A stretch of DNA of 64,000 nucleotides from Tubulanus polymorphus (taxonomy: Eukaryota; Nemertea; Palaeonemertea; Tubulaniformes; Tubulanidae), in NCBI RefSeq assembly GCF_964204645.1, contig NC_134028.1, positions 15,055,263 through 15,119,262 of the forward strand. Direction: 5' to 3'. Each line of letters begins with the position of its first letter. Positions within the stretch are counted from its first letter, which is position 1. Below the pieces are notes generated by a model. It was not told where the DNA came from, did not search any database, and saw only the letters and a program-made list of their open reading frames with translations. Below are positions 1 to 64,000 of this stretch, piece after piece. The translations under genes were made by a program, and so were the position numbers.

Positions 1-346
1 CATTAAATTTCTACAAAACTTCTTACGATGACCGGTCCTTAAGCATCCAAAGCATAGTGAGTGACGTTTCAATAGTTCCGTTTTACTTTCATCGGTGTCT
101 TTTTCGAAAGACTGACAATTTAGAAGATTATGCGATTCGTCTTTACAGAAAATGCATGGTCTGCTAATACTATTTGCTGATTCGCTCGGATTCGATTCGA
201 CCTTGTTAAAACGGAATTTATCGTCGGCGGTTCTACGTTTTTCACTATAATTAGCCTTGTGTGCACTAATAGTGAAGCTTCCAGACGGACGAGGACTTTT
301 TTTTATACGGAGCTGGTTTTACGCTATCAATGAGTGATGTGCTTTT
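1..346 (-). pseudogene. BEL-1 gag, C-terminal zinc-knuckle part (split by Z1, runs off window)
   Basis: Read on the minus strand, this stretch encodes a Cys/His-rich segment with two knuckles of the form CxxC-x4-H-x4-C and CFGCLxxGH-x4-C, typical of the nucleocapsid part of BEL/Pao gag. It is the continuation of the gag frame at 6196-7324, from which it is separated by the Z1 insertion. Removing Z1 and one copy of the duplicated T brings the frame across the junction. An A8 run shortly after then shifts it by one base before the knuckles. The rest of the element (pol) lies left of position 1, outside the window. A retrotransposon remnant, not a host gene. Confidence 0.8.
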
Positions 347-2816
347 CATTATGAGAATGCCGGTTTGCTAGCGTATCTATTTAACACCCGTATTGCTCGG
401 GATAGTTTTACTATCAACGGGTGGCGCTGTATGTAAATTTCACATAAATCAACGACTTTCGGCTATAAGCGGTACTTAAGACCACTTGAAAATATCATAG
501 TCAATTACGGTAGTAGTGAACATAAAAAGATACAGTACAAAGATACAGTACGGTGTACAGTTAAGGACATGATTCCATAGGACCCATACTAGAGACATTT
601 TGTTCAGACAAGGACTATTAGTTAAACACTAATCTTCATTTTCAGCAATTAACGTTCTGGTGAATTAATTAGTGATTCGGTCTTTCGGTGGTTCGAGATA
701 AAATGCCCGCAAAATAAGAACCTAACGAACCAGGGCTGACCACAAATTGCCCAACAGATAAATTTTCGAAACGACACAATCCAATCATGTTTGGTAACAA
801 ATGTGGCGTGGACCATGGTCTTTTAACTGACCAATGCATGACCAGTACTGACCATATAGTAAATTATGTGTTTGCAAACAATTAAGTTGTTTGGTGTCAA
901 ATAACTAGATATGATGTGGGCATTAATCTAAAAATTGTTTAACTGACCAATGCTTGACCAGTACTGACCAGTTACCAGTGCTAACCAGAACCCCCATAAG
1001 TAATTTATATGTTTAGTGAATCCTTCGTTGGTACTACTAGCTTTTACATTTAAATTTGTCGCTTGAAAAAGTCTTGTCCGATTTTTGTTGTAGGTAGCGA
1101 GCTAACTTTGAAATTCCGCTAAAATGCATAAGATTTTTACGTAGGGTTTTGAACGAACAACGTTTCCATTTGTAATTGTAACGTGCGCATTTGAGCCTGT
1201 AACGTGCACATTTTACTCGCGTGAACGTGCGTATCGGTACCAACATGCGAGACTTGTCAAACTTTTACGATCAAGACTTTTAAACTGAACAAAGAAGATA
1301 TCATATCATATTATATATACATGAATAGATGGAATGATAATGTAGTAGTTTTAAATGTTTCGTAGCTGCTGTCCACTGACCACAGATCAAAGCTAATTGC
1401 CTGATATGAAATATATTTTTGTTATAGAGATGTAGTAGATCAGTGAGAATTCAAACTTATGGTTAATTTTGAGTGATCACAACGCTAACCAATAGAGAAA
1501 GCTGTAAGTCCTAAGAAAATATGCATTAAGTATAACATATCTTTCAATATAATGATGAAGTATTCAACTGGCCATCACAACAATAGTTTGACTTATCTTA
1601 TTGAAAAAACCGGAGTGTTAATGGGAAAACCTTGAATTCGAAACAATTCCACACTCAATCGTTTTCTTTGAAAACACAATTTGCATTTTGTGGACATGTA
1701 TTTTTTTGCACCAAAAGCATGAAGTATATTATCTTTGCTTGTAAAAATTTGAAATTTTGGGGAAGATTTTTGGCCTCGTTAACCTGTGAACACGTCCTTC
1801 GTATATTTTCTAAGACCGACCCTTGAAATAATGCTGAGAGTTCCGAGGATAATTTTGGTAGGATGTAAACTTAAGCTGCTTCGTATCCGTGGAGGGTTGC
1901 TAATACACAATAATCATAAGTACCATGAGATTCGATAGAATATCGTTTTTCAATCATACGTACACGAATTATCGCGATATAAAGATAAATAATATGTTCA
2001 TATACTTTTTACGTCTTATACTGTATATTTCTTTAGTAGTATAAATAAAGAGTGGATCAGCAGGCCACCTGAGACCATTCCACGATCTAAGGTCAGTTGC
2101 CAAAAGTTAGTAAGTTTACCAGTGGTTAGTTAACATTTATAATGACAATTAAATTTTCATTGCTAAAATAACTTTGTACTTGTTGACTCAAAAGCAGAGA
2201 ATTGAAAATACGATAATACGATACGAAAACTCAGTGTACAAATTCAAAAAGATTATCTCTAGTGAGAGATCGAACGTTGTGTCGTAATTTTCTAATGATA
2301 AAACATGGTTTGAAATATGAAATGTGTACATAGTTGATCTTTTTCAATGTATTTAGTCATGTATCATATTGGATGATGGTTAATTTAAACTATCTTTTGA
2401 GAAACGGGTCCCAGAGCTGTATCCTTTACTCCTGTAATAGAGGATGCAATTTATTTGCGACAAACAGCTAGTGCAAATAGCTAGAAAAGGTAACAATAGT
2501 GCATTGGCAAACTTAGAGCAAGCGTACATTGGTTGTTTAGGTTTTTCGAAGGGGAGAATTTGTGGGAAAATTAATCATTACTGAGATATATCCGTGGCGA
2601 GCTTTTCCAGGGATTTAAAAAGTTGAGCTGTACACAAGGAATTTTGTGTAGTCCAATATCCGTGATTACCTCTGGCGTGGAGAGATACAATCTAAAACCA
2701 ACCCTAGAGTCAAATATTTTACCACAATTTTTTATGATCAATAAAAAGATTGAGTAATAGACATTCAAACAGTATTATCTAAATTCCACTCCATTTTAAA
2801 CTCATTCATCTCGTCA

Positions 2817-3265
2817 CAAACTTCAACTTGTTGAACAGTCCACATTAAAATTAGGGACCGCTATTCTTGCTCATCTACACTGGCTACCAATCTAACAAAG
2901 GATTAAATTTGACTGTTTGATGTTATAACAATATCAGACTGAAGTATGGATTCGGTTTCTACTTTTTAATTGAACATTTATGTCACATATCGGGCATCAT
3001 TTTTACCAGTATATATTGAATAACCTATCCATATATCATCTTCAATTTTATAAAATCTGACTTTTGAGATGTCATTCAATCAATGCATTCACATGCGGTC
3101 GTCGCTTTCAATAGCCACCACGGACTGGCTCCTTATTATTTCTTTGGTGATACCATTGGCGGACGATCCCACACGTTTCTTGCTCCAGCCCTAGAATGCT
3201 CAATATTCGTCATGAACCCCGATTTGAGTTTAAATTCAAAATACTCCTAAAACACACCTGTTAAC
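2817..3265 (+). pseudogene. LINE reverse transcriptase C-terminal fragment inside Z1
   Basis: The plus strand reads KLQLVEQS.. then LHWLPI, a stop, QRIKF, later HHGLAPYY, and in a shifted frame FKILLKH. These match, in order, the conserved C-terminal end of CR1/L2/Jockey-type LINE polyproteins (HWLPI..RI.FK, GLAP.YL, FK..LK). Several stops and shifts interrupt it. The same fragment is present in Z2 on the opposite strand, so it was captured before Z spread. It has no evident role in Z mobility. Confidence 0.55.
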
Positions 3266-5389
3266 TAGATTACTCTAAAACACCTTTATGTGCAAGAATC
3301 AGTGAAATTGGCGCTTTATCAGTTGTATTCATCATTCGTACCCACGAATCTCGTATCGTATCCTATTAATGTGGAGACCCATCCTCGTAAAGAGAATGAA
3401 TAGGCTCTGTTGCGTTCATATCATTTGATATGAGGCTACGTGTCATCTTCAATTGAAATCACGTTTTTTTTAAAGGGTGGGCGAGAATATATTCTTATGT
3501 TTTTGTTTCTCTGAATGTTGCTATTTAAGAGTTCAATAATTTCAGTCTACCAAACAAAGGATTTTCCGTATGTTTCGTGACATGTTTTTCCATAACCCTA
3601 GGAGAGCATTTTAGGTATTTTTTTGCGGATGACCGAAAGCTGCTGTCCCTTTCTAGTAATTTGATGATATCCGTCGAAATCTGAATTCTAAAAAGGAATC
3701 AGGCATATCTTCTTTATTGACTAAATATGAACTCAACAATAAGTGACACTCCCTTCAAAGGCGCCGATGTAAAATTATGTGTCGAGTGGAGATGATATTG
3801 TGTCAGAATTTCTTCAAAATCGGAGAAAATTGAGTATTTTAAAGATAATCATTTTACATGTATGTTTAAATCCGTTATAACTGGAGCAATTTTCATGAAA
3901 AAATATCTTTGGAATCAGCGAAATGTAATTAAGAGGAATACTATGTTTAAAAAGTTATCAAAGACATTTGAAAAAAGTTTTCTGAATTCGTCAACTGTTA
4001 AACTAGTAACAACCAGATGTGTTCCCATTAAACCACCGACCGCGAGCCGAGTCGATGTGAGATGTGCCCTACACTGAAAATCTCAAGTGCTATACAACCG
4101 GTTTTTTAGGTTCCTCTGAATGTCGGCCGTTAAAAAAACTGAACAATTCCCATTTGGAAAGGGCCTACGTAGAGAAAATTCAAGATGTGTATATCGTGTG
4201 AGATACAGGCTCCATATTTCATGTGCGTTTGGAATTTAACCTTGTTTATAACGAAACACGCATGTATTTATGCTATTTTAGATTTAAAAAGAGCGCACGA
4301 AAGTGTTTCATGAGACCCGCAAATAACGTCAAGTTATTTATGCATTTTTGATTTATATGAATAAATTTCGCTTCGAAATCTTAAAATTTCTCAGGTGGAT
4401 TATTCAATAAATTCACAACAGTCCATTATGGATTAGTTTGACGCCAATCGTTCTTTTAAAGATCTTTCTTTCTCGAAGAAAGATTTTCTTAAAAACTTTG
4501 ATTATGGCGAATCTTTTATGTGTCCGATAGTTAAACCTTCGGGTATTATACTAGAACACAAATTTTCAAAGATATTCATAACATACTGAAGGATATCACA
4601 GGTTATACCCGAACATATGCAGTTGGATAGATCTTTTTGTTTCGACTCGCATGCGACAGTAAAAACGGTACTTGATATAATAAGTGAACTTCATCATTGA
4701 TATTTTCACTAATCTACTTGAATTCCAAAAAAGAACTGACAATGAAAAAGGGTTACAGCTGTGACTGATATCGCTTCAAATTTCAATTCCTATGAACACT
4801 TTTAATATAAAGAAAACTATTAACGAAACAGTTTTTAGAGGCGAAGAATCCGCGTTACCATCGAATTTTCAAAACTTGAAGGAATGGTTAATGCCTCGGT
4901 GACCACTGGTCTAGTACGCGGTTTTCTGAAATGAAAGTGGCCAAGTCTAAAGAACAACTATTGTATCACATGATTTCAAATATTAGGAACCCAATGCGTT
5001 TAATGATTTAATTAATTGGTATCGCGCAGATTGGTTGAAAGACGGGTGTTAGTCACCTTGTGATTTAATTGTTTTTCATGCATCGATTAATTAATCTTAT
5101 TATAACTTATTCGTAGGCGCATCCCGCAAACATTTTCTATTCGTTGAGTTTTCAAACGCAGTACTGTTCAGATGATTCGAGTCAAGTAGTAAAAAAGTTT
5201 ATGTATTATCATTACTATGCAGGGAAAAAACGCACTGCGGCAAGTGAGGTGCTGTGATCCAGATGTGTAACCCATTTATGGGTAATAAATTTCCATCATG
5301 TCAACGCCATTCAAAAACAGTAGCAAAACTTTCTGCTTGTTTCTAGAAATAGCAATACGACGACAAGCACTTTCGAATTCGACCACGAT

Positions 5390-5690
5390 ATTTGAGAAGT
5401 TTCACTGGTGGTCAGTGATGGTCAATTTATGAATTTTAATGGCGAATCCTTTCTAGTTTCACACCAAAAGCGGTACCGGTATATCGTTCTTTCAAGAAGT
5501 TTCAATTGGTCAGTGGTGGTCAGTGATGGTCAATTTATGAATTTTCAATGGCGAATCCTTTCTAGTTTGACACCATAACGCGGTATATCGTTTTCATATT
5601 CGAGAAGTTTGAATTGGTCATTGGTGGTCAGTGATGGTCAGTGATGAATTTGCAATGATGATTCCTTAGAGGTTTGAAAACAAACATTAC
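5390..5690 (+). repeat. Tandem ~100-bp repeat in Z1 with TGGTCAGTGATGGTCA core
   Basis: About three imperfect units each carry GGTGGTCAGTGATGGTCA, then a match to GGCGAATCCTTTCTAG, then a GGTATATCGTT segment. Z2 carries one extra unit in the matching place (22330-22745), so the array changes length between copies. A related TGACCAGTACTGACCA motif is repeated near the other end of Z (about 810-990). Confidence 0.8.
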
Positions 5691-6195
5691 ATGATAAATT
5701 TCCGAAATTCGAAGTCAAGTGGTCAGACTCGGGGATATCTCAATTGGTCAGTTACTGACCATCATGGTGTCACCATTGTGGTCTATAGCTCAAATGAAAC
5801 ATGTGGAACCGACGAAGGGGCCCAAAAGCGTTAAGTCATTTCCTGGAGTGACGTGATCAAAAAATGCCCTAACTGGAAAAGGCAGTCTCTCAATTGGATG
5901 AAACCAAATCGGACAGGACAATTAAAATTTGGGAAGGTCACAGGTAGTGGTCTTTCTACGAAGCCCACGCGGTGAGCGTATTATTATGAAATCTTTTTTT
6001 AAACCACCATGTACCACGAAGTAATAAGCATCGTTGTAAGCACTTGAAACAGCCATTAACCACTTGAAACTGTCAGATCAAACATCATACCGCATCCCCG
6101 CAAAGAGGGGTGGTTCAGCAAACCGGAGTTTTCATTAGCCTCTCTAGACTACCCCGCCAGTACGGGTAGCCGAGCAAACCGGAAAACTCATAATG

Positions 6196-7324
6196 TACCG
6201 TAAATTGGATCATTAAGCTTTCTAGACTCTCGACTGACGAATTTAACAAAAGCTTCAAATGTAACCGATTCTTTGTTATCTCGAATTCGAATGACCTGGT
6301 TACGCCAACGATCATGTAGGTAGTACGGTAACTTCAACATAAGCCCTTTAATGTTCGAAGAATATTCTAAGACGCGAACGCCATCTATGTGCTTGACCGC
6401 ATACAAACACTCGGTGAGAAAGATCGAAAATTTATCTAACTCCTTCGGTCGATCAGGTTTAATCAATGGCCAGCTGAGTGCCTTGGCTATGAAAGCGTTT
6501 GCGATTACCTCTGTATCTCCATACCTAACTCCAAATTCATCTAACGCAGCTTGATACCCGGTAGCTGGCTCTAAATAGCTGAATCCGCTTACTATATCGT
6601 GTGCTTCGCCAGAGGTAAACTGCTCCAAAAAGTTCATTTTCTCTGCTGCATCCGAAGTGTAACGTACAATGTGGCTGTCGAACTGACGCAGAAATTTTCT
6701 AAACTTTAGTGGGTCGCCACTAAATTTCTGCACCGTTGTGTGTGGTTTACGCAATTCTTGAACAATCGCAAGCGTGCCGTTAGGATCGGATGCTGGTCTA
6801 TCGGGTGTATTACTCCTCGCTTCAGATACCGATGAGTCAGTTTGCTTCAGACTAACGTTTTCTACAGCGTTGTTTGACACGAAATCAATAGGTGTATCAT
6901 ATTTTTCCAATATATTAGATCGCGCTTCAGTCTTTTTCATTTTAGTTAACAATTCTAGTCGCTGCTCCTCTTGTTCTAATTCAAACCGTCTTCTCGCTAT
7001 ATTAAGTTTCATTTCTAACGCTTTAAAATCTGCTGCTAATTCAGCTTTACGTTGTTCTTCTCGAATACGCATAGAACGGACAGAGGATGTTGTTTGACCA
7101 GATGCAACTGACTCATTTTCGGATTGGCCGTCATTGTTAACGGGAATGGTTTCTTTTATTACGTGACTAGATTCTGCGACCCATTCTTGAACCCTTTTTC
7201 TAACTGTGATTTCATCATCTGAGTTTGAGCAGTCTCCAGGCAGTGAAACACCTGCCGTTCCGAGTGCTGGCATAACACGGCCAACTGGAGTCCTATCTGC
7301 GACTAATGAACGACTCTTCTTCAT
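6196..7324 (-). pseudogene. BEL-1 gag, N-terminal and central part
   Basis: Minus-strand frame of 376 codons before it runs into Z1. The start is the Met at 7324 (MKKSRSLVADRT). The order is: a basic and acidic N-terminus; a long charged helical segment, likely coiled coil, at about residues 85-145; then the BEL/Pao gag core with TVQKFSGDPLKFRKFLRQFD and FEAFVKFVSRESRKLNDP. This resembles the capsid-like region of BEL gag, which builds the intracellular particle. The knuckle region continues at 1-346. No stop interrupts this part. Broken by insertion, otherwise well preserved. Confidence 0.85.
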
Positions 7325-7707
7325 TTTACTAATACTACGGCGTGTCGTTAATGATGTGGGGCTTAGAACCTTCTTAGCTAAGAAATAAACTAAAAATCCA
7401 CGGTATTTAGTTCAAGGTCGTCATATGCGTTTATTACAGCGGAAACGATTAACTACAAAATACAAAAAAAGGGAATATAAGGACACTTAGTATTTAAGAT
7501 ATTAAAACAAAGTAAAAGATAAAAATGAAGTAAGTGAAACCTACCGACAGTGAAGCCACAGCGACAAAAATAATAAAACTATGCGCCCAAAGCGCCCGAA
7601 AGACAATCCCCGCGAACACGCCAAAAAATATCTCCACCGACCTTGGGGAGACGGACCGCAGGCCGGACCAGCGTAAACTAAAACGAGCAGCCGGCTGGGG
7701 GCATACA
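7325..7707 (-). mobile_element. BEL-1 5' LTR and leader
   Basis: On the minus strand the sequence begins TGTATGCCCCCAGCCGG at 7707, abruptly more GC-rich than the Polinton DNA to its right, and leads into the gag start at 7324. An AATAAA lies within it. Its right neighbour is Polinton-2 sequence whose intact counterpart is near 48.88 kb. I cannot fix the 3' end of the LTR or a primer-binding site, because the second LTR lies outside the window. Confidence 0.5.
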
Positions 7708-7732
7708 TTACAATTCTCAAATAAATCATTAC

Positions 7733-7871
7733 AATTCATCACAAAATATTAAAACTGATAATATTCAACATGAAATAATTCAAACTAATAATGATAGTAA
7801 ATCACAATCACAAATTAGCTATAACTTGTATAGGTATTATAATAGGAGGAATATTATATTTTTAACTTTAA
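7733..7871 (+). pseudogene. C-terminal tail of Polinton membrane-anchored protein (Polinton-2)
   Basis: Nucleotide match to the end of the Polinton-1 gene that stops at 49002: the same string for TDNIQHEII, followed by a short hydrophobic tail (..GGILYF..). Frameshifts break it. Only the last 40 or so codons remain because BEL-1 is inserted just upstream. Confidence 0.6.
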
Positions 7872-7887
7872 TTTTTATAAGATATAA

Positions 7888-9345
7888 ATGGATGAAGAAG
7901 GTGGAGAAGATATTCCAATGGATACTTTCGATGAACCCGGTATAGCTGAAGAACAACAACCTGATTTTAATGAAACTAATTTTGATAATGATGATGAAAC
8001 AGCATATAATTCTAATTTAGCAGATAGTGGTTCTAATAATCCATCAACGGACGAGTTTGATAGAAGAACTAAATCGTGAATAAATCCTGAAAATGAAAAT
8101 CCAGATTTAGTAAAACAAAATTTAGAATATAATGAATATATTTAACATTTCAAACCTATATTTGAAAGATCTGGCTATAATATAAATGATAGAGGCACTA
8201 GACTTTTAGTAAAAGAATTAAAATTTTCTAATGATGAATATTATTATCATTTGAAAGATGATTATTATATTAATATCTCTTATGAAAATCAAAATGAAAT
8301 ATTAGCAGAATCAACTTTGAGTAATTTAGAACCATCTAGAAGTAAAAGAATAAGTAATAGTAATGAAATAGAAAATGTTACCGACGCAGAAATAAAAAGA
8401 AATAAAAGATTTCATCTAAGAATTGATCGTTTATTTGAAACAATCAATTATAATTTAGAAACAGAGACAATTTCTGAACAGGATATAACTTCCAAAAGTA
8501 GTAAAATTAAACCAAGAAAAGTTCAAACTGAAAAACTTTTACCGAATGGGTTACTTGATGCAACAGAACAAGAAGTAAAAGAATTAGATATATTTTCTGA
8601 TAAAACAATTAGAGAAATTATTAGTATAAGACTTGCATCAGATAAAATCGCGCACGATAAAAATATAAGAGATTTTAAAATTAAAACTTAAGACAAAGAA
8701 TCATCTAAAGCAGATGAAGAATTAGAACAATTAAAGTCTGATTTAGATCATCAAGTTATTGATGAAATTGAATATAGACAAAAGAATTAAGTTTAGAAAA
8801 AGAAATTGATGATTTAAAATATCATTTAGAATTACAGAAAGAAGAAAAAAATTATTAGTAATATCATATGATTATTGTATTAATAGATTAAAAATTATTT
8901 TTAAAGATTTGTTAATAAAACCAAATTCTAAAGTATCATTGAAAGATAGAATAAAATTATTATTTAAATTAGAAGGTATCACAATTCTTTCAATTCTCAC
9001 AGCTGTAACTATGATATTTACAACAATAGGTTAAGCTATATCAAATTCTTTAAAATCTACACCAAGTCCTAATAAACCGGATAAACCTCCAAGTCATAAT
9101 TCTATACAGGATAAAGTTAAAGATGGTTTAAAAAAATTAGCAAAATATTTATGGGAATTATCTAAAAACTCTGCTGCAGCTTTACCCGGTGTTATTGCAT
9201 CCATCAATTGTTAGTTTTGTTTTAAAATCTGCTGGAAATATTATTAACTTTGCTGCTGAACATATTTTTCTTTCTAATTACAGTTGTAAGTGCAATTGTT
9301 TTTGGATTAGTTAATATGATGAAAAATAAATTTTTTTTTTCTTAA
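7888..9345 (+). pseudogene. Acidic coiled-coil membrane protein (Polinton-2 copy)
   Basis: Homologous along its length to 49019-50356. The N-terminus is acidic (GGEDIP, DEPGI, QPDFNETN), followed by a charged helical middle and a hydrophobic C-terminus with AAALPGVIAS. Stops at about 8077, 8143 and 8690 and several shifts disable it. The stops arose from different codons, so the pattern is ordinary decay. It keeps a stretch around 9100-9165 (VKDGLKKLAKYLWELSK) that is largely deleted from Polinton-1. The ATG overlaps a TAAATG motif. Confidence 0.75.
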
Positions 9346-9349
9346 ATAA

Positions 9350-11954
9350 ATGAGTGGGAGTTATATAAATCCTTCTAAGAATTCTAAAATATCTAATGCA
9401 ATTAAAGCAGAGAGATGTCATTATAAAATTACTCATAATCATTCTAATATTAATCCTGATGAAACTTTATATGTTAGACATCCTCGATTAACACAAAATA
9501 CTTTTTATGTTCCAAATAGTATTTATTTATCAGCTGATATATAAGTAACTGGTAATAATAATAATTATGTCGTAGATAATGTTGCAAGTTATTTGATCAA
9601 AAAATTAATTATAAAGATTGGACCAGAAACAGTTTTTTTTCATTAGATGATTATATTTTAGTAACGCATTATAAAGATTTATGGTTAACAAAAGAAAATA
9701 GAGATAAAATGATATTTCAAGGCATCCAATCAGAAAAACCAAAATAAAATATAGCTGCAAGCAGCGTTAACGGGTTTCTGGCTTTCTGGATAGAATGTCG
9801 TTCAGGAATGCGATCAAAGATTTCACCCGACATCAGTTCGTTACATTCCGCTTTTTGAAAGAGTGCCACCTAGGGGTCAACTCATAACATGGATATGTTG
9901 ACCCACATGTGCTACTACGCGCACGTGCTACTACGCGCAAAGTACTAATATGCCTGGTTTTGGGGGAAATAACATCGAGAAGAACGAAGCTACGGTGTTT
10001 TTACCATTCCCTAGTGACAGTTTAAGCGCATATGCGGTTATTATTAGTTCCGAAAAAAGTCGACTAGATAAGAAAACCAAATTTGGCCCAAAGCACAAAT
10101 TTGGCCTATAGGGTAAACTATGCAGGAGGGAAGGCCTTATAGTGTTACTATTAGTAGAGGAGTGACAAGTCAAGCGATCAGATGGGGACTACAATTCACA
10201 TATGATATTGACGTCCAATAACCATTTTAAAACATAATCACGAACGGTACCATCACTCTCCATTACTGACTGTCACTGGTCTCTGGCTTGCAATCATTCT
10301 TTATCGGTGCAGTGGGTAGGTATTTTCAACTGACTTTGTTCTTCTATGACATTACCATCGCCGCTGCGTCACGATGTGATGTACATGTACAAGGGACCTC
10401 GAAATTTGTAATGTATGTGATGTATAAACTGACTTTAGACCGTTTAATATCGACGATAACAAGGTATCACCGACGCTGACATTTTCTGACGCTAAATAGT
10501 ATGACCCGCCTTTTTGACCGGACCAATTCAATTCAATTAAGAAAACGCGTACCGGTACCATAAATAAATAAACTGCTGTTGATTTTTCGAAGTATTGATA
10601 TCCACGAACAAAACTATACTATTATAGAATGTTTAAAAGGAACTGCTTTTAATAATAGTATGAATAAACTTACTTCACAAACAAGGAAGTACATTTTTAA
10701 CTTGTGAATGGTCGAACCCCAGTTATTCACAGTAACCTGTGATTTGGATATTCTCGGAGCCTTCCTTCTTTATTTATGTATGAAATGACGTCACAAACTT
10801 TCATATTATGCACTTTCACAGTATGCACGCCATGATTGATGATTGCTATTTCCACCGGTGTTATCTTTAAGTAACTTCAAGTTTAAAATAGGAAGCACAG
10901 TACGTCTATAGAAACTACGCGCAGAAAGAGACCGTTATATTATTATCAGAGTTTAACATTTCGTTTCAAAGTTGTTAGTAGTCAAATCTAATAGAAGATG
11001 ATTTTTATGTGACGAAACTCAGTGGAAAATATGTTAAAATAATAATCAGCAGGAATCCAATAGGGTTTCTGCCGAGGCAGCAGAAACCCTAATTAAGATC
11101 AGAAGCTAATAATGCAGTAGTTACTAATGACATAGATAATTTAATAAAAAGATTTATGGAAGCAAATATAAAATTCAATTAGACTTTGAATTGATAAATA
11201 ATAATGCGCCTTTATATAAATATGCAATTCAAGAAGATATTATATTTCGAGATGACATTTGCTCCTGTAAATGAAATTGTATTATCTAGCGTTTTTAAAG
11301 GTATGGATTATAAATTATCAAATATATGTTAAGAATATGACAGTAACTGAAGAAAATATTGCTAACACAATTCAAACTAAATACAATCAGGTATTTTCAT
11401 TATCATATGATTATATTGATAAATTTAAAACCTTAAATATTAATGCAAATGATGAAATAATTAATGAGAATATTAACTTCCCAAGAAGATCTATTAAAGG
11501 CGTATTAATATTTTTAACCATTGCAACATATTCTAATGGTGCAATAAAAGTTGATAATTATTATAATCCTGAAATGTCAAAAGCAGAAATAACTATCGAA
11601 GGCATAATAGCAAATATAGCAAATAAAATATTTTGTCAGGGAATGAGAATGATTGATCAATGGGTTGAAATTAAAAAACATTTTATGAATGAAAAAATAA
11701 AATCATCTGAACATTGTAATATTAATCAAATTGATTTCTATACCGGCAATAAATTTGCATTATGGTTAGATTTTAGAACGACAGAGGATAACTTATTACA
11801 TGGTTCTGGGAATAAATTACAAAATACTAAAGATGGAATACAATTATTCATGAAAAAGGAAAAAGGAGGTTTAAATTATAAAATACATATTTATATTATA
11901 TCTGACGCGCAATTAAACATTAGAAATTGTCAATTAGATAGTGTTATGTATTAA
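9350..11954 (+). pseudogene. Major capsid protein (Polinton-2 copy), split by Y1
   Basis: Codons from 9350 (MSGSYINPSKNSK) match the start of the Polinton-1 capsid gene at 50377. Its second half (11093-11954) matches 50780-51610. Y1 (9749-11092) sits between. There is a stop at about 9542 and indels such as a lengthened T-run near 9635. In the junction region this copy has a five-A run where Polinton-1 has six, which shows where the Polinton-1 frame broke. Its frame ends at 11954 at the likely ancestral stop; Polinton-1 reads through this point. Confidence 0.8.
9749..11092 (-). mobile_element. Y1: Helentron-like noncoding element in the capsid gene
   Basis: Comparison with the uninterrupted Polinton-1 site (AATAAATTAAGATC near 50770) defines the insert. 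Read on the minus strand it begins TTAGGGTTTCTG with an 11-bp-stem hairpin (CAGAAACCC). A purine/TTATTATT stretch follows, and it ends GGGTTTCTGG..CGCTGCTTGCAGCTATAT with a GCTGC..GCAGC stem-loop. Ends like these, insertion between T residues and absence of a target duplication fit Helentron/HINE elements. No coding capacity. Shares its ends and internal blocks with Y2 (15940-21163). Confidence 0.7.
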
Positions 11955-11991
11955 TAAAATCATCTTTAATAAAAATTTTTATATATTAAAT

Positions 11992-13202
11992 GGGTGAAGG
12001 TAAAGTATATAAACATATTCCATACAATGATAAACATGAAAATAATGATGGTCTATATTATATAATACCTTAAAATATAGCTTTGATATTTGATCCTATT
12101 TTTAAATATTATAAAACTAAACTAATAGAAATCGATAATAAAACAGCTAATAATTTAATTGAAATCGAAAATAATAAAAAGGGGGTTGTTGATAATTTAA
12201 GTAATCAAATTGAATCTAAAATAGAGGATAATATGAATCTAATAATAATGAAAATATAGATATTATACCTTCTACTTCGAATAATGATAATTATAATACA
12301 AAGATTGAACCTGGTATCAAAACCAAAAAGACAAATGAAAAATATTGTGACGTATGTTAAGAATATAAAAGTTATAAGAATTGGGCAACTCATATTAATT
12401 CAAGCATAATAAAGATAAGAATATAAACGAATTGAATAATAATAGTGAAATTGATAATGATAATACCGAAGAAGATAATAATAATGTTAAATATTGTGAA
12501 GAATGTGATAAATATGCAAGTCGTAGTAATTTTTCAAAACATAAATTAACTCAAATACATTTGGATAATAAAGAAAGAAATGTATGTGAAAAGTGTAATG
12601 TTGTTGTATTACCTAAAGATAAAATTAAACATGATAATTCTATTGAAGATACAATAAAAGCTATTGATTCAAAACGTCTTTATAGAGTACCGACTGTATT
12701 TTTTGATATCGAAAATAATAATCATAGGGAATTATATAGATTAATTTTTATCGATTATGTAAGAAATAATCCAAAAATATTATTATCAGATCTAAAAACT
12801 CGTTGGATAGATATAAATACATTTCCAGGTGATTATTCAGGTATACTTTATTTCACAAAATTTAAAAAGAGATTTTTAACAGAATTGGAAAAAGTTGCCG
12901 CTAATGATAATTATGATCATAAAAGTGATAACTTTGTTGAAATAATTCAATATTAGAGTTATGAAGATTTTTCACAAGATGTTATAAATGAAATTAAAAA
13001 TGATGCAAAAAATAAATCTAAAAATATAAGCGAAGATCAATTAAATAGATATATTGATTTAAATTATGAATTGTTTGCTAAGTTTGAGTGGTGTCAATAT
13101 GTATCACACCAAACAGTTAGGTGAAGTTGAAGGCAATAGAAAATCATTTGAATTAAGAAATGCATGGCTCAAATTGTGGTTAGAATTGGAATCAGAACAG
13201 TA
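11992..13202 (+). pseudogene. Zinc-finger protein (Polinton-2 copy)
   Basis: Counterpart of 51652-52786. The best-preserved segment (12432-12956) carries a C2H2-like finger, YCEECDKYASRSNFSKHK, then a CEKCNVV..KH remnant. The region after it (RVPTVFFDIENNNHRELYRL) does not resemble the shorter Polinton-1 C-terminus, so the two elements differ here or one has been rearranged. Several stops and shifts, including a TAA after the first 27 or so codons. The ATG at 11992 is preceded by TTAA, giving TTAAATG. DNA- or RNA-binding role inferred from the fingers only. Confidence 0.65.
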
Positions 13203-13235
13203 ATCTTCTGTATGAATATATTACCCCTCTTTGTC

Positions 13236-13502
13236 TTTATCTCCTTAGTCGTTTTAGTGCATAAAGAATATATCTTTATTTTATTATTAATGATTTAAAT
13301 TAGTTTTTAAAACTACTAAAACTAAGGAGATAAAAGGCACATATATATTAGATATTCATATTATATATAGATTTGTTTCAATAATGATAAATATCATAGA
13401 TTTATTTATCTCACAGATTTATTATATGTATATATTTATTTTTTCAAGTGCTTATAAAATAAAGATATATTCTTTATGCACTAAAACGACTAAGGAGATA
13501 AA
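13236..13502. repeat. Long hairpin between convergent Polinton-2 genes
   Basis: The 49-base block at 13236-13284 (starting TTTATCTCCTTAGTCG) recurs as a perfect reverse complement at 13454-13502. A partial third copy lies at about 13309-13333. It sits between the zinc-finger gene (plus) and the ATPase gene (minus), exactly where Polinton-1 has a different long hairpin. Possible roles are transcription termination for both strands or a replication or packaging structure. Confidence 0.85.
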
Positions 13503-13541
13503 TACACAAGGGGGTATTAATTAAAATGTATTTTACTGAGG

Positions 13542-13934
13542 TTATCCTATAAATTCATATTCATATGGAAATTGTAGTCTCAGTAATAATTTTGAACCTT
13601 TATTACTTTTTAATTTATTCATATATTCATCATGTAATTCAGTAGGTATACGATTTTCTTCCAATGATTGTTGCATAGAATTTCTATCTTTGTTATAAAA
13701 TAATACTAAAAATCTTATATTCTCCCTAAAATCTTTCACAATCGAATTATGTTTTTGATTTAAAACCCATGTTGTTATCCCAAAATGTCTCCCAGAAAAA
13801 GCTTGATAACATAGTTCACTTTCTCTAACTTTTGAACCATGTAAATTTCCACAAGCATCTATGCTAAATAATGTATTTGTTCCTTTATAAATATATAATG
13901 CAATTTTTATACAATTATCTAATTTTACAATCAT
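13542..13934 (-). pseudogene. Packaging ATPase fragment (Polinton-2)
   Basis: The 130-codon frame matches the C-terminal two thirds of the Polinton-1 ATPase (53131-53742), including the SGRHFGITTWVLNQKHNS block and the end LRLQFPYEYEF. The N-terminus with the Walker A motif is gone: at about 13934 the sequence jumps directly into the integrase C-terminal codons. One internal deletion has therefore removed the start of this gene and the end of its neighbour. Non-functional. Confidence 0.8.
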
Positions 13935-14780
13935 ACCCTTTATATTTCACTAAAGAATACTTTTTTCCTATAATAGTTTTTGTTATCAATACTTTTTCTA
14001 TTGTATATTCGATATCATCTGGATTTGGTACAAGTGATAATTCTTGTTCATAAAAATAACCTAATGTTTCTTCATCTTTTAGATCTTCTAATTTATATAC
14101 AAAAGGTTTAGTTAATATTATTTTTTTAATTTTAGATATTTCTTCAGTAAAATCTATGAAATATTTTTTCTATATTTAGACATTCTAACATGTAGTCCAA
14201 TTTTAAATTTAGGATCTCCAAAATCATGTGTAACAAATACACTATATAAATTATTCCAAACAACTTCTGAATCATCTTCTTTTCTAGCTTGTATAGGTTT
14301 AATACCAATACTTGAATGTTTAGAATTATCATAACCTCTAACTAAATCATCTAATACAACGATATATTTATATGTTTCATTTGCAGTAAAATTTTTAAAA
14401 GCATTAGTAACTTCTAAACCAGTTTTATTTTTTATTGGTATACTCCATGTGTATCTACTGAATATATCTATAACATTTAATATCCAAAAATATCCTTTAT
14501 TGTATCTTTCTAAGTTCTTCATATCTATTAAATCTGCTTGCCATTGTTGATCAATATATGAAACCATAACTTTTCTTGTTAAATACTTTTTATCCATTTT
14601 CTTATGGATTTGATATGTTGGTTGATTTTGTAACCATAATTTTAATTCACTATATTTTATATTTTCATAATCAAGTTTTATTTTATCCTATAATTTTGAA
14701 ACACCAGAATATGATACTTCACTCTCTCGGTTATAATATATATCTCTTAAATATTGTTCTTTTGTCATTATTTTTTAATC
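13935..14780 (-). pseudogene. Integrase fragment (Polinton-2)
   Basis: Minus-strand codons match the Polinton-1 rve integrase: QQWQADLIDMKNLERYNKG with the first catalytic Asp, and the later NETYKYI and KHSSI..KPIQARK blocks. Internal deletion joins NAFK directly to NFTANETYKYI, removing the second catalytic Asp and the Glu, so the enzyme would be dead. A shift near 14154 and the deletion into the ATPase gene remove most of the chromodomain end. Confidence 0.8.
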
Positions 14781-14834
14781 CATTAATGATAATCTAGATT
14801 TATTTTCAATGATTTTATCATTTGATTTATTTTC

Positions 14835-15249
14835 TACGGAAGCGATAAAGGGGCTCGAGATGTCGCGTTCCAAATCGACAGGTCGTCATATTTATGTCGA
14901 CATACCGCGATATATCGCGTCAAGTCGACATGAATAGGTCGACATATCGTGACGTTTTGACGACATATTTCATTTTCACGACCATTTTACCCGCGACAAG
15001 TCGACATATTCATGACGACTTGAAACTCAGTCGTCAAATCACTGGCGTCCTCATCTTACATTTAGACATGTCTTCAAATGACGGTCTGTCCCGTGGAAAA
15101 TTGGCGAAAAAGCGAAATTTGTCGTGAAACGTCACGATATGTCGACATATTCGTGTCGACTTAACGCTATTTATCGCGATATGTCGACATATATATGGCG
15201 ACTTGTCCAGTTTGAATGCGACAACTCGAGGCCCTTTATCGCTTCCGTA
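14835..15249. mobile_element. MITE copy 1: long palindromic foldback element
   Basis: Starts TACGGAAGCGATAAAGG and ends with its complement. The two halves are inverted copies of each other for about 200 bp with a short centre, so the single strand would fold into one long hairpin rich in TCGACATA and CGCGATATATCGCG palindromes. Inserted in the small transmembrane-protein gene of Polinton-2. Small ORFs within it are products of the palindrome and not credible genes. Confidence 0.85.
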
Positions 15250-15566
15250 TTTAACTCAGAAGATCTTCTACCTAATTCCTTTGTCCATTTAATTTGTTTT
15301 TCAGGTCTAGGCTTTTTCTACGGAAGCGATAAAGGGCCTCGAGATGTCGCGTTCCAACTCGACAAGTCGCCATATTTATGTCGATATATCGCGATATATC
15401 GCGTCAAGTCGACATGAATATGTCGACATATCGTGACGTTTTCACGACAAATTTCGCTTTTTCGCCCATTTTCCACGGGACAAGCCGTCATTTGAAGACA
15501 CGTCTAAATGGAAGATGAGGACACCAATATTTCTTAATATCTTTCTTAATATCATCACTCATTTAT
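15250..15566 (-). pseudogene. Small transmembrane protein remnant (Polinton-2), cut by MITEs
   Basis: The pieces 15250-15318 and 15528-15566 match Polinton-1 at about 54935-55015 (minus-strand codons for KQIKWARELGKRSS and the start MSDD). MITE copies 1 and 2 and then X1 have divided it. Only a few dozen codons can be recognised. Confidence 0.6.
15319..15527. mobile_element. MITE copy 2 (half element)
   Basis: Begins TACGGAAGCGATAAAGG like copy 1 and follows one arm of it to about GAAGATGAGGACACC, then returns to Polinton-2 sequence. It lacks the second arm and the other terminus. The intact insertion site is seen in Polinton-1 at 54998 (TTTTTCTAAACATC). Confidence 0.75.
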
Positions 15567-15594
15567 TAGGGTTTTCTGTTACATCACAGAAAAC

Positions 15595-15901
15595 TACGGG
15601 AGCGATAAGGGGCCTCGAGGTGTCGCGTTCCAACTCGACAAGTCGCCATATTTATGTCGATATATCGCGATATATCGCGTCAAGTCGACATGAATGAAAT
15701 GACGACTGAGTTTCAAGTCGTCGTGAATATGTCGACTTGTCGCGTGGAAAGTGGTCGAGAGAACGAAATATGTCGTCAAAACGTCACGATATATCGACAT
15801 ATTCATGTCGACTTGATGCGATATATCGCGGTATGTCGAGATAAATATGACGACTTGTCAAGTTTGAACGCGACATCTCGAGGCCCCTTATCGCTTCCGT
15901 A
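15595..15901. mobile_element. MITE copy 3
   Basis: TACGGGAGCGATAAGG..CCTTATCGCTTCCGTA, a shorter palindromic relative of copies 1 and 2. It interrupts the 5' hairpin of X1 and is flanked on both sides by GAAAAC (15589-15594 and 15902-15907), which occurs once in the uninterrupted hairpin of X2. This supports a 6-bp target duplication. Confidence 0.85.
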
Positions 15902-18589
15902 GAAAACCCTATTGAGATTCGCGTGTTTCTTATTATTATTAGGGTTTTCTGACTTTCGTCGAAAACCCTTTTGTAATTCTGTTGATTGTTATTATTATTA
16001 TTTACATATTTACCACTTTTTTTCGCACATAAAATTCATCTTCTATCAGATTCGACAACTAACTGCTTCTAATTGAAATGTAGAATTCTGATAGTAATAT
16101 AACACGCATTCACTCCGCGTAGATTAATGCACTCTCCGTCCTATTTTAAACTTAAAATTACTTACTGAAAGATAACACCGGATGATAGTAGCAATCGCGA
16201 CTCGCCCTGTCCGGTACTCCCACTAATGATAAAAACAGCGTCCTGTCCTGTGGCATGGTGGATAAGGTGTTTGACTCCCAACTGAAACAGTGCCTAGTAT
16301 CCTAGTATCTAGTGACTAGTATCCTAGTGAAACCATGCATTATCACAGTACAGCGCCGGCGCGCAACAATTGTTTTATTGATGAAACAACATGGTGGATG
16401 GTTGAAATTATTTTTGGCTTAAATTTATCGCGAGTTTTAGGACTTTAATGAATTTCACGAAACCATGATTTCTAAAATGAGTCAATTGATTAATTCTATT
16501 CGTAAATCAATTTACGTTGGCTACATTTCCTGAAGATTTCGGGGTCAAATCAACGTGATATGGACAGATATTGTAGGAATTTTCACACGGAATTTTACTT
16601 CCGCGTTCAGTTGACGACTCGTATCGATGACAACGACAGCGGAGTTTATGTATCTATAACGGATATTCCGTTATAGTTCTATGATGTATTTTAAGGTGAG
16701 AAATGATGTATTAAATAATGTATTAAATGATTTCTTTAATAATATGAGTATGGTAGCAAATGAGTAGGCCTACTCGGTGAAGCAATGATCATTGTTGGCT
16801 ACTTACTTAATGCCTAGCTTTTTTGGGGGATGCGCCTAGAATAGATTTAGGCCCTAAATATAATGGGTAGAGCCAGTCAGTGGAATGCCTTAATAGCAGC
16901 TAGTTATGGCCTGGTTTACACTGAATGTGCATGACAATTTATTTTGATTACTTTCTTTCCAGCTATTTTATTCGTGGAATGAACTGGGCACTACGGTCTT
17001 CAATTCCTTTGCGGATTCTTGCAGGAATATTAAACCACAGTGCGCAAATGTATGTTTCAAATTAGGCTTTTTCGACATTGACAGCCAAAGACGTAACTTA
17101 ACACGCTAACTTAAGCGCAACTGTCTCAGATGCTGTAAGTACTTAACGTTTTGCGTAATTTTTTTTGTAATTTTTTTTTGTGATTCATTGTAATTATGGG
17201 ATGATAATTCATGGGCGTCACGAGTCCTGCGACATACCCTTGATATGAAGCTTTTTTAATGTTAATCATTGACTTGTTTTGGAGTAAACTGAATAGCCCT
17301 AAAAATACCAATGCCACGTGGCTTGGTGTCTATGCTCTACGAGACTGTAGTAATAGATTTTCACAACAAACTCATGATTTCAAATAGTCTCCTAAGATAT
17401 CTATATATTATTTCGCTCCTTACCTAAGTAATTCTTACATTTGATTGCTTAATTACAGATGGAAAGAGGTCAGATGGCATGAAAATCGACTGTGGCTGAC
17501 TAATTGGCGCGAGTAACCAAAATGCTTCAATCATCAGGGGTAGACAAATTAGCCGAAGATGAATGAAAACTTCACCTTGATGATCATCAGTTGATTTTGC
17601 TATAATTATTTGCCTGGATATATCCTTCATTTCAAAATCTGTCTTGGGTAGAATTTCTTTCAATAAGATATTTTGAAGATTGAATTTGAATTGATCTTAA
17701 AACCAGAGAAAGCATTCAGAAATTTAGAAAATCCTTGACTCATAATCAAATTCTGTGAAGTCAGTTAAGATCTTTTAGGTCGAATCAAGCCGAGGGCTCA
17801 TGTGACTAAAACTCAATTCCCCACTGTCTTATAATGCCGAGTACAACGGAGTTTACACACTGAAACACGTTGGGCTGTGTAAGTGTTATTTGGATAAGTC
17901 CACAATATAATGACCGCCCTGCCCCGCTGCATCTGAGACGTCAACAAGTTAGACTGTATTGCTTCGATGACAAACTGACTCCTACGCAAGATGACCATCC
18001 AATTCAAATGTAAATTAAGAAAGAAAACAACAAAACTAGTTGCGTTGATCAACAAAAATAAATCAATAGTTTATTACGATACTTCAATTTCAAAATAAGG
18101 ATAGGAAAAAGTGAACAATAAGTGTGTTTGCCATGCGTCTTTAAATATTTCCCAAGAATATGTCTTTGTCTGGCCACCACCTACCTCGACGTCAGACTTT
18201 TTCGAGATTTTCGCTAAAAATACGAAACAAGACAAAATTGATGGATGGGAATCATACATGCTACATTCAATTTTACTGCGAACATTGGAATGAGCTAAAG
18301 CAATTTTCTAGGAGGAAAAATTGAGTCAAATGATGTTTCAAAATCTGGACGGGAAAAGTTTTACTGAATTGTATGGCTAATGGCAAATACATGTTTATAT
18401 TGATAAGGTAAATATCTGTATAAAAGGTTGTATAGCAACTTGAATTGAAGGATTAATGCAATAGGTCTCTTATTCTAAAAGACGAGTGAGCCATACTTAC
18501 TAGATTGGTCATGTGAATCAACATCAAATTTAGAACTATCATCCATTTTTAGTTTTCAATCAAAGACTAACCTATGAAATAAAGTACAT

Positions 18590-19140
18590 ATTTTTCTGAT
18601 AACAACCTGGAATAAATTAAAATAAATCTGAGGAATTCACCAAATTTCTGTATCGAACCCCTAATAGGGCCTATATAACCTATAGATTGATACTTACATA
18701 CGACAAATTGACGAAGAAACTTCATTTGACAGTATACAAACTCGCGGACAAACTCCCAAAATGAATCATGTCCTATTCACCTACAATCAAACAAAATACA
18801 ACTAAAAAATTCACAATACAGATTTCGGTTTCGAATCCTTCAAATAGCTGTTTACTTACATGAAACGAATTATCAAACTACTTCTGCCGACAGCATACCA
18901 ACTCGCTGACAAACCCCCGAAATGAAACATGTCATGATAAACATCTGGAATTAAACGTAATAAAGCTACAAAATTTACAAAATGTCGGTTTCGAATCCCT
19001 CAAATAGCCTTACACTTACAAATAATGGATTATCAAACAACCATGAACTCCCACAACGCCACATGTCTTTGATAATCTACTGTGAAAACCTGGAATTAAA
19101 TGAAATAAATCTTAAAATTCCGATTTGAACCCAACGTAGG
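18590..19140 (+). repeat. Imperfect ~190-bp tandem repeat in Y2
   Basis: Three diverged units share CCTGGAATTAAA..AATAAA, then TTTCGAATCC.TCAAATAG..TACTTACA, then AACTC.C.GACAAACTCCC.AAATGAA.CATGTC. They lie in a noncoding part of Y2 not shared with Y1. No coding potential in any frame across units. Confidence 0.6.
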
Positions 19141-19828
19141 CCCTCTCTCTACTTGTAGGCCTAAGATCTTGAAATAGGATAAATAATGTTATGATGAAAG
19201 AGGCATAATGGTTCGGAAAAAATTGAATTCAATATGGCTCTTGGCCCGGCAAAGTTTGCTTTTGAAATATCCTTTTGATTAGGCCTAGTTACACATTTTA
19301 AAAGCAAATTTCATTTTGCATCAAACTAAAAGCGGCTTTGTTGAGGAAAAGATTCGTTTGAGTCGTAAAATTTATAGCCTAGAACCAATTTCTTGGTCAA
19401 AGCGTGATGCACAATTTTGACTGGGTCTTATTATTTCCACGTGGTAGTGGACAGAAAATTTGAATAGGCCTAAATAATAGAATAATCTTTCTTAGGTTTC
19501 ATGATAAAGATGCAGCATTAACATAGATTAATGCTTATCTTTTACAATTAGGCTTATGTTTCAAAGGAAAACGCCCACAGTTGGTCGAACAGGGGTTAGG
19601 CATTGATGGTAGAGGGTCTGTGTGTGTGCTGAAACAGAGATAAAAATGCACGGGAACGAGTTTGTCGAGTGGAGCTTATTATTCCATCAGGGATAGTGTA
19701 CTATAGTCATGTTATATATCAAAATGTTCCTTATTAGTTCTGCTGCATCGCTAAAAACAAATTGAGATAGGTTTCCCTGCATTTTTTACATATTACATCA
19801 CTTACAACGATAAACGTCCGTCGCCGAC

Positions 19829-20003
19829 TGAAAAATTCACAAAAACTTCCGCATTGAGAGCGCCACCGCACCAATTCTACATTTGTCCCGTGAGAGGACC
19901 CATGTCCCGTCACAGGCCCGGGTCCTCTCACGGGACGCTGCAGTTAAAATCATATGGAAAAATTCACAAAAACTTCCGTATTGAGAGCGCCACCGCACCA
20001 ATT
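19829..20003. repeat. Direct repeat flanking a 15-bp perfect hairpin
   Basis: A block of about 48 bases beginning GAAAAATTCACAAAAACTTCC and ending CACCGCACCAATTC occurs twice (about 19829-19876 and 19956-20003). Between them, CCCGTGAGAGGACCC is followed by its exact complement GGGTCCTCTCACGGG. This looks like a small inserted foldback or a replication-slippage product. Confidence 0.75.
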
Positions 20004-20756
20004 CAAATTGGATCGGAAACCCTCCAGCGATGCTCTCTATGATCTTTAGAACCTGTATTTGCTGACTGGGAATAAGATATTTCTCAGCGCGAAGGGTCGG
20101 GGCGCAGCGTCACCAGGTCCCGCTCCGCGAGGAAGCTAGATTTTCAAAGAAATGAGTGCACGCGACGGCCGTGACCACTTGTTAGTGACGTCATCAAGAA
20201 TGATGGCTCCGAGGATCGCCACATCACAGGTTACTGTGAATAAATGGGATTCGACCATTCAAAAGTTCAAAATGTACTTTCTTGTTTTGTAAAACAAGTT
20301 TATTCATGTCGTTATATAAAGCATTTTGTTTGAAACATTCTTTAATAATGTTTGTTGAGTTTAAAGCCAATTGTCGTTGTGTTATTCCATACTACTGGTC
20401 ACTGACATCAAAGTTTTAGTTTCTGTTCACATGTTTCGACTTATAAATATCCAATTTGTATGTTCTATCTTTTATTACAGGCCATGTGATTAATTGCGTA
20501 TCACTCCATTAGTTTAAAAAGAGAGCACATATTTCGATATTGTTAAATAATTAACTACATTTTTTTCTGTCACACGTTGATTTTTTACCCATCACTTATA
20601 AAATTCAAATGTACGTGATGTATTCTGTAAGCTATGTATGCTTGTTCTTAAAGATACACTATGAATTTTCAATTTGTACTGACCATAATAGTTTATTTTT
20701 CGTAAATAAAATTTATATTTTAATTAAATAATTTCAAAATCTTTTCTATGCCCTCT

Positions 20757-20815
20757 GCAACAGAAAGTTACTAAGGACTATTACACAACAGAAAGTTACT
20801 AAGGACGATTACATA
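20757..20815 (+). repeat. Two-unit short tandem duplication
   Basis: CAACAGAAAGTTACTAAGGAC followed by .ATTACA occurs twice in a row with one base change. No further role visible. Confidence 0.8.
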
Positions 20816-21800
20816 TTCAGATGTACGTTGATAATTGATTTCAATCGTCCCTTCAAATAATTATATGAACATTATTTCAGGTGGCGCACAATCATAATAC
20901 ATACAACTCATCAAGCTGGCGAGTCGTTTCCCTAACCAATGTTACAGACGGGTAACCAATCTACTCGACTCCACAGACAACTAAACGACCCGAGTAACCC
21001 CCAATTTGACTATAACTATAAATTATGTTATGTTAAACCGCATTGGTGTGACTTGACACATCAAATGCGTATCCCGTATTGATATATTTCTTTTATCCAC
21101 TTTTCAAATTAAGAATAGCACGCCTGTTCAGAAAACCCGTTATCGCTGCTTTGCAGCTATATTTATTATTATTATTATTTTTTTCCACACATTTTTTGTC
21201 AAAAGTACATAGGCTTTTTTACATTACCGCTGTTGCCGATACAATCCGTTTGATATCATTCAGCTCACTTCGATCTACAAATACTCCGTGCTAATTTTGA
21301 AGAATCAACGTTACAAAAGCACTGTAAACATCGAAAATTGAGCCCCATTCAAAGAGCCGACATGTTTTTCTAAGTCGTCTTTCCGAAATCTACCGCACGT
21401 TTCTTGTCACATCGATTATCAATTCAAACATAAATTAACAAATTTATTACCCAAAGATTGCACATTCTGTCGCGGTTTTAAAAACTAATTTTAACAATAA
21501 CCCATTTTCCTCATCAAATTATAATACCAATACACAGGAAATTTACTACTTTAGATTTTAAAAGCACTGTCGAGCCGTAAACATCGACAAATCGACGTGT
21601 GTCACTACATCGTCGTTCCGGGAATCAGCTGCGAGTTTCTCCTCATTCTGAGAATCAAATCGAGTACAAATTAATTTATTACTACCAGTGATTTGGCTGC
21701 GGGCGTCAAGCAGTTAATTTAGCAATACCTATTTTTCTTTACCAAATTTACCGTGTTTTTACTAAGATAAATCATAAGTGTACCGGGGAGTCGTAGGCCT

Positions 21801-24800
21801 CATTATGAGTTTTCCGGTTTGCTCAGCTACCCGTACTGGCGGGGTAGTCTAGAGAGGCCAATGAAAACTCCGGTTTGCTGAACCACCCCTCTTTGTGGGG
21901 ATGCGGTATGATGTTTGATCTGACAGTTTCAAGTGGTTAATGGCTGTTTCAAGTGCTTACAACGATGCTTATTACTTCGTGGTACATGGTGGTTTAAAAA
22001 AAGATTTCATAATAATACGCTCACCACGTGGGCTTCGTAGAAAGACCACTACCTGTGACCTTCCCAAATTTTAATTGTCCTGTCCGATTTGGTTTCATCC
22101 AATTGAGAGACTGCCTTTTCCAGTTAGGGCATTTTTGGATCACGTCACTCCAGGAAATGACTTAACGCTTTTGGGCCCCATCGTCGGTTCCACATGTTTC
22201 ATTTGAGCTATAGACCACAATGGTGACACCATGATGGTCAGTAACTGACCAATTGAGATATCCCCGAGTCTGAACACTTGACTTCGAATTTCGGAAACTT
22301 ATCATGTAATGTTTGATTTCAAACTACTAAGGAATCATCATTGCAAATTCATCACTGACCATCACTGACCACCAATGACCAATTCAAACTTCTCGAATAT
22401 GAAAACGATATACCGCGTTATGGTGTCAAACTAGAAAGGATTCGCCATTGAAAATTAATAAATTGACCATCGCTGACCACCACTGACCAATTGAAACTTC
22501 TTGAAAGAACGATATACCAGTACCGCATTTGATGTGAAACTAGAAAGGATTCGCCATTGAAAATTCATAAATTGACCATCACTGACCACCACTGACCAAT
22601 TAAAACTTCTTGAAAGAACGATATACCGGTACCGCATTTGGTGTGAAACTAGAAAGGATTCGTCATTAAAATTCATAAATTGACCATCACTGACCACCAC
22701 TGCCCAAGTGAAACTTCTCAAATATCGTGGTCGAATTCGAAAGTGCTTGTCGTCGTATTGTTATTTCTAGAAACCAGCAGAAAGTTTTGCTACTGTTTTT
22801 GAATGGCGTTGACATGATGGAAATTTATTACCCATAAATGGGTTACACATCTGGATCACAGCACCTCACTTACCGCAGTGCGTTATTTTCACTACATAGT
22901 AATGCTAATACATAAACTTTTTTACTACTTGACTCGAATCATCTGAACAGTACTGCGTTTGAAAACTCAACGAATAGAAAATGTTTGCGGGAAGCGCCTA
23001 CAAATAAGTTATAATAAGATTAATTAATCGATCCATGAAAAACAATTTAATCACAAGGTGACTAACACCCGTCTTTCAACCAATCTGCGCGATACCAATT
23101 AATTAAATCATTAAACGCATTGGGTTCCTAATATTTGAAATCATGTGATACAATAGTTGTTCTTTAGACTTGGCCACTTTCATTTCAGAAAACCGCGTAC
23201 TAGACCAGTGGTCACCGAGGCATTAAACATTCCTTCAAGTTTTGAAAATTCGATGGTAACGCGGATTCTTCGCCTCTAAAAACTGTTTCGTTAAATAGTT
23301 TTCTTTATATGAAAAGTGTTCATAGGAATTGAAATTTGGAGTGATATCAGTCACAGCTGTAACCCTTTTTCATTGTCAGTTCTTTTTTGGAATTCAAGTA
23401 GATTAGTGAAAATATCAATGATGAAGTTCACTTATATTATATCAAGTACCGTTTTTACTGTCGCATGCGAGTCGAAACAAAAAGATCTATCCAACTGCAT
23501 ATCTTCGGGTATAAACTGTGATATCCTACAGTATTTTATGAATATCTTTAAAAATTTGTGTTCTAGTATAATACCCGAAGGTTTAACTATCGGACACATA
23601 AAAGATTCGCCATAATCAAAGTTTTTAAGAAAATCTTTCTTCGAGAAAGAAAGATCTTTAAAAGAACGATTGGCGTCAAACTAATCCATAATGGACTGTT
23701 GTGAATTTATTGAATAATCCACCTGAGAAATTTAAAGATTTCGAAGCGAAATTTATTCATATAAATCAAAAATGCATGAATAACTTGACGTTATTTGCGG
23801 GTCTCATGAAACACTTTCGTGCGCTCTTTTTAAATCTAAAATAGCATAAATACATGCGTGTTTCGTTATAAACAAGGTTAAATTCCAAACGCACATGAAA
23901 TATGGAGCCTGTATCACACGATATACACATCTTGAATTTTCTCCTACCTAGGCCCTTTCCAAATGGGAATTGTTCAGTTTTTTAACGGCCGACATTCAGA
24001 GGCACCTAAAAAACCGGAGATTTTCAGTGTAGGGCACATCTCACATCGACTCGGCTCGCGGTCGGTGGTTTAATGGGAACACATCTGGTTGTTACTAGTT
24101 TAACAGTTGACGAATTCAGAAAACTTTTTTCAAATGTCTTTGATAACTTTTTAAACATAGCATTCTTCTTAATTACATTTCGCTGATTCCATAGATATTT
24201 TTTCATGAAAATTGCTCCAGTTATAACGGATTTAAACATACATGTAAAATGATTATTTTCAAAATATTCAATTTTCTCCGATTTTGAAGAAATTCTGACA
24301 CAATATCATCTCCACTCGACACATGATTTTACTTCGGCGCCTTTGAAGGGAGTGTCACTAGTTGCCTGATTCCTTTTTAGAATTTAGATTTCGACGGATA
24401 TCATCAAATTACTAGAAAGGGACAGCAGCTTTCGGTCATCCGCAAAAAATACCTAAAATGCTCTCCTAGGGTTATGGAAAAACATGTCACGAAACATACG
24501 GAAAATCCTTTGTTTGGTAGACTGAAATTATTGAACTCTTAAATAGCAACATTCAGAGAAACAAAAACATAAGAATATATTCTCGCCCACCCTTTAAAAA
24601 AACAACGTGATTTCAATTGAAGATAACACGTAGCCTCATGTCAAATGATATGAACGCAACAGAGCCTATTCATTCTCTTTACGAGGGTGGGTCTCCACAT
24701 TCATAGGATACGATACGAGATTCGTGGGTACGAATGATGAATACAACTGATAAAGCGCCAATTTCGCTGATTCTTGCATATAAAGGTGTTTTAGAGTAAT

Positions 24801-27679
24801 CTAGTTAACAAGTGTGTTTTATGAGTATTTTGAATTTAAATTCAAATCGGGGTTCATGACGAATATTGAGCATTCTAGGGCTGGAGCAAGAAACGTGTGG
24901 GATCGTCCGCCAATGGTATCGCCAAAGAAATAATAAGGAGCCAGTCCGAGGTGGCTATTGAAAGCGACGACCGCATGTGAATGCATTGATTGAATGACAT
25001 CTCAAAAGTCAGATTATATAAAATTGAACATGATATATGGATAGGTTATTCCATATATACTGGTAAAATGATGCCCAATATGTGATATAAATGTTCAATT
25101 AAAAAGTAGAAACCGAATCCATAATTCAGTCTGGTATTGTTATAACATCAAACACTCAAATTCAATCCTTTGTTAGATTGGTAGCCAGTGTAGATGAGCA
25201 AGAATAGTGGTCCCTAATTTTAATGTGGACTATTCAACAAGTTGGAGTTTGTGTAGAGATGAATGAGTTTAAAATGGAGTGGAATTTAGATAATACTGTT
25301 TGAATGTCTATTACTCAATCTTTTTATTGATCATAAAAAATTGTGGTAAAATATTTGACTCTAGGGTTGGTTTTAGATTGTATCTCTCCACGCCATAGGT
25401 AATCACGGATATAGGACTACACAAAATTCCTTGTGTACAGCTCAACTTTAAGCTCGCCACGGATTTATCTCAATAATGATTATTTTTCCCACAAATTCTC
25501 CCCTTCGAAAAACCTAAACAACCAATGTACGCTTGCTCTAAGTTTGCCAATGCACTATTGTTACCTTTTCTAGCTATTTGCACTAGCTGTTTGTCGCAAA
25601 TAGATTGCATCCTCTATAACAGGAGTAAAGGATACAGCTCTGGGACCCGTTTCTCAAAAGATAGTTTAAATTAACCATCATCCAATATGATACATGACTA
25701 AATACACTGAAAAAGATCAACTATGTACACATTTCAAATTTCAAACCATGTTTTATCATTAGAAAATTACGACACAACGTTCGATCTCTCACTAGAGATA
25801 ATCTTTTTGAATTTGTACACTGAGTTTTCGTATCGTATTATCGTATTTTCAATTCTCTGCTTTTGAGTCAACACGTACAAAGTTATTTTAGCAATGAAAA
25901 TTTAATTGTCATTATAAATGTTAACTATCCACTGGTAAACTTACTAACTTTTGGCAACTGACCTTAGATCGTGGAATGGTCTCAGGTGGCCTGCTGATCC
26001 ACTCTTTATTTATACTACTAAAGAAATATACAGTATAAGACGTAAAAAGTATATGAACATATTATTTATCTTTATATCGCGATAATTCGTGTACGTATGA
26101 TTGAAAAACGATATTCTATCGAATCTCATGGTACTTATGATTATTGTGTATAGAATCAATAATTAGCAACCCTCCACGGATACGAAGCAGCCTAAGTTTA
26201 CATCCTACCAAAATTATCCTCGAAACTCTCACCATTATTTCAAGGGTCGGTCTTAGAAAATATATGAAGGACGTGCTCACAGGTTAACGAGGCCAAAAAT
26301 CTTCCCCAAAATTTCAAATTTTTACAAGCAAAGATATATACTTCATGCTTTTGGTGCAGAAAAAAATACATGTCCACAAAATGCAACTTGTGTTTTCAAA
26401 GTAAACGATTGAGTGTGGAATTGTTTCGAATTCAAGGTTTTCCCATTAACACTCCGGTATTTTTCAATAAGATAAGTCAAACTATTGTTGTGATGGCCAG
26501 TTGAATACTTATATATGTTATACTTAATGCATCTTTTCTTAGGACTTACATCTTTCTCTATTGGTTAGCGTTGTGATCACTCAAAATTAACCATAAGTTT
26601 GAATTCTCACTGATCTACTACATCTCTATAACAAAAATATATTTCATATCAGGCAATTAGCTTTGATCTGTGGTCAGTGGACAGCAGCTACGAAACATTT
26701 AAAACTACTACATTATCATTCCATCTATTCATGTATATATAATATGATATGATATGTTCTTTGTTCAGTTTAAAAGTCTTGATCGTAAAAGTTTGACAAG
26801 TCTCGCATGTTGGTACCGATACGCACGTTCACGCGAGTGAAATGTGCACGTTACAGGCTCAAATGCGCACGTTACAATTACAAATGGAAACGTTGTTCGT
26901 TCAAAACCCTACGTAAAAATCTAATGCATTTTAGCGGAATTTCAAAGTTAGCTCGCTACCTACAACAAAAATCGGACAAGACTTTTTCAAGCGACAAATT
27001 TAAATGTAAGAGCTAGTAGTACTAACGAAGGTATCAATAAACATATAAATTACTTATGGGGGTTCTGGTTAGCACTGGTAACTGGTCAGTACTGGTCAAG
27101 CATTGGTCAGTTAAACAATTTTTAGATTAATGCCCACATCATATCTAGTTATTTGACACCAAACAACTTAATTGTTTGCAAAACAAATAATTTACTATAT
27201 GGTCAGTACTGGTCATGCATTGGTCAGTTAAAAGACCATGGTCCACGCCACATTTGATACCAAACATGATTGGATTGTGTCGTTTCGAAAATTTATCTGT
27301 TGGGCAATTTGTGGTCAGCCCTGGTTCGTTAGGTTCTTATTTTGCGGGCATTTTATCTCGAACCACCGAAAGACCGAATCACTAATCAATTCACCAGATC
27401 ATTAATTGCTGAAAATGAAGATTAGTGTTTAACTAATAGTCCTTGTCTGAACTAAATGTCTCTGGTATGGGTCCTGTGGAATCATGTCCTTAACTGTACA
27501 CCGTACTGTATCTTTGTACTGTATCTTTTTATGTTTTCAAGTGGTCTTAAGTAGCGCTAATAGCCGAAAGTCGTTGATTTATGTGAAATTTACATACAGC
27601 GCCACTCGTTGGTAGTAAAACTAACCCGAGCAATACGGGTGTTAAATAGATACGCTAGCAAACCGGCATTCTCATAATG
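21801..27679 (-). mobile_element. Z2: second copy of the 5.85 kb Z element
   Basis: Nearly the full reverse complement of Z1, starting CATTATGAGTTTTCC (inner end) and ending GGCATTCTCATAATG (outer end). It interrupts X1 between GTCGTAGGCCT and TAAACTAAACACGCC. X2 has the uninterrupted site GTCGTAGGCCTAAACGAAACACGCC at about 33808-33830, so one T is duplicated or carried. It has one more unit in the tandem array (22330-22745) than Z1 and lacks about 28 bases near 27536. It carries the LINE fragment of Z1 at about 24805-25252 on the minus strand. No intact gene. Confidence 0.85.
24805..25252 (-). pseudogene. LINE reverse transcriptase fragment inside Z2
   Basis: Same decayed C-terminal LINE segment as in Z1 at 2817-3265, read on the minus strand. 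Shared position and stops show common descent through Z duplication, not independent insertion. Confidence 0.5.
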
Positions 27680-28084
27680 TAAACTAAACACGCCGAAGAG
27701 ATATAGCGGAGAAAAGCTGTTATGTCGACGAGGTATCAAAATAAAAGAATATATTACTTTATTCGGCCGCGGGCCTCTATATTAATACCATCAATACTCT
27801 ATATTTCCTACAGTACATACCGATCATTGTCAAATGCACAAGGTATTTACTAAATACAAGTATATAACACACTCCTATCCGTATGCTGGACTCACACTTG
27901 ACATTCGGAGTAAGCGTTCGCTGTGGGGGAAATGAGATCGTTCGCTGTGTCGCTTGAAGTGTTTATCGAGTTTTACGCGACCTTTAAGCTTTAGTATGGT
28001 GGCTGATAAGATAAAAAAACACGAATATGCAAATGAGGGTAAAATTACGACAAAACGACAAAACTAAAATAACGCGAGAAAATG
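27680..28084 (+). other. X1 internal noncoding segment
   Basis: Matches X2 at 33827-34140 and 34337-34510 (CACGCCAAAGAGATATAGCGG, CGGCCGCGGGC, AGCGTTCGCTGTGGGGG, GACAAAACGACAA.ACTAAAATAACGCG). It links the Z insertion point to the minisatellite. No coding capacity recognised. Confidence 0.7.
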
Positions 28085-30830
28085 ATTTTGATATTGTCGC
28101 CCGCGACAATTCATTATTTTGGTTTTATCGCCCACGACAATTCATTACTTTGGTTTTATCGTCAGCGACAATGCATTATTTTTGTTTTGTCGCCCGCGAC
28201 AATTCTTCTTTTTTGGTTTTGTCGCCCGCGACAATTCATTATTTTGGTTTTATATTTTGTTTTTGTCGCCCGCGACAATTTTCTTTTTTGGTTTTGTCGC
28301 CCGCGACAATTCAATATTTTGGTTTTATTGCCTGCGACAATTCAATACTTTGGTTTTATCGCCCGCGATAATTCATTATTTTGGTTTTGTCGCCTGAGAA
28401 AATTCATTATTTTGGTTTTATCGCCCGCGACAATTCATTATTACAGTTTTATCGCCCGCGACAATTCATTATTTTGGTTTTGTCGCCCGCGACAATTCAC
28501 CATTTTGGTTTTGTCGCCCGCGACAATTCATTATTTTGGTTTTATCGCCCACGACAATTCATTACTTTGGTTTTATCGCCAGCGACAATGCATTATTTTG
28601 GTTTTGTCGCCTGAGAAAATTCATTATTTTGGTTTTATCGCCCGCGACAATTCATTATTACAGTTTTATCGCCCGCGACAATTCATTATTTTGGTTTTGT
28701 CGCCCGCGACAATTCACCATTTTGGTTTTGTCGCCCGCGACAATTCATTATTTTGGTTTTATCGCCCACGACAATTCATTACTTTGGTTTTATCGCCAGC
28801 GACAATGCATTATTTTTGTTTTGTCGCCCGCGACAATTCTTCTTTTTTGGTTTTGTCGCCCGCGACAATTCATTATTTTGGTTTTATATTTTGTTTTTGT
28901 CGCCCGCGACAATTTTCTTTTTCGGTTTTGTCGCCCGCGACAATTCAATATTTTGGTTTTATCGCCCGCGACAATTCAATACTTTGGTTTTATCGCCCGC
29001 GATAATTCAATATTTTGGTTTTTTCGCCTGAGAAAATTCATTATTTTGGTTTTATCGCCCGCGACAGTTCATTATTTTGGTTTTATCGCCCGCGACAATT
29101 CATTATTTTGGTTTTGTCGCCCGCGACAATTCATTATTTTGGTTTTGTCGCCCCGACAATTCTTTTTTTGGTTTTGTCGCCCGCGACAATTCATTAGTTT
29201 GGTTTTGTCGCCCGCGACAATTCAATATTTTGGTTTTGTCGCCAGCAACAATTCATTATTTTGGTTTTGTCGCCCCGACAATTCTTTTTTTGGTTTTGTC
29301 GCCCGCGACAATTCATTAGTTTGGTTTTGTCGCCCGCGACAATTCAATATTTTGGTTTTACCGCCCGCGACAATTCATTATTTTGGTTTTGTCGCCCCGA
29401 CAATTCACCGTTTTGGTTTTGTCGCCCGCGACAATTCATTATTTTGGTTTTGTCGCCCCGACAATTCTTTTTTTGGTTTTGTCGCCCGCGACATTTCATT
29501 AGTTTGGTTTTGTCGCCCGCGACAATTCAATATTTTGGTTTTATCGCCAACGACAATTCATTACTTTGGTTTTATCTCCAGCGACAATTCATTATTTTGG
29601 TTTTTTCGCCCGCGACAATTCTTGTTTTTGGTTTTGTCGCCCGCGACAATTGATTATTTTGGTTTTATCGCCCGCGACAATTCAATATTTTGGTTTTATC
29701 GCCCGCGATAATTCATTATTTTGGTTTTATCGCCCGCGACAATTCAATATTTTGGTTTTATCGCCCGCGATAATTCATTATTTTGGTTTTGTCGCCCGAG
29801 ACAATTCATTATTTTGGTTTTATCGCCCGCGACAATTCATTATTTTGGTTTTGTCGCCCGCGACAATTCATTACTTTGGTTTTATCGTCCGAGACAATTC
29901 ATTATTTTGGTTTTATCGCCCGCGACAATTCAATATTTTTGTTTTATCGCCCGCGACAATTCTTTTTTGGGTTTTGTCGCCCGCGACAATTCATTAGTTT
30001 GGTTTTGTCGCCCGCGACAATTCAATATTTTGGTTTTGTCGCCCGCAACAATTCATTATTTTGGTTTTATCGCCCGCGACAATTCATTATTTTGGTTTTG
30101 TCGCCCCAACAATTCTTTTTTTGGTTTTGTTGCCCCGCGAAAATTCATTAGTTTGGTTTTGTCGCCCGCGATAATTCATTATTTTGGTTTTATCGCCCGC
30201 GACAATTCATTATTTTGGTTTTGTCGCCCGAGACAATTCATTATTTTAGTTTTATCGCCCGCGACAATTCATTATTTTGGTTTTACCGCCCGCGACAATT
30301 CATTATTTTGGTTTTGTCGCCCCGACAATTCACCGTTTTGGTTTTGTCGCCCGCGACAATTCATTATTTTGGTTTTGTCGCCCCGACAATTCTTTTTTTG
30401 GTTTTGTCGCCCGCGACAATTCATTAGTTTGGTTTTGTCGCCCGCGACAATTCAATATTTTGGTTTTATCGCCCACGACAATTCATTACTTTGGTTTTAT
30501 CTCCAGCGACAATTCATTATTTTGGTTTTGTCGCCCGCGACAATTCTTGTTTTTGGTTTTGTCGCCCGCGACAATTGATTATTTTGGTTTTATCGCCCGC
30601 GACAATTCAATATTTTGGTTTTATCGCCCGCGATGATTCATTATTTTGGTTTTATCGCCCGCGACAATTCAATATTTTGGTTTTATCGCCCGCGATAATT
30701 CATCATTTTGGTTTTGTCGCCCGAGACAATTCATTATTTTGGTTTTATCGTCCGAGACAATTCAATATTTTGGTTTTATCACCCGCGACAATTCATAAGT
30801 TTGGTTTTGTCGCCCGTGACAATTCTTTTT
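28085..30830 (+). repeat. 31-bp hairpin minisatellite, about 88 units
   Basis: The unit is TTTTGGTTTTGTCGCCCGCG plus ACAATTCATTA, 31 bp, with the palindromic core GTCGCCCGCGAC. Variants change one or two bases (ATCGCCCGCGAC, GTCGCCCCGAC, GAATTC to CAATAC). Because 31 is one more than a multiple of three, the reading frame cycles every three units, and all three plus-strand phases lack stops. The long ORFs here (up to 391 codons) are therefore by-products. Blocks of units are themselves duplicated, for example about 29360-29760 and 30286-30690. Confidence 0.95.
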
Positions 30831-32238
30831 CAGTCCACTTGGGACTTTAGTCCCAGCGGGCTATTGTGTTCACTTTTCGTCCGTCCGTCCGTCCATAGAC
30901 GGAATCCAGTTATTTTGGGAAGTTTTGAAGACGCTTCAAGGTAATGTCTTGATATTTGGTTTATACATGTATCTACCCTAGACACATCGTCAGCCCAAAA
31001 ACTGGCCCTGTCAGATTCAAGATGGCCGACTGGCAGCCATTGTTGTTTGCCAAAATCAGCACTTTTTAAACATTTTCGAAGTTTTCGTGGGAAATTTTGA
31101 AGACGCTTTGATCAATTACCTTGATCTTTCGTTTATATTTGAATCTACCAAAGGCCCATCAGCATGATAAAATTGGGTCGATCTGACTCAAGATGGTCGT
31201 CCTATGACCTTTTTAGTGCCCAAAAATGTAAATTTTGGCCAGAATTCTAGGTCCTGTAGCTTCCTACTGGTTTGCCATTTCTCATTGCAATTGCTGATGG
31301 GTATTCTTTAGAGAGGGATGTTTTATACCTGGGACAGGTATTTTTGATCAGCCAATTATGACGCAATTGGCGGCCATCTTGGTGTCATCAGTACTCATTC
31401 GTAGGTGGGAAAAAGTTTTTCCACATTAAATTGATACCTAAGCATATTGTGTTACTATATTCAGTTGGAAAGTTGTAGCCCATAACGTGTTCTATGATTT
31501 TGGTGAGTTTCAAGGTCATTGGTTTTAGTATGTGGCCATCAGGGGTCGTTGAATAATACAATAACTTAGTATTGCTATATTATATTTGTACCAAGGCATA
31601 TTTTGTTACCATGATCAATTGCAAAGTTGTAGTTCATGACATCGTCTATGATTGTGGTGAGTTTTTAACGACATTAGTTATTCCATATAGTCACCAGGGG
31701 GCGTTGAATAGTAGAATGGCTTAGTATTTCCTTATTAGATTGGTACCTAGGCATATTTTGTTACCATGATCCATTGCAAAGTTGTAGATCATGACATCGT
31801 CTATGATTGTGGTGAGTTTTTAACGACATTAAGTATTCCATATAGTCACCAGGGGGCGTTGAATAGTAGAATGGCTTAGTGTTTCCTTATTAGATTGGTA
31901 CCTAGGCATATTTTGTTACTATGATCAATTGCAAAGTTGTATTTCATGACATGTACTACGATTGTGGTGAGTTTTAAGGTCATTGGGTTTTGCATATGGT
32001 CACCAGGGGCGTTGAATAGTAGAATAACTTAGTATTTCCATATTAAATTGGTAACGAGGCATATTTTGTTATCACAATCAATTACAAAATCATAGCTGCT
32101 CACATGTTCTATGATTGTGGTGGGTTCCAAGGTCATTGGTTTTTGTATATGGTCACTAGAGGGCGTTATGTATTGAAATTGTTAGATTGTTGAGCATTTG
32201 AAACCACTTCCCAAGTGAGCATGGTGTCCCTGGATCCC
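30831..32238 (+). mobile_element. W: noncoding repeat inserted in the minisatellite
   Basis: Starts CCACTTGGGACTTTAGTCCC with a small hairpin and a (GTCC)n run, and ends near CTTCCCAAGTGAGCATGG. The minisatellite resumes directly after it, so it was probably inserted in the array. Its second half has about five imperfect units of roughly 150-155 bp, each with AGGCATATTTTGTTACCATGA and CACCAGGGGGCGTTGAATAGTAGAAT. No ORF of note. Family not recognised. Confidence 0.6.
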
Positions 32239-32625
32239 TAGTTTAGTTTTGTCTCCCGCGACAATTCATTATTCTGGTTTTGTCGCACGCAACAATTCAA
32301 TATTTTGTTTTTGTCGTCCGCGACAATTCATTATTTTGGTTTTATCGCCCGCGACAATTCATTATTGTGGTTTTATCGCCCGCGACAATTCATTATTTTG
32401 GTTTTATCGCCCGCGACAATTCATTATTTTTGTTTTGTCGCCCGTGACAATTCAATATTTTGGTTTTGTCACCCGCGACAATTCATAATTTTGGTTTCAT
32501 CGCCCGCGACAATTCATTATTTTGGTTTTATCGCCCGCGACAATTCATTATTTTTGTTTTGTCGCCCGTGACAATTCAATATTTTGGTTTTGTCACCCGC
32601 GACAATTCATAATTTTGGTTTTGTC
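32239..32625 (+). repeat. 31-bp minisatellite, second block (~12 units)
   Basis: Same GTCGCCCGCGAC unit as 28085-30830, resuming after W. Open frames across it are by-products of the repeat. Confidence 0.9.
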
Positions 32626-32639
32626 CCCGTGGTTTTGTC

Positions 32640-32970
32640 GGAACATTAAGTTTTTTGGTCGAACAGTGTGTTAAGGTCGTTTTGGAAATTTACTCGGTCG
32701 GGTATATTTTGGATTACTGTGTATGTCATTTGTCAGGACATTAAACAGAAGACGACTTAGGATACTACCTTGCGTGACTCCACTAGTTAGACCGTCTCAT
32801 TCCAAGATGAGGCGTTCCGTTGATTTCGGTTACAAGTTTCCGTTCAGAGATAACTGCTGAGCCATTTTAACGACCTATCATTGATACTGTTTCCTAATAG
32901 CCTCTTTAGTAATGGCTGATGTTGAACCTTATCAAATGCTTATTTGAAATCCACCGTTGAACAGGATTCT
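32640..32970 (-). pseudogene. LINE reverse transcriptase fragment (motifs A and B) in X1
   Basis: Minus-strand translation gives VDFK, a stop, AFDKVQHQPLLKRL, then LKWLSSYLSERKLVTEING, and in another frame GVTQGSILSRLLFNVLTNDI. These correspond to RT motif A (DFxxAFDxV), the SYLxxR block and motif B (GVPQGSxLGPLLF) of CR1/Jockey-type LINEs. Stops and one or more shifts disable it. It lies just inside the 3' end of X1, so X1 either captured it or inherited it from a host locus. Confidence 0.75.
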
Positions 32971-33017
32971 AAGACTGTGCAGAAAACCCGTTATCGCTGC
33001 TTTGCAGCTATATTTTT

Positions 33018-33078
33018 ACTTATTTTTTGATTCAATATTATCTGATTTATCATCTGTTTCGATATTATCTGATTTTTA
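33018..33078 (-). pseudogene. Polinton-2 sliver between X1 and X2
   Basis: About 20 minus-strand codons rich in Asp, Asn, Glu and Lys. They sit where the C-terminus of the Polinton-1 gene at 55006-55608 would be and resemble it in composition. They show that X1 and X2 entered Polinton-2 a few dozen bases apart. Confidence 0.45.
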
Positions 33079-35107
33079 GGGTTTTCTGTTATTTCACAGA
33101 AAACCCTATTGATATCCGCGTGATTATTAGGGTTTTCTGTTATTTCACAGAAAACCCTATTGATATCCGCGTGATTATTATTATTATTATTTTCTTCCAC
33201 ACTATTTTTACTAAAAGAACAAAGGCTTTGTTACCTTGACGCTGTTGTCGATACAATCCATCTGATATCATTCAGCTCACTTTGATGTACATATACCCCG
33301 TGCGTATTTTGAAGAATCATCGTTACAAAAGCACTGTCGGGCCGTAAACATCGAAAATTGAGCCCCATTCAAAGAGCCGACATGTTTTTCTAAGTCCTCT
33401 TTCCGAAATCTACCGCACGTTTCTTGTCACATCAATTATCAATTCAAGCATAAATTAACAAATTTATTACCCAAAGATTGCACATTCTGTCGCGGTTTTT
33501 AAAAACTAATTTTAACAATAGCCCATTTTCCTCATCAAATCGTATTACCGATATACAGGAAATTTACTACTTTAGATTTTACTGTCGAGCACTGTCGAGC
33601 CGTAAACATCGACGAATCGACGTGTGTCACTACATCGTCGTTCCGGGGATCAGCTGTGAGTTTCACCTCATCATGAGAATCAAATCGAGTACAAATTAAT
33701 TTATTACTACCAGTGATTTGGCTGCGGGCGTCATGCAGTTAGTTTAGCAATACCTATTTTTCTTTATCAAATTAACCGTGTATTTACTAAGATAAATCAT
33801 AAGTGTATCGGGGAGTCGTAGGCCTAAACGAAACACGCCAAAGAGATATAGCGGAGAAAAGCTTTTATGTCGACGAGGTATCAAAATAAAAGAATATATT
33901 ACTTTATTCGGCCGCGGGCTTCAACCTCTATATCAATACCATCAATACTCTATATTTCCTACAGTACATACCGATCATTGTCAAATGCACAAGGTATTTA
34001 CTAAATACAAGTATATAACACAATCCTTTCCGTATGCTGGACTCACACTTGACATTCGGACTAAGCGTTCGCTGTGGGGGAAAGGGATCGTTCGCTGTGT
34101 CGCTTGAAGTGTTTATCGAGTGTGACGCGGCTTTAGGCCTACCGGTACTGAGCTTTGCTGTCTCAAACAAACACAGTATAATTGTTGCGTTTATTAACGG
34201 ACTCATTGGATTGAACTTCAAAACAAAATTTACGATATTTAGGTGGGTTGTTATTCAATAGGCCTACGACCAATCTGTCCGGATGTAAGGCCTACGCATA
34301 TACATAGGCCTACATAGGCTAGTAGTCTCTACTAGGTTAAGCGTTCGCTGTGGGGGAAAGGAGATCGTTCGCTGTGTCGCTTGAAGTGTTTATCGAGTTT
34401 TACGCGACCTTAAGGCTTTAGTATGGTGGCTGATAAGGGCCATGCGTAAAAAAACACATATATGCAAATGAGGGCGACATTATGACAAAACGACAAGACT
34501 AAAATAACGCGAAAAAACAATAATTTTGGTTTTGTCGCCCGCGACAAATCATTATTTTGGTTTTATCGCCCGCGACAATTCATTATTTTGGTTTTATCGC
34601 CCGCGACAATTCATTATTTTGGTTTTGTCGCACGCAACAATTCATTATTCAATCTTTTAATATAGATTTATATGAACCTTAGGTCTACCTTGTAATTAAC
34701 AAATTATTCGAAAGCAAAGATCTTGCATTCGAGTTTATTCATTTTAAGCAGTTTCTTTATTTCAAGCCCCGGATTGATTGTCTAAATCTCTTTGCTCTTC
34801 TCGTGACTTGTATTCAATTAAATTTTCTATTCTCATTCTACAATTTGTACGTGAATACTATCAACGGTAGCATTTGTTTCTTTTCGTTTCGTTTTTCATA
34901 ATGATTTTGTAATTTATTTAAATCTTTATTTTATCGCGACGGGTGCTTCCGCTTTTAAACTGTTAGTTTATTACTTCCGATTTTTTAATCTTCATTAATT
35001 TATTCATTCTTTATGACTTCTCTCTCCAAAATCGGAATAATTGTATCCTTAGACGCTTTTGATCTTGATTTTTAATGACTTTGCAAAACCACCTGTCGCA
35101 GTATATT
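33079..35107 (+). mobile_element. X2: Helentron-like element with doubled 5' hairpin
   Basis: Begins with two head-to-tail copies (about 50 bp each, 33078-33127 and 33128-33178) of TTAGGGTTTTCTG..CAGAAAACCCT..GATATCCGCGTG, then TTATTATT and the body shared with X1 and X3. It has the empty Z site at about 33818. A 100-bp block (AGCGTTCGCTGTGGGGG..) is present twice, at 34061-34140 and 34337-34440. After four minisatellite units the sequence at 34650-35080 is unmatched and noncoding. Its 3' end is uncertain; GTCGCAGTATATTT at 35094-35107 may be a diverged form. Confidence 0.55.
34515..34650 (+). repeat. 31-bp minisatellite, third block (4 units)
   Basis: Four units of the GTCGCCCGCGAC repeat in X2, next to the same leader (GACAAAACGACAAGACTAAA) as the long array in X1. 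The array therefore expanded in one copy and stayed short in the other. Confidence 0.9.
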
Positions 35108-35954
35108 TAGGGTTTTCTGTTATTTCACAGAAAACCCTTTTGATATCCGCGTGATTATTATTATTATTATTATTTTCTTCCACACTATTTTTACCAAAAG
35201 AACATAGGCTTTGTTACCTTACCGCTGTTTCATACACAATCCATATAATATTGTTCAGCTCACTGAGATCTACAAATAGCCCGCGTGTTTTTTCACGAAT
35301 CATCGTTACAAAAGCGCTGTCGGGCCGTAAACATCGAAAATTTAGCCCCATTCAATGGGGCGACATGTTTTTCGAGTCGTCATCCCGAAATCAAAGGCGT
35401 TTTTACGAGCATCCGATGTTTGCGATCGATCGTAGGAACGCATTTACGAGCACCGATTTTTGCGATCGATTTCACGATCGGCGTTTTTACGAACACGATT
35501 TTCCGATCGATTTTTGAAATCGACCAACTCGCTCGGCGAGCGATTTGGCGATTTGATTTCCAAGATGGCGGCGCCCACGACGCAGACAGTGTGAGTGGAT
35601 TGAGGCGATATTTTGATAATTTTCCCATCAAACCGCACCAGCGCTAGGCCTAATATATTTATATATCATAGATGATACATTTTATATCGACAAGACGCAA
35701 GAATAACATGGTAGTAGGGTCCATTCAATAATGTCACTTCAATTTATCCCGTTCTCCGGCATTCTCCAGTCTTTTTACTTTAGTTAGTCGTTATATCAAT
35801 TGTGGCATTTTACAATTCATGATAAGTCAGACTAAGAGCGGTACAGGCACTTGACTTATATACATGATATTCAAAGGATGAAGATAAGGCAATATATTGT
35901 TGATTCACCTTTTGTAGGTCGTATTACAGAGAGTTTTCAATCGAAATAGATGGC

Positions 35955-37350
35955 GTGATGGTATCGTTTACGCTGGATCTGCCAACTTATTCAAAGGCAA
36001 TAGCTGGTGGTAAGTACGCCTTCATTCAAAATTATTGTGGTATTTGGCAAAAAATCAATTTGGATAGTACGCAGTTGAGAAAGCTCAACAATTCTTTGCT
36101 GGTTCATTTTAATCATTTATGTTCTTTTGTAGATGCTGAGATTATCAGCTCTTTGGTTGAGAGTTACAAACATATTGGTCTACAAGATATTCCTGATTCT
36201 CTAGCTTCCACTTCTACCTCTCCTCAGACTGATGAAACATCAGTAGCATCTACCTCTCTGATTCGTCCTCGTGATACTCATACACCATCAGCATCTACCT
36301 CTCTGATTCGTCCTCGTGATACTCATACACCATCAGCATCTACCTCTCTGATTCGTCCTCGTGATACTCATACACCATCAGCATCTACCTCTCTGATTCG
36401 TTCTCGTGATACTCATACACCATCAGCATCTACCTCTCTGATTCGTCCTCGTGATACTCATACACCATCAGCATCTACCTCTCTGATTCGTCCTCGTGAT
36501 ACTCATACTCCCGCAGCATCTTCACGGATTGATGAAACACCAGCAGAATCTTCTCGTAAGTGTACCTCCACAAGTATTGATAAGTATGTCTTACATATCA
36601 ATTATTCGTTCTTAGCTATTGTAGTTTTTCTTGTTTAGCTTGCCTTCATGTGTTATCCGTCTTACGAAATAGGCTGTATATTCCTCAAAGAAAATTTGCT
36701 ATGTGTTTATTTTCTGCATTTCTTTTCAGAATCAAGGGAATGGCCAAGGGCTGCAGTACTTTGGTTGATCAGCTTCCATCAGATGAATCGTGGAAAATTT
36801 GAAGACAAAAAAACAGTTAAAAAACGCATATGGGAAAAAATATCGTCGTTGTTAGCTGAAAAGGGATTTCATTTCAGTTGGGACCAAATCAAAAATAAAT
36901 GGGGAAATTTGTTAAACAATCATAGAAAGACACGGGATCACAATAATAAGACGGGTAATGATCCGAAAACATGTCCGTATTTCGATGAACTAAATGAGTA
37001 CCTAGCCAATAAACCGAACAGTCGACCTGTGGTATTATCAGCTTCTAGTTTACCAACAGTTGGATGATGCAACAAGTGATGAAGATACAGATTTCGAAAC
37101 ATCAGAGTCGGAAGGTACTTCTTCGAGTAAGGGGAGGGGCTCCGCTACATCTAATCCTTCTAAGAAGAGAAAAGAATGTCGTATGACAGATCGTCAGAGT
37201 AAGATTTTTAAAATGTTAAGAGAAAGTGAAGAAGCAAGAAGAGATTATAATGAACGATTTCTTGTTGAAATGAATAAACAATATGAATCTTTGAAGAAAA
37301 TAGAAGAAGAAAAAATTGATGTTATGAAACAACTTCTGAACAAGTTTTAG
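35955..37350 (+). CDS. Harbinger Myb/SANT-like DNA-binding protein
   Basis: Second protein of the Harbinger element. In this superfamily the Myb-like partner binds the transposon ends and brings the nuclease into the nucleus. A likely first exon (from 35955 or 35958) ends at 36555 before GTAAGT. The acceptor TTTTCAG gives an exon from 36730 in the right phase, reading SREWPRAAVLWLI and then a trihelix-type domain (KTVKKRIWEKISSLL, FSWDQIKNKWGNLLNNHRK). A one-base shift near 37058 separates this from the C-terminal part, which is acidic and then basic (SKKRKE, possible nuclear signal) with a coiled coil ending at 37350. AATAAA follows at about 37610. Exon 1 has a 15-residue tandem repeat. Confidence 0.75.
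36246..36515 (+). repeat. Six 45-bp repeats inside the Harbinger Myb gene
   Basis: Each unit encodes STSLIRPRDTHTPSA, with one Pro-to-Ser change in the fourth unit. DNA identity between units is almost complete, so expansion was recent. The Ser/Thr/Pro-rich composition suggests a flexible linker. Not seen as a standard part of Harbinger Myb proteins. Confidence 0.9.
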
Positions 37351-38347
37351 TTTTGTTAAACACACTCTTTGGTGGAGTACTTTTTCATCGGCAAGTTGCG
37401 GAATTATCTATTATTATTATTATCAAACAGCCCTAATTGGTAATTTAGAGTTACGCTTTATTTTCCATACTTTATATCACGTTTGTGAGTATAAGTTGAA
37501 CCCATCAGATATAAAATGCATTTACTGTGGGGACTTTTAAGTCAATTGTTAAAGGACTTAATATATATTTTTGTTGAAATGTGTATTAATTTTTTTTTAA
37601 AGTCTAAGAAATAAAGTTGCAATTGTGCTTTTTAAACACTGTTTCATGTTGATTGAGAGTTCTGGATTGTTCTTAAGATCATAGAAGTACTTACCAACAT
37701 TGGTAAGCAGCAATGAAGCATGGACCTTGTTCTCTTCAGGATGTTGTATTTTCTTAAGAATGAAATTGGGACTATTTTGTTGCTAGAGAGATGCAATGAT
37801 TACCTTTCAGCCTTTCGATACCCGGTATCGGGCCAATTTGTAGTCTACCTGATTAATTCAACTCTAAGGCAGATCAGGGATCAAAAATTTGTCTAGAAAT
37901 TGAGGGCCTAAGGCTAAAAAATGATACCCTTCTTAAAAGTTGACCCAGCTGGCCGCCTATCTACCCTGTACATTACTTTTAAAATCGTGATCAATGTTAC
38001 CATAACAGACCCGGCAGCTGCGGAGAAACAAGTTATCATTTTTGTTTAGCCTAATTTTTATATTTTTTCATGCTTATTTTTGTCTGGAATTTCTAAGGGG
38101 CCTCGTACTTTAAGGGGATGGGAGTGTCAGGGCAAACCCTGGATCTGCCACTGCAACTGATACATGTTCATGCTTGTATGTGCAAAAAGATATGCATACC
38201 ACTTATTTGATAGAGAGAAATACCAGAAGAACCAAAGCACATATGCCAACAAAAATAACAAAATATAGAAATTTATTGATAAGGTACTTTTCTTATTTAT
38301 TAATTCTTGTTGACCAACAGATGAGTCAATTCACTTGTGCATACTTT
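37351..38347. other. Noncoding middle of the Harbinger element
   Basis: Lies between the convergent 3' ends of its two genes. Holds an AATAAA at about 37610 for the plus gene and one at about 38270 on the minus strand for the transposase. No other gene found; small ORFs in it are unconvincing. Confidence 0.7.
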
Positions 38348-39755
38348 TTAGTTACTGAGCAAAACAGCAATTGCCATTCTTTTACCAACGGCAGTAGGTC
38401 TAACACCTACAGCACAGTTTTCCAAATCATGAGTGTCATCCCTGATGACTAGTTCCTGGCCTTCACTTAATAAATCGTCTAGTGTCTCCTCAACCTCCAA
38501 ACAAATATTATGCACTACGAAACAACTGCTAATGAAAGAAACGAGTCGATCCAATCTATGCATGTCAACATATTTCAAACGGCGTAAACGACCCTTCAGT
38601 ATGCCGAAGGCATTTTCGATAAATACTCTAGTTTGGCTATGTTTGGTATTGTAGGTAACTTCAGTGTTATTCATATTTCCAAAGTCCTTAAATGGTACTA
38701 ACAAATACTCGGTAAGCTCATAAGCAGAGTCACCTAAAATATGAGAGTTCTGAGGAAATAATTTATATCTCTGTTGCAAGTCTTCCGCTGCGATAGCTAA
38801 TGGAGAGTTTTTGAAAACACGCGAGTCGTGTGATGATCCCGGCCATCCAACATATGTATGCGTAAACTTATACTCGTGGTCACAAACTGCGCACACATTA
38901 ATAGAATGAAACTTTTTACGATTTATGTACGTTTCAGAACTGTCAACAGGACTTTTTATCGGAATGTGTGTACCATCTACAGCGCCCAAAACATATGGAA
39001 AGCCTTGTCTTTTCTGAAAACAACTGATAACTTCATTGACACGGTTATGTGATGGCCATTTGACAATCTTCTTTTTGATATCTTCATCGATAATCTTCGC
39101 AATAAATCCTAAAAGAAAGCATAATATTAGTGTATTTAGTTTTTAGCATTGGAATTGAACCAGTTTTTGGCTTCCAAACAAGATTAATCAATTTACTTTA
39201 ATCAATTTACATTAAAGTTAATTGATTAATCTCGTTTGGAATAAATATGATGTATGAGAGAAGAGAACAAATGTTGAACTTACATGACTTACCAACAATG
39301 TTATACACAGAGGCTTCACAAATGCCAAAGATATCACCAATTCTCATAAGTGGCTCAGTTGAAGAAGCATAATATATAAAAACCAACAGCTGTTTGTCAA
39401 TAGGTATCCGTATTTTTCTACTGTTCCGATCATTATGCATTATAACAAACGGTGTAATATGTTCAAGAAGAATACTAAACGCTGCCCTAGTTATCCGAAA
39501 GTGCGCTCTGAAATTGTCTGGCTCATATTTTGGAACAGTTACAGTCATGTAGTCCATGATGCGCGGTTTTGTATCCGATTTCATGTATTTTAACAGTTCA
39601 GCACAGGTCAAAGGGAGTCCTGCTTCAGATTGGTCAGCTCCGATCAGACACTGTTGCCGGAGCTCATTAACGCAATGAGTTATCAGGCAAGACGACGAGA
39701 ATCCATCTTCAAGTAAAGTTATTAGGGCCGCAATCTTTCTCTTCCGCGTCGCCAT
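38348..39755 (-). CDS. Harbinger DDE transposase (nuclease), two exons
   Basis: Exon 1 runs 39755-39293 from MATRKRK. The donor is GTAAGTCATG and the acceptor TTCTTTTAG, with exon 2 from 39108 to the stop at 38348. The phases agree and give about 407 residues, normal for the family. The N-terminal half has a helix-turn-helix-like region (IGDIFGICEASVYNIVG). The catalytic motifs are GAVDGTHIPI (Asp), LGDSAYELTEYL (Asp) and VFIENAFGILKGRLRRL (Glu), so the DDE triad is present. It would cut the ends of the element and join them to 3-bp target sites. No stop or shift seen, so this copy may still be functional. Confidence 0.9.
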
Positions 39756-40453
39756 ATTTGTGTCATGTGATAAGTCTAAAATCGTCGTATTTACGAACAT
39801 TCGATTCGATCGCACGATCGACGCAAATCGTTCACGAAATCGATCGCAAAAATCGGTTGCTCGTAAAAACGCCTCAACCCGCAGGCCGACTGTCACTTCG
39901 ATTATCAATTCAAGTATAAATGAACTAATTTATTGCCGCAGACTTCACATTCAGTCGCGGTCTTCAAACAGTGATTTTAACAATAGCCCATTTTCCTCAT
40001 CAGATCATATTACCGATACACTGGAAATTTACTACTTTAGATTTTAAAAGCACTGTCGAGCCGTAAACATCGACGAATCGACGTGTGTTACTACATCGTC
40101 GTTCCGGGGATCAGCTGCGAGTGTCTCCTCATCATGAGAATCAAATCGAGTACAAATTAATTTATTACTACCAGTGATTTGGCTGCGGGTTTCAAGCAGT
40201 TAGTTTAACAATACCTATTTTTCTTTACCGAATTAACCGTGTATTTACTAAGATAAATCTTTAGTGTACCGGGGAATCGTAGGCCTCATTATGAGAATGC
40301 CGGTTTGCTAGCGTATCTATTTAACACCCGTATTGCTCGGGTTAGTTTTACTATCAACGGGTGGCGCTGTATGTAAATTTCACATAAATCAACGACTTTT
40401 GGCTATTAGCGGTACTTAAGACCACTTGAAAACATCATAGTCAATTAGTAGTG

Positions 40454-41035
40454 AGTAATAGGGAATATGTTGTTTCAGATCAAAGGTCGAACGGTCGAGT
40501 TCATTAAAAACAAAACATTAAAAGTAATTTAAAACTATAATATATTTTCATAACCGTGTACATTTTATATTAAAACTAAATATTTATTCTAAGATATCAA
40601 TAATTTAAAAAGCATATTGTCGCTCCACTTCGCTACCGCTCCGCTCCGCGACCAATTGATTTATTTACAATTCACACATTCATATAATCAAATATATTCA
40701 AATAATAATAATTATTCTATTATTCAACTGAAATACACACGGTTATGAAAATATATTATAGTTTAAAATTACTTTTAATATTTGTTATTAATGAACTCGA
40801 CCATTCAACCTTTAACCTGAAACAACATATTCCCTATTACTCTTAAAATATTCATATATATGAATAAAATGTAAATCATTGAACTTCTAAAATCAATTTT
40901 AATAAAAAATTTAGTATTAAAATGGAAGCAAATAAGTACTACTGCCCAACATGTAATATCAATATAGATAAATCCCAAAAAGCAAGACACAATAAAACTA
41001 AAACACATTTAGAGAATAAATTGAAACTAGAATAT
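40454..41035 (+). repeat. Polinton-1 left terminal inverted repeat (582 bp)
   Basis: Matches 56742-57337 in reverse. It includes the first 38 codons of the polymerase gene. Within it, the first 115 bases or so (AGTAATAGGG to ATAACCGTGT) recur inverted up to 40841, so the end itself folds back. A GC-rich stem GTCGC..GCGAC lies near the centre (about 40618-40652) in otherwise AT-rich DNA. Confidence 0.9.
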
Positions 41036-44000
41036 AAAGATGATATATTAGAAACTAAATTAGATGAATTAAAGAATGAAAAAGAAACATACAAATGTGA
41101 TACAGGTAATCAATCATTCAGTGATAAAAGATATTATAAAGAACATTTAAAATCTAAAAGTCATATTAGAAATATGAATAATGATATTTTAGGTGAAGAT
41201 TATTTTGATAATGACAATGATAAGAAACACAAGACAATTAAAAGAATAAGAAATATATTAAACAATAAAAGACCATACATGGAAGATGTAAGAAAATATA
41301 TTAATTTATTGGATAATAAAAAAGATATAGAAATAACCGAAGCATTTAAAAGTGATATTGGCCCAGCAGCTATCGAGTTTAAATTTCATAAAGGAAAAAC
41401 ATTAGAAGAAAATAAAAAACATTTAGAAAATATGAAAGAAATAATAAAAATAATAACTGATGTTGAATATCCTAAAATAAGTATATCTTCTAAAGTTAAA
41501 TTCATAAAATCTGAAGATAAACCAATATATAATATAAATTCTCATTCACAACATATTATTTCAAAACAACATATAGATGAAAAATTAGATAAATGTTATA
41601 ATGAAATAAAAACTAAAATAGAAGAGAAATATTTTGAAGGATCTGGTTTAATATTTGATGAAATAATATTTATGACTTTACATGTTTATAACACAAAATA
41701 TAATAAGTTAACTAAATCAAAACCAATTGATGAAAATAATGTATCATATTATAAAGAACCAGATATTGAAGCATCAAGTTATATTAAACTACCATTTAAA
41801 ACTAATGCTGTAATAAATGTACAAAATGAAGATGATAAATGTTTTCTATGGGCTATAATAAGTTGTTTACACCCAGTTGAAGATTATAAACAACATAGTT
41901 TTAGATTAACTCATTATAAACAATTTGAAAATAATTATAAGATAGATAAGTATCCTGTTATAATTAAAAACATCCCAAAAATAGAAAGAGATAATAATAT
42001 AAAGATAAATGTATTTGATTTAATCAAATTGCCAAATACAAAAGGTAACAGTATAAAACATTATACATTAGAACCTTTATACCTATCAAAAGATTATGAT
42101 TCAAATGATGTTATAGATATACTATATTATGAGAATCATTATATGTGGATTAAACAAATCGATTTATTTTTTAAATCAGAAAATGATCACCATAAAATAT
42201 ATCTTTGTAGAAAATGTTTACATAGATTCAGTAATGAAAGTACATTATTGAATCATAAACAATTATGTGAAAATCATGATTATTGTAAATTAGTTTTACC
42301 AAATGAAAAGGATAAAATATTAGAATTCAAAAAATATGATTACAAAAATAAAGTACCATTTGTTATATATGGAGATTTTGAATCATTAAATAAAGAATTA
42401 ACTGATCAAGATAGAAAAGAAATATATTATAAAAGAAAGAAATTAAATTCTAATGAAAATGATTATTCTGAAGAACCACCAAAAACAAATACTATTAAAA
42501 AGATTCATCAATCAGCTGCTGCTTTCGGGTTATATATAAAATCTGATTATCCAGAACTAATTAAAAGTGAAAATTATAATTATAGAAATGAAAATGTTAT
42601 CAATCATTTTTGTGACTTATTGATTGAATATGAAATGAGATTTAGTAAATTATTGAATACAAATATAGAAATTATAATGACAGAAGAAGATAAAGAAGAA
42701 TTTGCGTTTTCAGGTAAATGTTATTATTGTGAAAAGATATTTAATTATAAAGATAAAAAAATAAGAGACCATGATCATTTGAACGGAAAGTTAAGAGGCG
42801 CTGCACATGAGAATTGTAACTTACAAGCTAAGAAAATTAATTTTGTACCAGTTATATTTCATAATCTATCAGGATATGATGCACATTTATTCATCAAACA
42901 GTTATGCCATAAAATAGAAGAAATTAATAATGAAATAGAAAGATTAAATTCAAATAGATCAAAAGATAAAATACCAACTTATAAATTTAGAATGTTAGCT
43001 AAACATCTGAGAATTATATATCATTCCAATTTGGGTGTTTAAGATTTATAGATTCATATAGATTTTTAAATAGTTGATTAGATAACTTATCAAAATCATT
43101 TGTTGATGATGAATTAAAAATATTAAAACAACATTATCAAAATAATAATGATTTTCAATTAATGAGATATAAAGGCGCAATTCCATATTCATTTTATAAA
43201 TCACATAATGATTTCAATATAACTGAATTATTAAAAGAACAATTTTATGATGAATTAAAAAATGAATATGTTAAAGATGAAGTATATAATAGAACATTGA
43301 ATATTTGGAATCACTTCAAAATAGAAAATCATGGGCAATTAGTAGATTTATATTTAAAATCAGATGTATTATTATTAACCGATATATTCGAAAGGTTTAG
43401 AGATGTTAACCTAAAATATTTTAACATTGATCCTTGTCATTGTTATTCATCACCAGGTTTAACATGGGATTGTGGATTAAAATTTACAGATATAAAAATG
43501 GATTTGTTAACAAATATAGATCAATTATTATTATTTGAAAAATCCATAAGAGGAGGAGTTTCAGGTGTATTAGGTGATATTTCAATGTAAATGATAACCC
43601 TGGATATAAGTGATTATATATAGATGCAAATAATCTATATGGTTGGGCAATGATGGAACCACAACCTTATGGAGTATTTGAAATAAGTGAAGTTTTACAG
43701 AATGAAAATAATGATAAATTTGATTGGAAGAATTCTAGATATTGCAGATGATTCAGATACTGGTTACTTTTTTGTTGTAGATTTAGAATATCCTGAACAT
43801 ATTAAATTTAAATCTAGAAATCTAGCTTACTGTCCCGAACATAAAACTGTAACTCATGAAGAATTATCAAATTACCAAAAAAGAATTAAACCCGAAAATC
43901 ATATTCATACAGAAAAGTTAATGGTAACTCAAGAAGATAAGTATAATTATGTAGTACATTATAGAATGTTAAAGTTTTATCTAAAACAAGGAGTGATCCT

Positions 44001-44950
44001 AAAAAAAGTACATTGATATATTTCATTTAGTCAATCTAAGTGGTTAGAAAAATATATAGATTTTAACACAAAACAGAGAACTGAAGCTAAAACTGATTTC
44101 GAGAAAGATTTCTTCAAGTTAATGAATAATGCATTCTATGGTAAGACTTAGAAATATTAGAAATAGAAATGATATTGAGTTAGTTAGTAATGGCAAAAGG
44201 ATAAGGCATTTACAATCATATCGTAAGTTTTTAGGTAACAGAATATTTGATGAAAATTTAGCTGTAGTTAAGATGAGGAGAACATCAATGAAATTTAATA
44301 AACCAATCTATGTTGGCGCTTCAGTTTTAGAATTATCAAAATTACTAATGTATGAATTCTATTATAATGTATTACAACCACTTTTTGGAGAAAAACATAT
44401 AGAAATATTATATTTTGATACTGACAGTTACATATTAAAGATAAAAACTGATAACATAACTGATGATTTAAAAACATTAAAACATCATTTTGATTTCAGT
44501 AATTATCCTAAAAATCATGAATTGTTTAGCAATGATAATAAAAAAGTTCCTTGTAAATTCAAAGATGAATTAGGCGGTGAAGTAATGATTGAATTAATTG
44601 GTATTAGATCTAAAATGTATTCATATAAAACTAAAGAACATGAAGCTAAAAAGTTAAAAGGAATAACTAAAAGTGTAGTAGAAAAGAATATTCATTTCAA
44701 AGATTACATCAATTGTATATTCAATGAAGAAGTTAGAAAACATAAGATGAGATGTTTAAGATCTGAAGATCATGAAATGTTTATTGAAGAAATTGAAAAG
44801 ATAAGTCTAAACCCATTTGATGATAAAAGATATATTTTAGATGATGGAATTCATACAGTTGCTTATGGTTGCAATTTAGATGAATATTTAAAATTTAAAA
44901 GAGAAGAAACAAAAGAGAACGAGATAATGAAAAGAATTCTAACGTGTTAA
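40922..44950 (+). pseudogene. Protein-primed DNA polymerase B (Polinton), frame broken
   Basis: Replicates the element from protein-primed ends. In order: N-terminal C2H2-like fingers (YYCPTCN..H..H and a second, poorer one); a Cys/His segment C-x2-C..RDHDHLNGKLRG; exonuclease motifs GDFES, NLSGYDAHLF and YLKSDVLLLTDIF; polymerase motif A DANNLYGWAM, motif B near KLMNNAFYG, and motif C FDTDSYI. The frame is open for 706 codons, then shifts at about 43035, 43590, 43700 and 44140 and has TGA stops near 43074, 43609 and 44014. All core motifs remain, so decay (or sequencing error) is recent. The start ATG has TTAAA before it, without the TAAATG motif of the later genes. Confidence 0.9.
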
Positions 44951-44969
44951 TCAAATTTTAATAAAAATA

Positions 44970-45324
44970 TGGAGAGTATTAAAATGGAGAGTAAACAAGC
45001 ACACAGTGAATTCTTAAATAGAGAAAAAGATACTTCAAATGTAAATCTGTAGATTATAAATTTAAGAAGTTAACAGAATTAACAATCCATAAGAAATATC
45101 TAATTACAAATATTGATACAGTTACTAACAAATATGGAGATAAATTAGTTATACACTTAGAATATGAAGGATTAAAAGGAAATACACATAAATTCAGAAC
45201 ATATTTACCGGATAGATTTCATAGATTATCAAGTGAAGATTTAGAAGAATTATGTTCTGGAGATTTCTATTTCGTATACAAAGGTAAGAATGAAAAAGGG
45301 TACCATGAAATAGATTTCGAATGA
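44970..45324 (+). pseudogene. Small Polinton protein after polymerase, function unknown
   Basis: About 110 codons beginning MESIKMESKQAHSEF. A shift at about 45020 is needed to reach the well-composed C-terminal part (FKKLTELTIHKKYLITNID to KGYHEIDFE, stop at 45322). Lys/Glu-rich and predicted beta-strand rich. It lies between polymerase and penton. I do not recognise a domain. Confidence 0.5.
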
Positions 45325-45341
45325 GAAAATATGTAAAATAA

Positions 45342-46101
45342 ATGGTGGAATTAAAAGAATACAGAATATTTGTTGATTCAAGAAAACTTACAAATTATAA
45401 ATCTCATAATTTACTAGTACAATTAGATAGAGAATTTAAGAATTGTGTTGATGTAAAATTAGTTAATATAAGTTTATGTAATTCTTTTCATAATATATCG
45501 AATAAAAGTCTTGATTTTGAAAGCTTTTAAAACTTATGATAGAAATTTGAATAAATGGTTTCATCTTTATCTAAAACCAGGATTATATAATTTAGAAACA
45601 TTAGCGCAAGAAATCAATAAAAGAGCTCGTTTAAAAATGGGCTCAGCAGCTGCTCGATTTGAAATTAAATTTATCAAAAATGATAGTTCGAATAAAATAA
45701 GAATAAAGTTAACTAATGAACAACATAGATTTCTAGTAAGAAAACCTTTAGCTAAACTGTTTGGAATTCTTCCGGATAGACATTATTCAAATATTGATAC
45801 TTATACAAATATAATACCTTTTACACACTTTTATATTTATTGCAATTTAATCGAGCCTACAAAAACTTTCGAAGCAACTAAAGATACAATTTGTAATTCT
45901 AGTATATTAAATATTTTACCGCTGAAAAATGTTAAACAATTTGGAACGCAAATAAATTATAATTTAGCTGAATGTGATTTCAAACCATGCATTCCTAAAT
46001 TCAATAATTTTAAATTAGAAATAAGAAATCATAATGGATATTTAATTGATTTGAATAACTTTCCTGTAATTTATGAATTAGTTATAAGATGTAAAGAGTA
46101 A
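45342..46101 (+). pseudogene. Penton-like minor capsid protein (single jelly roll)
   Basis: Two overlapping frames, 45342-45530 and 45511-46101, form one gene of about 250 codons, the usual length for Polinton penton proteins. Features: a short N-terminal strand region, WFHLYLKPGLYNLETLAQEIN, LAKLFGILPDRHY, FTHFYIYCNLIEP, and a C-terminal FKLEIRNHNGYLIDLNNFPVIYEL, matching the pattern of these proteins. Pentons form the vertices of the predicted icosahedral capsid. One shift near 45525 breaks the frame. TAAATG overlaps the start. Confidence 0.75.
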
Positions 46102-46120
46102 TTTTTTCACCATATAAATG
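46102..46120 (+). promoter_or_regulatory. T-run plus TAAATG at a gene start
   Basis: T6 at 46102-46107, seven-base spacer, TAAATG at 46115-46120 with the ATG as its last three bases. Same layout as six other gene starts downstream. Poxvirus late promoters have this form; function here is inferred. Confidence 0.55.
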
Positions 46121-46474
46121 AATATAACTGTTGGACCGAGTATATGTTTTGGATTTGATTTTAAACGTGAGAAAGAAATGAAATTTAACATTACTGATGT
46201 AATTACACATATCAAAAATATTGCATTTTCTAATGAAACAACACTTGAGTATGAAACAACAATAGATAAAGAAACTTTAAATGTAGAAAAGATTACTAAT
46301 TTAATTAGAGAATCTTTAAGATTTTATGAATTAGATGAAGATTTTATCATCGATGATATTAAAAAAATAATAATTGAAATATATACAAATGAAACCAGTA
46401 ATGAAATAAATGTTGAATTAATCATAAATAAGTTAACTAAATATTTTGATGATAGTAATTTTTTTGATAAATAA
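46118..46474 (+). CDS. Polinton protein of unknown function, 118 residues
   Basis: Intact frame starting MNITVGPSICFGFDF, then an acidic, Ile/Glu/Asn-rich helical region to FDDSNFFDK. No membrane segment or known motif. Lies 16 bases after the penton stop and directly before the next gene, so it belongs to the late-type block. Not recognised. Confidence 0.65.
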   Translation: MNITVGPSICFGFDFKREKEMKFNITDVITHIKNIAFSNETTLEYETTIDKETLNVEKITNLIRESLRFYELDEDFIIDDIKKIIIEIYTNETSNEINVELIINKLTKYFDDSNFFDK

Positions 46475-46477
46475 ATG
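46459..46477 (+). promoter_or_regulatory. T-run plus TAAATG at a gene start
   Basis: T7 at 46459-46465, six-base spacer, TAAATG at 46472-46477 overlapping the ATG at 46475. Confidence 0.55.
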
Positions 46478-46695
46478 AGTGATAATAAGTGGATAATAAC
46501 TGGATTATATAATGGAGCATTACTATCAGTTTGAACTGTTGGTTATTCAATGGTATTAAAAAATTATTCAAAATGGGAAGTGTTAATGTTGATAGATTTG
46601 ATATAAATGATATTTTAAAATTAACGTTACCAGTTACTTTATCTAATTTAACTATTGATTATTTAGAAAAACAAAAATATATTCCTCCCATATAA
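46475..46695 (+). pseudogene. Small Polinton membrane protein, frame broken
   Basis: Starts MSDNKWIITGLYNGALLSV, then an in-frame TGA. A shift is needed to reach the C-terminal KLTLPVTLSNLTIDYLEKQKYIPP. A hydrophobic N-terminus followed by this kind of ending resembles a small conserved Polinton protein. About 70 codons in all. Role unknown; possibly virion membrane or assembly. Confidence 0.5.
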
Positions 46696-46706
46696 ATGCG
46701 TAATTA

Positions 46707-46722
46707 TTTTACTAAATAAATG
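46707..46722 (+). promoter_or_regulatory. T-run plus TAAATG at a gene start
   Basis: T4 at 46707-46710, six-base spacer, TAAATG at 46717-46722. The weakest T-run of the set. Confidence 0.45.
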
Positions 46723-47142
46723 GCTTCTGCAATTATAACTATTATAGGATCGGCAATTGTTAACGCTTTAGCATTTACTGGTGGCGGTTATTTATTTAAG
46801 CATATTGATAAAAATAGTTCATTAGGAGAACAAAGAAGACATAACTTAGCATTAGAGAAATACAATAAAGCTGCAGAAGAATATAGAGAAAAGAGACAAA
46901 ACTATATGGATTATATTAACAAAGAATTATATGATCAGAAGATTTCACATAGAGATTTTCAATCAGTTGATGATGCAATGAGTTTATATAACGCAGTATC
47001 AAATAAAGAAAAATTACATCTATACAAACCTAAATTATCAGATTATTATACCCCAAGTAATGAACAACAGAAATATGAAATAATATGGATTTTAGGCGGA
47101 ACAGTTATTGTTATATTTGTTGCTTATAAGTTTACTAATTAG
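46720..47142 (+). CDS. Polinton membrane/coiled-coil protein, 140 residues
   Basis: Intact. N-terminal hydrophobic segment (IITIIGSAIVNALAFTGGGYLF), a central charged helix (NLALEKYNKAAEEYREKRQNYMDYINKEL), and a C-terminal transmembrane segment (IIWILGGTVIVIFVAYKF). This architecture recurs in Polintons and is taken as a structural or assembly protein; the exact role is not known. Preceded and followed closely by genes of the same strand. Confidence 0.7.
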   Translation: MASAIITIIGSAIVNALAFTGGGYLFKHIDKNSSLGEQRRHNLALEKYNKAAEEYREKRQNYMDYINKELYDQKISHRDFQSVDDAMSLYNAVSNKEKLHLYKPKLSDYYTPSNEQQKYEIIWILGGTVIVIFVAYKFTN

Positions 47143-47145
47143 TAA

Positions 47146-47164
47146 TTTTTTTTCTAAATAAATG
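47146..47164 (+). promoter_or_regulatory. T-run plus TAAATG at a gene start
   Basis: T8 at 47146-47153, five-base spacer, TAAATG at 47159-47164. Confidence 0.55.
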
Positions 47165-47596
47165 GAAGATAAAAATGATAATATTGATATTATTCCTCAT
47201 GATATAAATAAAACTAAATTAAAAATATATTTAGAAAAACAAATATTAGAATTTGAAAGTGTCTTAAAGATAAAAAAGAAAAAATATTTAAAAAGTAAAA
47301 TTATATATTATCTTATTATTAGTGGTTCGGTTACAATTAGTTCTGTAATAACATTTCTAGCAATATTCAGTCCATTAACACCTTTAGCTATATCAATTGG
47401 TGTGTTAGGATTATCATCAAGTGTATTAACTGGTATAAGTTCAAAATTAAACATAAAAAGTAATAAAGAAAAAATTAAAACTAATATAAAAGAAATTAAT
47501 AAATTGAAGAATACACTAGATTATATAATTAGTTTAAATGGCCATATAACAGTTGAAGAACAAGATAAATTATTAAAAGAATTAATAAATTATTAA
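47162..47596 (+). CDS. Polinton membrane protein with two hydrophobic segments, 144 residues
   Basis: Intact frame. Charged N-terminal helix, then two adjacent hydrophobic stretches (IIYYLIISGSVTISSVITFL and PLTPLAISIGVLGLSSSVL), then a Lys-rich coiled coil. Topology is probably a hairpin in the membrane with both ends on the same side. No recognised family. Confidence 0.65.
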   Translation: MEDKNDNIDIIPHDINKTKLKIYLEKQILEFESVLKIKKKKYLKSKIIYYLIISGSVTISSVITFLAIFSPLTPLAISIGVLGLSSSVLTGISSKLNIKSNKEKIKTNIKEINKLKNTLDYIISLNGHITVEEQDKLLKELINY

Positions 47597-47614
47597 TTTT
47601 TTATTATATAAATG
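47597..47614 (+). promoter_or_regulatory. T-run plus TAAATG at a gene start
   Basis: T6 at 47597-47602, six-base spacer, TAAATG at 47609-47614. Confidence 0.55.
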
Positions 47615-49002
47615 GTAGATAGTTTTCCAAAAGCTTTCCAATATAATAAATCAATTAAATATAATATTCCTGCAAGAGATTTTAATAAAGATATTACATA
47701 TAGAAATGAAGTTTTTAGATTCATTAACTAATTTAGAAATTTATGTAACTGAAACTAATAATTTTAATGCAAAGATGGAAAATATATTTCATGTATATTT
47801 AATTAATTTTAAAAAATTGAAAGATGAAAAACAATGGTTATTAAAATCTAATATGAAGTATTGGCAGAACCAATTAAATTTTGCTGTTTATTGTGCAACA
47901 ACAGGTTGTGGAATTAGTTGGAATGATCATTTGAATAATTCTAAATATAAATTAATTCAAAGTTTATTTAGATTTCATACATACTTTCAAATAAGAATAA
48001 TATTAAATGAATTAGAGTGCGTTTTACCAGGATCTAGGTATTTTAAAGAATTAGACAATTATATTAATTTATCAATGTTTTATAAAATTTGTAATGAATT
48101 TAATATAGATATAAATAATTCTGATTTTAGAACAAAAATTGGAACAATAAGATCACTTCCTTGCCCTAAAAAGATTGCAGAATACTGTGCACTTCCCATA
48201 CCATCTAATAGCTTTTATAATATCTATAATAATAAATTAGGTTATGGTAAAATAGAAACTAAGGATTTAGAAACATTAAATTTCAATAAATTACCGAAAT
48301 TTTATGATAATTTAAAACAAGAAAACAATAACGGTTGGGTTTATTTCATTTTAGAAAATAATGAAGGTTTTACAAAATCAGGTATACAAATAATAAATCA
48401 ATCTATTAGAACTTATTTGATATGTATTTTAGGTGCGCAAGTTGAAACAAGATCACCGATAATTTGGAAATTTAAATACATCATTTTATACACAGAAACA
48501 ATTTAAAGTTTTATTTGAAGATTCCATTCATAATGATAAAAATAGATCGATTCCAGAAAACATTATAAGATATCAAAATTATTTAGATAAATCTCATGTA
48601 AGACTTAATTATTGTATAGGCCCCAATCTATTAATTATTTCTAATGATTTAGTATTGAAGATGGGAAACATAATTGGTTATAATAATCTAATTAAAACTG
48701 CAACAATAAATAATTCATTTGGATCAAATGATATAAATAAAAAGATTATTACTGCTCCAAAATTAATGGAAGGTGAAAAAAATAAAAAACATATTCAATC
48801 AACAGAAACTAAAACTAATAATATTAAATTAAATAATGATACTAAAATAAAAGATTACAATACATCAGAAGATATAAAAACTGATAATATTCAACATGAA
48901 ATAATTAAACTAAATGATGATAATAAATCCCATGAAAATACTAAATTAGCTATAACTTGTATAGGAATTGTTATAGGAGGAATATTATATTTTAAATTTT
49001 AA
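47612..49002 (+). pseudogene. Conserved Polinton protein of unknown function, frame broken
   Basis: Starts MVDSFPKAFQYNKS. The frame shifts at about 47700 into the long frame 47706-48506 and again at about 48480 into the frame ending at 49002. The middle has FAVYCATTGCGISWNDHL and NNEGFTKSGIQIINQSIRTY followed by LGAQVETRS, blocks that recur in Polinton proteins of unknown role. The last part is Asn/Lys-rich and ends in a transmembrane segment (CIGIVIGGILYFKF). Total about 460 codons. Possibly a virion component. The tail is also preserved in Polinton-2. Confidence 0.6.
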
Positions 49003-49021
49003 TTTTTTTATTATGTAAATG
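49003..49021 (+). promoter_or_regulatory. T-run plus TAAATG at a gene start
   Basis: T7 at 49003-49009, six-base spacer, TAAATG at 49016-49021. Confidence 0.55.
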
Positions 49022-50356
49022 GCAGAAGGTGGAGAAGATATTCCATTGAATCCTTTTGGTGATGAACCCGGTATAAGTAATGAACCACAACCTGATTTTA
49101 ATGAAACTAATATTGATAATGATGATGAATCAGCATATAATTCTAATTTAGCAAATAGTGGTTCTAAAGCCCCATCAACAGAAGAAAATGATAGAAGAAT
49201 TAGATCGAGAATACCTACTGAAAATTTAGACCCAGGTTTAGAAAGAGAAAATTTAGAAAATTATGAATTTATGTATGAATTTCAACAGGTATTTGAAGAA
49301 TCTGGATATAATATCAATGATAGAGGTGCCAGACTTTTAGTAAAAGAATTAAAGTTTTTAGATGGTGAATATTATTATCATTTGAAAGATGATTATTATA
49401 TTGATATCTCTTATAAAAAACAAGAAAAAATATTAGCAGAATCAACTTTGCTTAAGTCCGACTCATTACTATCTAGAATTAAAATAATAAGAAATAGTAA
49501 TGAAATAGAAGATGTAACACAAGAAGAAATTATCAAAAATGAAAGAGTATTTAAACAAAGAATTAATAAATTATTTGAAACAATCGATAATAATTTAGAA
49601 CCAGAAACTAGTAGACCTAATTCAAGAGAAGTTCAAACTGAAAAAATTTTACCGAAGGGATTACTTGATGCAACAGATCAAGAATTAGAAGATTTAAATA
49701 TATTTTCTGATAAAGCAATTAGAGAGATTATTAGTATAAGACTTGCATCTGATAAAATTATGCATGATAAAAATATAAGAGATTTAAAAATTAGAACTTT
49801 AGAAAAAGAATTAACTGATAAAAATAAAGAAATAGACCAATTAAAAGAAAATCATCTTTTAAAATCATCTTTTAAAAGAAAAAGATGATTTAGAATATAA
49901 CATAGAATTACAAAAAAAAGAAATTAAATTATTATTAAAATCATATGATTATAATATTGATAGATTAAAAGATGTTTTTAAAAGATATCTAATAAAACCA
50001 GATTCTAGAATATCATTGAAAGATAGAATAAAATTATTATTTAAGTTTGAAGGAATAACAATTCTTTCAATTCTAACAGCTGTAACTATGTTATTTACAA
50101 CAATTGGTTTAGCAATATCAAATGCTTTGAAATCTACTCCTACTCCCAATAAACCGGATAAACCCCCGAATATTTATGGGAACTATCTAAAAAATCTGCT
50201 GCAGCTTTACCCGGAGTTATTGCGTCAATAGTTGGTTTTATATTGAAATCTGCTGGGAATATTCTTAACTTTGCTGCTGAACATATTATTTTATTTTTAA
50301 TTACAGTTGTAAGTGCTATTATTTTTGGGTTAGTAAACATGATTAAAAATAAATAA
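49019..50356 (+). pseudogene. Acidic coiled-coil membrane protein (Polinton), frame broken
   Basis: The frame is open from 49019 to 49888 (289 codons): an acidic N-terminus, a globular part with GYNINDRGARLLVKELKFL, then a long coiled coil. A shift at about 49880 leads to a Lys-rich helix, a hydrophobic segment (GITILSILTAVTMLFTTIGL) and, after a deletion of about 55 bases relative to Polinton-2 near 50175, a C-terminus with AAALPGVIASIVGF and a final membrane segment. This ending is a recurring Polinton feature. It lies directly before the major capsid gene, suggesting an assembly role. Confidence 0.65.
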
Positions 50357-50360
50357 TTAA

Positions 50361-50379
50361 TTTTTTTGTTAAATAAATG
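50361..50379 (+). promoter_or_regulatory. T-run plus TAAATG at the capsid gene start
   Basis: T7 at 50361-50367, six-base spacer, TAAATG at 50374-50379. The Polinton-2 capsid gene has the same arrangement (T10, six-base spacer, ATG at 9350), so it is retained between diverged copies. Confidence 0.6.
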
Positions 50380-51694
50380 AGTGGGAGTTATATAAGTCCT
50401 TCTAAGATTTCTAGAATATCTAATGCTATTAAAGCAGAAAGATCACATCATATAATTACTCATAATCCTTCTAATATTAATCCCGATGAAACTTTATATG
50501 TTCGAATTCCTCGATTAACACAAAATACTTTTTATGTTCCAAATAGTATTTATTTATCAGCTGATATAAAAGTAACTGGTCATGATAGTAATTATGTTGT
50601 AGATAATGTTGGAAGATATTTGATTAAAAAATTAACTATAAAGATTGGTCCAGAAACAGTTTTCTCATTAGATGATTATAATTTATTTATGCATTATAAA
50701 GATTTATGGTTAACTAAAGAAAATAGAAATAATATGATATTTCAAGGCATCCAATCAGAAAACCATAATAAATTAAGATCAGGAGCTAATGACGCAATAG
50801 TAACGCGCACCGCAGATAATTTGATAAAAAAGATTTATGGAAGCAAATATAAAATTTCCATTAGACTTTGAATTGATAAATAACAATGCACCTTTATATA
50901 AATACGCAATTCAAGAAGACGTTATATTCGAGATAACATTTGCTCCTGTAAATGAAATTGTATTATCTAGCGTTGTTAAAGATATGAGTTATAAATTATC
51001 GAATATATGTTTAGAATATGATACAGTAACTGATGAAAATATTGCTAACACAACTCAATACAATCAAGGATTTTCATTATTATATGATTATATTGATAAA
51101 TTTAAAACCGTAACTATTAATGCAAATGATGAAATAATTAATGAGAATAATAACTTCCCAAGAAGATCTATTAAAGGTATATTAATATTTTTTACCATTG
51201 CAACATATTCTAATGGTGCAATACAGGTTGATAAGTATTATAATCCTGAAATAACAAAAGTAGAAATACCTATCGAAGGAATAGCAAATAAAATATTTTG
51301 TCAAGGAATGAGAATGATTGATCAATGGCCAGAAATTAGAAAACATTTTATGAATGAAAAAGTGAAATCATCTGAAAATTGTAGTATTAATCAAATTGAT
51401 TATTATACCGGCCATAAATATGCATTATGGTTAGATTTTAGAACAACAGAGGATAATTCATTACATGGTTCTGGAAAAAAATTACAAAACACTAAAGATG
51501 GAATACAATTATTCATGACAAAGAAAAAAGGAAGCCTGGATTTTAAAATGCACATTTATATTATATCTGACGCGCAATCAAATATTGTAAATTCTCAATT
51601 AGATAGTGTTATGTATCAAAATTTTAACTTTAATGAAAATATATTATATAAATGGAAGGTGGAATATATGAAATACAAACTCCAAGTGAAATGA
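50377..51694 (+). pseudogene. Major capsid protein (double jelly roll), one frameshift
   Basis: Frames 50377-50871 and 50837-51694 make one gene of about 435 codons. The first jelly roll has VRIPRLTQNTFYVPNSIYL, GRYLIKKLTIKIG and LFMHYKDLWLT. The second begins IKFPLDFELINNNAPLYKYA, with VIFEITFAPVNEIV, a typical Polinton hexon pattern. The break is a six-A run at about 50825 where Polinton-2 has five. At the 3' end the stop present in Polinton-2 is replaced by CAA, adding about 27 residues that overlap the next gene's start. The protein would form the capsid shell. Confidence 0.8.
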
Positions 51695-52786
51695 TAACAG
51701 ATATATATTATATATTACCTTATGATGAATACATTAAGTATTTTGGAGATTACTTTAATCAATTCAAATATAGAATAAGTAAAATAAAAGATAATATTGT
51801 AATTAAAATAGAAGATAAGAATGATATTGAATATAAAATAGAAGATGATATTGAAACTAAAATAGAAGATAGTAATAATATTGAAACTAAAATAGAAGAT
51901 GTAACAGCATCTGCATCTTATAATATACCCTCTACATATGATATTGAATCAAAAAAAGATTATTATAATCCAAAATATTGTGATGTATGTTATAAATATA
52001 TATCATATAAAAATTGGGCATCACATAAGAAATCAAAGAAACATATAGAAAAAGAAAAGAATAATAATGATAATAATATATCAGTTAGTAATATAAAAGA
52101 TAATGTTAACCCAATTGAAACTAATGATACCATAGATAATATAACAGAAAATGTAATAAATAATGTTAACCCAATTGAAACTAATGATAATGATATAACA
52201 GATAATGAAATAATTGATGATTCTAAAAAACATTGTTACATTTGTAATTTAGATATCTCTAAAAGTAATTTTTCTAAACATAAAAAATCTAAGGGGCACA
52301 TAGAAAATGAAAAAGAATTAATATGTGATTATTGTAATAAAGAAATTGAACCTATTGATAAAATTACTCATTATAAATCAAAATTACATCTAATTAATGT
52401 TTATAAAAAAGTGGGTATGTTACCATTGTTAGATGAACCAAAGAAATATATCAAATATTTTAATCCTGAAACTAAAAATATCATATATTCTTTAAGTTAT
52501 TATTTGATAAATTATTAGCTTATGCAGAAGATAATCCTGACCAAATATATAAATTAGCGTATAATGGATACCTAGATTTATTTAATTTAATCAATGATAT
52601 TGAATTTGATTTTGATGGTGATAATTCTAATGATTACTTTGAAAAATTAAGAATAAAAGCTGGATTAAGTGATGATGAACGTAGAATGAAGGATGAAATA
52701 GAATTAATAAATATGCCAAAGACTTCTGATGAATTTGATATAAACAAAGATGATTTTATAAATGTATTAGAAACAAAATTAGAATA
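51652..52786 (+). pseudogene. Polinton zinc-finger protein
   Basis: Open for 288 codons (51652-52518), then a shift into a frame ending at 52786. The N-terminal region is acidic with EDxIETKIED repeats. Three Cys/His fingers follow: CDVCYKYISYKNWASHKKSKKH, CYICNLDISKSNFSKHKKSKGH and CDYCNKEIEPIDKITHYKSKLH. The C-terminus is acidic. The fingers resemble those at the start of the polymerase. Likely nucleic-acid binding; possibly a virion core or regulatory protein. Starts inside the capsid gene's extended end, with TAAATG at the ATG. Confidence 0.65.
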
Positions 52787-52830
52787 ATTATTATAAAACT
52801 ATTTATATATCTATAAAAATATTTATATAT

Positions 52831-53092
52831 CTATGCACTAGACGTATGAGTAAGAAAGTAAGAACCCAAGAATCCTTACCAAGAAATATTAATTATAAAC
52901 ATAAATTATAAACATAAATTATAAACATAAATTATAAACATAGTTTTAATATATAATTTATTCATTATTATATATTTCATTTAATAATTCATATTTCTAT
53001 GGACTAGACGTACGTAAGAATCCAAGATTCTTGCCAAGAAAGTAAAAAGGTAAGAATCTTACTTTCTTACTCGTACGTCTAGTACATAGAAA
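52831..53092. repeat. Hairpin between the convergent gene blocks of Polinton-1
   Basis: The 52831-52866 block (ATGCACTAGACGTATGAGTA..) pairs with 53057-53092 as an inverted copy over about 33 bases with few mismatches. A partial third copy lies near 53000. Between them is a run of AAATTATAAACAT repeats (about 52896-52942). It sits between the last plus gene and the ATPase. Likely terminator or DNA-structure element; no gene here. Confidence 0.8.
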
Positions 53093-53130
53093 TATAAATT
53101 AGTTTCTATAATATTCCAAATTATAAATAG

Positions 53131-53742
53131 TTATTGTATAAATTTATATTTATATGGAAATTGTAGTCTCAGTAATGATTTTGAACCTTTATTATTCTTT
53201 CATTTATTCATATATTCATCATGTAATTCAGTAGGTATAATTTGATTTTCCTCCAATGATTGTTGCATAGATTTTCTATCTTTGTTATAAAATAAAACTA
53301 GAAATCTTATATTCGCCCTAAAGTCTCTAACAAATGAATTATATTTTTGATTTAAAACCCATGTTGTTATCCCAAAATGTCTCCCAGAAAAAGCTAAATA
53401 ACATAACTCACTTTCCCTAACTTTTGAATCATGTAAATTTGCACAATCATTTATAATGAATAATGTATTTGATCCTTTGTAAGTATCAATTGCTATTTTT
53501 ATACAACTATCTAAATTTTCTTTTACTATTTCAGGATCTAATATAATAAACTTTTTCATCTTAACTATATCTCTATTATATGTTTTATTCATTTCATAAG
53601 TAGGGCAGAATAATATTATATTATCAAAATGATTCTTATAAATAGTTTCTAACAAATCTAATATGAAATGTGTTTTACCACAATTGGTTACTCCAGTTAT
53701 TAACATATTATGCGGTTCAAATATAAATAAATCTTTATTCAT
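53131..53742 (-). pseudogene. FtsK/A32-type packaging ATPase, premature stop near the end
   Basis: Walker A GVTNCGKTHF lies near residue 17-26, Walker B TLFIINDC near residue 95, and the sensor-like SGRHFGITTWVLNQ near residue 120, as in Polinton and A32-like genome-packaging ATPases. It would pump DNA into capsids. Open from 53742 to a TGA at 53200 (180 codons). Polinton-2 shows that about 25 more codons once followed, ending near 53131. All catalytic motifs are before the stop, so it may still fold. The start overlaps TAAATG and the integrase end. Confidence 0.85.
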
Positions 53743-54745
53743 TTATTCTTTTAATTTTACTAGATAAAATCCATTCATTAAATTTATCATCATATCCTTT
53801 ATATTTCACCAAAGAATACTTTTTTCCTTTAAGAGTTTTTGTTTTCAATACGTTTTCTATTTTGTATTCTATTTCATCTGGATTTGGTACAAGTGATAAT
53901 TCTTGTTCATAGAAACAACCTAATATTTCTTCATCTTTTAGATCTTCTAATTTATAAACAAAAGGTTTAGTTAATATCATCTTTTTAATCTTGAATATTT
54001 CTTCAGTAAAATTAGGGGTATAACCTTTATAAAAGGTTTTTCTATATTTAGATATTCTTACGTGTTGTCCAATTTTGAATCTAGGTTCACCGAAATCATG
54101 TGTAACAAATGCTCCATATAAATCATTCCATACTATTTCTGAATTATCTTCTTTTCTAGCTTGTATAGGTTTCATATTTATAGAACTATGTTTAGAATTA
54201 TTATAACCTTTCACTAAATCATCTAACATATTTATAGACTCACCGATATATTTATATGTTTCATTAGCAGTAAAATATTTCCACATTCTAGTTTTCAATG
54301 TTTTATTAAATCTTTCTATATTAGATGCTTTTTTATCTGAATGTGTTGAAAAATAATCTACATCGTTATCAGATGATAGTTTTTTAAAATCTTTGTTATA
54401 AAATTCCTTACCTTCATCAAATTGTATCTTATCTGGAATAGCTTCTTTAAATATTGATTTAAAAGCATTTGTCACTTCTATACCAGTTTTATTTTTGATT
54501 GGAATTGACCATGCGTATCTACTGAATATATCTATAACATTCAGTATCCAGAAATATCCTTTGTTGTATTCCTCTAAGTTCTTCATGTCAATTAAATCTG
54601 CTTGCCATTGTTGATCGATATATGAAACCATAACTTTTCTTGTTAAATAAGTTTTATCCATTTTCTTGTTTATTTGATATGTTGGTTGATTTTGTAACCA
54701 CGACTGTAATTCACTATATTTTGTCATTGGAATCATCTTTATCAT
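53735..54745 (-). CDS. Polinton integrase (rve) with chromodomain
   Basis: Intact 336 codons. Catalytic residues are the Asp in QWQADLIDMKN, the Asp in KIQFDEGKEFYN and the Glu in KASNIERFNKTLK, spaced as in retroviral-type integrases. After an SH3-like region (FKIGQHVRISKY) a chromodomain ends the protein (YKIENVLKTK..KYKGYDDKFNEWI). It would join element ends to 6-bp staggered targets, consistent with the GTAGTG duplication. The N-terminal H2C2 zinc domain of longer integrases is missing, so the true start may lie upstream in broken sequence. It overlaps the ATPase start by 8 bases. Confidence 0.9.
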   Translation of the reverse strand: MIKMIPMTKYSELQSWLQNQPTYQINKKMDKTYLTRKVMVSYIDQQWQADLIDMKNLEEYNKGYFWILNVIDIFSRYAWSIPIKNKTGIEVTNAFKSIFKEAIPDKIQFDEGKEFYNKDFKKLSSDNDVDYFSTHSDKKASNIERFNKTLKTRMWKYFTANETYKYIGESINMLDDLVKGYNNSKHSSINMKPIQARKEDNSEIVWNDLYGAFVTHDFGEPRFKIGQHVRISKYRKTFYKGYTPNFTEEIFKIKKMILTKPFVYKLEDLKDEEILGCFYEQELSLVPNPDEIEYKIENVLKTKTLKGKKYSLVKYKGYDDKFNEWILSSKIKRINE

Positions 54746-55013
54746 CAGATTTGAATTTTGATTTATATATTACGCCGGATAATATAATAACTGTTACTAA
54801 TCCCATTGTAATATATAATTTATAATTACTTCCAGCATTAGAAGAATCAGATGGATTATCATTCGAATCAATATCAGATAAAGTCTTTGATTCATTTATA
54901 TCAGTTAATTTCTTTTTCTTAGCTTTTTTTAATTCTGAAGATCTTTTACCTAATTCTCTTGCCCATTTAATTTGTTTTTCAGATCTAGCCTTTTTCTAAA
55001 CATCATCACTCAT
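54714..55013 (-). pseudogene. Small Polinton transmembrane protein, one early stop
   Basis: About 100 codons from ATG at 55013. A TAG is codon 6. The rest is open: a basic helix (KQIKWARELGKRSSELKKAKKKK), an Asp/Ser-rich linker, a transmembrane segment (LYITMGLVTVIILSGVIY) and a charged tail. Small basic proteins with one membrane span next to the integrase are common in Polintons; role unknown. Its ATG lies inside the last codons of the upstream gene (ATGAGTGA), and it overlaps the integrase start. Confidence 0.55.
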
Positions 55014-55608
55014 TTATTTTAGTTAATTTTTGTTCTGATTCATTTTCTGTTTCGACGTTTGGTTGTAGTACATCTGTTTCGTTCTTACCTGATTTATATT
55101 CCATAGATTTGATGTTCGAAAACGTTATGACGCCAGTAGAAATTAATGTCATAACCGATCCTAATTGAAATGAAGCATAACCAACCCATTTTTGTAATTC
55201 AGTCATAACTAAGTAGTCATTTTTCAAATCACTATATAATTTATTTTCATCATCAATTGGTATTAACTGGTTACATAACTTAGAATAACATTTGACAATA
55301 CCATCTGAAATAGAATCATTTATTCTAGCTAATCTTGCCTCTTCATAAATCTTAAAATATTTTTTTACTTAATCGGGTTTCATAGCATCTAATTCTTGAA
55401 AAGTAATAATTCTATTTAAAAACTCTTTAGTTTTTCCACCGGCAATCAATAGTTCTAGATGATGCTTACAATATAACTAGTATTCATAATCTATATTACA
55501 ATTAACTTGAGCACAATTAGTTACAACTGTATCTTAATTATCACTTATACCCAAATCATCTTATGTTTTTTCAATATCAATACTATTCTTATTAGATTTC
55601 GTTGACAT
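55006..55608 (-). pseudogene. Polinton protein of ~200 codons with four in-frame stops
   Basis: Reads in a single frame from ATG 55608 (preceded by TATATAA) to TGA at 55006. It includes a Cys-containing N-terminal half (TNCAQVNCN, LYCKHHLELL), a helical middle and a hydrophobic segment (YASFQLGSVMTLISTGVITF). The first half contains TAA or TAG at four codons but no shift; the last 73 codons are open. Each stop is one C-to-T change from a Gln codon, though other origins are possible. Not recognised. Confidence 0.5.
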
Positions 55609-55855
55609 TTATATAGGATAAAAATAACAAGAAAATATAATAAGTATTCTTCAAATGATACTAGTATCTCTTTAGATTAATACTAGCTTAGTTAAAGGTA
55701 AAGAATATTAGTATTAGTTATTGTTTTTTTAGTATTTTTTATTTGTGATATAAAGTATTCTTTTTTGAAAAGAAAATATTAAAAATATAATAGAATTCAC
55801 TAGCTAGTTGAAGTTATAGTTTTTTAAATATTTTTTATTTAAAATCTATTATTCT
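55609..55855. other. Noncoding gap in Polinton-1
   Basis: Very AT-rich, with repeated AGTATT/AAGTATTCTT and TAGTATTAGTTATT motifs and T-runs. No ORF or clear structure beyond the upstream region of the gene starting at 55608. Confidence 0.5.
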
Positions 55856-56524
55856 TCAACCACTCAATAAAGATTCAACATATTGTTCATTATTTGGATC
55901 ATTGTTCCATAATTCAATGAATTTCTTTGCTTTATCTAATTGATCCAAATATAACTGTAAATCTAGTTTATTAGATTTGATTTGATTTTCTTTCTTTTCT
56001 AAAGGCCTTAAATTCTTCCAGTTCCAGATTAGCTTCTTATTATAATCATCACTCACGTCAAATTTAGAAATCGGCAACACGTGATCAATATGAAAGTATT
56101 CACCATTATTATCTATATTCATTTTATCATCGAATTGATATATTATCCATGATTTGAAAAATTCATCTGAACAACCCAACAAATTAGATAGTGTTTCTGA
56201 ATGTGTTTCTTTGTTGAATAATTGTGTTAATCTAGATCTTAAGCATTGTTTCAATCTAAAATTAAGATCTGTTTGATATCTTTCTCTCATATATTCTGCC
56301 ATATAATAATTATAATGTTCTATATTATCTTCTCGGTATTGTTTGGTATATAGTTTAAAACAAGTTTTACAGCAATATTGAAAACCATCTTTGCTAATCT
56401 TACGCTTACTAAATTCTGTTGAAGCTAATTTATCGATTTCACACTTAGAACACTTCTTGTAGTATATATTTATAACGCCGGTGTTATTTGTAATATTGAT
56501 AATTTGTGGTTGTTCTGGTTCCAT
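55856..56524 (-). CDS. HNH endonuclease carried by Polinton-1
   Basis: Intact 222 codons. N-terminal zinc region (CSKCEIDK..FSKRKISKDGFQYCCKTC), a central helical part, then the HNH core HIDHVLPISKFD..WNWKNLRPLEKKENQIKSNK, with the His-Asp-His and downstream Asn of the beta-beta-alpha metal fold. HNH proteins of this kind occur in large DNA viruses and phages as homing or accessory nucleases. A possible role is homing, or exclusion of other elements. The C-terminal tail (KAKKFIELWNNDPNNEQYVE) is repeated in the neighbouring ORF. TAAATG at the start. Confidence 0.85.
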   Translation of the reverse strand: MEPEQPQIINITNNTGVINIYYKKCSKCEIDKLASTEFSKRKISKDGFQYCCKTCFKLYTKQYREDNIEHYNYYMAEYMRERYQTDLNFRLKQCLRSRLTQLFNKETHSETLSNLLGCSDEFFKSWIIYQFDDKMNIDNNGEYFHIDHVLPISKFDVSDDYNKKLIWNWKNLRPLEKKENQIKSNKLDLQLYLDQLDKAKKFIELWNNDPNNEQYVESLLSG

Positions 56525-56603
56525 TTATTATACGTATTTTTTTTACTAAATTGGTTAATATTTTAGAATCCTCTTCCATTTCTTCGACCAACGTCATCCT
56601 TTT

Positions 56604-56855
56604 TCATTCCTCGCTGCTTTTGATAAGTTGTTTCGATTCCTTGATATCAAATTCCTCAACATATTGTTCATTATTTGGATCATTGTTCCATTGATCAATA
56701 AATTTCTTTGCCTTTGTTAACTGTTCTGAATATAACTGTAAATATTCTAGTTTCAATTTATTCTCTAAATGTGTTTTAGTTTTATTGTGTCTTGCTTTTT
56801 GGGATTTATCTACATTGATATTACATGTTGGGCAGTAGTACTTATTTGCTTCCAT
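56604..56855 (-). CDS. Chimeric ORF: polymerase N-terminal finger fused to HNH tail
   Basis: 83 codons. Residues 1-38 are the polymerase start (MEANKYYCPTCN..) encoded by the right terminal repeat; residues 39-66 or so repeat the C-terminal tail of the HNH protein (KAKKFIDQWNNDPNNEQYVE). A short unrelated end follows. It arose because the terminal repeat copies the polymerase start next to a duplicated HNH end. It would be driven by the same upstream sequence as the polymerase. Whether it is expressed is unknown. Confidence 0.6.
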   Translation of the reverse strand: MEANKYYCPTCNINVDKSQKARHNKTKTHLENKLKLEYLQLYSEQLTKAKKFIDQWNNDPNNEQYVEEFDIKESKQLIKSSEE

Positions 56856-57337
56856 TTTAATACTAAATTTTTTATTAAAATTGATTTTAGAAGTTATTCA
56901 TTTATATTTTATTCATATATATGAATATTTTAAGAGTAATAGGGAATATGTTGTTTCAGGTTAAAGGTTGAATGGTCGAGTTCATTAATAACGAATATTA
57001 AAAGTAATTTAAAACTATAATATATTTTCATAACCGTGTGTATTTCAGTTGAATAATAGAATAATTATTATTATTTGAATATATTTGATTATATGAATGT
57101 GTGTATTGTAAATAAATCAATTGGTCGCGGAGCGGAGCAGTAGCGAAGTGGAGCGACCAATTGATTTAATACAATATGCTTTTTAAATTATTGATATCTT
57201 AGAATAAATATTTAGTTATAATATAAAATGTACACGGTTATGAAAATATATTATAGTTTTAAATTACTTTTAATGTTTTGTTTTTAATGAACTCGACCGT
57301 TCGACCTTTGATCTGAAACAACATATTCCCTATTACT
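56742..57337 (-). repeat. Polinton-1 right terminal inverted repeat (596 bp)
   Basis: Inverse of 40454-41035 with a few differences and small indels. The terminal part is itself an inverted repeat (about 56935-57337), with the GC-rich centre GGTCGCGGAGCGGAGC at 57123-57138. Ends at 57337, followed by GTAGTG. Confidence 0.9.
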
Positions 57338-57511
57338 GTAGTGAACATAAAAAGATACAGTACAAAGATACAGTACGGTGTACAGTTAAGGACATGATTC
57401 CATAGCACCCATACCAGAGACATTTTGTTCAGACAAGGACTATTAGTTAAACACTAATCTTCATTTTCAGCAATTAAAGATCTGGTGAATTAATTAGTGA
57501 TTCGGTCTTTC

Positions 57512-57768
57512 TGTCGGAAACTGCGTCCCAATTCTCACCCAACTTACATAACTATATTGAAGTCAAGCGTTACTAATTCTATTCATGCATATAGCTGTTT
57601 ACATCTGGTTTATATCTGCGGTTTCTCTTCATCTTTGCTGGCCCGCGCATGAGTACTATACTCTTTTGTAATCATTACGTAAAATAAAGGACACTCTTGC
57701 TATGATATCTTAACCAAGCAGTCACGTTTTTCTATGTTCAATTCTCCACCGTTACACTCGTAACGACA
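57512..57768 (+). repeat. BEL-2 5' LTR
   Basis: TGTCGGAAACTGCG to TAACGACA. Contains AATAAA at about 57683-57688, a likely polyadenylation signal. Differs from the 3' LTR at one base (GCATGAGTAC against GCATGCGTAC). Confidence 0.95.
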
Positions 57769-57786
57769 TGGTGCCGTGACCAGGAT
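57769..57786 (+). promoter_or_regulatory. BEL-2 primer-binding site
   Basis: TGGTGCCGTGACCAGGAT directly after the LTR. TGGTGCCGTGACC is the usual tRNA-complementary start in BEL/roo-type elements. Confidence 0.8.
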
Positions 57787-57816
57787 AACACAAACCAAAA
57801 CCTCTAGACGATCAAA

Positions 57817-58957
57817 ATGCCAAAAGAAAAAGAAACGCTGGACCAGCGAAGACATGCGGATATCGACACATTTGATACGAACTACGAGCGAATCCTAATA
57901 CTTATGCAAGAAGTCAATATCGCAGAAGACGATGCAACCGAAATCGAAGCACGATTAGACGAGATGCGACTGGTCCACGAATTCAGAGAAACGTTAGCAG
58001 AAAGAATCCAAGAAATGCGAAAAGACGACGATGAATTCGAAAAAGAAATCAAAGATTCGAATGAAAGACGCAGCCAGGAACGCATAAGACTCTTGAAAAT
58101 AAAAAAGTACCTCGAAAATCTTAATCATCACAACACCAAGCCTGAGCAGATCCAGGATACCGACACTCAGAAGACCGCGCAGTTACCCAAACTGAAATTA
58201 CCAACGTTCAGCGGGAATTATACTGATTGGACATCATTTTGGGAGACAATACAAGCTGACGTATTGATGGGTAAATTCTCACAAATCACTAAATTTAACT
58301 ACATAATCGGGCAGCTGAGGGGTAACGCACTTGATGCCGTTAAGGGTATCCACGCGTCCGGTTCTAATTTGGACTCCTTAATATCAATACTCACGGATCG
58401 ATTCGGACAGAAACGTAAAATAGTTCGCGCTTACGTAAACAACCTTTACGAATTACCACCAGCGGCTATGAACTTTGCGTCTCAATCAAGCCAACGCCAA
58501 CATTCGATCTCTACAACACCTGGGCGTAGATGTCAACGCATGTGCTTCAATTATTGTCACATCAATGGAAAAGAAAATCCCGAGAGTCTTTCTCGAAAAG
58601 ATGGGCACATGTGGCCAAGCAGGTGATTTTGAACTCGATAAATTTATTAAGAAATTCGAAGAACAACTTGCAAACATTGGAGAAATCACATCAACATCGT
58701 CTAACCAACAGCGACCGAGAATGACAACTACGTCCTTTGTCGGAAACCAGCGAAGATACCAGTGTCCATTCTGCGACGGAGAACATGGACCTACCAGATG
58801 TCATCTAAATCTCGAAAATCGAAAAGCGAAAACTGAAGAGAGGCAACTGTGTATTAATTACCTGAAACCGAACCATCGAGTAAGAAATGGCCGGAATTCG
58901 GGTAGATCTATGAGTGCAACAGACAACACCACACGAGTCTACACAGAGATAATTTAA
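57817..58957 (+). pseudogene. BEL-2 gag, frame broken
   Basis: Starts MPKEKETLDQRRHAD. A charged coiled coil fills the first 100 residues. The BEL gag core PKLKLPTFSGNYTDWTSFW follows, then, after a shift in a T-run at about 58475, FLEKMGTCGQAGDFELDKF and a Cys/His knuckle CPFCDGEHGPTRCH. The next knuckle is degraded around another shift near 58890. Gag would package the RNA into particles. Confidence 0.85.
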
Positions 58958-61900
58958 CTACTACGACTGGATGCGCAGCGATACAAAACAAAAACACAAA
59001 CATTGGATTAATCGAACCAAATGCGAATCGAGGCCACAATCACGAGATTGTGAGCGAAACATGCGAAAGTTTGTCGAATCAAACAACGGAATATACATGC
59101 GAAAATCAGTCGGAAAATACATGCGAAAATCAATCGGAATATAGTTGTGAAAGCAATGCGATTCAGGCTGCCGTTGCTCCCAGCGATATAGTTTTGTTGG
59201 AAACGGGCCAAATTAATCTGGAAAATAATGGTCATAAGTTTAAAAATGCAAATCTCCTTCTCGACCACGGTTCCATGCTCAGTTACATCCGCAAGGATAT
59301 AGCCGCCGCTCTCGGGTTAAAACCGCGCTACCAACGATCGTTGACCGTAAATGGTTTTGGGGGTCATACTTCAAAACGCGTGTATGACATCGCTTCCGTA
59401 GGCATCGTTACCACCGAAGGTACGATACATATCGATGTCGCCATATCGAATGAAATCGTTAAGCCCATATATCGCAAACGATGGGCCGAATGTCTTGAGT
59501 TTCCGGAAATATCTAGATTAGACCACCTCGCGGATAATTTCGAAGCTGAGTTATTCACCGTGGATATATTAATCGGTTGCGGTCACCTATATTTATTCCT
59601 CGAAAACCGTACGGAAAATATCCCCGGTGGGCCAATCATCCAATTTTCTAATCTCGCTTGTTTTGTTTATGGTCCGTTGTACAAAGATGACCACAATCCA
59701 CATGCATTCACGCTTACCGCAGTTTCTGATATGCTAGAGATCGGGGATGCTAACCAAAAATTTAGTGACACGATACTCAACGAATTCCTGAGGAATAATA
59801 CCGCCGAATTCCCTGGCCATTTCGAAGATCAAGGATGCATAGAGGATAATATATTCTTAGAGGATTATAAAGAGAAAATCCAGTACAAGGATAACTGCTA
59901 CTACGCACCGCTACCATGGAAGGAAGACCACTCAGAACTTCAAAACAATCTAACCCAGAGTAGGTACAGATTAAAACAAGTAACTCATCGTCTACAACGC
60001 CTTGAACTTATGGGCGCATACACCAAGGTGATGCAAGAGCATATTGAGAAGAATACTGTCTCGGAAATCCCAAACCCAGACCAAGCCTTGTTGGAAGAGG
60101 GTTGTAATTACATCCCACACTTCTTCATCATGAAAGACAGCCCAACAACTCCACTGAGAATAGTATTTGACGCGAGCGCCCTCACTGAACGACTGTTTAT
60201 ACCAAGGGCCCAATATGCTGGTGGATCTGCCCTCACTGATCATGCAGTTCAGAACGGGTGTAGTCGCTATGTCAGCCGACATCGCCCGAGCCTTTTTGTC
60301 AGTTCAACTAGCGGAGAAAGATAGACGATACGTACGTTTCCTTTGGTATAAGGATAACGATCCATCGAAGGGCATCGTCCCATACCAACATTATACCGTC
60401 ATATTTGGATCTACGGCGAGTCCATTCACGCTGGCGGCTGTCCTGTCGAAACACTTAGACGCCCACCGAGACTCGTGGGTGGCACAGGACATGGGTATGA
60501 AACTCTACGTTGACAATCTACTCAGTACATTAAGCAAAGAAGACCAAGTATCTGAATACTTCGAAGAAGCTATGGAGATAATGCAACGGGGTAACTTCAG
60601 ACTGAGGCAGTGGGCATCTAACTCTCAACTCCTAATGAAAAAGGCAACCAACCGAGATATCCATGTGAGAGATACAACATCAGTGCCACTGCTAGGAATG
60701 ACCTGAAATGCAGATAATGACGTCATAACTATAGCCAGGAAATCAATGACACAGACTGAAGCCACGATAACAAAGCGAAAGGTCGCATCACGCACAGCGG
60801 CAGTATTTGACCCACTAGGTCTGGTTGCTCCAGTTACAATTACTCTTAAGGTGTTTATCAACAAACTCTGGCAGTCGTCCATAGAGTGGGATCAAGAATT
60901 AGACGAAAGCGAGCTAAAGGAATGGAGCATCATTCACAACAATCTAAATCAGACTCATCAGATCGAATTTCCGAGGTGGCTCGGATTCGACAACGAGTCA
61001 CCGATTAAACTTATGGTATTTTGCGACGCAGCCCCAAATAGTGCGGTAGGCTGTGTTATATATGGAAAGCAAGGCAACAAAATACGTCTTATAGGCTCGA
61101 AAAACAAGGTCATCTCTAAAGCAAAGGCCGGGTGGACAGTCCCAAAACTTGAATTAGAGGGCATGGTTATGGCAGCGAAATACGCCGATTCAATCAGAAG
61201 AATCTACGAGAAGGAATACGCAGGCATTGACAATCGTTATTTCACAGACTCAGCTGTAGCCCTGTACTGGTTGAAATCAGAAAAGGAACTTAAAGTGTTC
61301 GTAAAAAATCGAGTTACAGCGATTAAACAGCTCTGCAATGTGCATGAGTGGAAGCACGTACCGTCGAAGCTAAATCCAGCAGACATCCTTTCGAGAGCGG
61401 CCACATATGACGAGCTCATGAGATCAATGTGGATTACTGGGCCAGAGTGGATGGAAAACCAAGACGAACCACCTCCCGACGACCAACCAGACACCTCGGT
61501 CATACTCGTCGCTAGCCTAGAGATTGAAAACGAATTCCAGACAAGGACCGGTCAGGCGGAAATTACTGGTATAGACCAGATCATACAGGTTCAGGACTTC
61601 ACTGACTATCGAAGACTATTACGGGTCACCGCGTTGGTCAAACGAGCCTTCAGAAAAGGGTTAAAATCTAAAAACATCATTTCAGCAGACGATATACGAG
61701 AGGCAGAAGTCATCTGGATACAAAGTGTCCAACTGAAGGAATATCCGGAAGTCCACTCTTACTTCACCCACAAGACATCAAAGTGTCCGACTATAGTGCG
61801 ACAATTAGGGGTCTATCGCAATGCGAAAGGAACATTGAGATGTGCTGGCAGGCTCAGAAATGCTGAAATAACCCAAGCACGGAAAGAACCCATTCTCATC

Positions 61901-63202
61901 CCAAACCAGTCGTACCTAGCGTCATTAATTGTCAGGGATGCACACGAATCGGTGTTTGCTACGGCACAGGAATGACAGTCAACAAAGTCCGCAAACGTTT
62001 CTGGATCACGTCTCTTAGATCTCTAGCAAAGAAAATACTGAGGAAATGCGTGACATGCAAAAGATTGTACGGTCGCCCATATCTAGCACCACCACCACCA
62101 CCATTACCCAGTTTCAGGGTCAATGAGCTAAAACCATTCACCGCTACGGCCATCGACTTTACTGGCCATTTATACGTCCGCGGCGAAAATGAAGTTTATA
62201 TTTGTCTTTTCACATGCTGTACGACTCGAGCAATTCATCTCGAGATAGTTACAGACGCAACCGTTGATTCTTACATCAGGGCATTCCGACGCTTCTGTAG
62301 TTCGTATTCGGCTCCGAATATTATATACTCGGACAACGCAAAAACCTTCATCGCGGGGGAGGCTGAGATAAAACGTCTGTATGAAATCGCTTCATCCGAC
62401 AACGCACAAAAAATCTACGCGGATAAAAGAATGAAGTTTAAATATACTCCGGTCCAAGCGCCGTGGATGGCGGGGGTGCATGAAAGATGCATCGGCATCG
62501 TCAAAACCGCTATTAAAAAGGTTCTAGCGCATGCACAAGTATCATTAGACGAATTACAAACCTTGATTAAAGAAATACAAGCTACGATAAATAACCGCCC
62601 CCTTAACCGTCATCCCGTCAGAGATCGAGGATATCAAACCCATAACACCGAACTCGTTACTGTTCGGTCGCGAAGTCGAATTGATTCCGTGTGAAAGTAT
62701 CGATGAGACCGAAATTTTCGACCCAGAATTCGGTCAAGGTAAAGTTAGCCAGTCTCTTCAAAAAATGGCGTTTCACCGAGCGCAAATAATTCTACACTTT
62801 CAGAAGCGCTTCAAAAATGAGTACCTCGCAGTACTGCGTGAACGCCACGCAAACGAAATTAAGAAAAATGGCGCGAAAGCTAACACCGTGAAAACTGGTG
62901 ACGTGGTTATAATACATGATAAAGATACACCACGTCACCACTGGAAATTAGGTATTATCAAATCTGTACTCAAGAGTTCGGAGGATGGCTATATCCGAGC
63001 GGCTCACGTAAAAACTGCGCACGGAACCACCTGCCGAGCTATTCGGAAACTATATCCACTGGAGCTAAACGTGGATAAGTTTTGCTTCGAAACTAAAGAA
63101 ATCGAACGAATTGAATCGCCGCCAAGCAACGAACGACCGAATCGCAAGGCGGCAATTAAAGCACGCGAAAGAATAGCGAAAATTCCTATGGATAACTATT
63201 AA
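58905..63202 (+). pseudogene. BEL-2 pol: protease, RT, RNase H, integrase; frame broken
   Basis: In order: aspartic protease (ANLLLDHGSMLSYI, about 59245); reverse transcriptase (RIVFDASA, then VAMSADIARAFLSVQL, with KLYVDNLLS in place of the usual YVDD); RNase H (VFCDAAPNSAVG, FTDSAVALYWL); zinc region CVTCKRLYGRP; integrase core (TAIDFTGH, IYSDNAKTF, MAGVHERCIG, giving D, D, E); and a C-terminal domain ending at 63202. Breaks: a shift at about 60180, a TGA at 60704, a shift at about 61950 and one in a C5 run near 62600. Most are single-base. Confidence 0.9.
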
Positions 63203-63349
63203 TCCACGGATTATACCACGTATTATATATATATATTAACGCTCTCGGCTCTCCAAGCTTATCATAAACATTAGTAGATCCTAGAAGTGCTATTTACGAA
63301 CTTTAATATGTGTCAGTCAATAACTCTAACTTTCTTCTCAACACTTTTC

Positions 63350-63361
63350 GGCCGGGGAGGA
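63350..63361 (+). promoter_or_regulatory. BEL-2 polypurine tract
   Basis: GGCCGGGGAGGA immediately before the 3' LTR, in the position for plus-strand priming. Confidence 0.7.
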
Positions 63362-63618
63362 TGTCGGAAACTGCGTCCCAATTCTCACCCAACTTACATA
63401 ACTATATTGAAGTCAAGCGTTACTAATTCTATTCATGCATATAGCTGTTTACATCTGGTTTATATCTGCGGTTTCTCTTCATCTTTGCTGGCCCGCGCAT
63501 GCGTACTATACTCTTTTGTAATCATTACGTAAAATAAAGGACACTCTTGCTATGATATCTTAACCAAGCAGTCACGTTTTTCTATGTTCAATTCTCCACC
63601 GTTACACTCGTAACGACA
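63362..63618 (+). repeat. BEL-2 3' LTR
   Basis: Same 257-bp sequence as the 5' LTR apart from one base. Followed by the duplicated CTTTC and the continuation of Z3 (GGTGGTTCGAGATAAAATG). Confidence 0.95.
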
Positions 63619-64000
63619 CTTTCGGTGGTTCGAGATAAAATGCCCGCAAAATAAGAACCTAACGAACATGGGCTGACCACAAATTGCCCAACAGATAAAT
63701 TTTCGAAACGACACAATCCAATCATGTTTGGTATCAAATGTGGCGTGGACCATGGTCTTTTAACTGACCAATGCATGACCAGTACTGACTCTATAGTAAA
63801 TTATTTGTTTGCAAACAATTAAGTTGTTTGGTGTCAAATAACTAGATATGATGTGGGCATTAATCTAAAAATTGTTTAACTGACCAATGCTTGACCAGTA
63901 CAGACCAGTTACCAGTGCTAACCAGAACCCCCATAAGTAATTTATATGTTTAGTGAATCCTTCGTTAGTACTACTAGCTCTTACATTTGAATTTGTCGCT

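Follow-up and report, generated by a model that had tools for sequence, protein, structure and literature searches.

To our knowledge, Polinton particles have hardly been seen, and how the capsid genes of these elements are expressed is an open question. A 64,000-nucleotide stretch of the Tubulanus polymorphus genome (contig NC_134028.1, positions 15,055,263 to 15,119,262; hereafter the window) carries Polinton-1 and Polinton-2, and it raises the question of whether the layout found at consecutive Polinton-1 gene starts is a promoter and, if so, what reads it. The first-pass annotation described this layout, a T-run and a short spacer followed by TAAATG, as suggestive of a dedicated poxvirus-like late promoter at seven consecutive plus-strand genes. 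The features concerned are as follows.

46102..46120, plus strand: promoter-like signal of the gene at 46118-46474 (T6 at 46102-46107, spacer 7, TAAATG)
46459..46477, plus strand: promoter-like signal of the gene with ATG at 46475 (T7, spacer 6, TAAATG)
46707..46722, plus strand: promoter-like signal of the gene at 46720-47142 (T4, spacer 6, TAAATG)
47146..47164, plus strand: promoter-like signal of the gene at 47162-47596 (T8, spacer 5, TAAATG)
47597..47614, plus strand: promoter-like signal of the gene with ATG at 47612 (T6, spacer 6, TAAATG)
49003..49021, plus strand: promoter-like signal of the gene at 49019-49888 (T7, spacer 6, TAAATG)
50361..50379, plus strand: promoter-like signal of the major capsid gene, ATG at 50377 (T7, spacer 6, TAAATG)
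45342: start of a 62-aa ORF, an N-terminal piece of what the first-pass annotation labelled penton (TAAATG)
51649..51654, plus strand: start of the zinc-finger gene at 51652-52518 (TAAATG, no T-run)
53740..53745, minus strand: start of the packaging ATPase gene, Pox_A32 42 bits (TAAATG, no T-run)
56524, minus strand: start of an ORF earlier labelled HNH (TAAATG)
55606..55624, minus strand: start of a broken small gene, 15-aa frame at 55608 (T5, spacer 8, TAAATG)
55013, minus strand: start of a broken small gene, 5-aa frame (TAAATG)
40922..43042, plus strand: N-terminal part of PolB (start with neither TAAATG nor T-run)
9331..9352, plus strand: Polinton-2 capsid start, ATG at 9350 (T10, spacer 6, TAAATG)
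11976..11992, plus strand: Polinton-2 gene start at 11990 (T5, spacer 6, TAAATG)
7872..7890, plus strand: Polinton-2 gene start at 7888 (T5, spacer 8, TAAATG)

Direct reading bore out the description of all seven starts, including their T-runs and spacers, as well as the full layout at the Polinton-2 capsid gene. The T-run before 46720 is interrupted, and some copies read TAATTTTTTT there. The T-run at 46459 falls within the 3' end of the preceding reading frame. The gene at 46475 is a 19-aa frame in Polinton-1 and 73 aa long in locus L037, and the gene at 47612, which is broken in Polinton-1, encodes 462 aa in L032. The Polinton-1 major capsid gene matched Capsid_N with 18.6 bits, under the 24-bit Pfam cut-off, and TAA precedes the capsid ATG in 39 of 39 copies read. 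TAAATG also opens the penton piece, the zinc-finger gene, the ATPase gene and the minus-strand ORF at 56524, which had no Pfam match at E 0.01; the two small minus-strand genes to which it had also been assigned are probably those at 55608 and 55013. The Polinton-1 counterpart of the Polinton-2 gene at 11990 is the one at 51652, which has no T-run. A splice acceptor was rejected, as none of the seven signals read has an AG between its T-run and its ATG.

The layout was scored as T≥6, N5-7 and TAAAT(A)ATG against 300 shuffles. It was found 6 times in Polinton-1 versus a shuffle mean of 0.25 (maximum 2), and the counts were 6 versus 0.74 (maximum 4) with T≥5 and 8 versus 1.78 (maximum 6) with T≥4. 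The remaining 39.7 kb of the window contained none. In the comparison of gene starts with other ATGs that had been proposed earlier, TAA preceded the first ATG in 8 of 17 ORFs of at least 100 aa versus 39 of the 664 remaining ATGs (p 4e-6). Similarly, TAAAT was accompanied by T≥5 and N5-7 in 13 of 22 cases at starts of ORFs of at least 60 aa versus 11 of 509 at other positions; of these 11, at least 3 are starts of broken genes. In the 268-Mb genome, TAAT7-N6-TAAATG occurred 3093 times versus 3 times for the reversed pattern; these counts cover one host genome and are not independent, because the copies are related by descent. With a spacer of 4 the counts were 13 versus 4, and with a spacer of 8 they were 92 versus 1, where 86 of the 92 had a longer T-run and an actual spacer of 5-7. 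T-runs differ in length, whereas their distance from TAAAT is rigidly kept. On contig C1, the first match among those listed in positional order was at 12.55 Mb, and the first 12.5 Mb were empty. The shuffles and the genome-wide reversed-pattern controls ruled out composition alone, which the first-pass annotation had considered as a partial explanation of TAAATG.

When upstream regions were compared across related Polintons, the layout headed 11 of 18 gene types on both strands, and the sister elements had it in the sharper form TAA-T7-N6-TAAAT(G/A). The hallmarks of Polintons/Mavericks, i.e., PolB, an rve integrase, an A32-like ATPase, a capsid gene and terminal inverted repeats, were all found; PF03175 scored 74.8 bits in L042, and the capsid profile match was below its cut-off. 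Of 14 penton starts, 10 read TAAATAATG (TAAAT-A-ATG), in which the ATG comes one base later and TAAAT is still 6 bases from the T-run. The other 4, of the A-type penton, had no T-run. TAAATG without a T-run was found in all 20 integrase copies and all 4 ATPase copies. The polymerase gene, expected to be early, had been reported to lack the layout. That is the case for the Polinton-1 start at 40922 and A-type PolB, but not for the B-type sisters, in which both PolB starts read carried it, with T7 in L033 (3151, minus strand) and an interrupted run ending in T5 in L043 (199, plus strand). Because B-type PolB has the layout, as the capsid gene does, and integrase and ATPase lack the T-run, a clean split between early and late genes is weakened. 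The sequence lends good support to a dedicated promoter that is specific to these elements and has the poxvirus-late layout, whereas its assignment to a late class is putative and weakened.

Poxvirus late promoters comprise T residues in a core of ~20 bp, a gap of 5-7 bp and TAAAT(G/A) (PMC5294985, PMC7117657). Similar to the vaccinia-type late promoter, the Polinton layout places TAAAT(G/A) at the translation start and a T-rich core 5-7 bp from TAAAT, and the capsid gene is among its users. Different from it, the Polinton T-run is a pure run of T6-8 preceded by TAA. Also different from poxviruses, which have their own multisubunit RNA polymerase, the Polinton is roughly 17 kb long and its layout also heads B-type PolB; no RNA polymerase family was found among the element ORFs given to Pfam, which cover the B-type copy except for ~1 kb and its left end. 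The vaccinia Group I consensus, taken as the string listed in PMC11423596, agrees with part of the genes only. It was found at 33 of 40 starts of the capsid gene, 2 of 2 MVGEKK, 3 of 5 MVDSF, 11 of 18 MAEGG (both labels) and 1 of 7 MSDNK starts. It was absent from the other labels (e.g., 0 of 9 MNITV), and among the 87 TAAATGs of the pool it was present at 5.

VLTF3 is a marker gene for Nucleocytoviricota (PMC11253617, PMC12638062) and, according to PMC11253617, is undetectable outside this group. The B-type sister elements have a gene, absent from Polinton-1, for a zinc-finger protein with a match to Pox_VLTF3 (PF04947). The genome had 63 matches, all above the Pfam cut-off (26.1-30 bits versus 25), none of 14 control genomes matched, and all 20 loci fetched hold the VLTF3-like gene. 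With hmmscan, 4 of 10 open frames were above the cut-off (E down to 2e-6), versus 0 of 10 shuffled sequences. The match spans only profile positions ~83-165 of 168, the C-terminal half. None of the six longest frames (432-441 aa) was reported by hmmscan; further pieces were unreported in three other sets (1/1, 4/4 and 8/9), and another piece did not reach the cut-off, at 23.2 bits. The dN/dS of ten intact copies, selected for intact frames, was 0.56, indicating only mild constraint. In Pox_VLTF3 proteins, a zinc ribbon precedes the helical domain. The alignment of the VLTF3-like proteins contains C221-x2-C224 ... C238-x2-C241-G, with only weak matches to other zinc-ribbon families, and comparison of their profile with solved structures gave no convincing relative (best E 0.053, an unrelated receptor). 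VLTF3 was not found in ten large viral records. VLTF2 had no match in the host or in the controls, so its absence from the host carries no weight. The VLTF3-like gene had no tblastn match in the window, and none was found in A-type elements such as Polinton-1. This putative VLTF3 gene in Polinton sister elements is new and supplies the proposed promoter with a candidate factor that was not visible to the first-pass annotation.

We consider it probable, with some reserve, that the layout is a Polinton-specific core promoter of poxvirus-late design that is read with the VLTF3-like factor. TAA-T(6-8)-N(5-7)-TAAAT(G/A) would be the core promoter of most genes in the Polinton lineage, with the initiator TAAAT at the start codon or one base before it. 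Transcription would most likely start within TAAAT and yield nearly leaderless mRNAs. The specificity factor would probably be the VLTF3-like protein of the B-type sisters, which would serve A-type elements, Polinton-1 among them, in trans. As the element yielded no polymerase gene, the enzyme would most likely be host Pol II redirected by this factor and, less likely, the polymerase of a co-infecting large DNA virus.

Alternatively, the elements might be virophage-like and have TAAAT read by the RNA polymerase and late factors of a co-infecting virus, either an insect poxvirus or another large DNA virus. Type 4 (Mavirus-type) EMALEs and the giant virus CroV have a late motif in common (PMC8547959), TAAATG is the predicted late signal of a structural gene in a parasitic-wasp entomopoxvirus (PMC3061580), and the Pfam search, which gave no polymerase family for the ORFs submitted, also fits. 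However, a helper-dependent element would not need the VLTF3-like gene of the B-type elements, and no helper virus was found, which makes this explanation rather unlikely. The pattern scan of IMG/VR gave at least 120 stretches, a background level: the 80 stretches listed have a single match each, so that no contig stands out among them. Capsid, PolB, integrase and VLTF3-like queries had no match in IMG/VR, in searches with exact-word patterns that can detect close relatives only; a MAG contig contained one distant PolB piece but not the layout. It is improbable that the layout is a standard core promoter of host Pol II, or a T-tract kept free of nucleosomes, with an AT-rich start-codon context and no special factor. 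T-tracts exclude nucleosomes and A-rich start-codon contexts are common in AT-rich genomes, but the host hardly uses the combination, given the 3093 versus 3 matches and no listed C1 match before 12.55 Mb, and the spacing to TAAAT is fixed although T-run length varies. Finally, it is very improbable that the T-runs act as terminators of upstream genes, an alternative raised in the first-pass annotation, or as 3' signals related to their polyadenylation, with TAAATG as a translation context: several T-runs in the tandem cluster closely follow a stop codon and TTTTTnT is the poxvirus early termination signal (PMC3061580), but two full signals (T5 and T7) stand back to back in 68 bp between divergent genes of L032 (1209, minus strand; 1278, plus strand) with no upstream stop codon of a co-directional gene, the 46459 T-run lies in upstream coding sequence, seven gene ends with no layout start behind them have no T≥6 in 56-62 bases (one has T5), and TAAAT keeps its position when the penton ATG shifts.

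A Polinton promoter read with a VLTF3-like factor would have partial parallels elsewhere. Similar to Mavirus and the EMALEs, whose motif TCTA is shared with CroV, it would be a virus-type promoter at many genes of an integrating Polinton-related virus (PMC8547959); these differ in motif sequence, protist host and known helper, and the Polinton lineage has its own VLTF3-like gene. Mriyaviruses also have a VLTF3 gene without polymerase subunits, and their nuclear replication has been inferred (PMC11253617). However, they are Nucleocytoviricota of 35-45 kb with VLTF2/VLTF3 and without a DNA polymerase, whereas the Polinton has integrase, PolB and capsid. The pGKL cytoplasmic linear plasmids of yeast, also linear DNA, have TAAAN initiators and 5' poly(A) leaders (PMC6211774); different from the Polintons, they have their own two-subunit RNA polymerase, and no T7-N6 element is described in the excerpt of that paper used here.

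More tentatively, animal Polintons may possess a complete giant-virus-type late switch, consisting of their own VLTF3 and TAAT7-N6-TAAAT promoters, that redirects the nuclear polymerase to produce leaderless, possibly poly(A)-headed capsid mRNAs. It may have been shared or exchanged with Nucleocytoviricota, and VLTF3-less elements may parasitise their VLTF3-bearing sisters. If true, the late switch would not be a private invention of Nucleocytoviricota. Moreover, VLTF3 in a Polinton would have implications for how giant-virus transcription arose and for the marker role of VLTF3. With a defined candidate promoter and a candidate factor, the expression of Polinton capsid genes would become directly testable.

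The layout under study, a T-run followed by a short spacer and TAAATG at the gene start, was likened to the poxvirus late promoter, for whose vaccinia form Davison and Moss 1989 is reportedly the primary source. Polinton-1 extended from about 40453 to 57337 of the window, as delimited by its terminal inverted repeats, and the geometry claimed for its seven consecutive plus-strand starts (ATGs at 46118, 46475, 46720, 47162, 47612, 49019, and 50377) was matched exactly on direct reading. TAA preceded 8 of the 17 first ATGs of Polinton-1 ORFs of ≥100 aa, compared with 39 of 664 other ATGs. The stricter form of the layout (T≥6, N5–7, TAAAT(A)ATG) occurred six times in Polinton-1 versus a mean of 0.25 and a maximum of 2 in 300 dinucleotide shuffles, so that AT-rich composition alone, an alternative allowed at first, is rejected as its source; the T≥4 version occurred eight times versus a mean of 1.78 and a maximum of 6. 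Across 39.7 kb of the window's remainder, the layout was absent at T≥4 and at T≥5.

The host genome (268 Mb) carried a very heavy Polinton load, with at least 151 capsid matches (150 of 1317 candidates scored). In this one genome, to which the specificity counts apply and in which they are not independent because element copies are common by descent, gene type being the independent unit, TAAT7-N6-TAAATG was matched 1640 + 1453 times and the reversed pattern 2 + 1 times. The matches listed were clustered; several of them fell in stretches read as Polintons, and the earliest listed on host contig C1 was at 12.55 Mb. One B-type copy (a sister element outside the window) possessed the pattern at both ends (C1:12621601+ and 12638648-). 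A spacer of 4 gave 13 matches versus 4 for the reversed control, and a spacer of 8 gave 92 versus 1. As 86 of these 92 proved to have a longer T-run and an actual spacer of 5–7, and only six an actual spacer of 8, the gap is kept constant while the length of the T-run drifts. The looser T5-N6-TAAATG yielded 6954 matches versus 1662. In the pool of Polinton-1 and B-type stretches, T≥5 at 5–7 preceded 13 of the 22 TAAATs located at the start of an ORF, compared with 11 of 509 others (p = 3e-14).

Gene starts in stretches of A-type (Polinton-1-like) and B-type elements were tabulated by N-terminal anchor, with up to 3 substitutions allowed and M required; two stretches, L001 and L002, were left out as duplicates of others. 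TAA-T6/7-N5-7-TAAAT was common to unrelated genes, and by manual count the layout was found in at least some copies of 11 of the 18 gene types, for which the PolB orthologues of A- and B-type were entered separately. Two pieces of the "penton," a name that is the first-pass annotation's label, had zero Pfam matches.

Gene starts by type (most types named by N-terminal residues)
With layout: B-type PolB, B-type penton, MNITV, MSDNK, MEDK, MVDSF, MAEGG, MCP, MVGEKK
With layout, mostly T5: VLTF3-like gene
With layout, T7 in 3 of 8 copies: MASAI
Interrupted T-run: MGDRK
Without T-run: A-type PolB, 126-aa gene, zinc finger 2, integrase, ATPase, MSEVK
Without T-run: A-type form of penton

TAAATG could instead be a translation signal. 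At 10 of 14 penton starts, however, the order was T-run (T7 at nine of them and T4 at the tenth), N6, TAAAT, A, ATG, and because the extra A separates TAAAT from ATG, the position of TAAAT is fixed relative to the T-run rather than to the ATG. Poxvirus late initiators are given as TAAAT(G/A) in the accessible text of two papers (PMC5294985, PMC7117657). That the T-runs are terminators, as the first-pass annotation had allowed, is made improbable by host stretch L032, where the VLTF3-like gene on the minus strand (ATG at 1209) diverges from the penton gene on the plus strand (ATG at 1278) and the 68 bp between their starts contain two complete signals back to back, by the signal at 46459 within the coding frame of the upstream gene, and by seven gene ends without a following layout start, at which no T≥6 run was present in the bases printed (T5 at one). 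In stretch L031, the signal ahead of MVGEKK was about 385 nt beyond the ATPase stop, with short repeats between; these CTAGTTGAATTCTAGTT-like repeats form an intergenic array at L031:3234-3620, between the ATPase gene and the one that follows.

The product of the VLTF3-like gene, which is divergent from the penton gene, has a C-terminal domain in addition to C2H2-like fingers, a zf-U1 finger and a putative zinc ribbon. A profile search with PF04947 (Pox_VLTF3) gave at least 63 matches in the host genome (150 of 228 candidates scored) and zero in 14 control genomes. The host matches listed scored 26.1–30 bits, each above the 25-bit cut-off, and host matches spanned about positions 83–165 of the 168 in the profile; the gene was present at 20 of 20 fetched loci. 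With hmmscan, an L042 piece scored 23.2 bits, below the cut-off, one of nine sequences exceeded it (L056, 28.4 bits), and 4 of 10 open frames from the first ATG did so (27.4–28.0 bits); PF04947 was not reported for the six longest frames (432–441 aa) or for further pieces (one among ten proteins and a set of four). Ten residue shuffles gave zero family matches, the best chance match to any family being 17.4 bits. A search of ten viral records gave a below-cut-off match in the control Bacillus subtilis; thus, weak E-values are insufficient by themselves for PF04947. The dN/dS was 0.56 among ten intact copies, preselected for intact ORFs, and constraint is mild only. Tblastn of the gene against the window gave zero matches. 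The accessible part of a 2021 survey with trees of VLTF3, ATPase and resolvase describes a few scattered eukaryotic homologs, ascribed to virus-to-host transfer (PMC8715426), and a large DNA virus is therefore a plausible source from which the gene was captured. VLTF3 is linked to giant viruses in the available text of papers that also treat Polinton-like viruses (PMC12945077, PMC12638062, PMC11633385). Neither a TAAAT promoter nor VLTF3 was seen described for animal Polintons in the part of the open-access literature covered by the searches, which takes in few subscription papers.

Several other features of the elements and their surroundings were observed. Since the PolB start is within the terminal inverted repeat, the right end of Polinton-1 has a second copy of the PolB N-terminal zinc-finger ORF. 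The PolB of Polinton-1 has an uninterrupted YFDTDSY, without an intein-like insert. Invasion of Polinton PolB by homing endonucleases or inteins is published, according to the accessible text of PMC11071308.

Features (window positions unless a stretch is named)
40882-41035 and 56742-56895: parts of the terminal inverted repeat at the left and right ends, the left one with the PolB start
56604-56855, minus: second zinc-finger ORF copy
9746-11090: Polinton-2 capsid gene split by an unrelated insert of about 1.3 kb with a lower AT content, probably another mobile element
57817-63202 and 38348-39800: Polinton flanks with BEL/Pao-like retrotransposon (a metazoan type) and transposase-like ORFs, translations judged by eye
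6191-7324: DUF1759 match (Pfam)
L042:558-3323+ and 3292-3894+: B-type PolB with an intein-like insert dividing YFD|TDxY (PF14890 18.1 bits, below cut-off; LAGLIDADG_3 weak)

By analogy with poxviruses, the genes with the layout may be termed late. The capsid and putative structural genes with the full layout and the A-type PolB without it fit such a class, whereas the B-type PolB, which has the layout, does not. At the starts of the integrase gene (20 of 20 copies read) and of the ATPase gene, TAAATG was preceded instead by an A-rich block resembling GTTAAAATTAA or AGTAAAATTAA (e.g., L004:2735+ and L031:2625+). Similar to the poxvirus intermediate promoter in this respect, these starts might represent a second, intermediate-like promoter class, which is offered as a lead only. 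Because no RNA polymerase was matched among the element ORFs given to Pfam, the enzyme would be host Pol II or the polymerase of a helper virus; mriyaviruses, in the accessible text of PMC11253617, are a precedent for VLTF3 without a polymerase. Judged from sequence, the layout is most likely a Polinton-specific core promoter, which would be read with the VLTF3-like protein and at which transcription would start within TAAAT.
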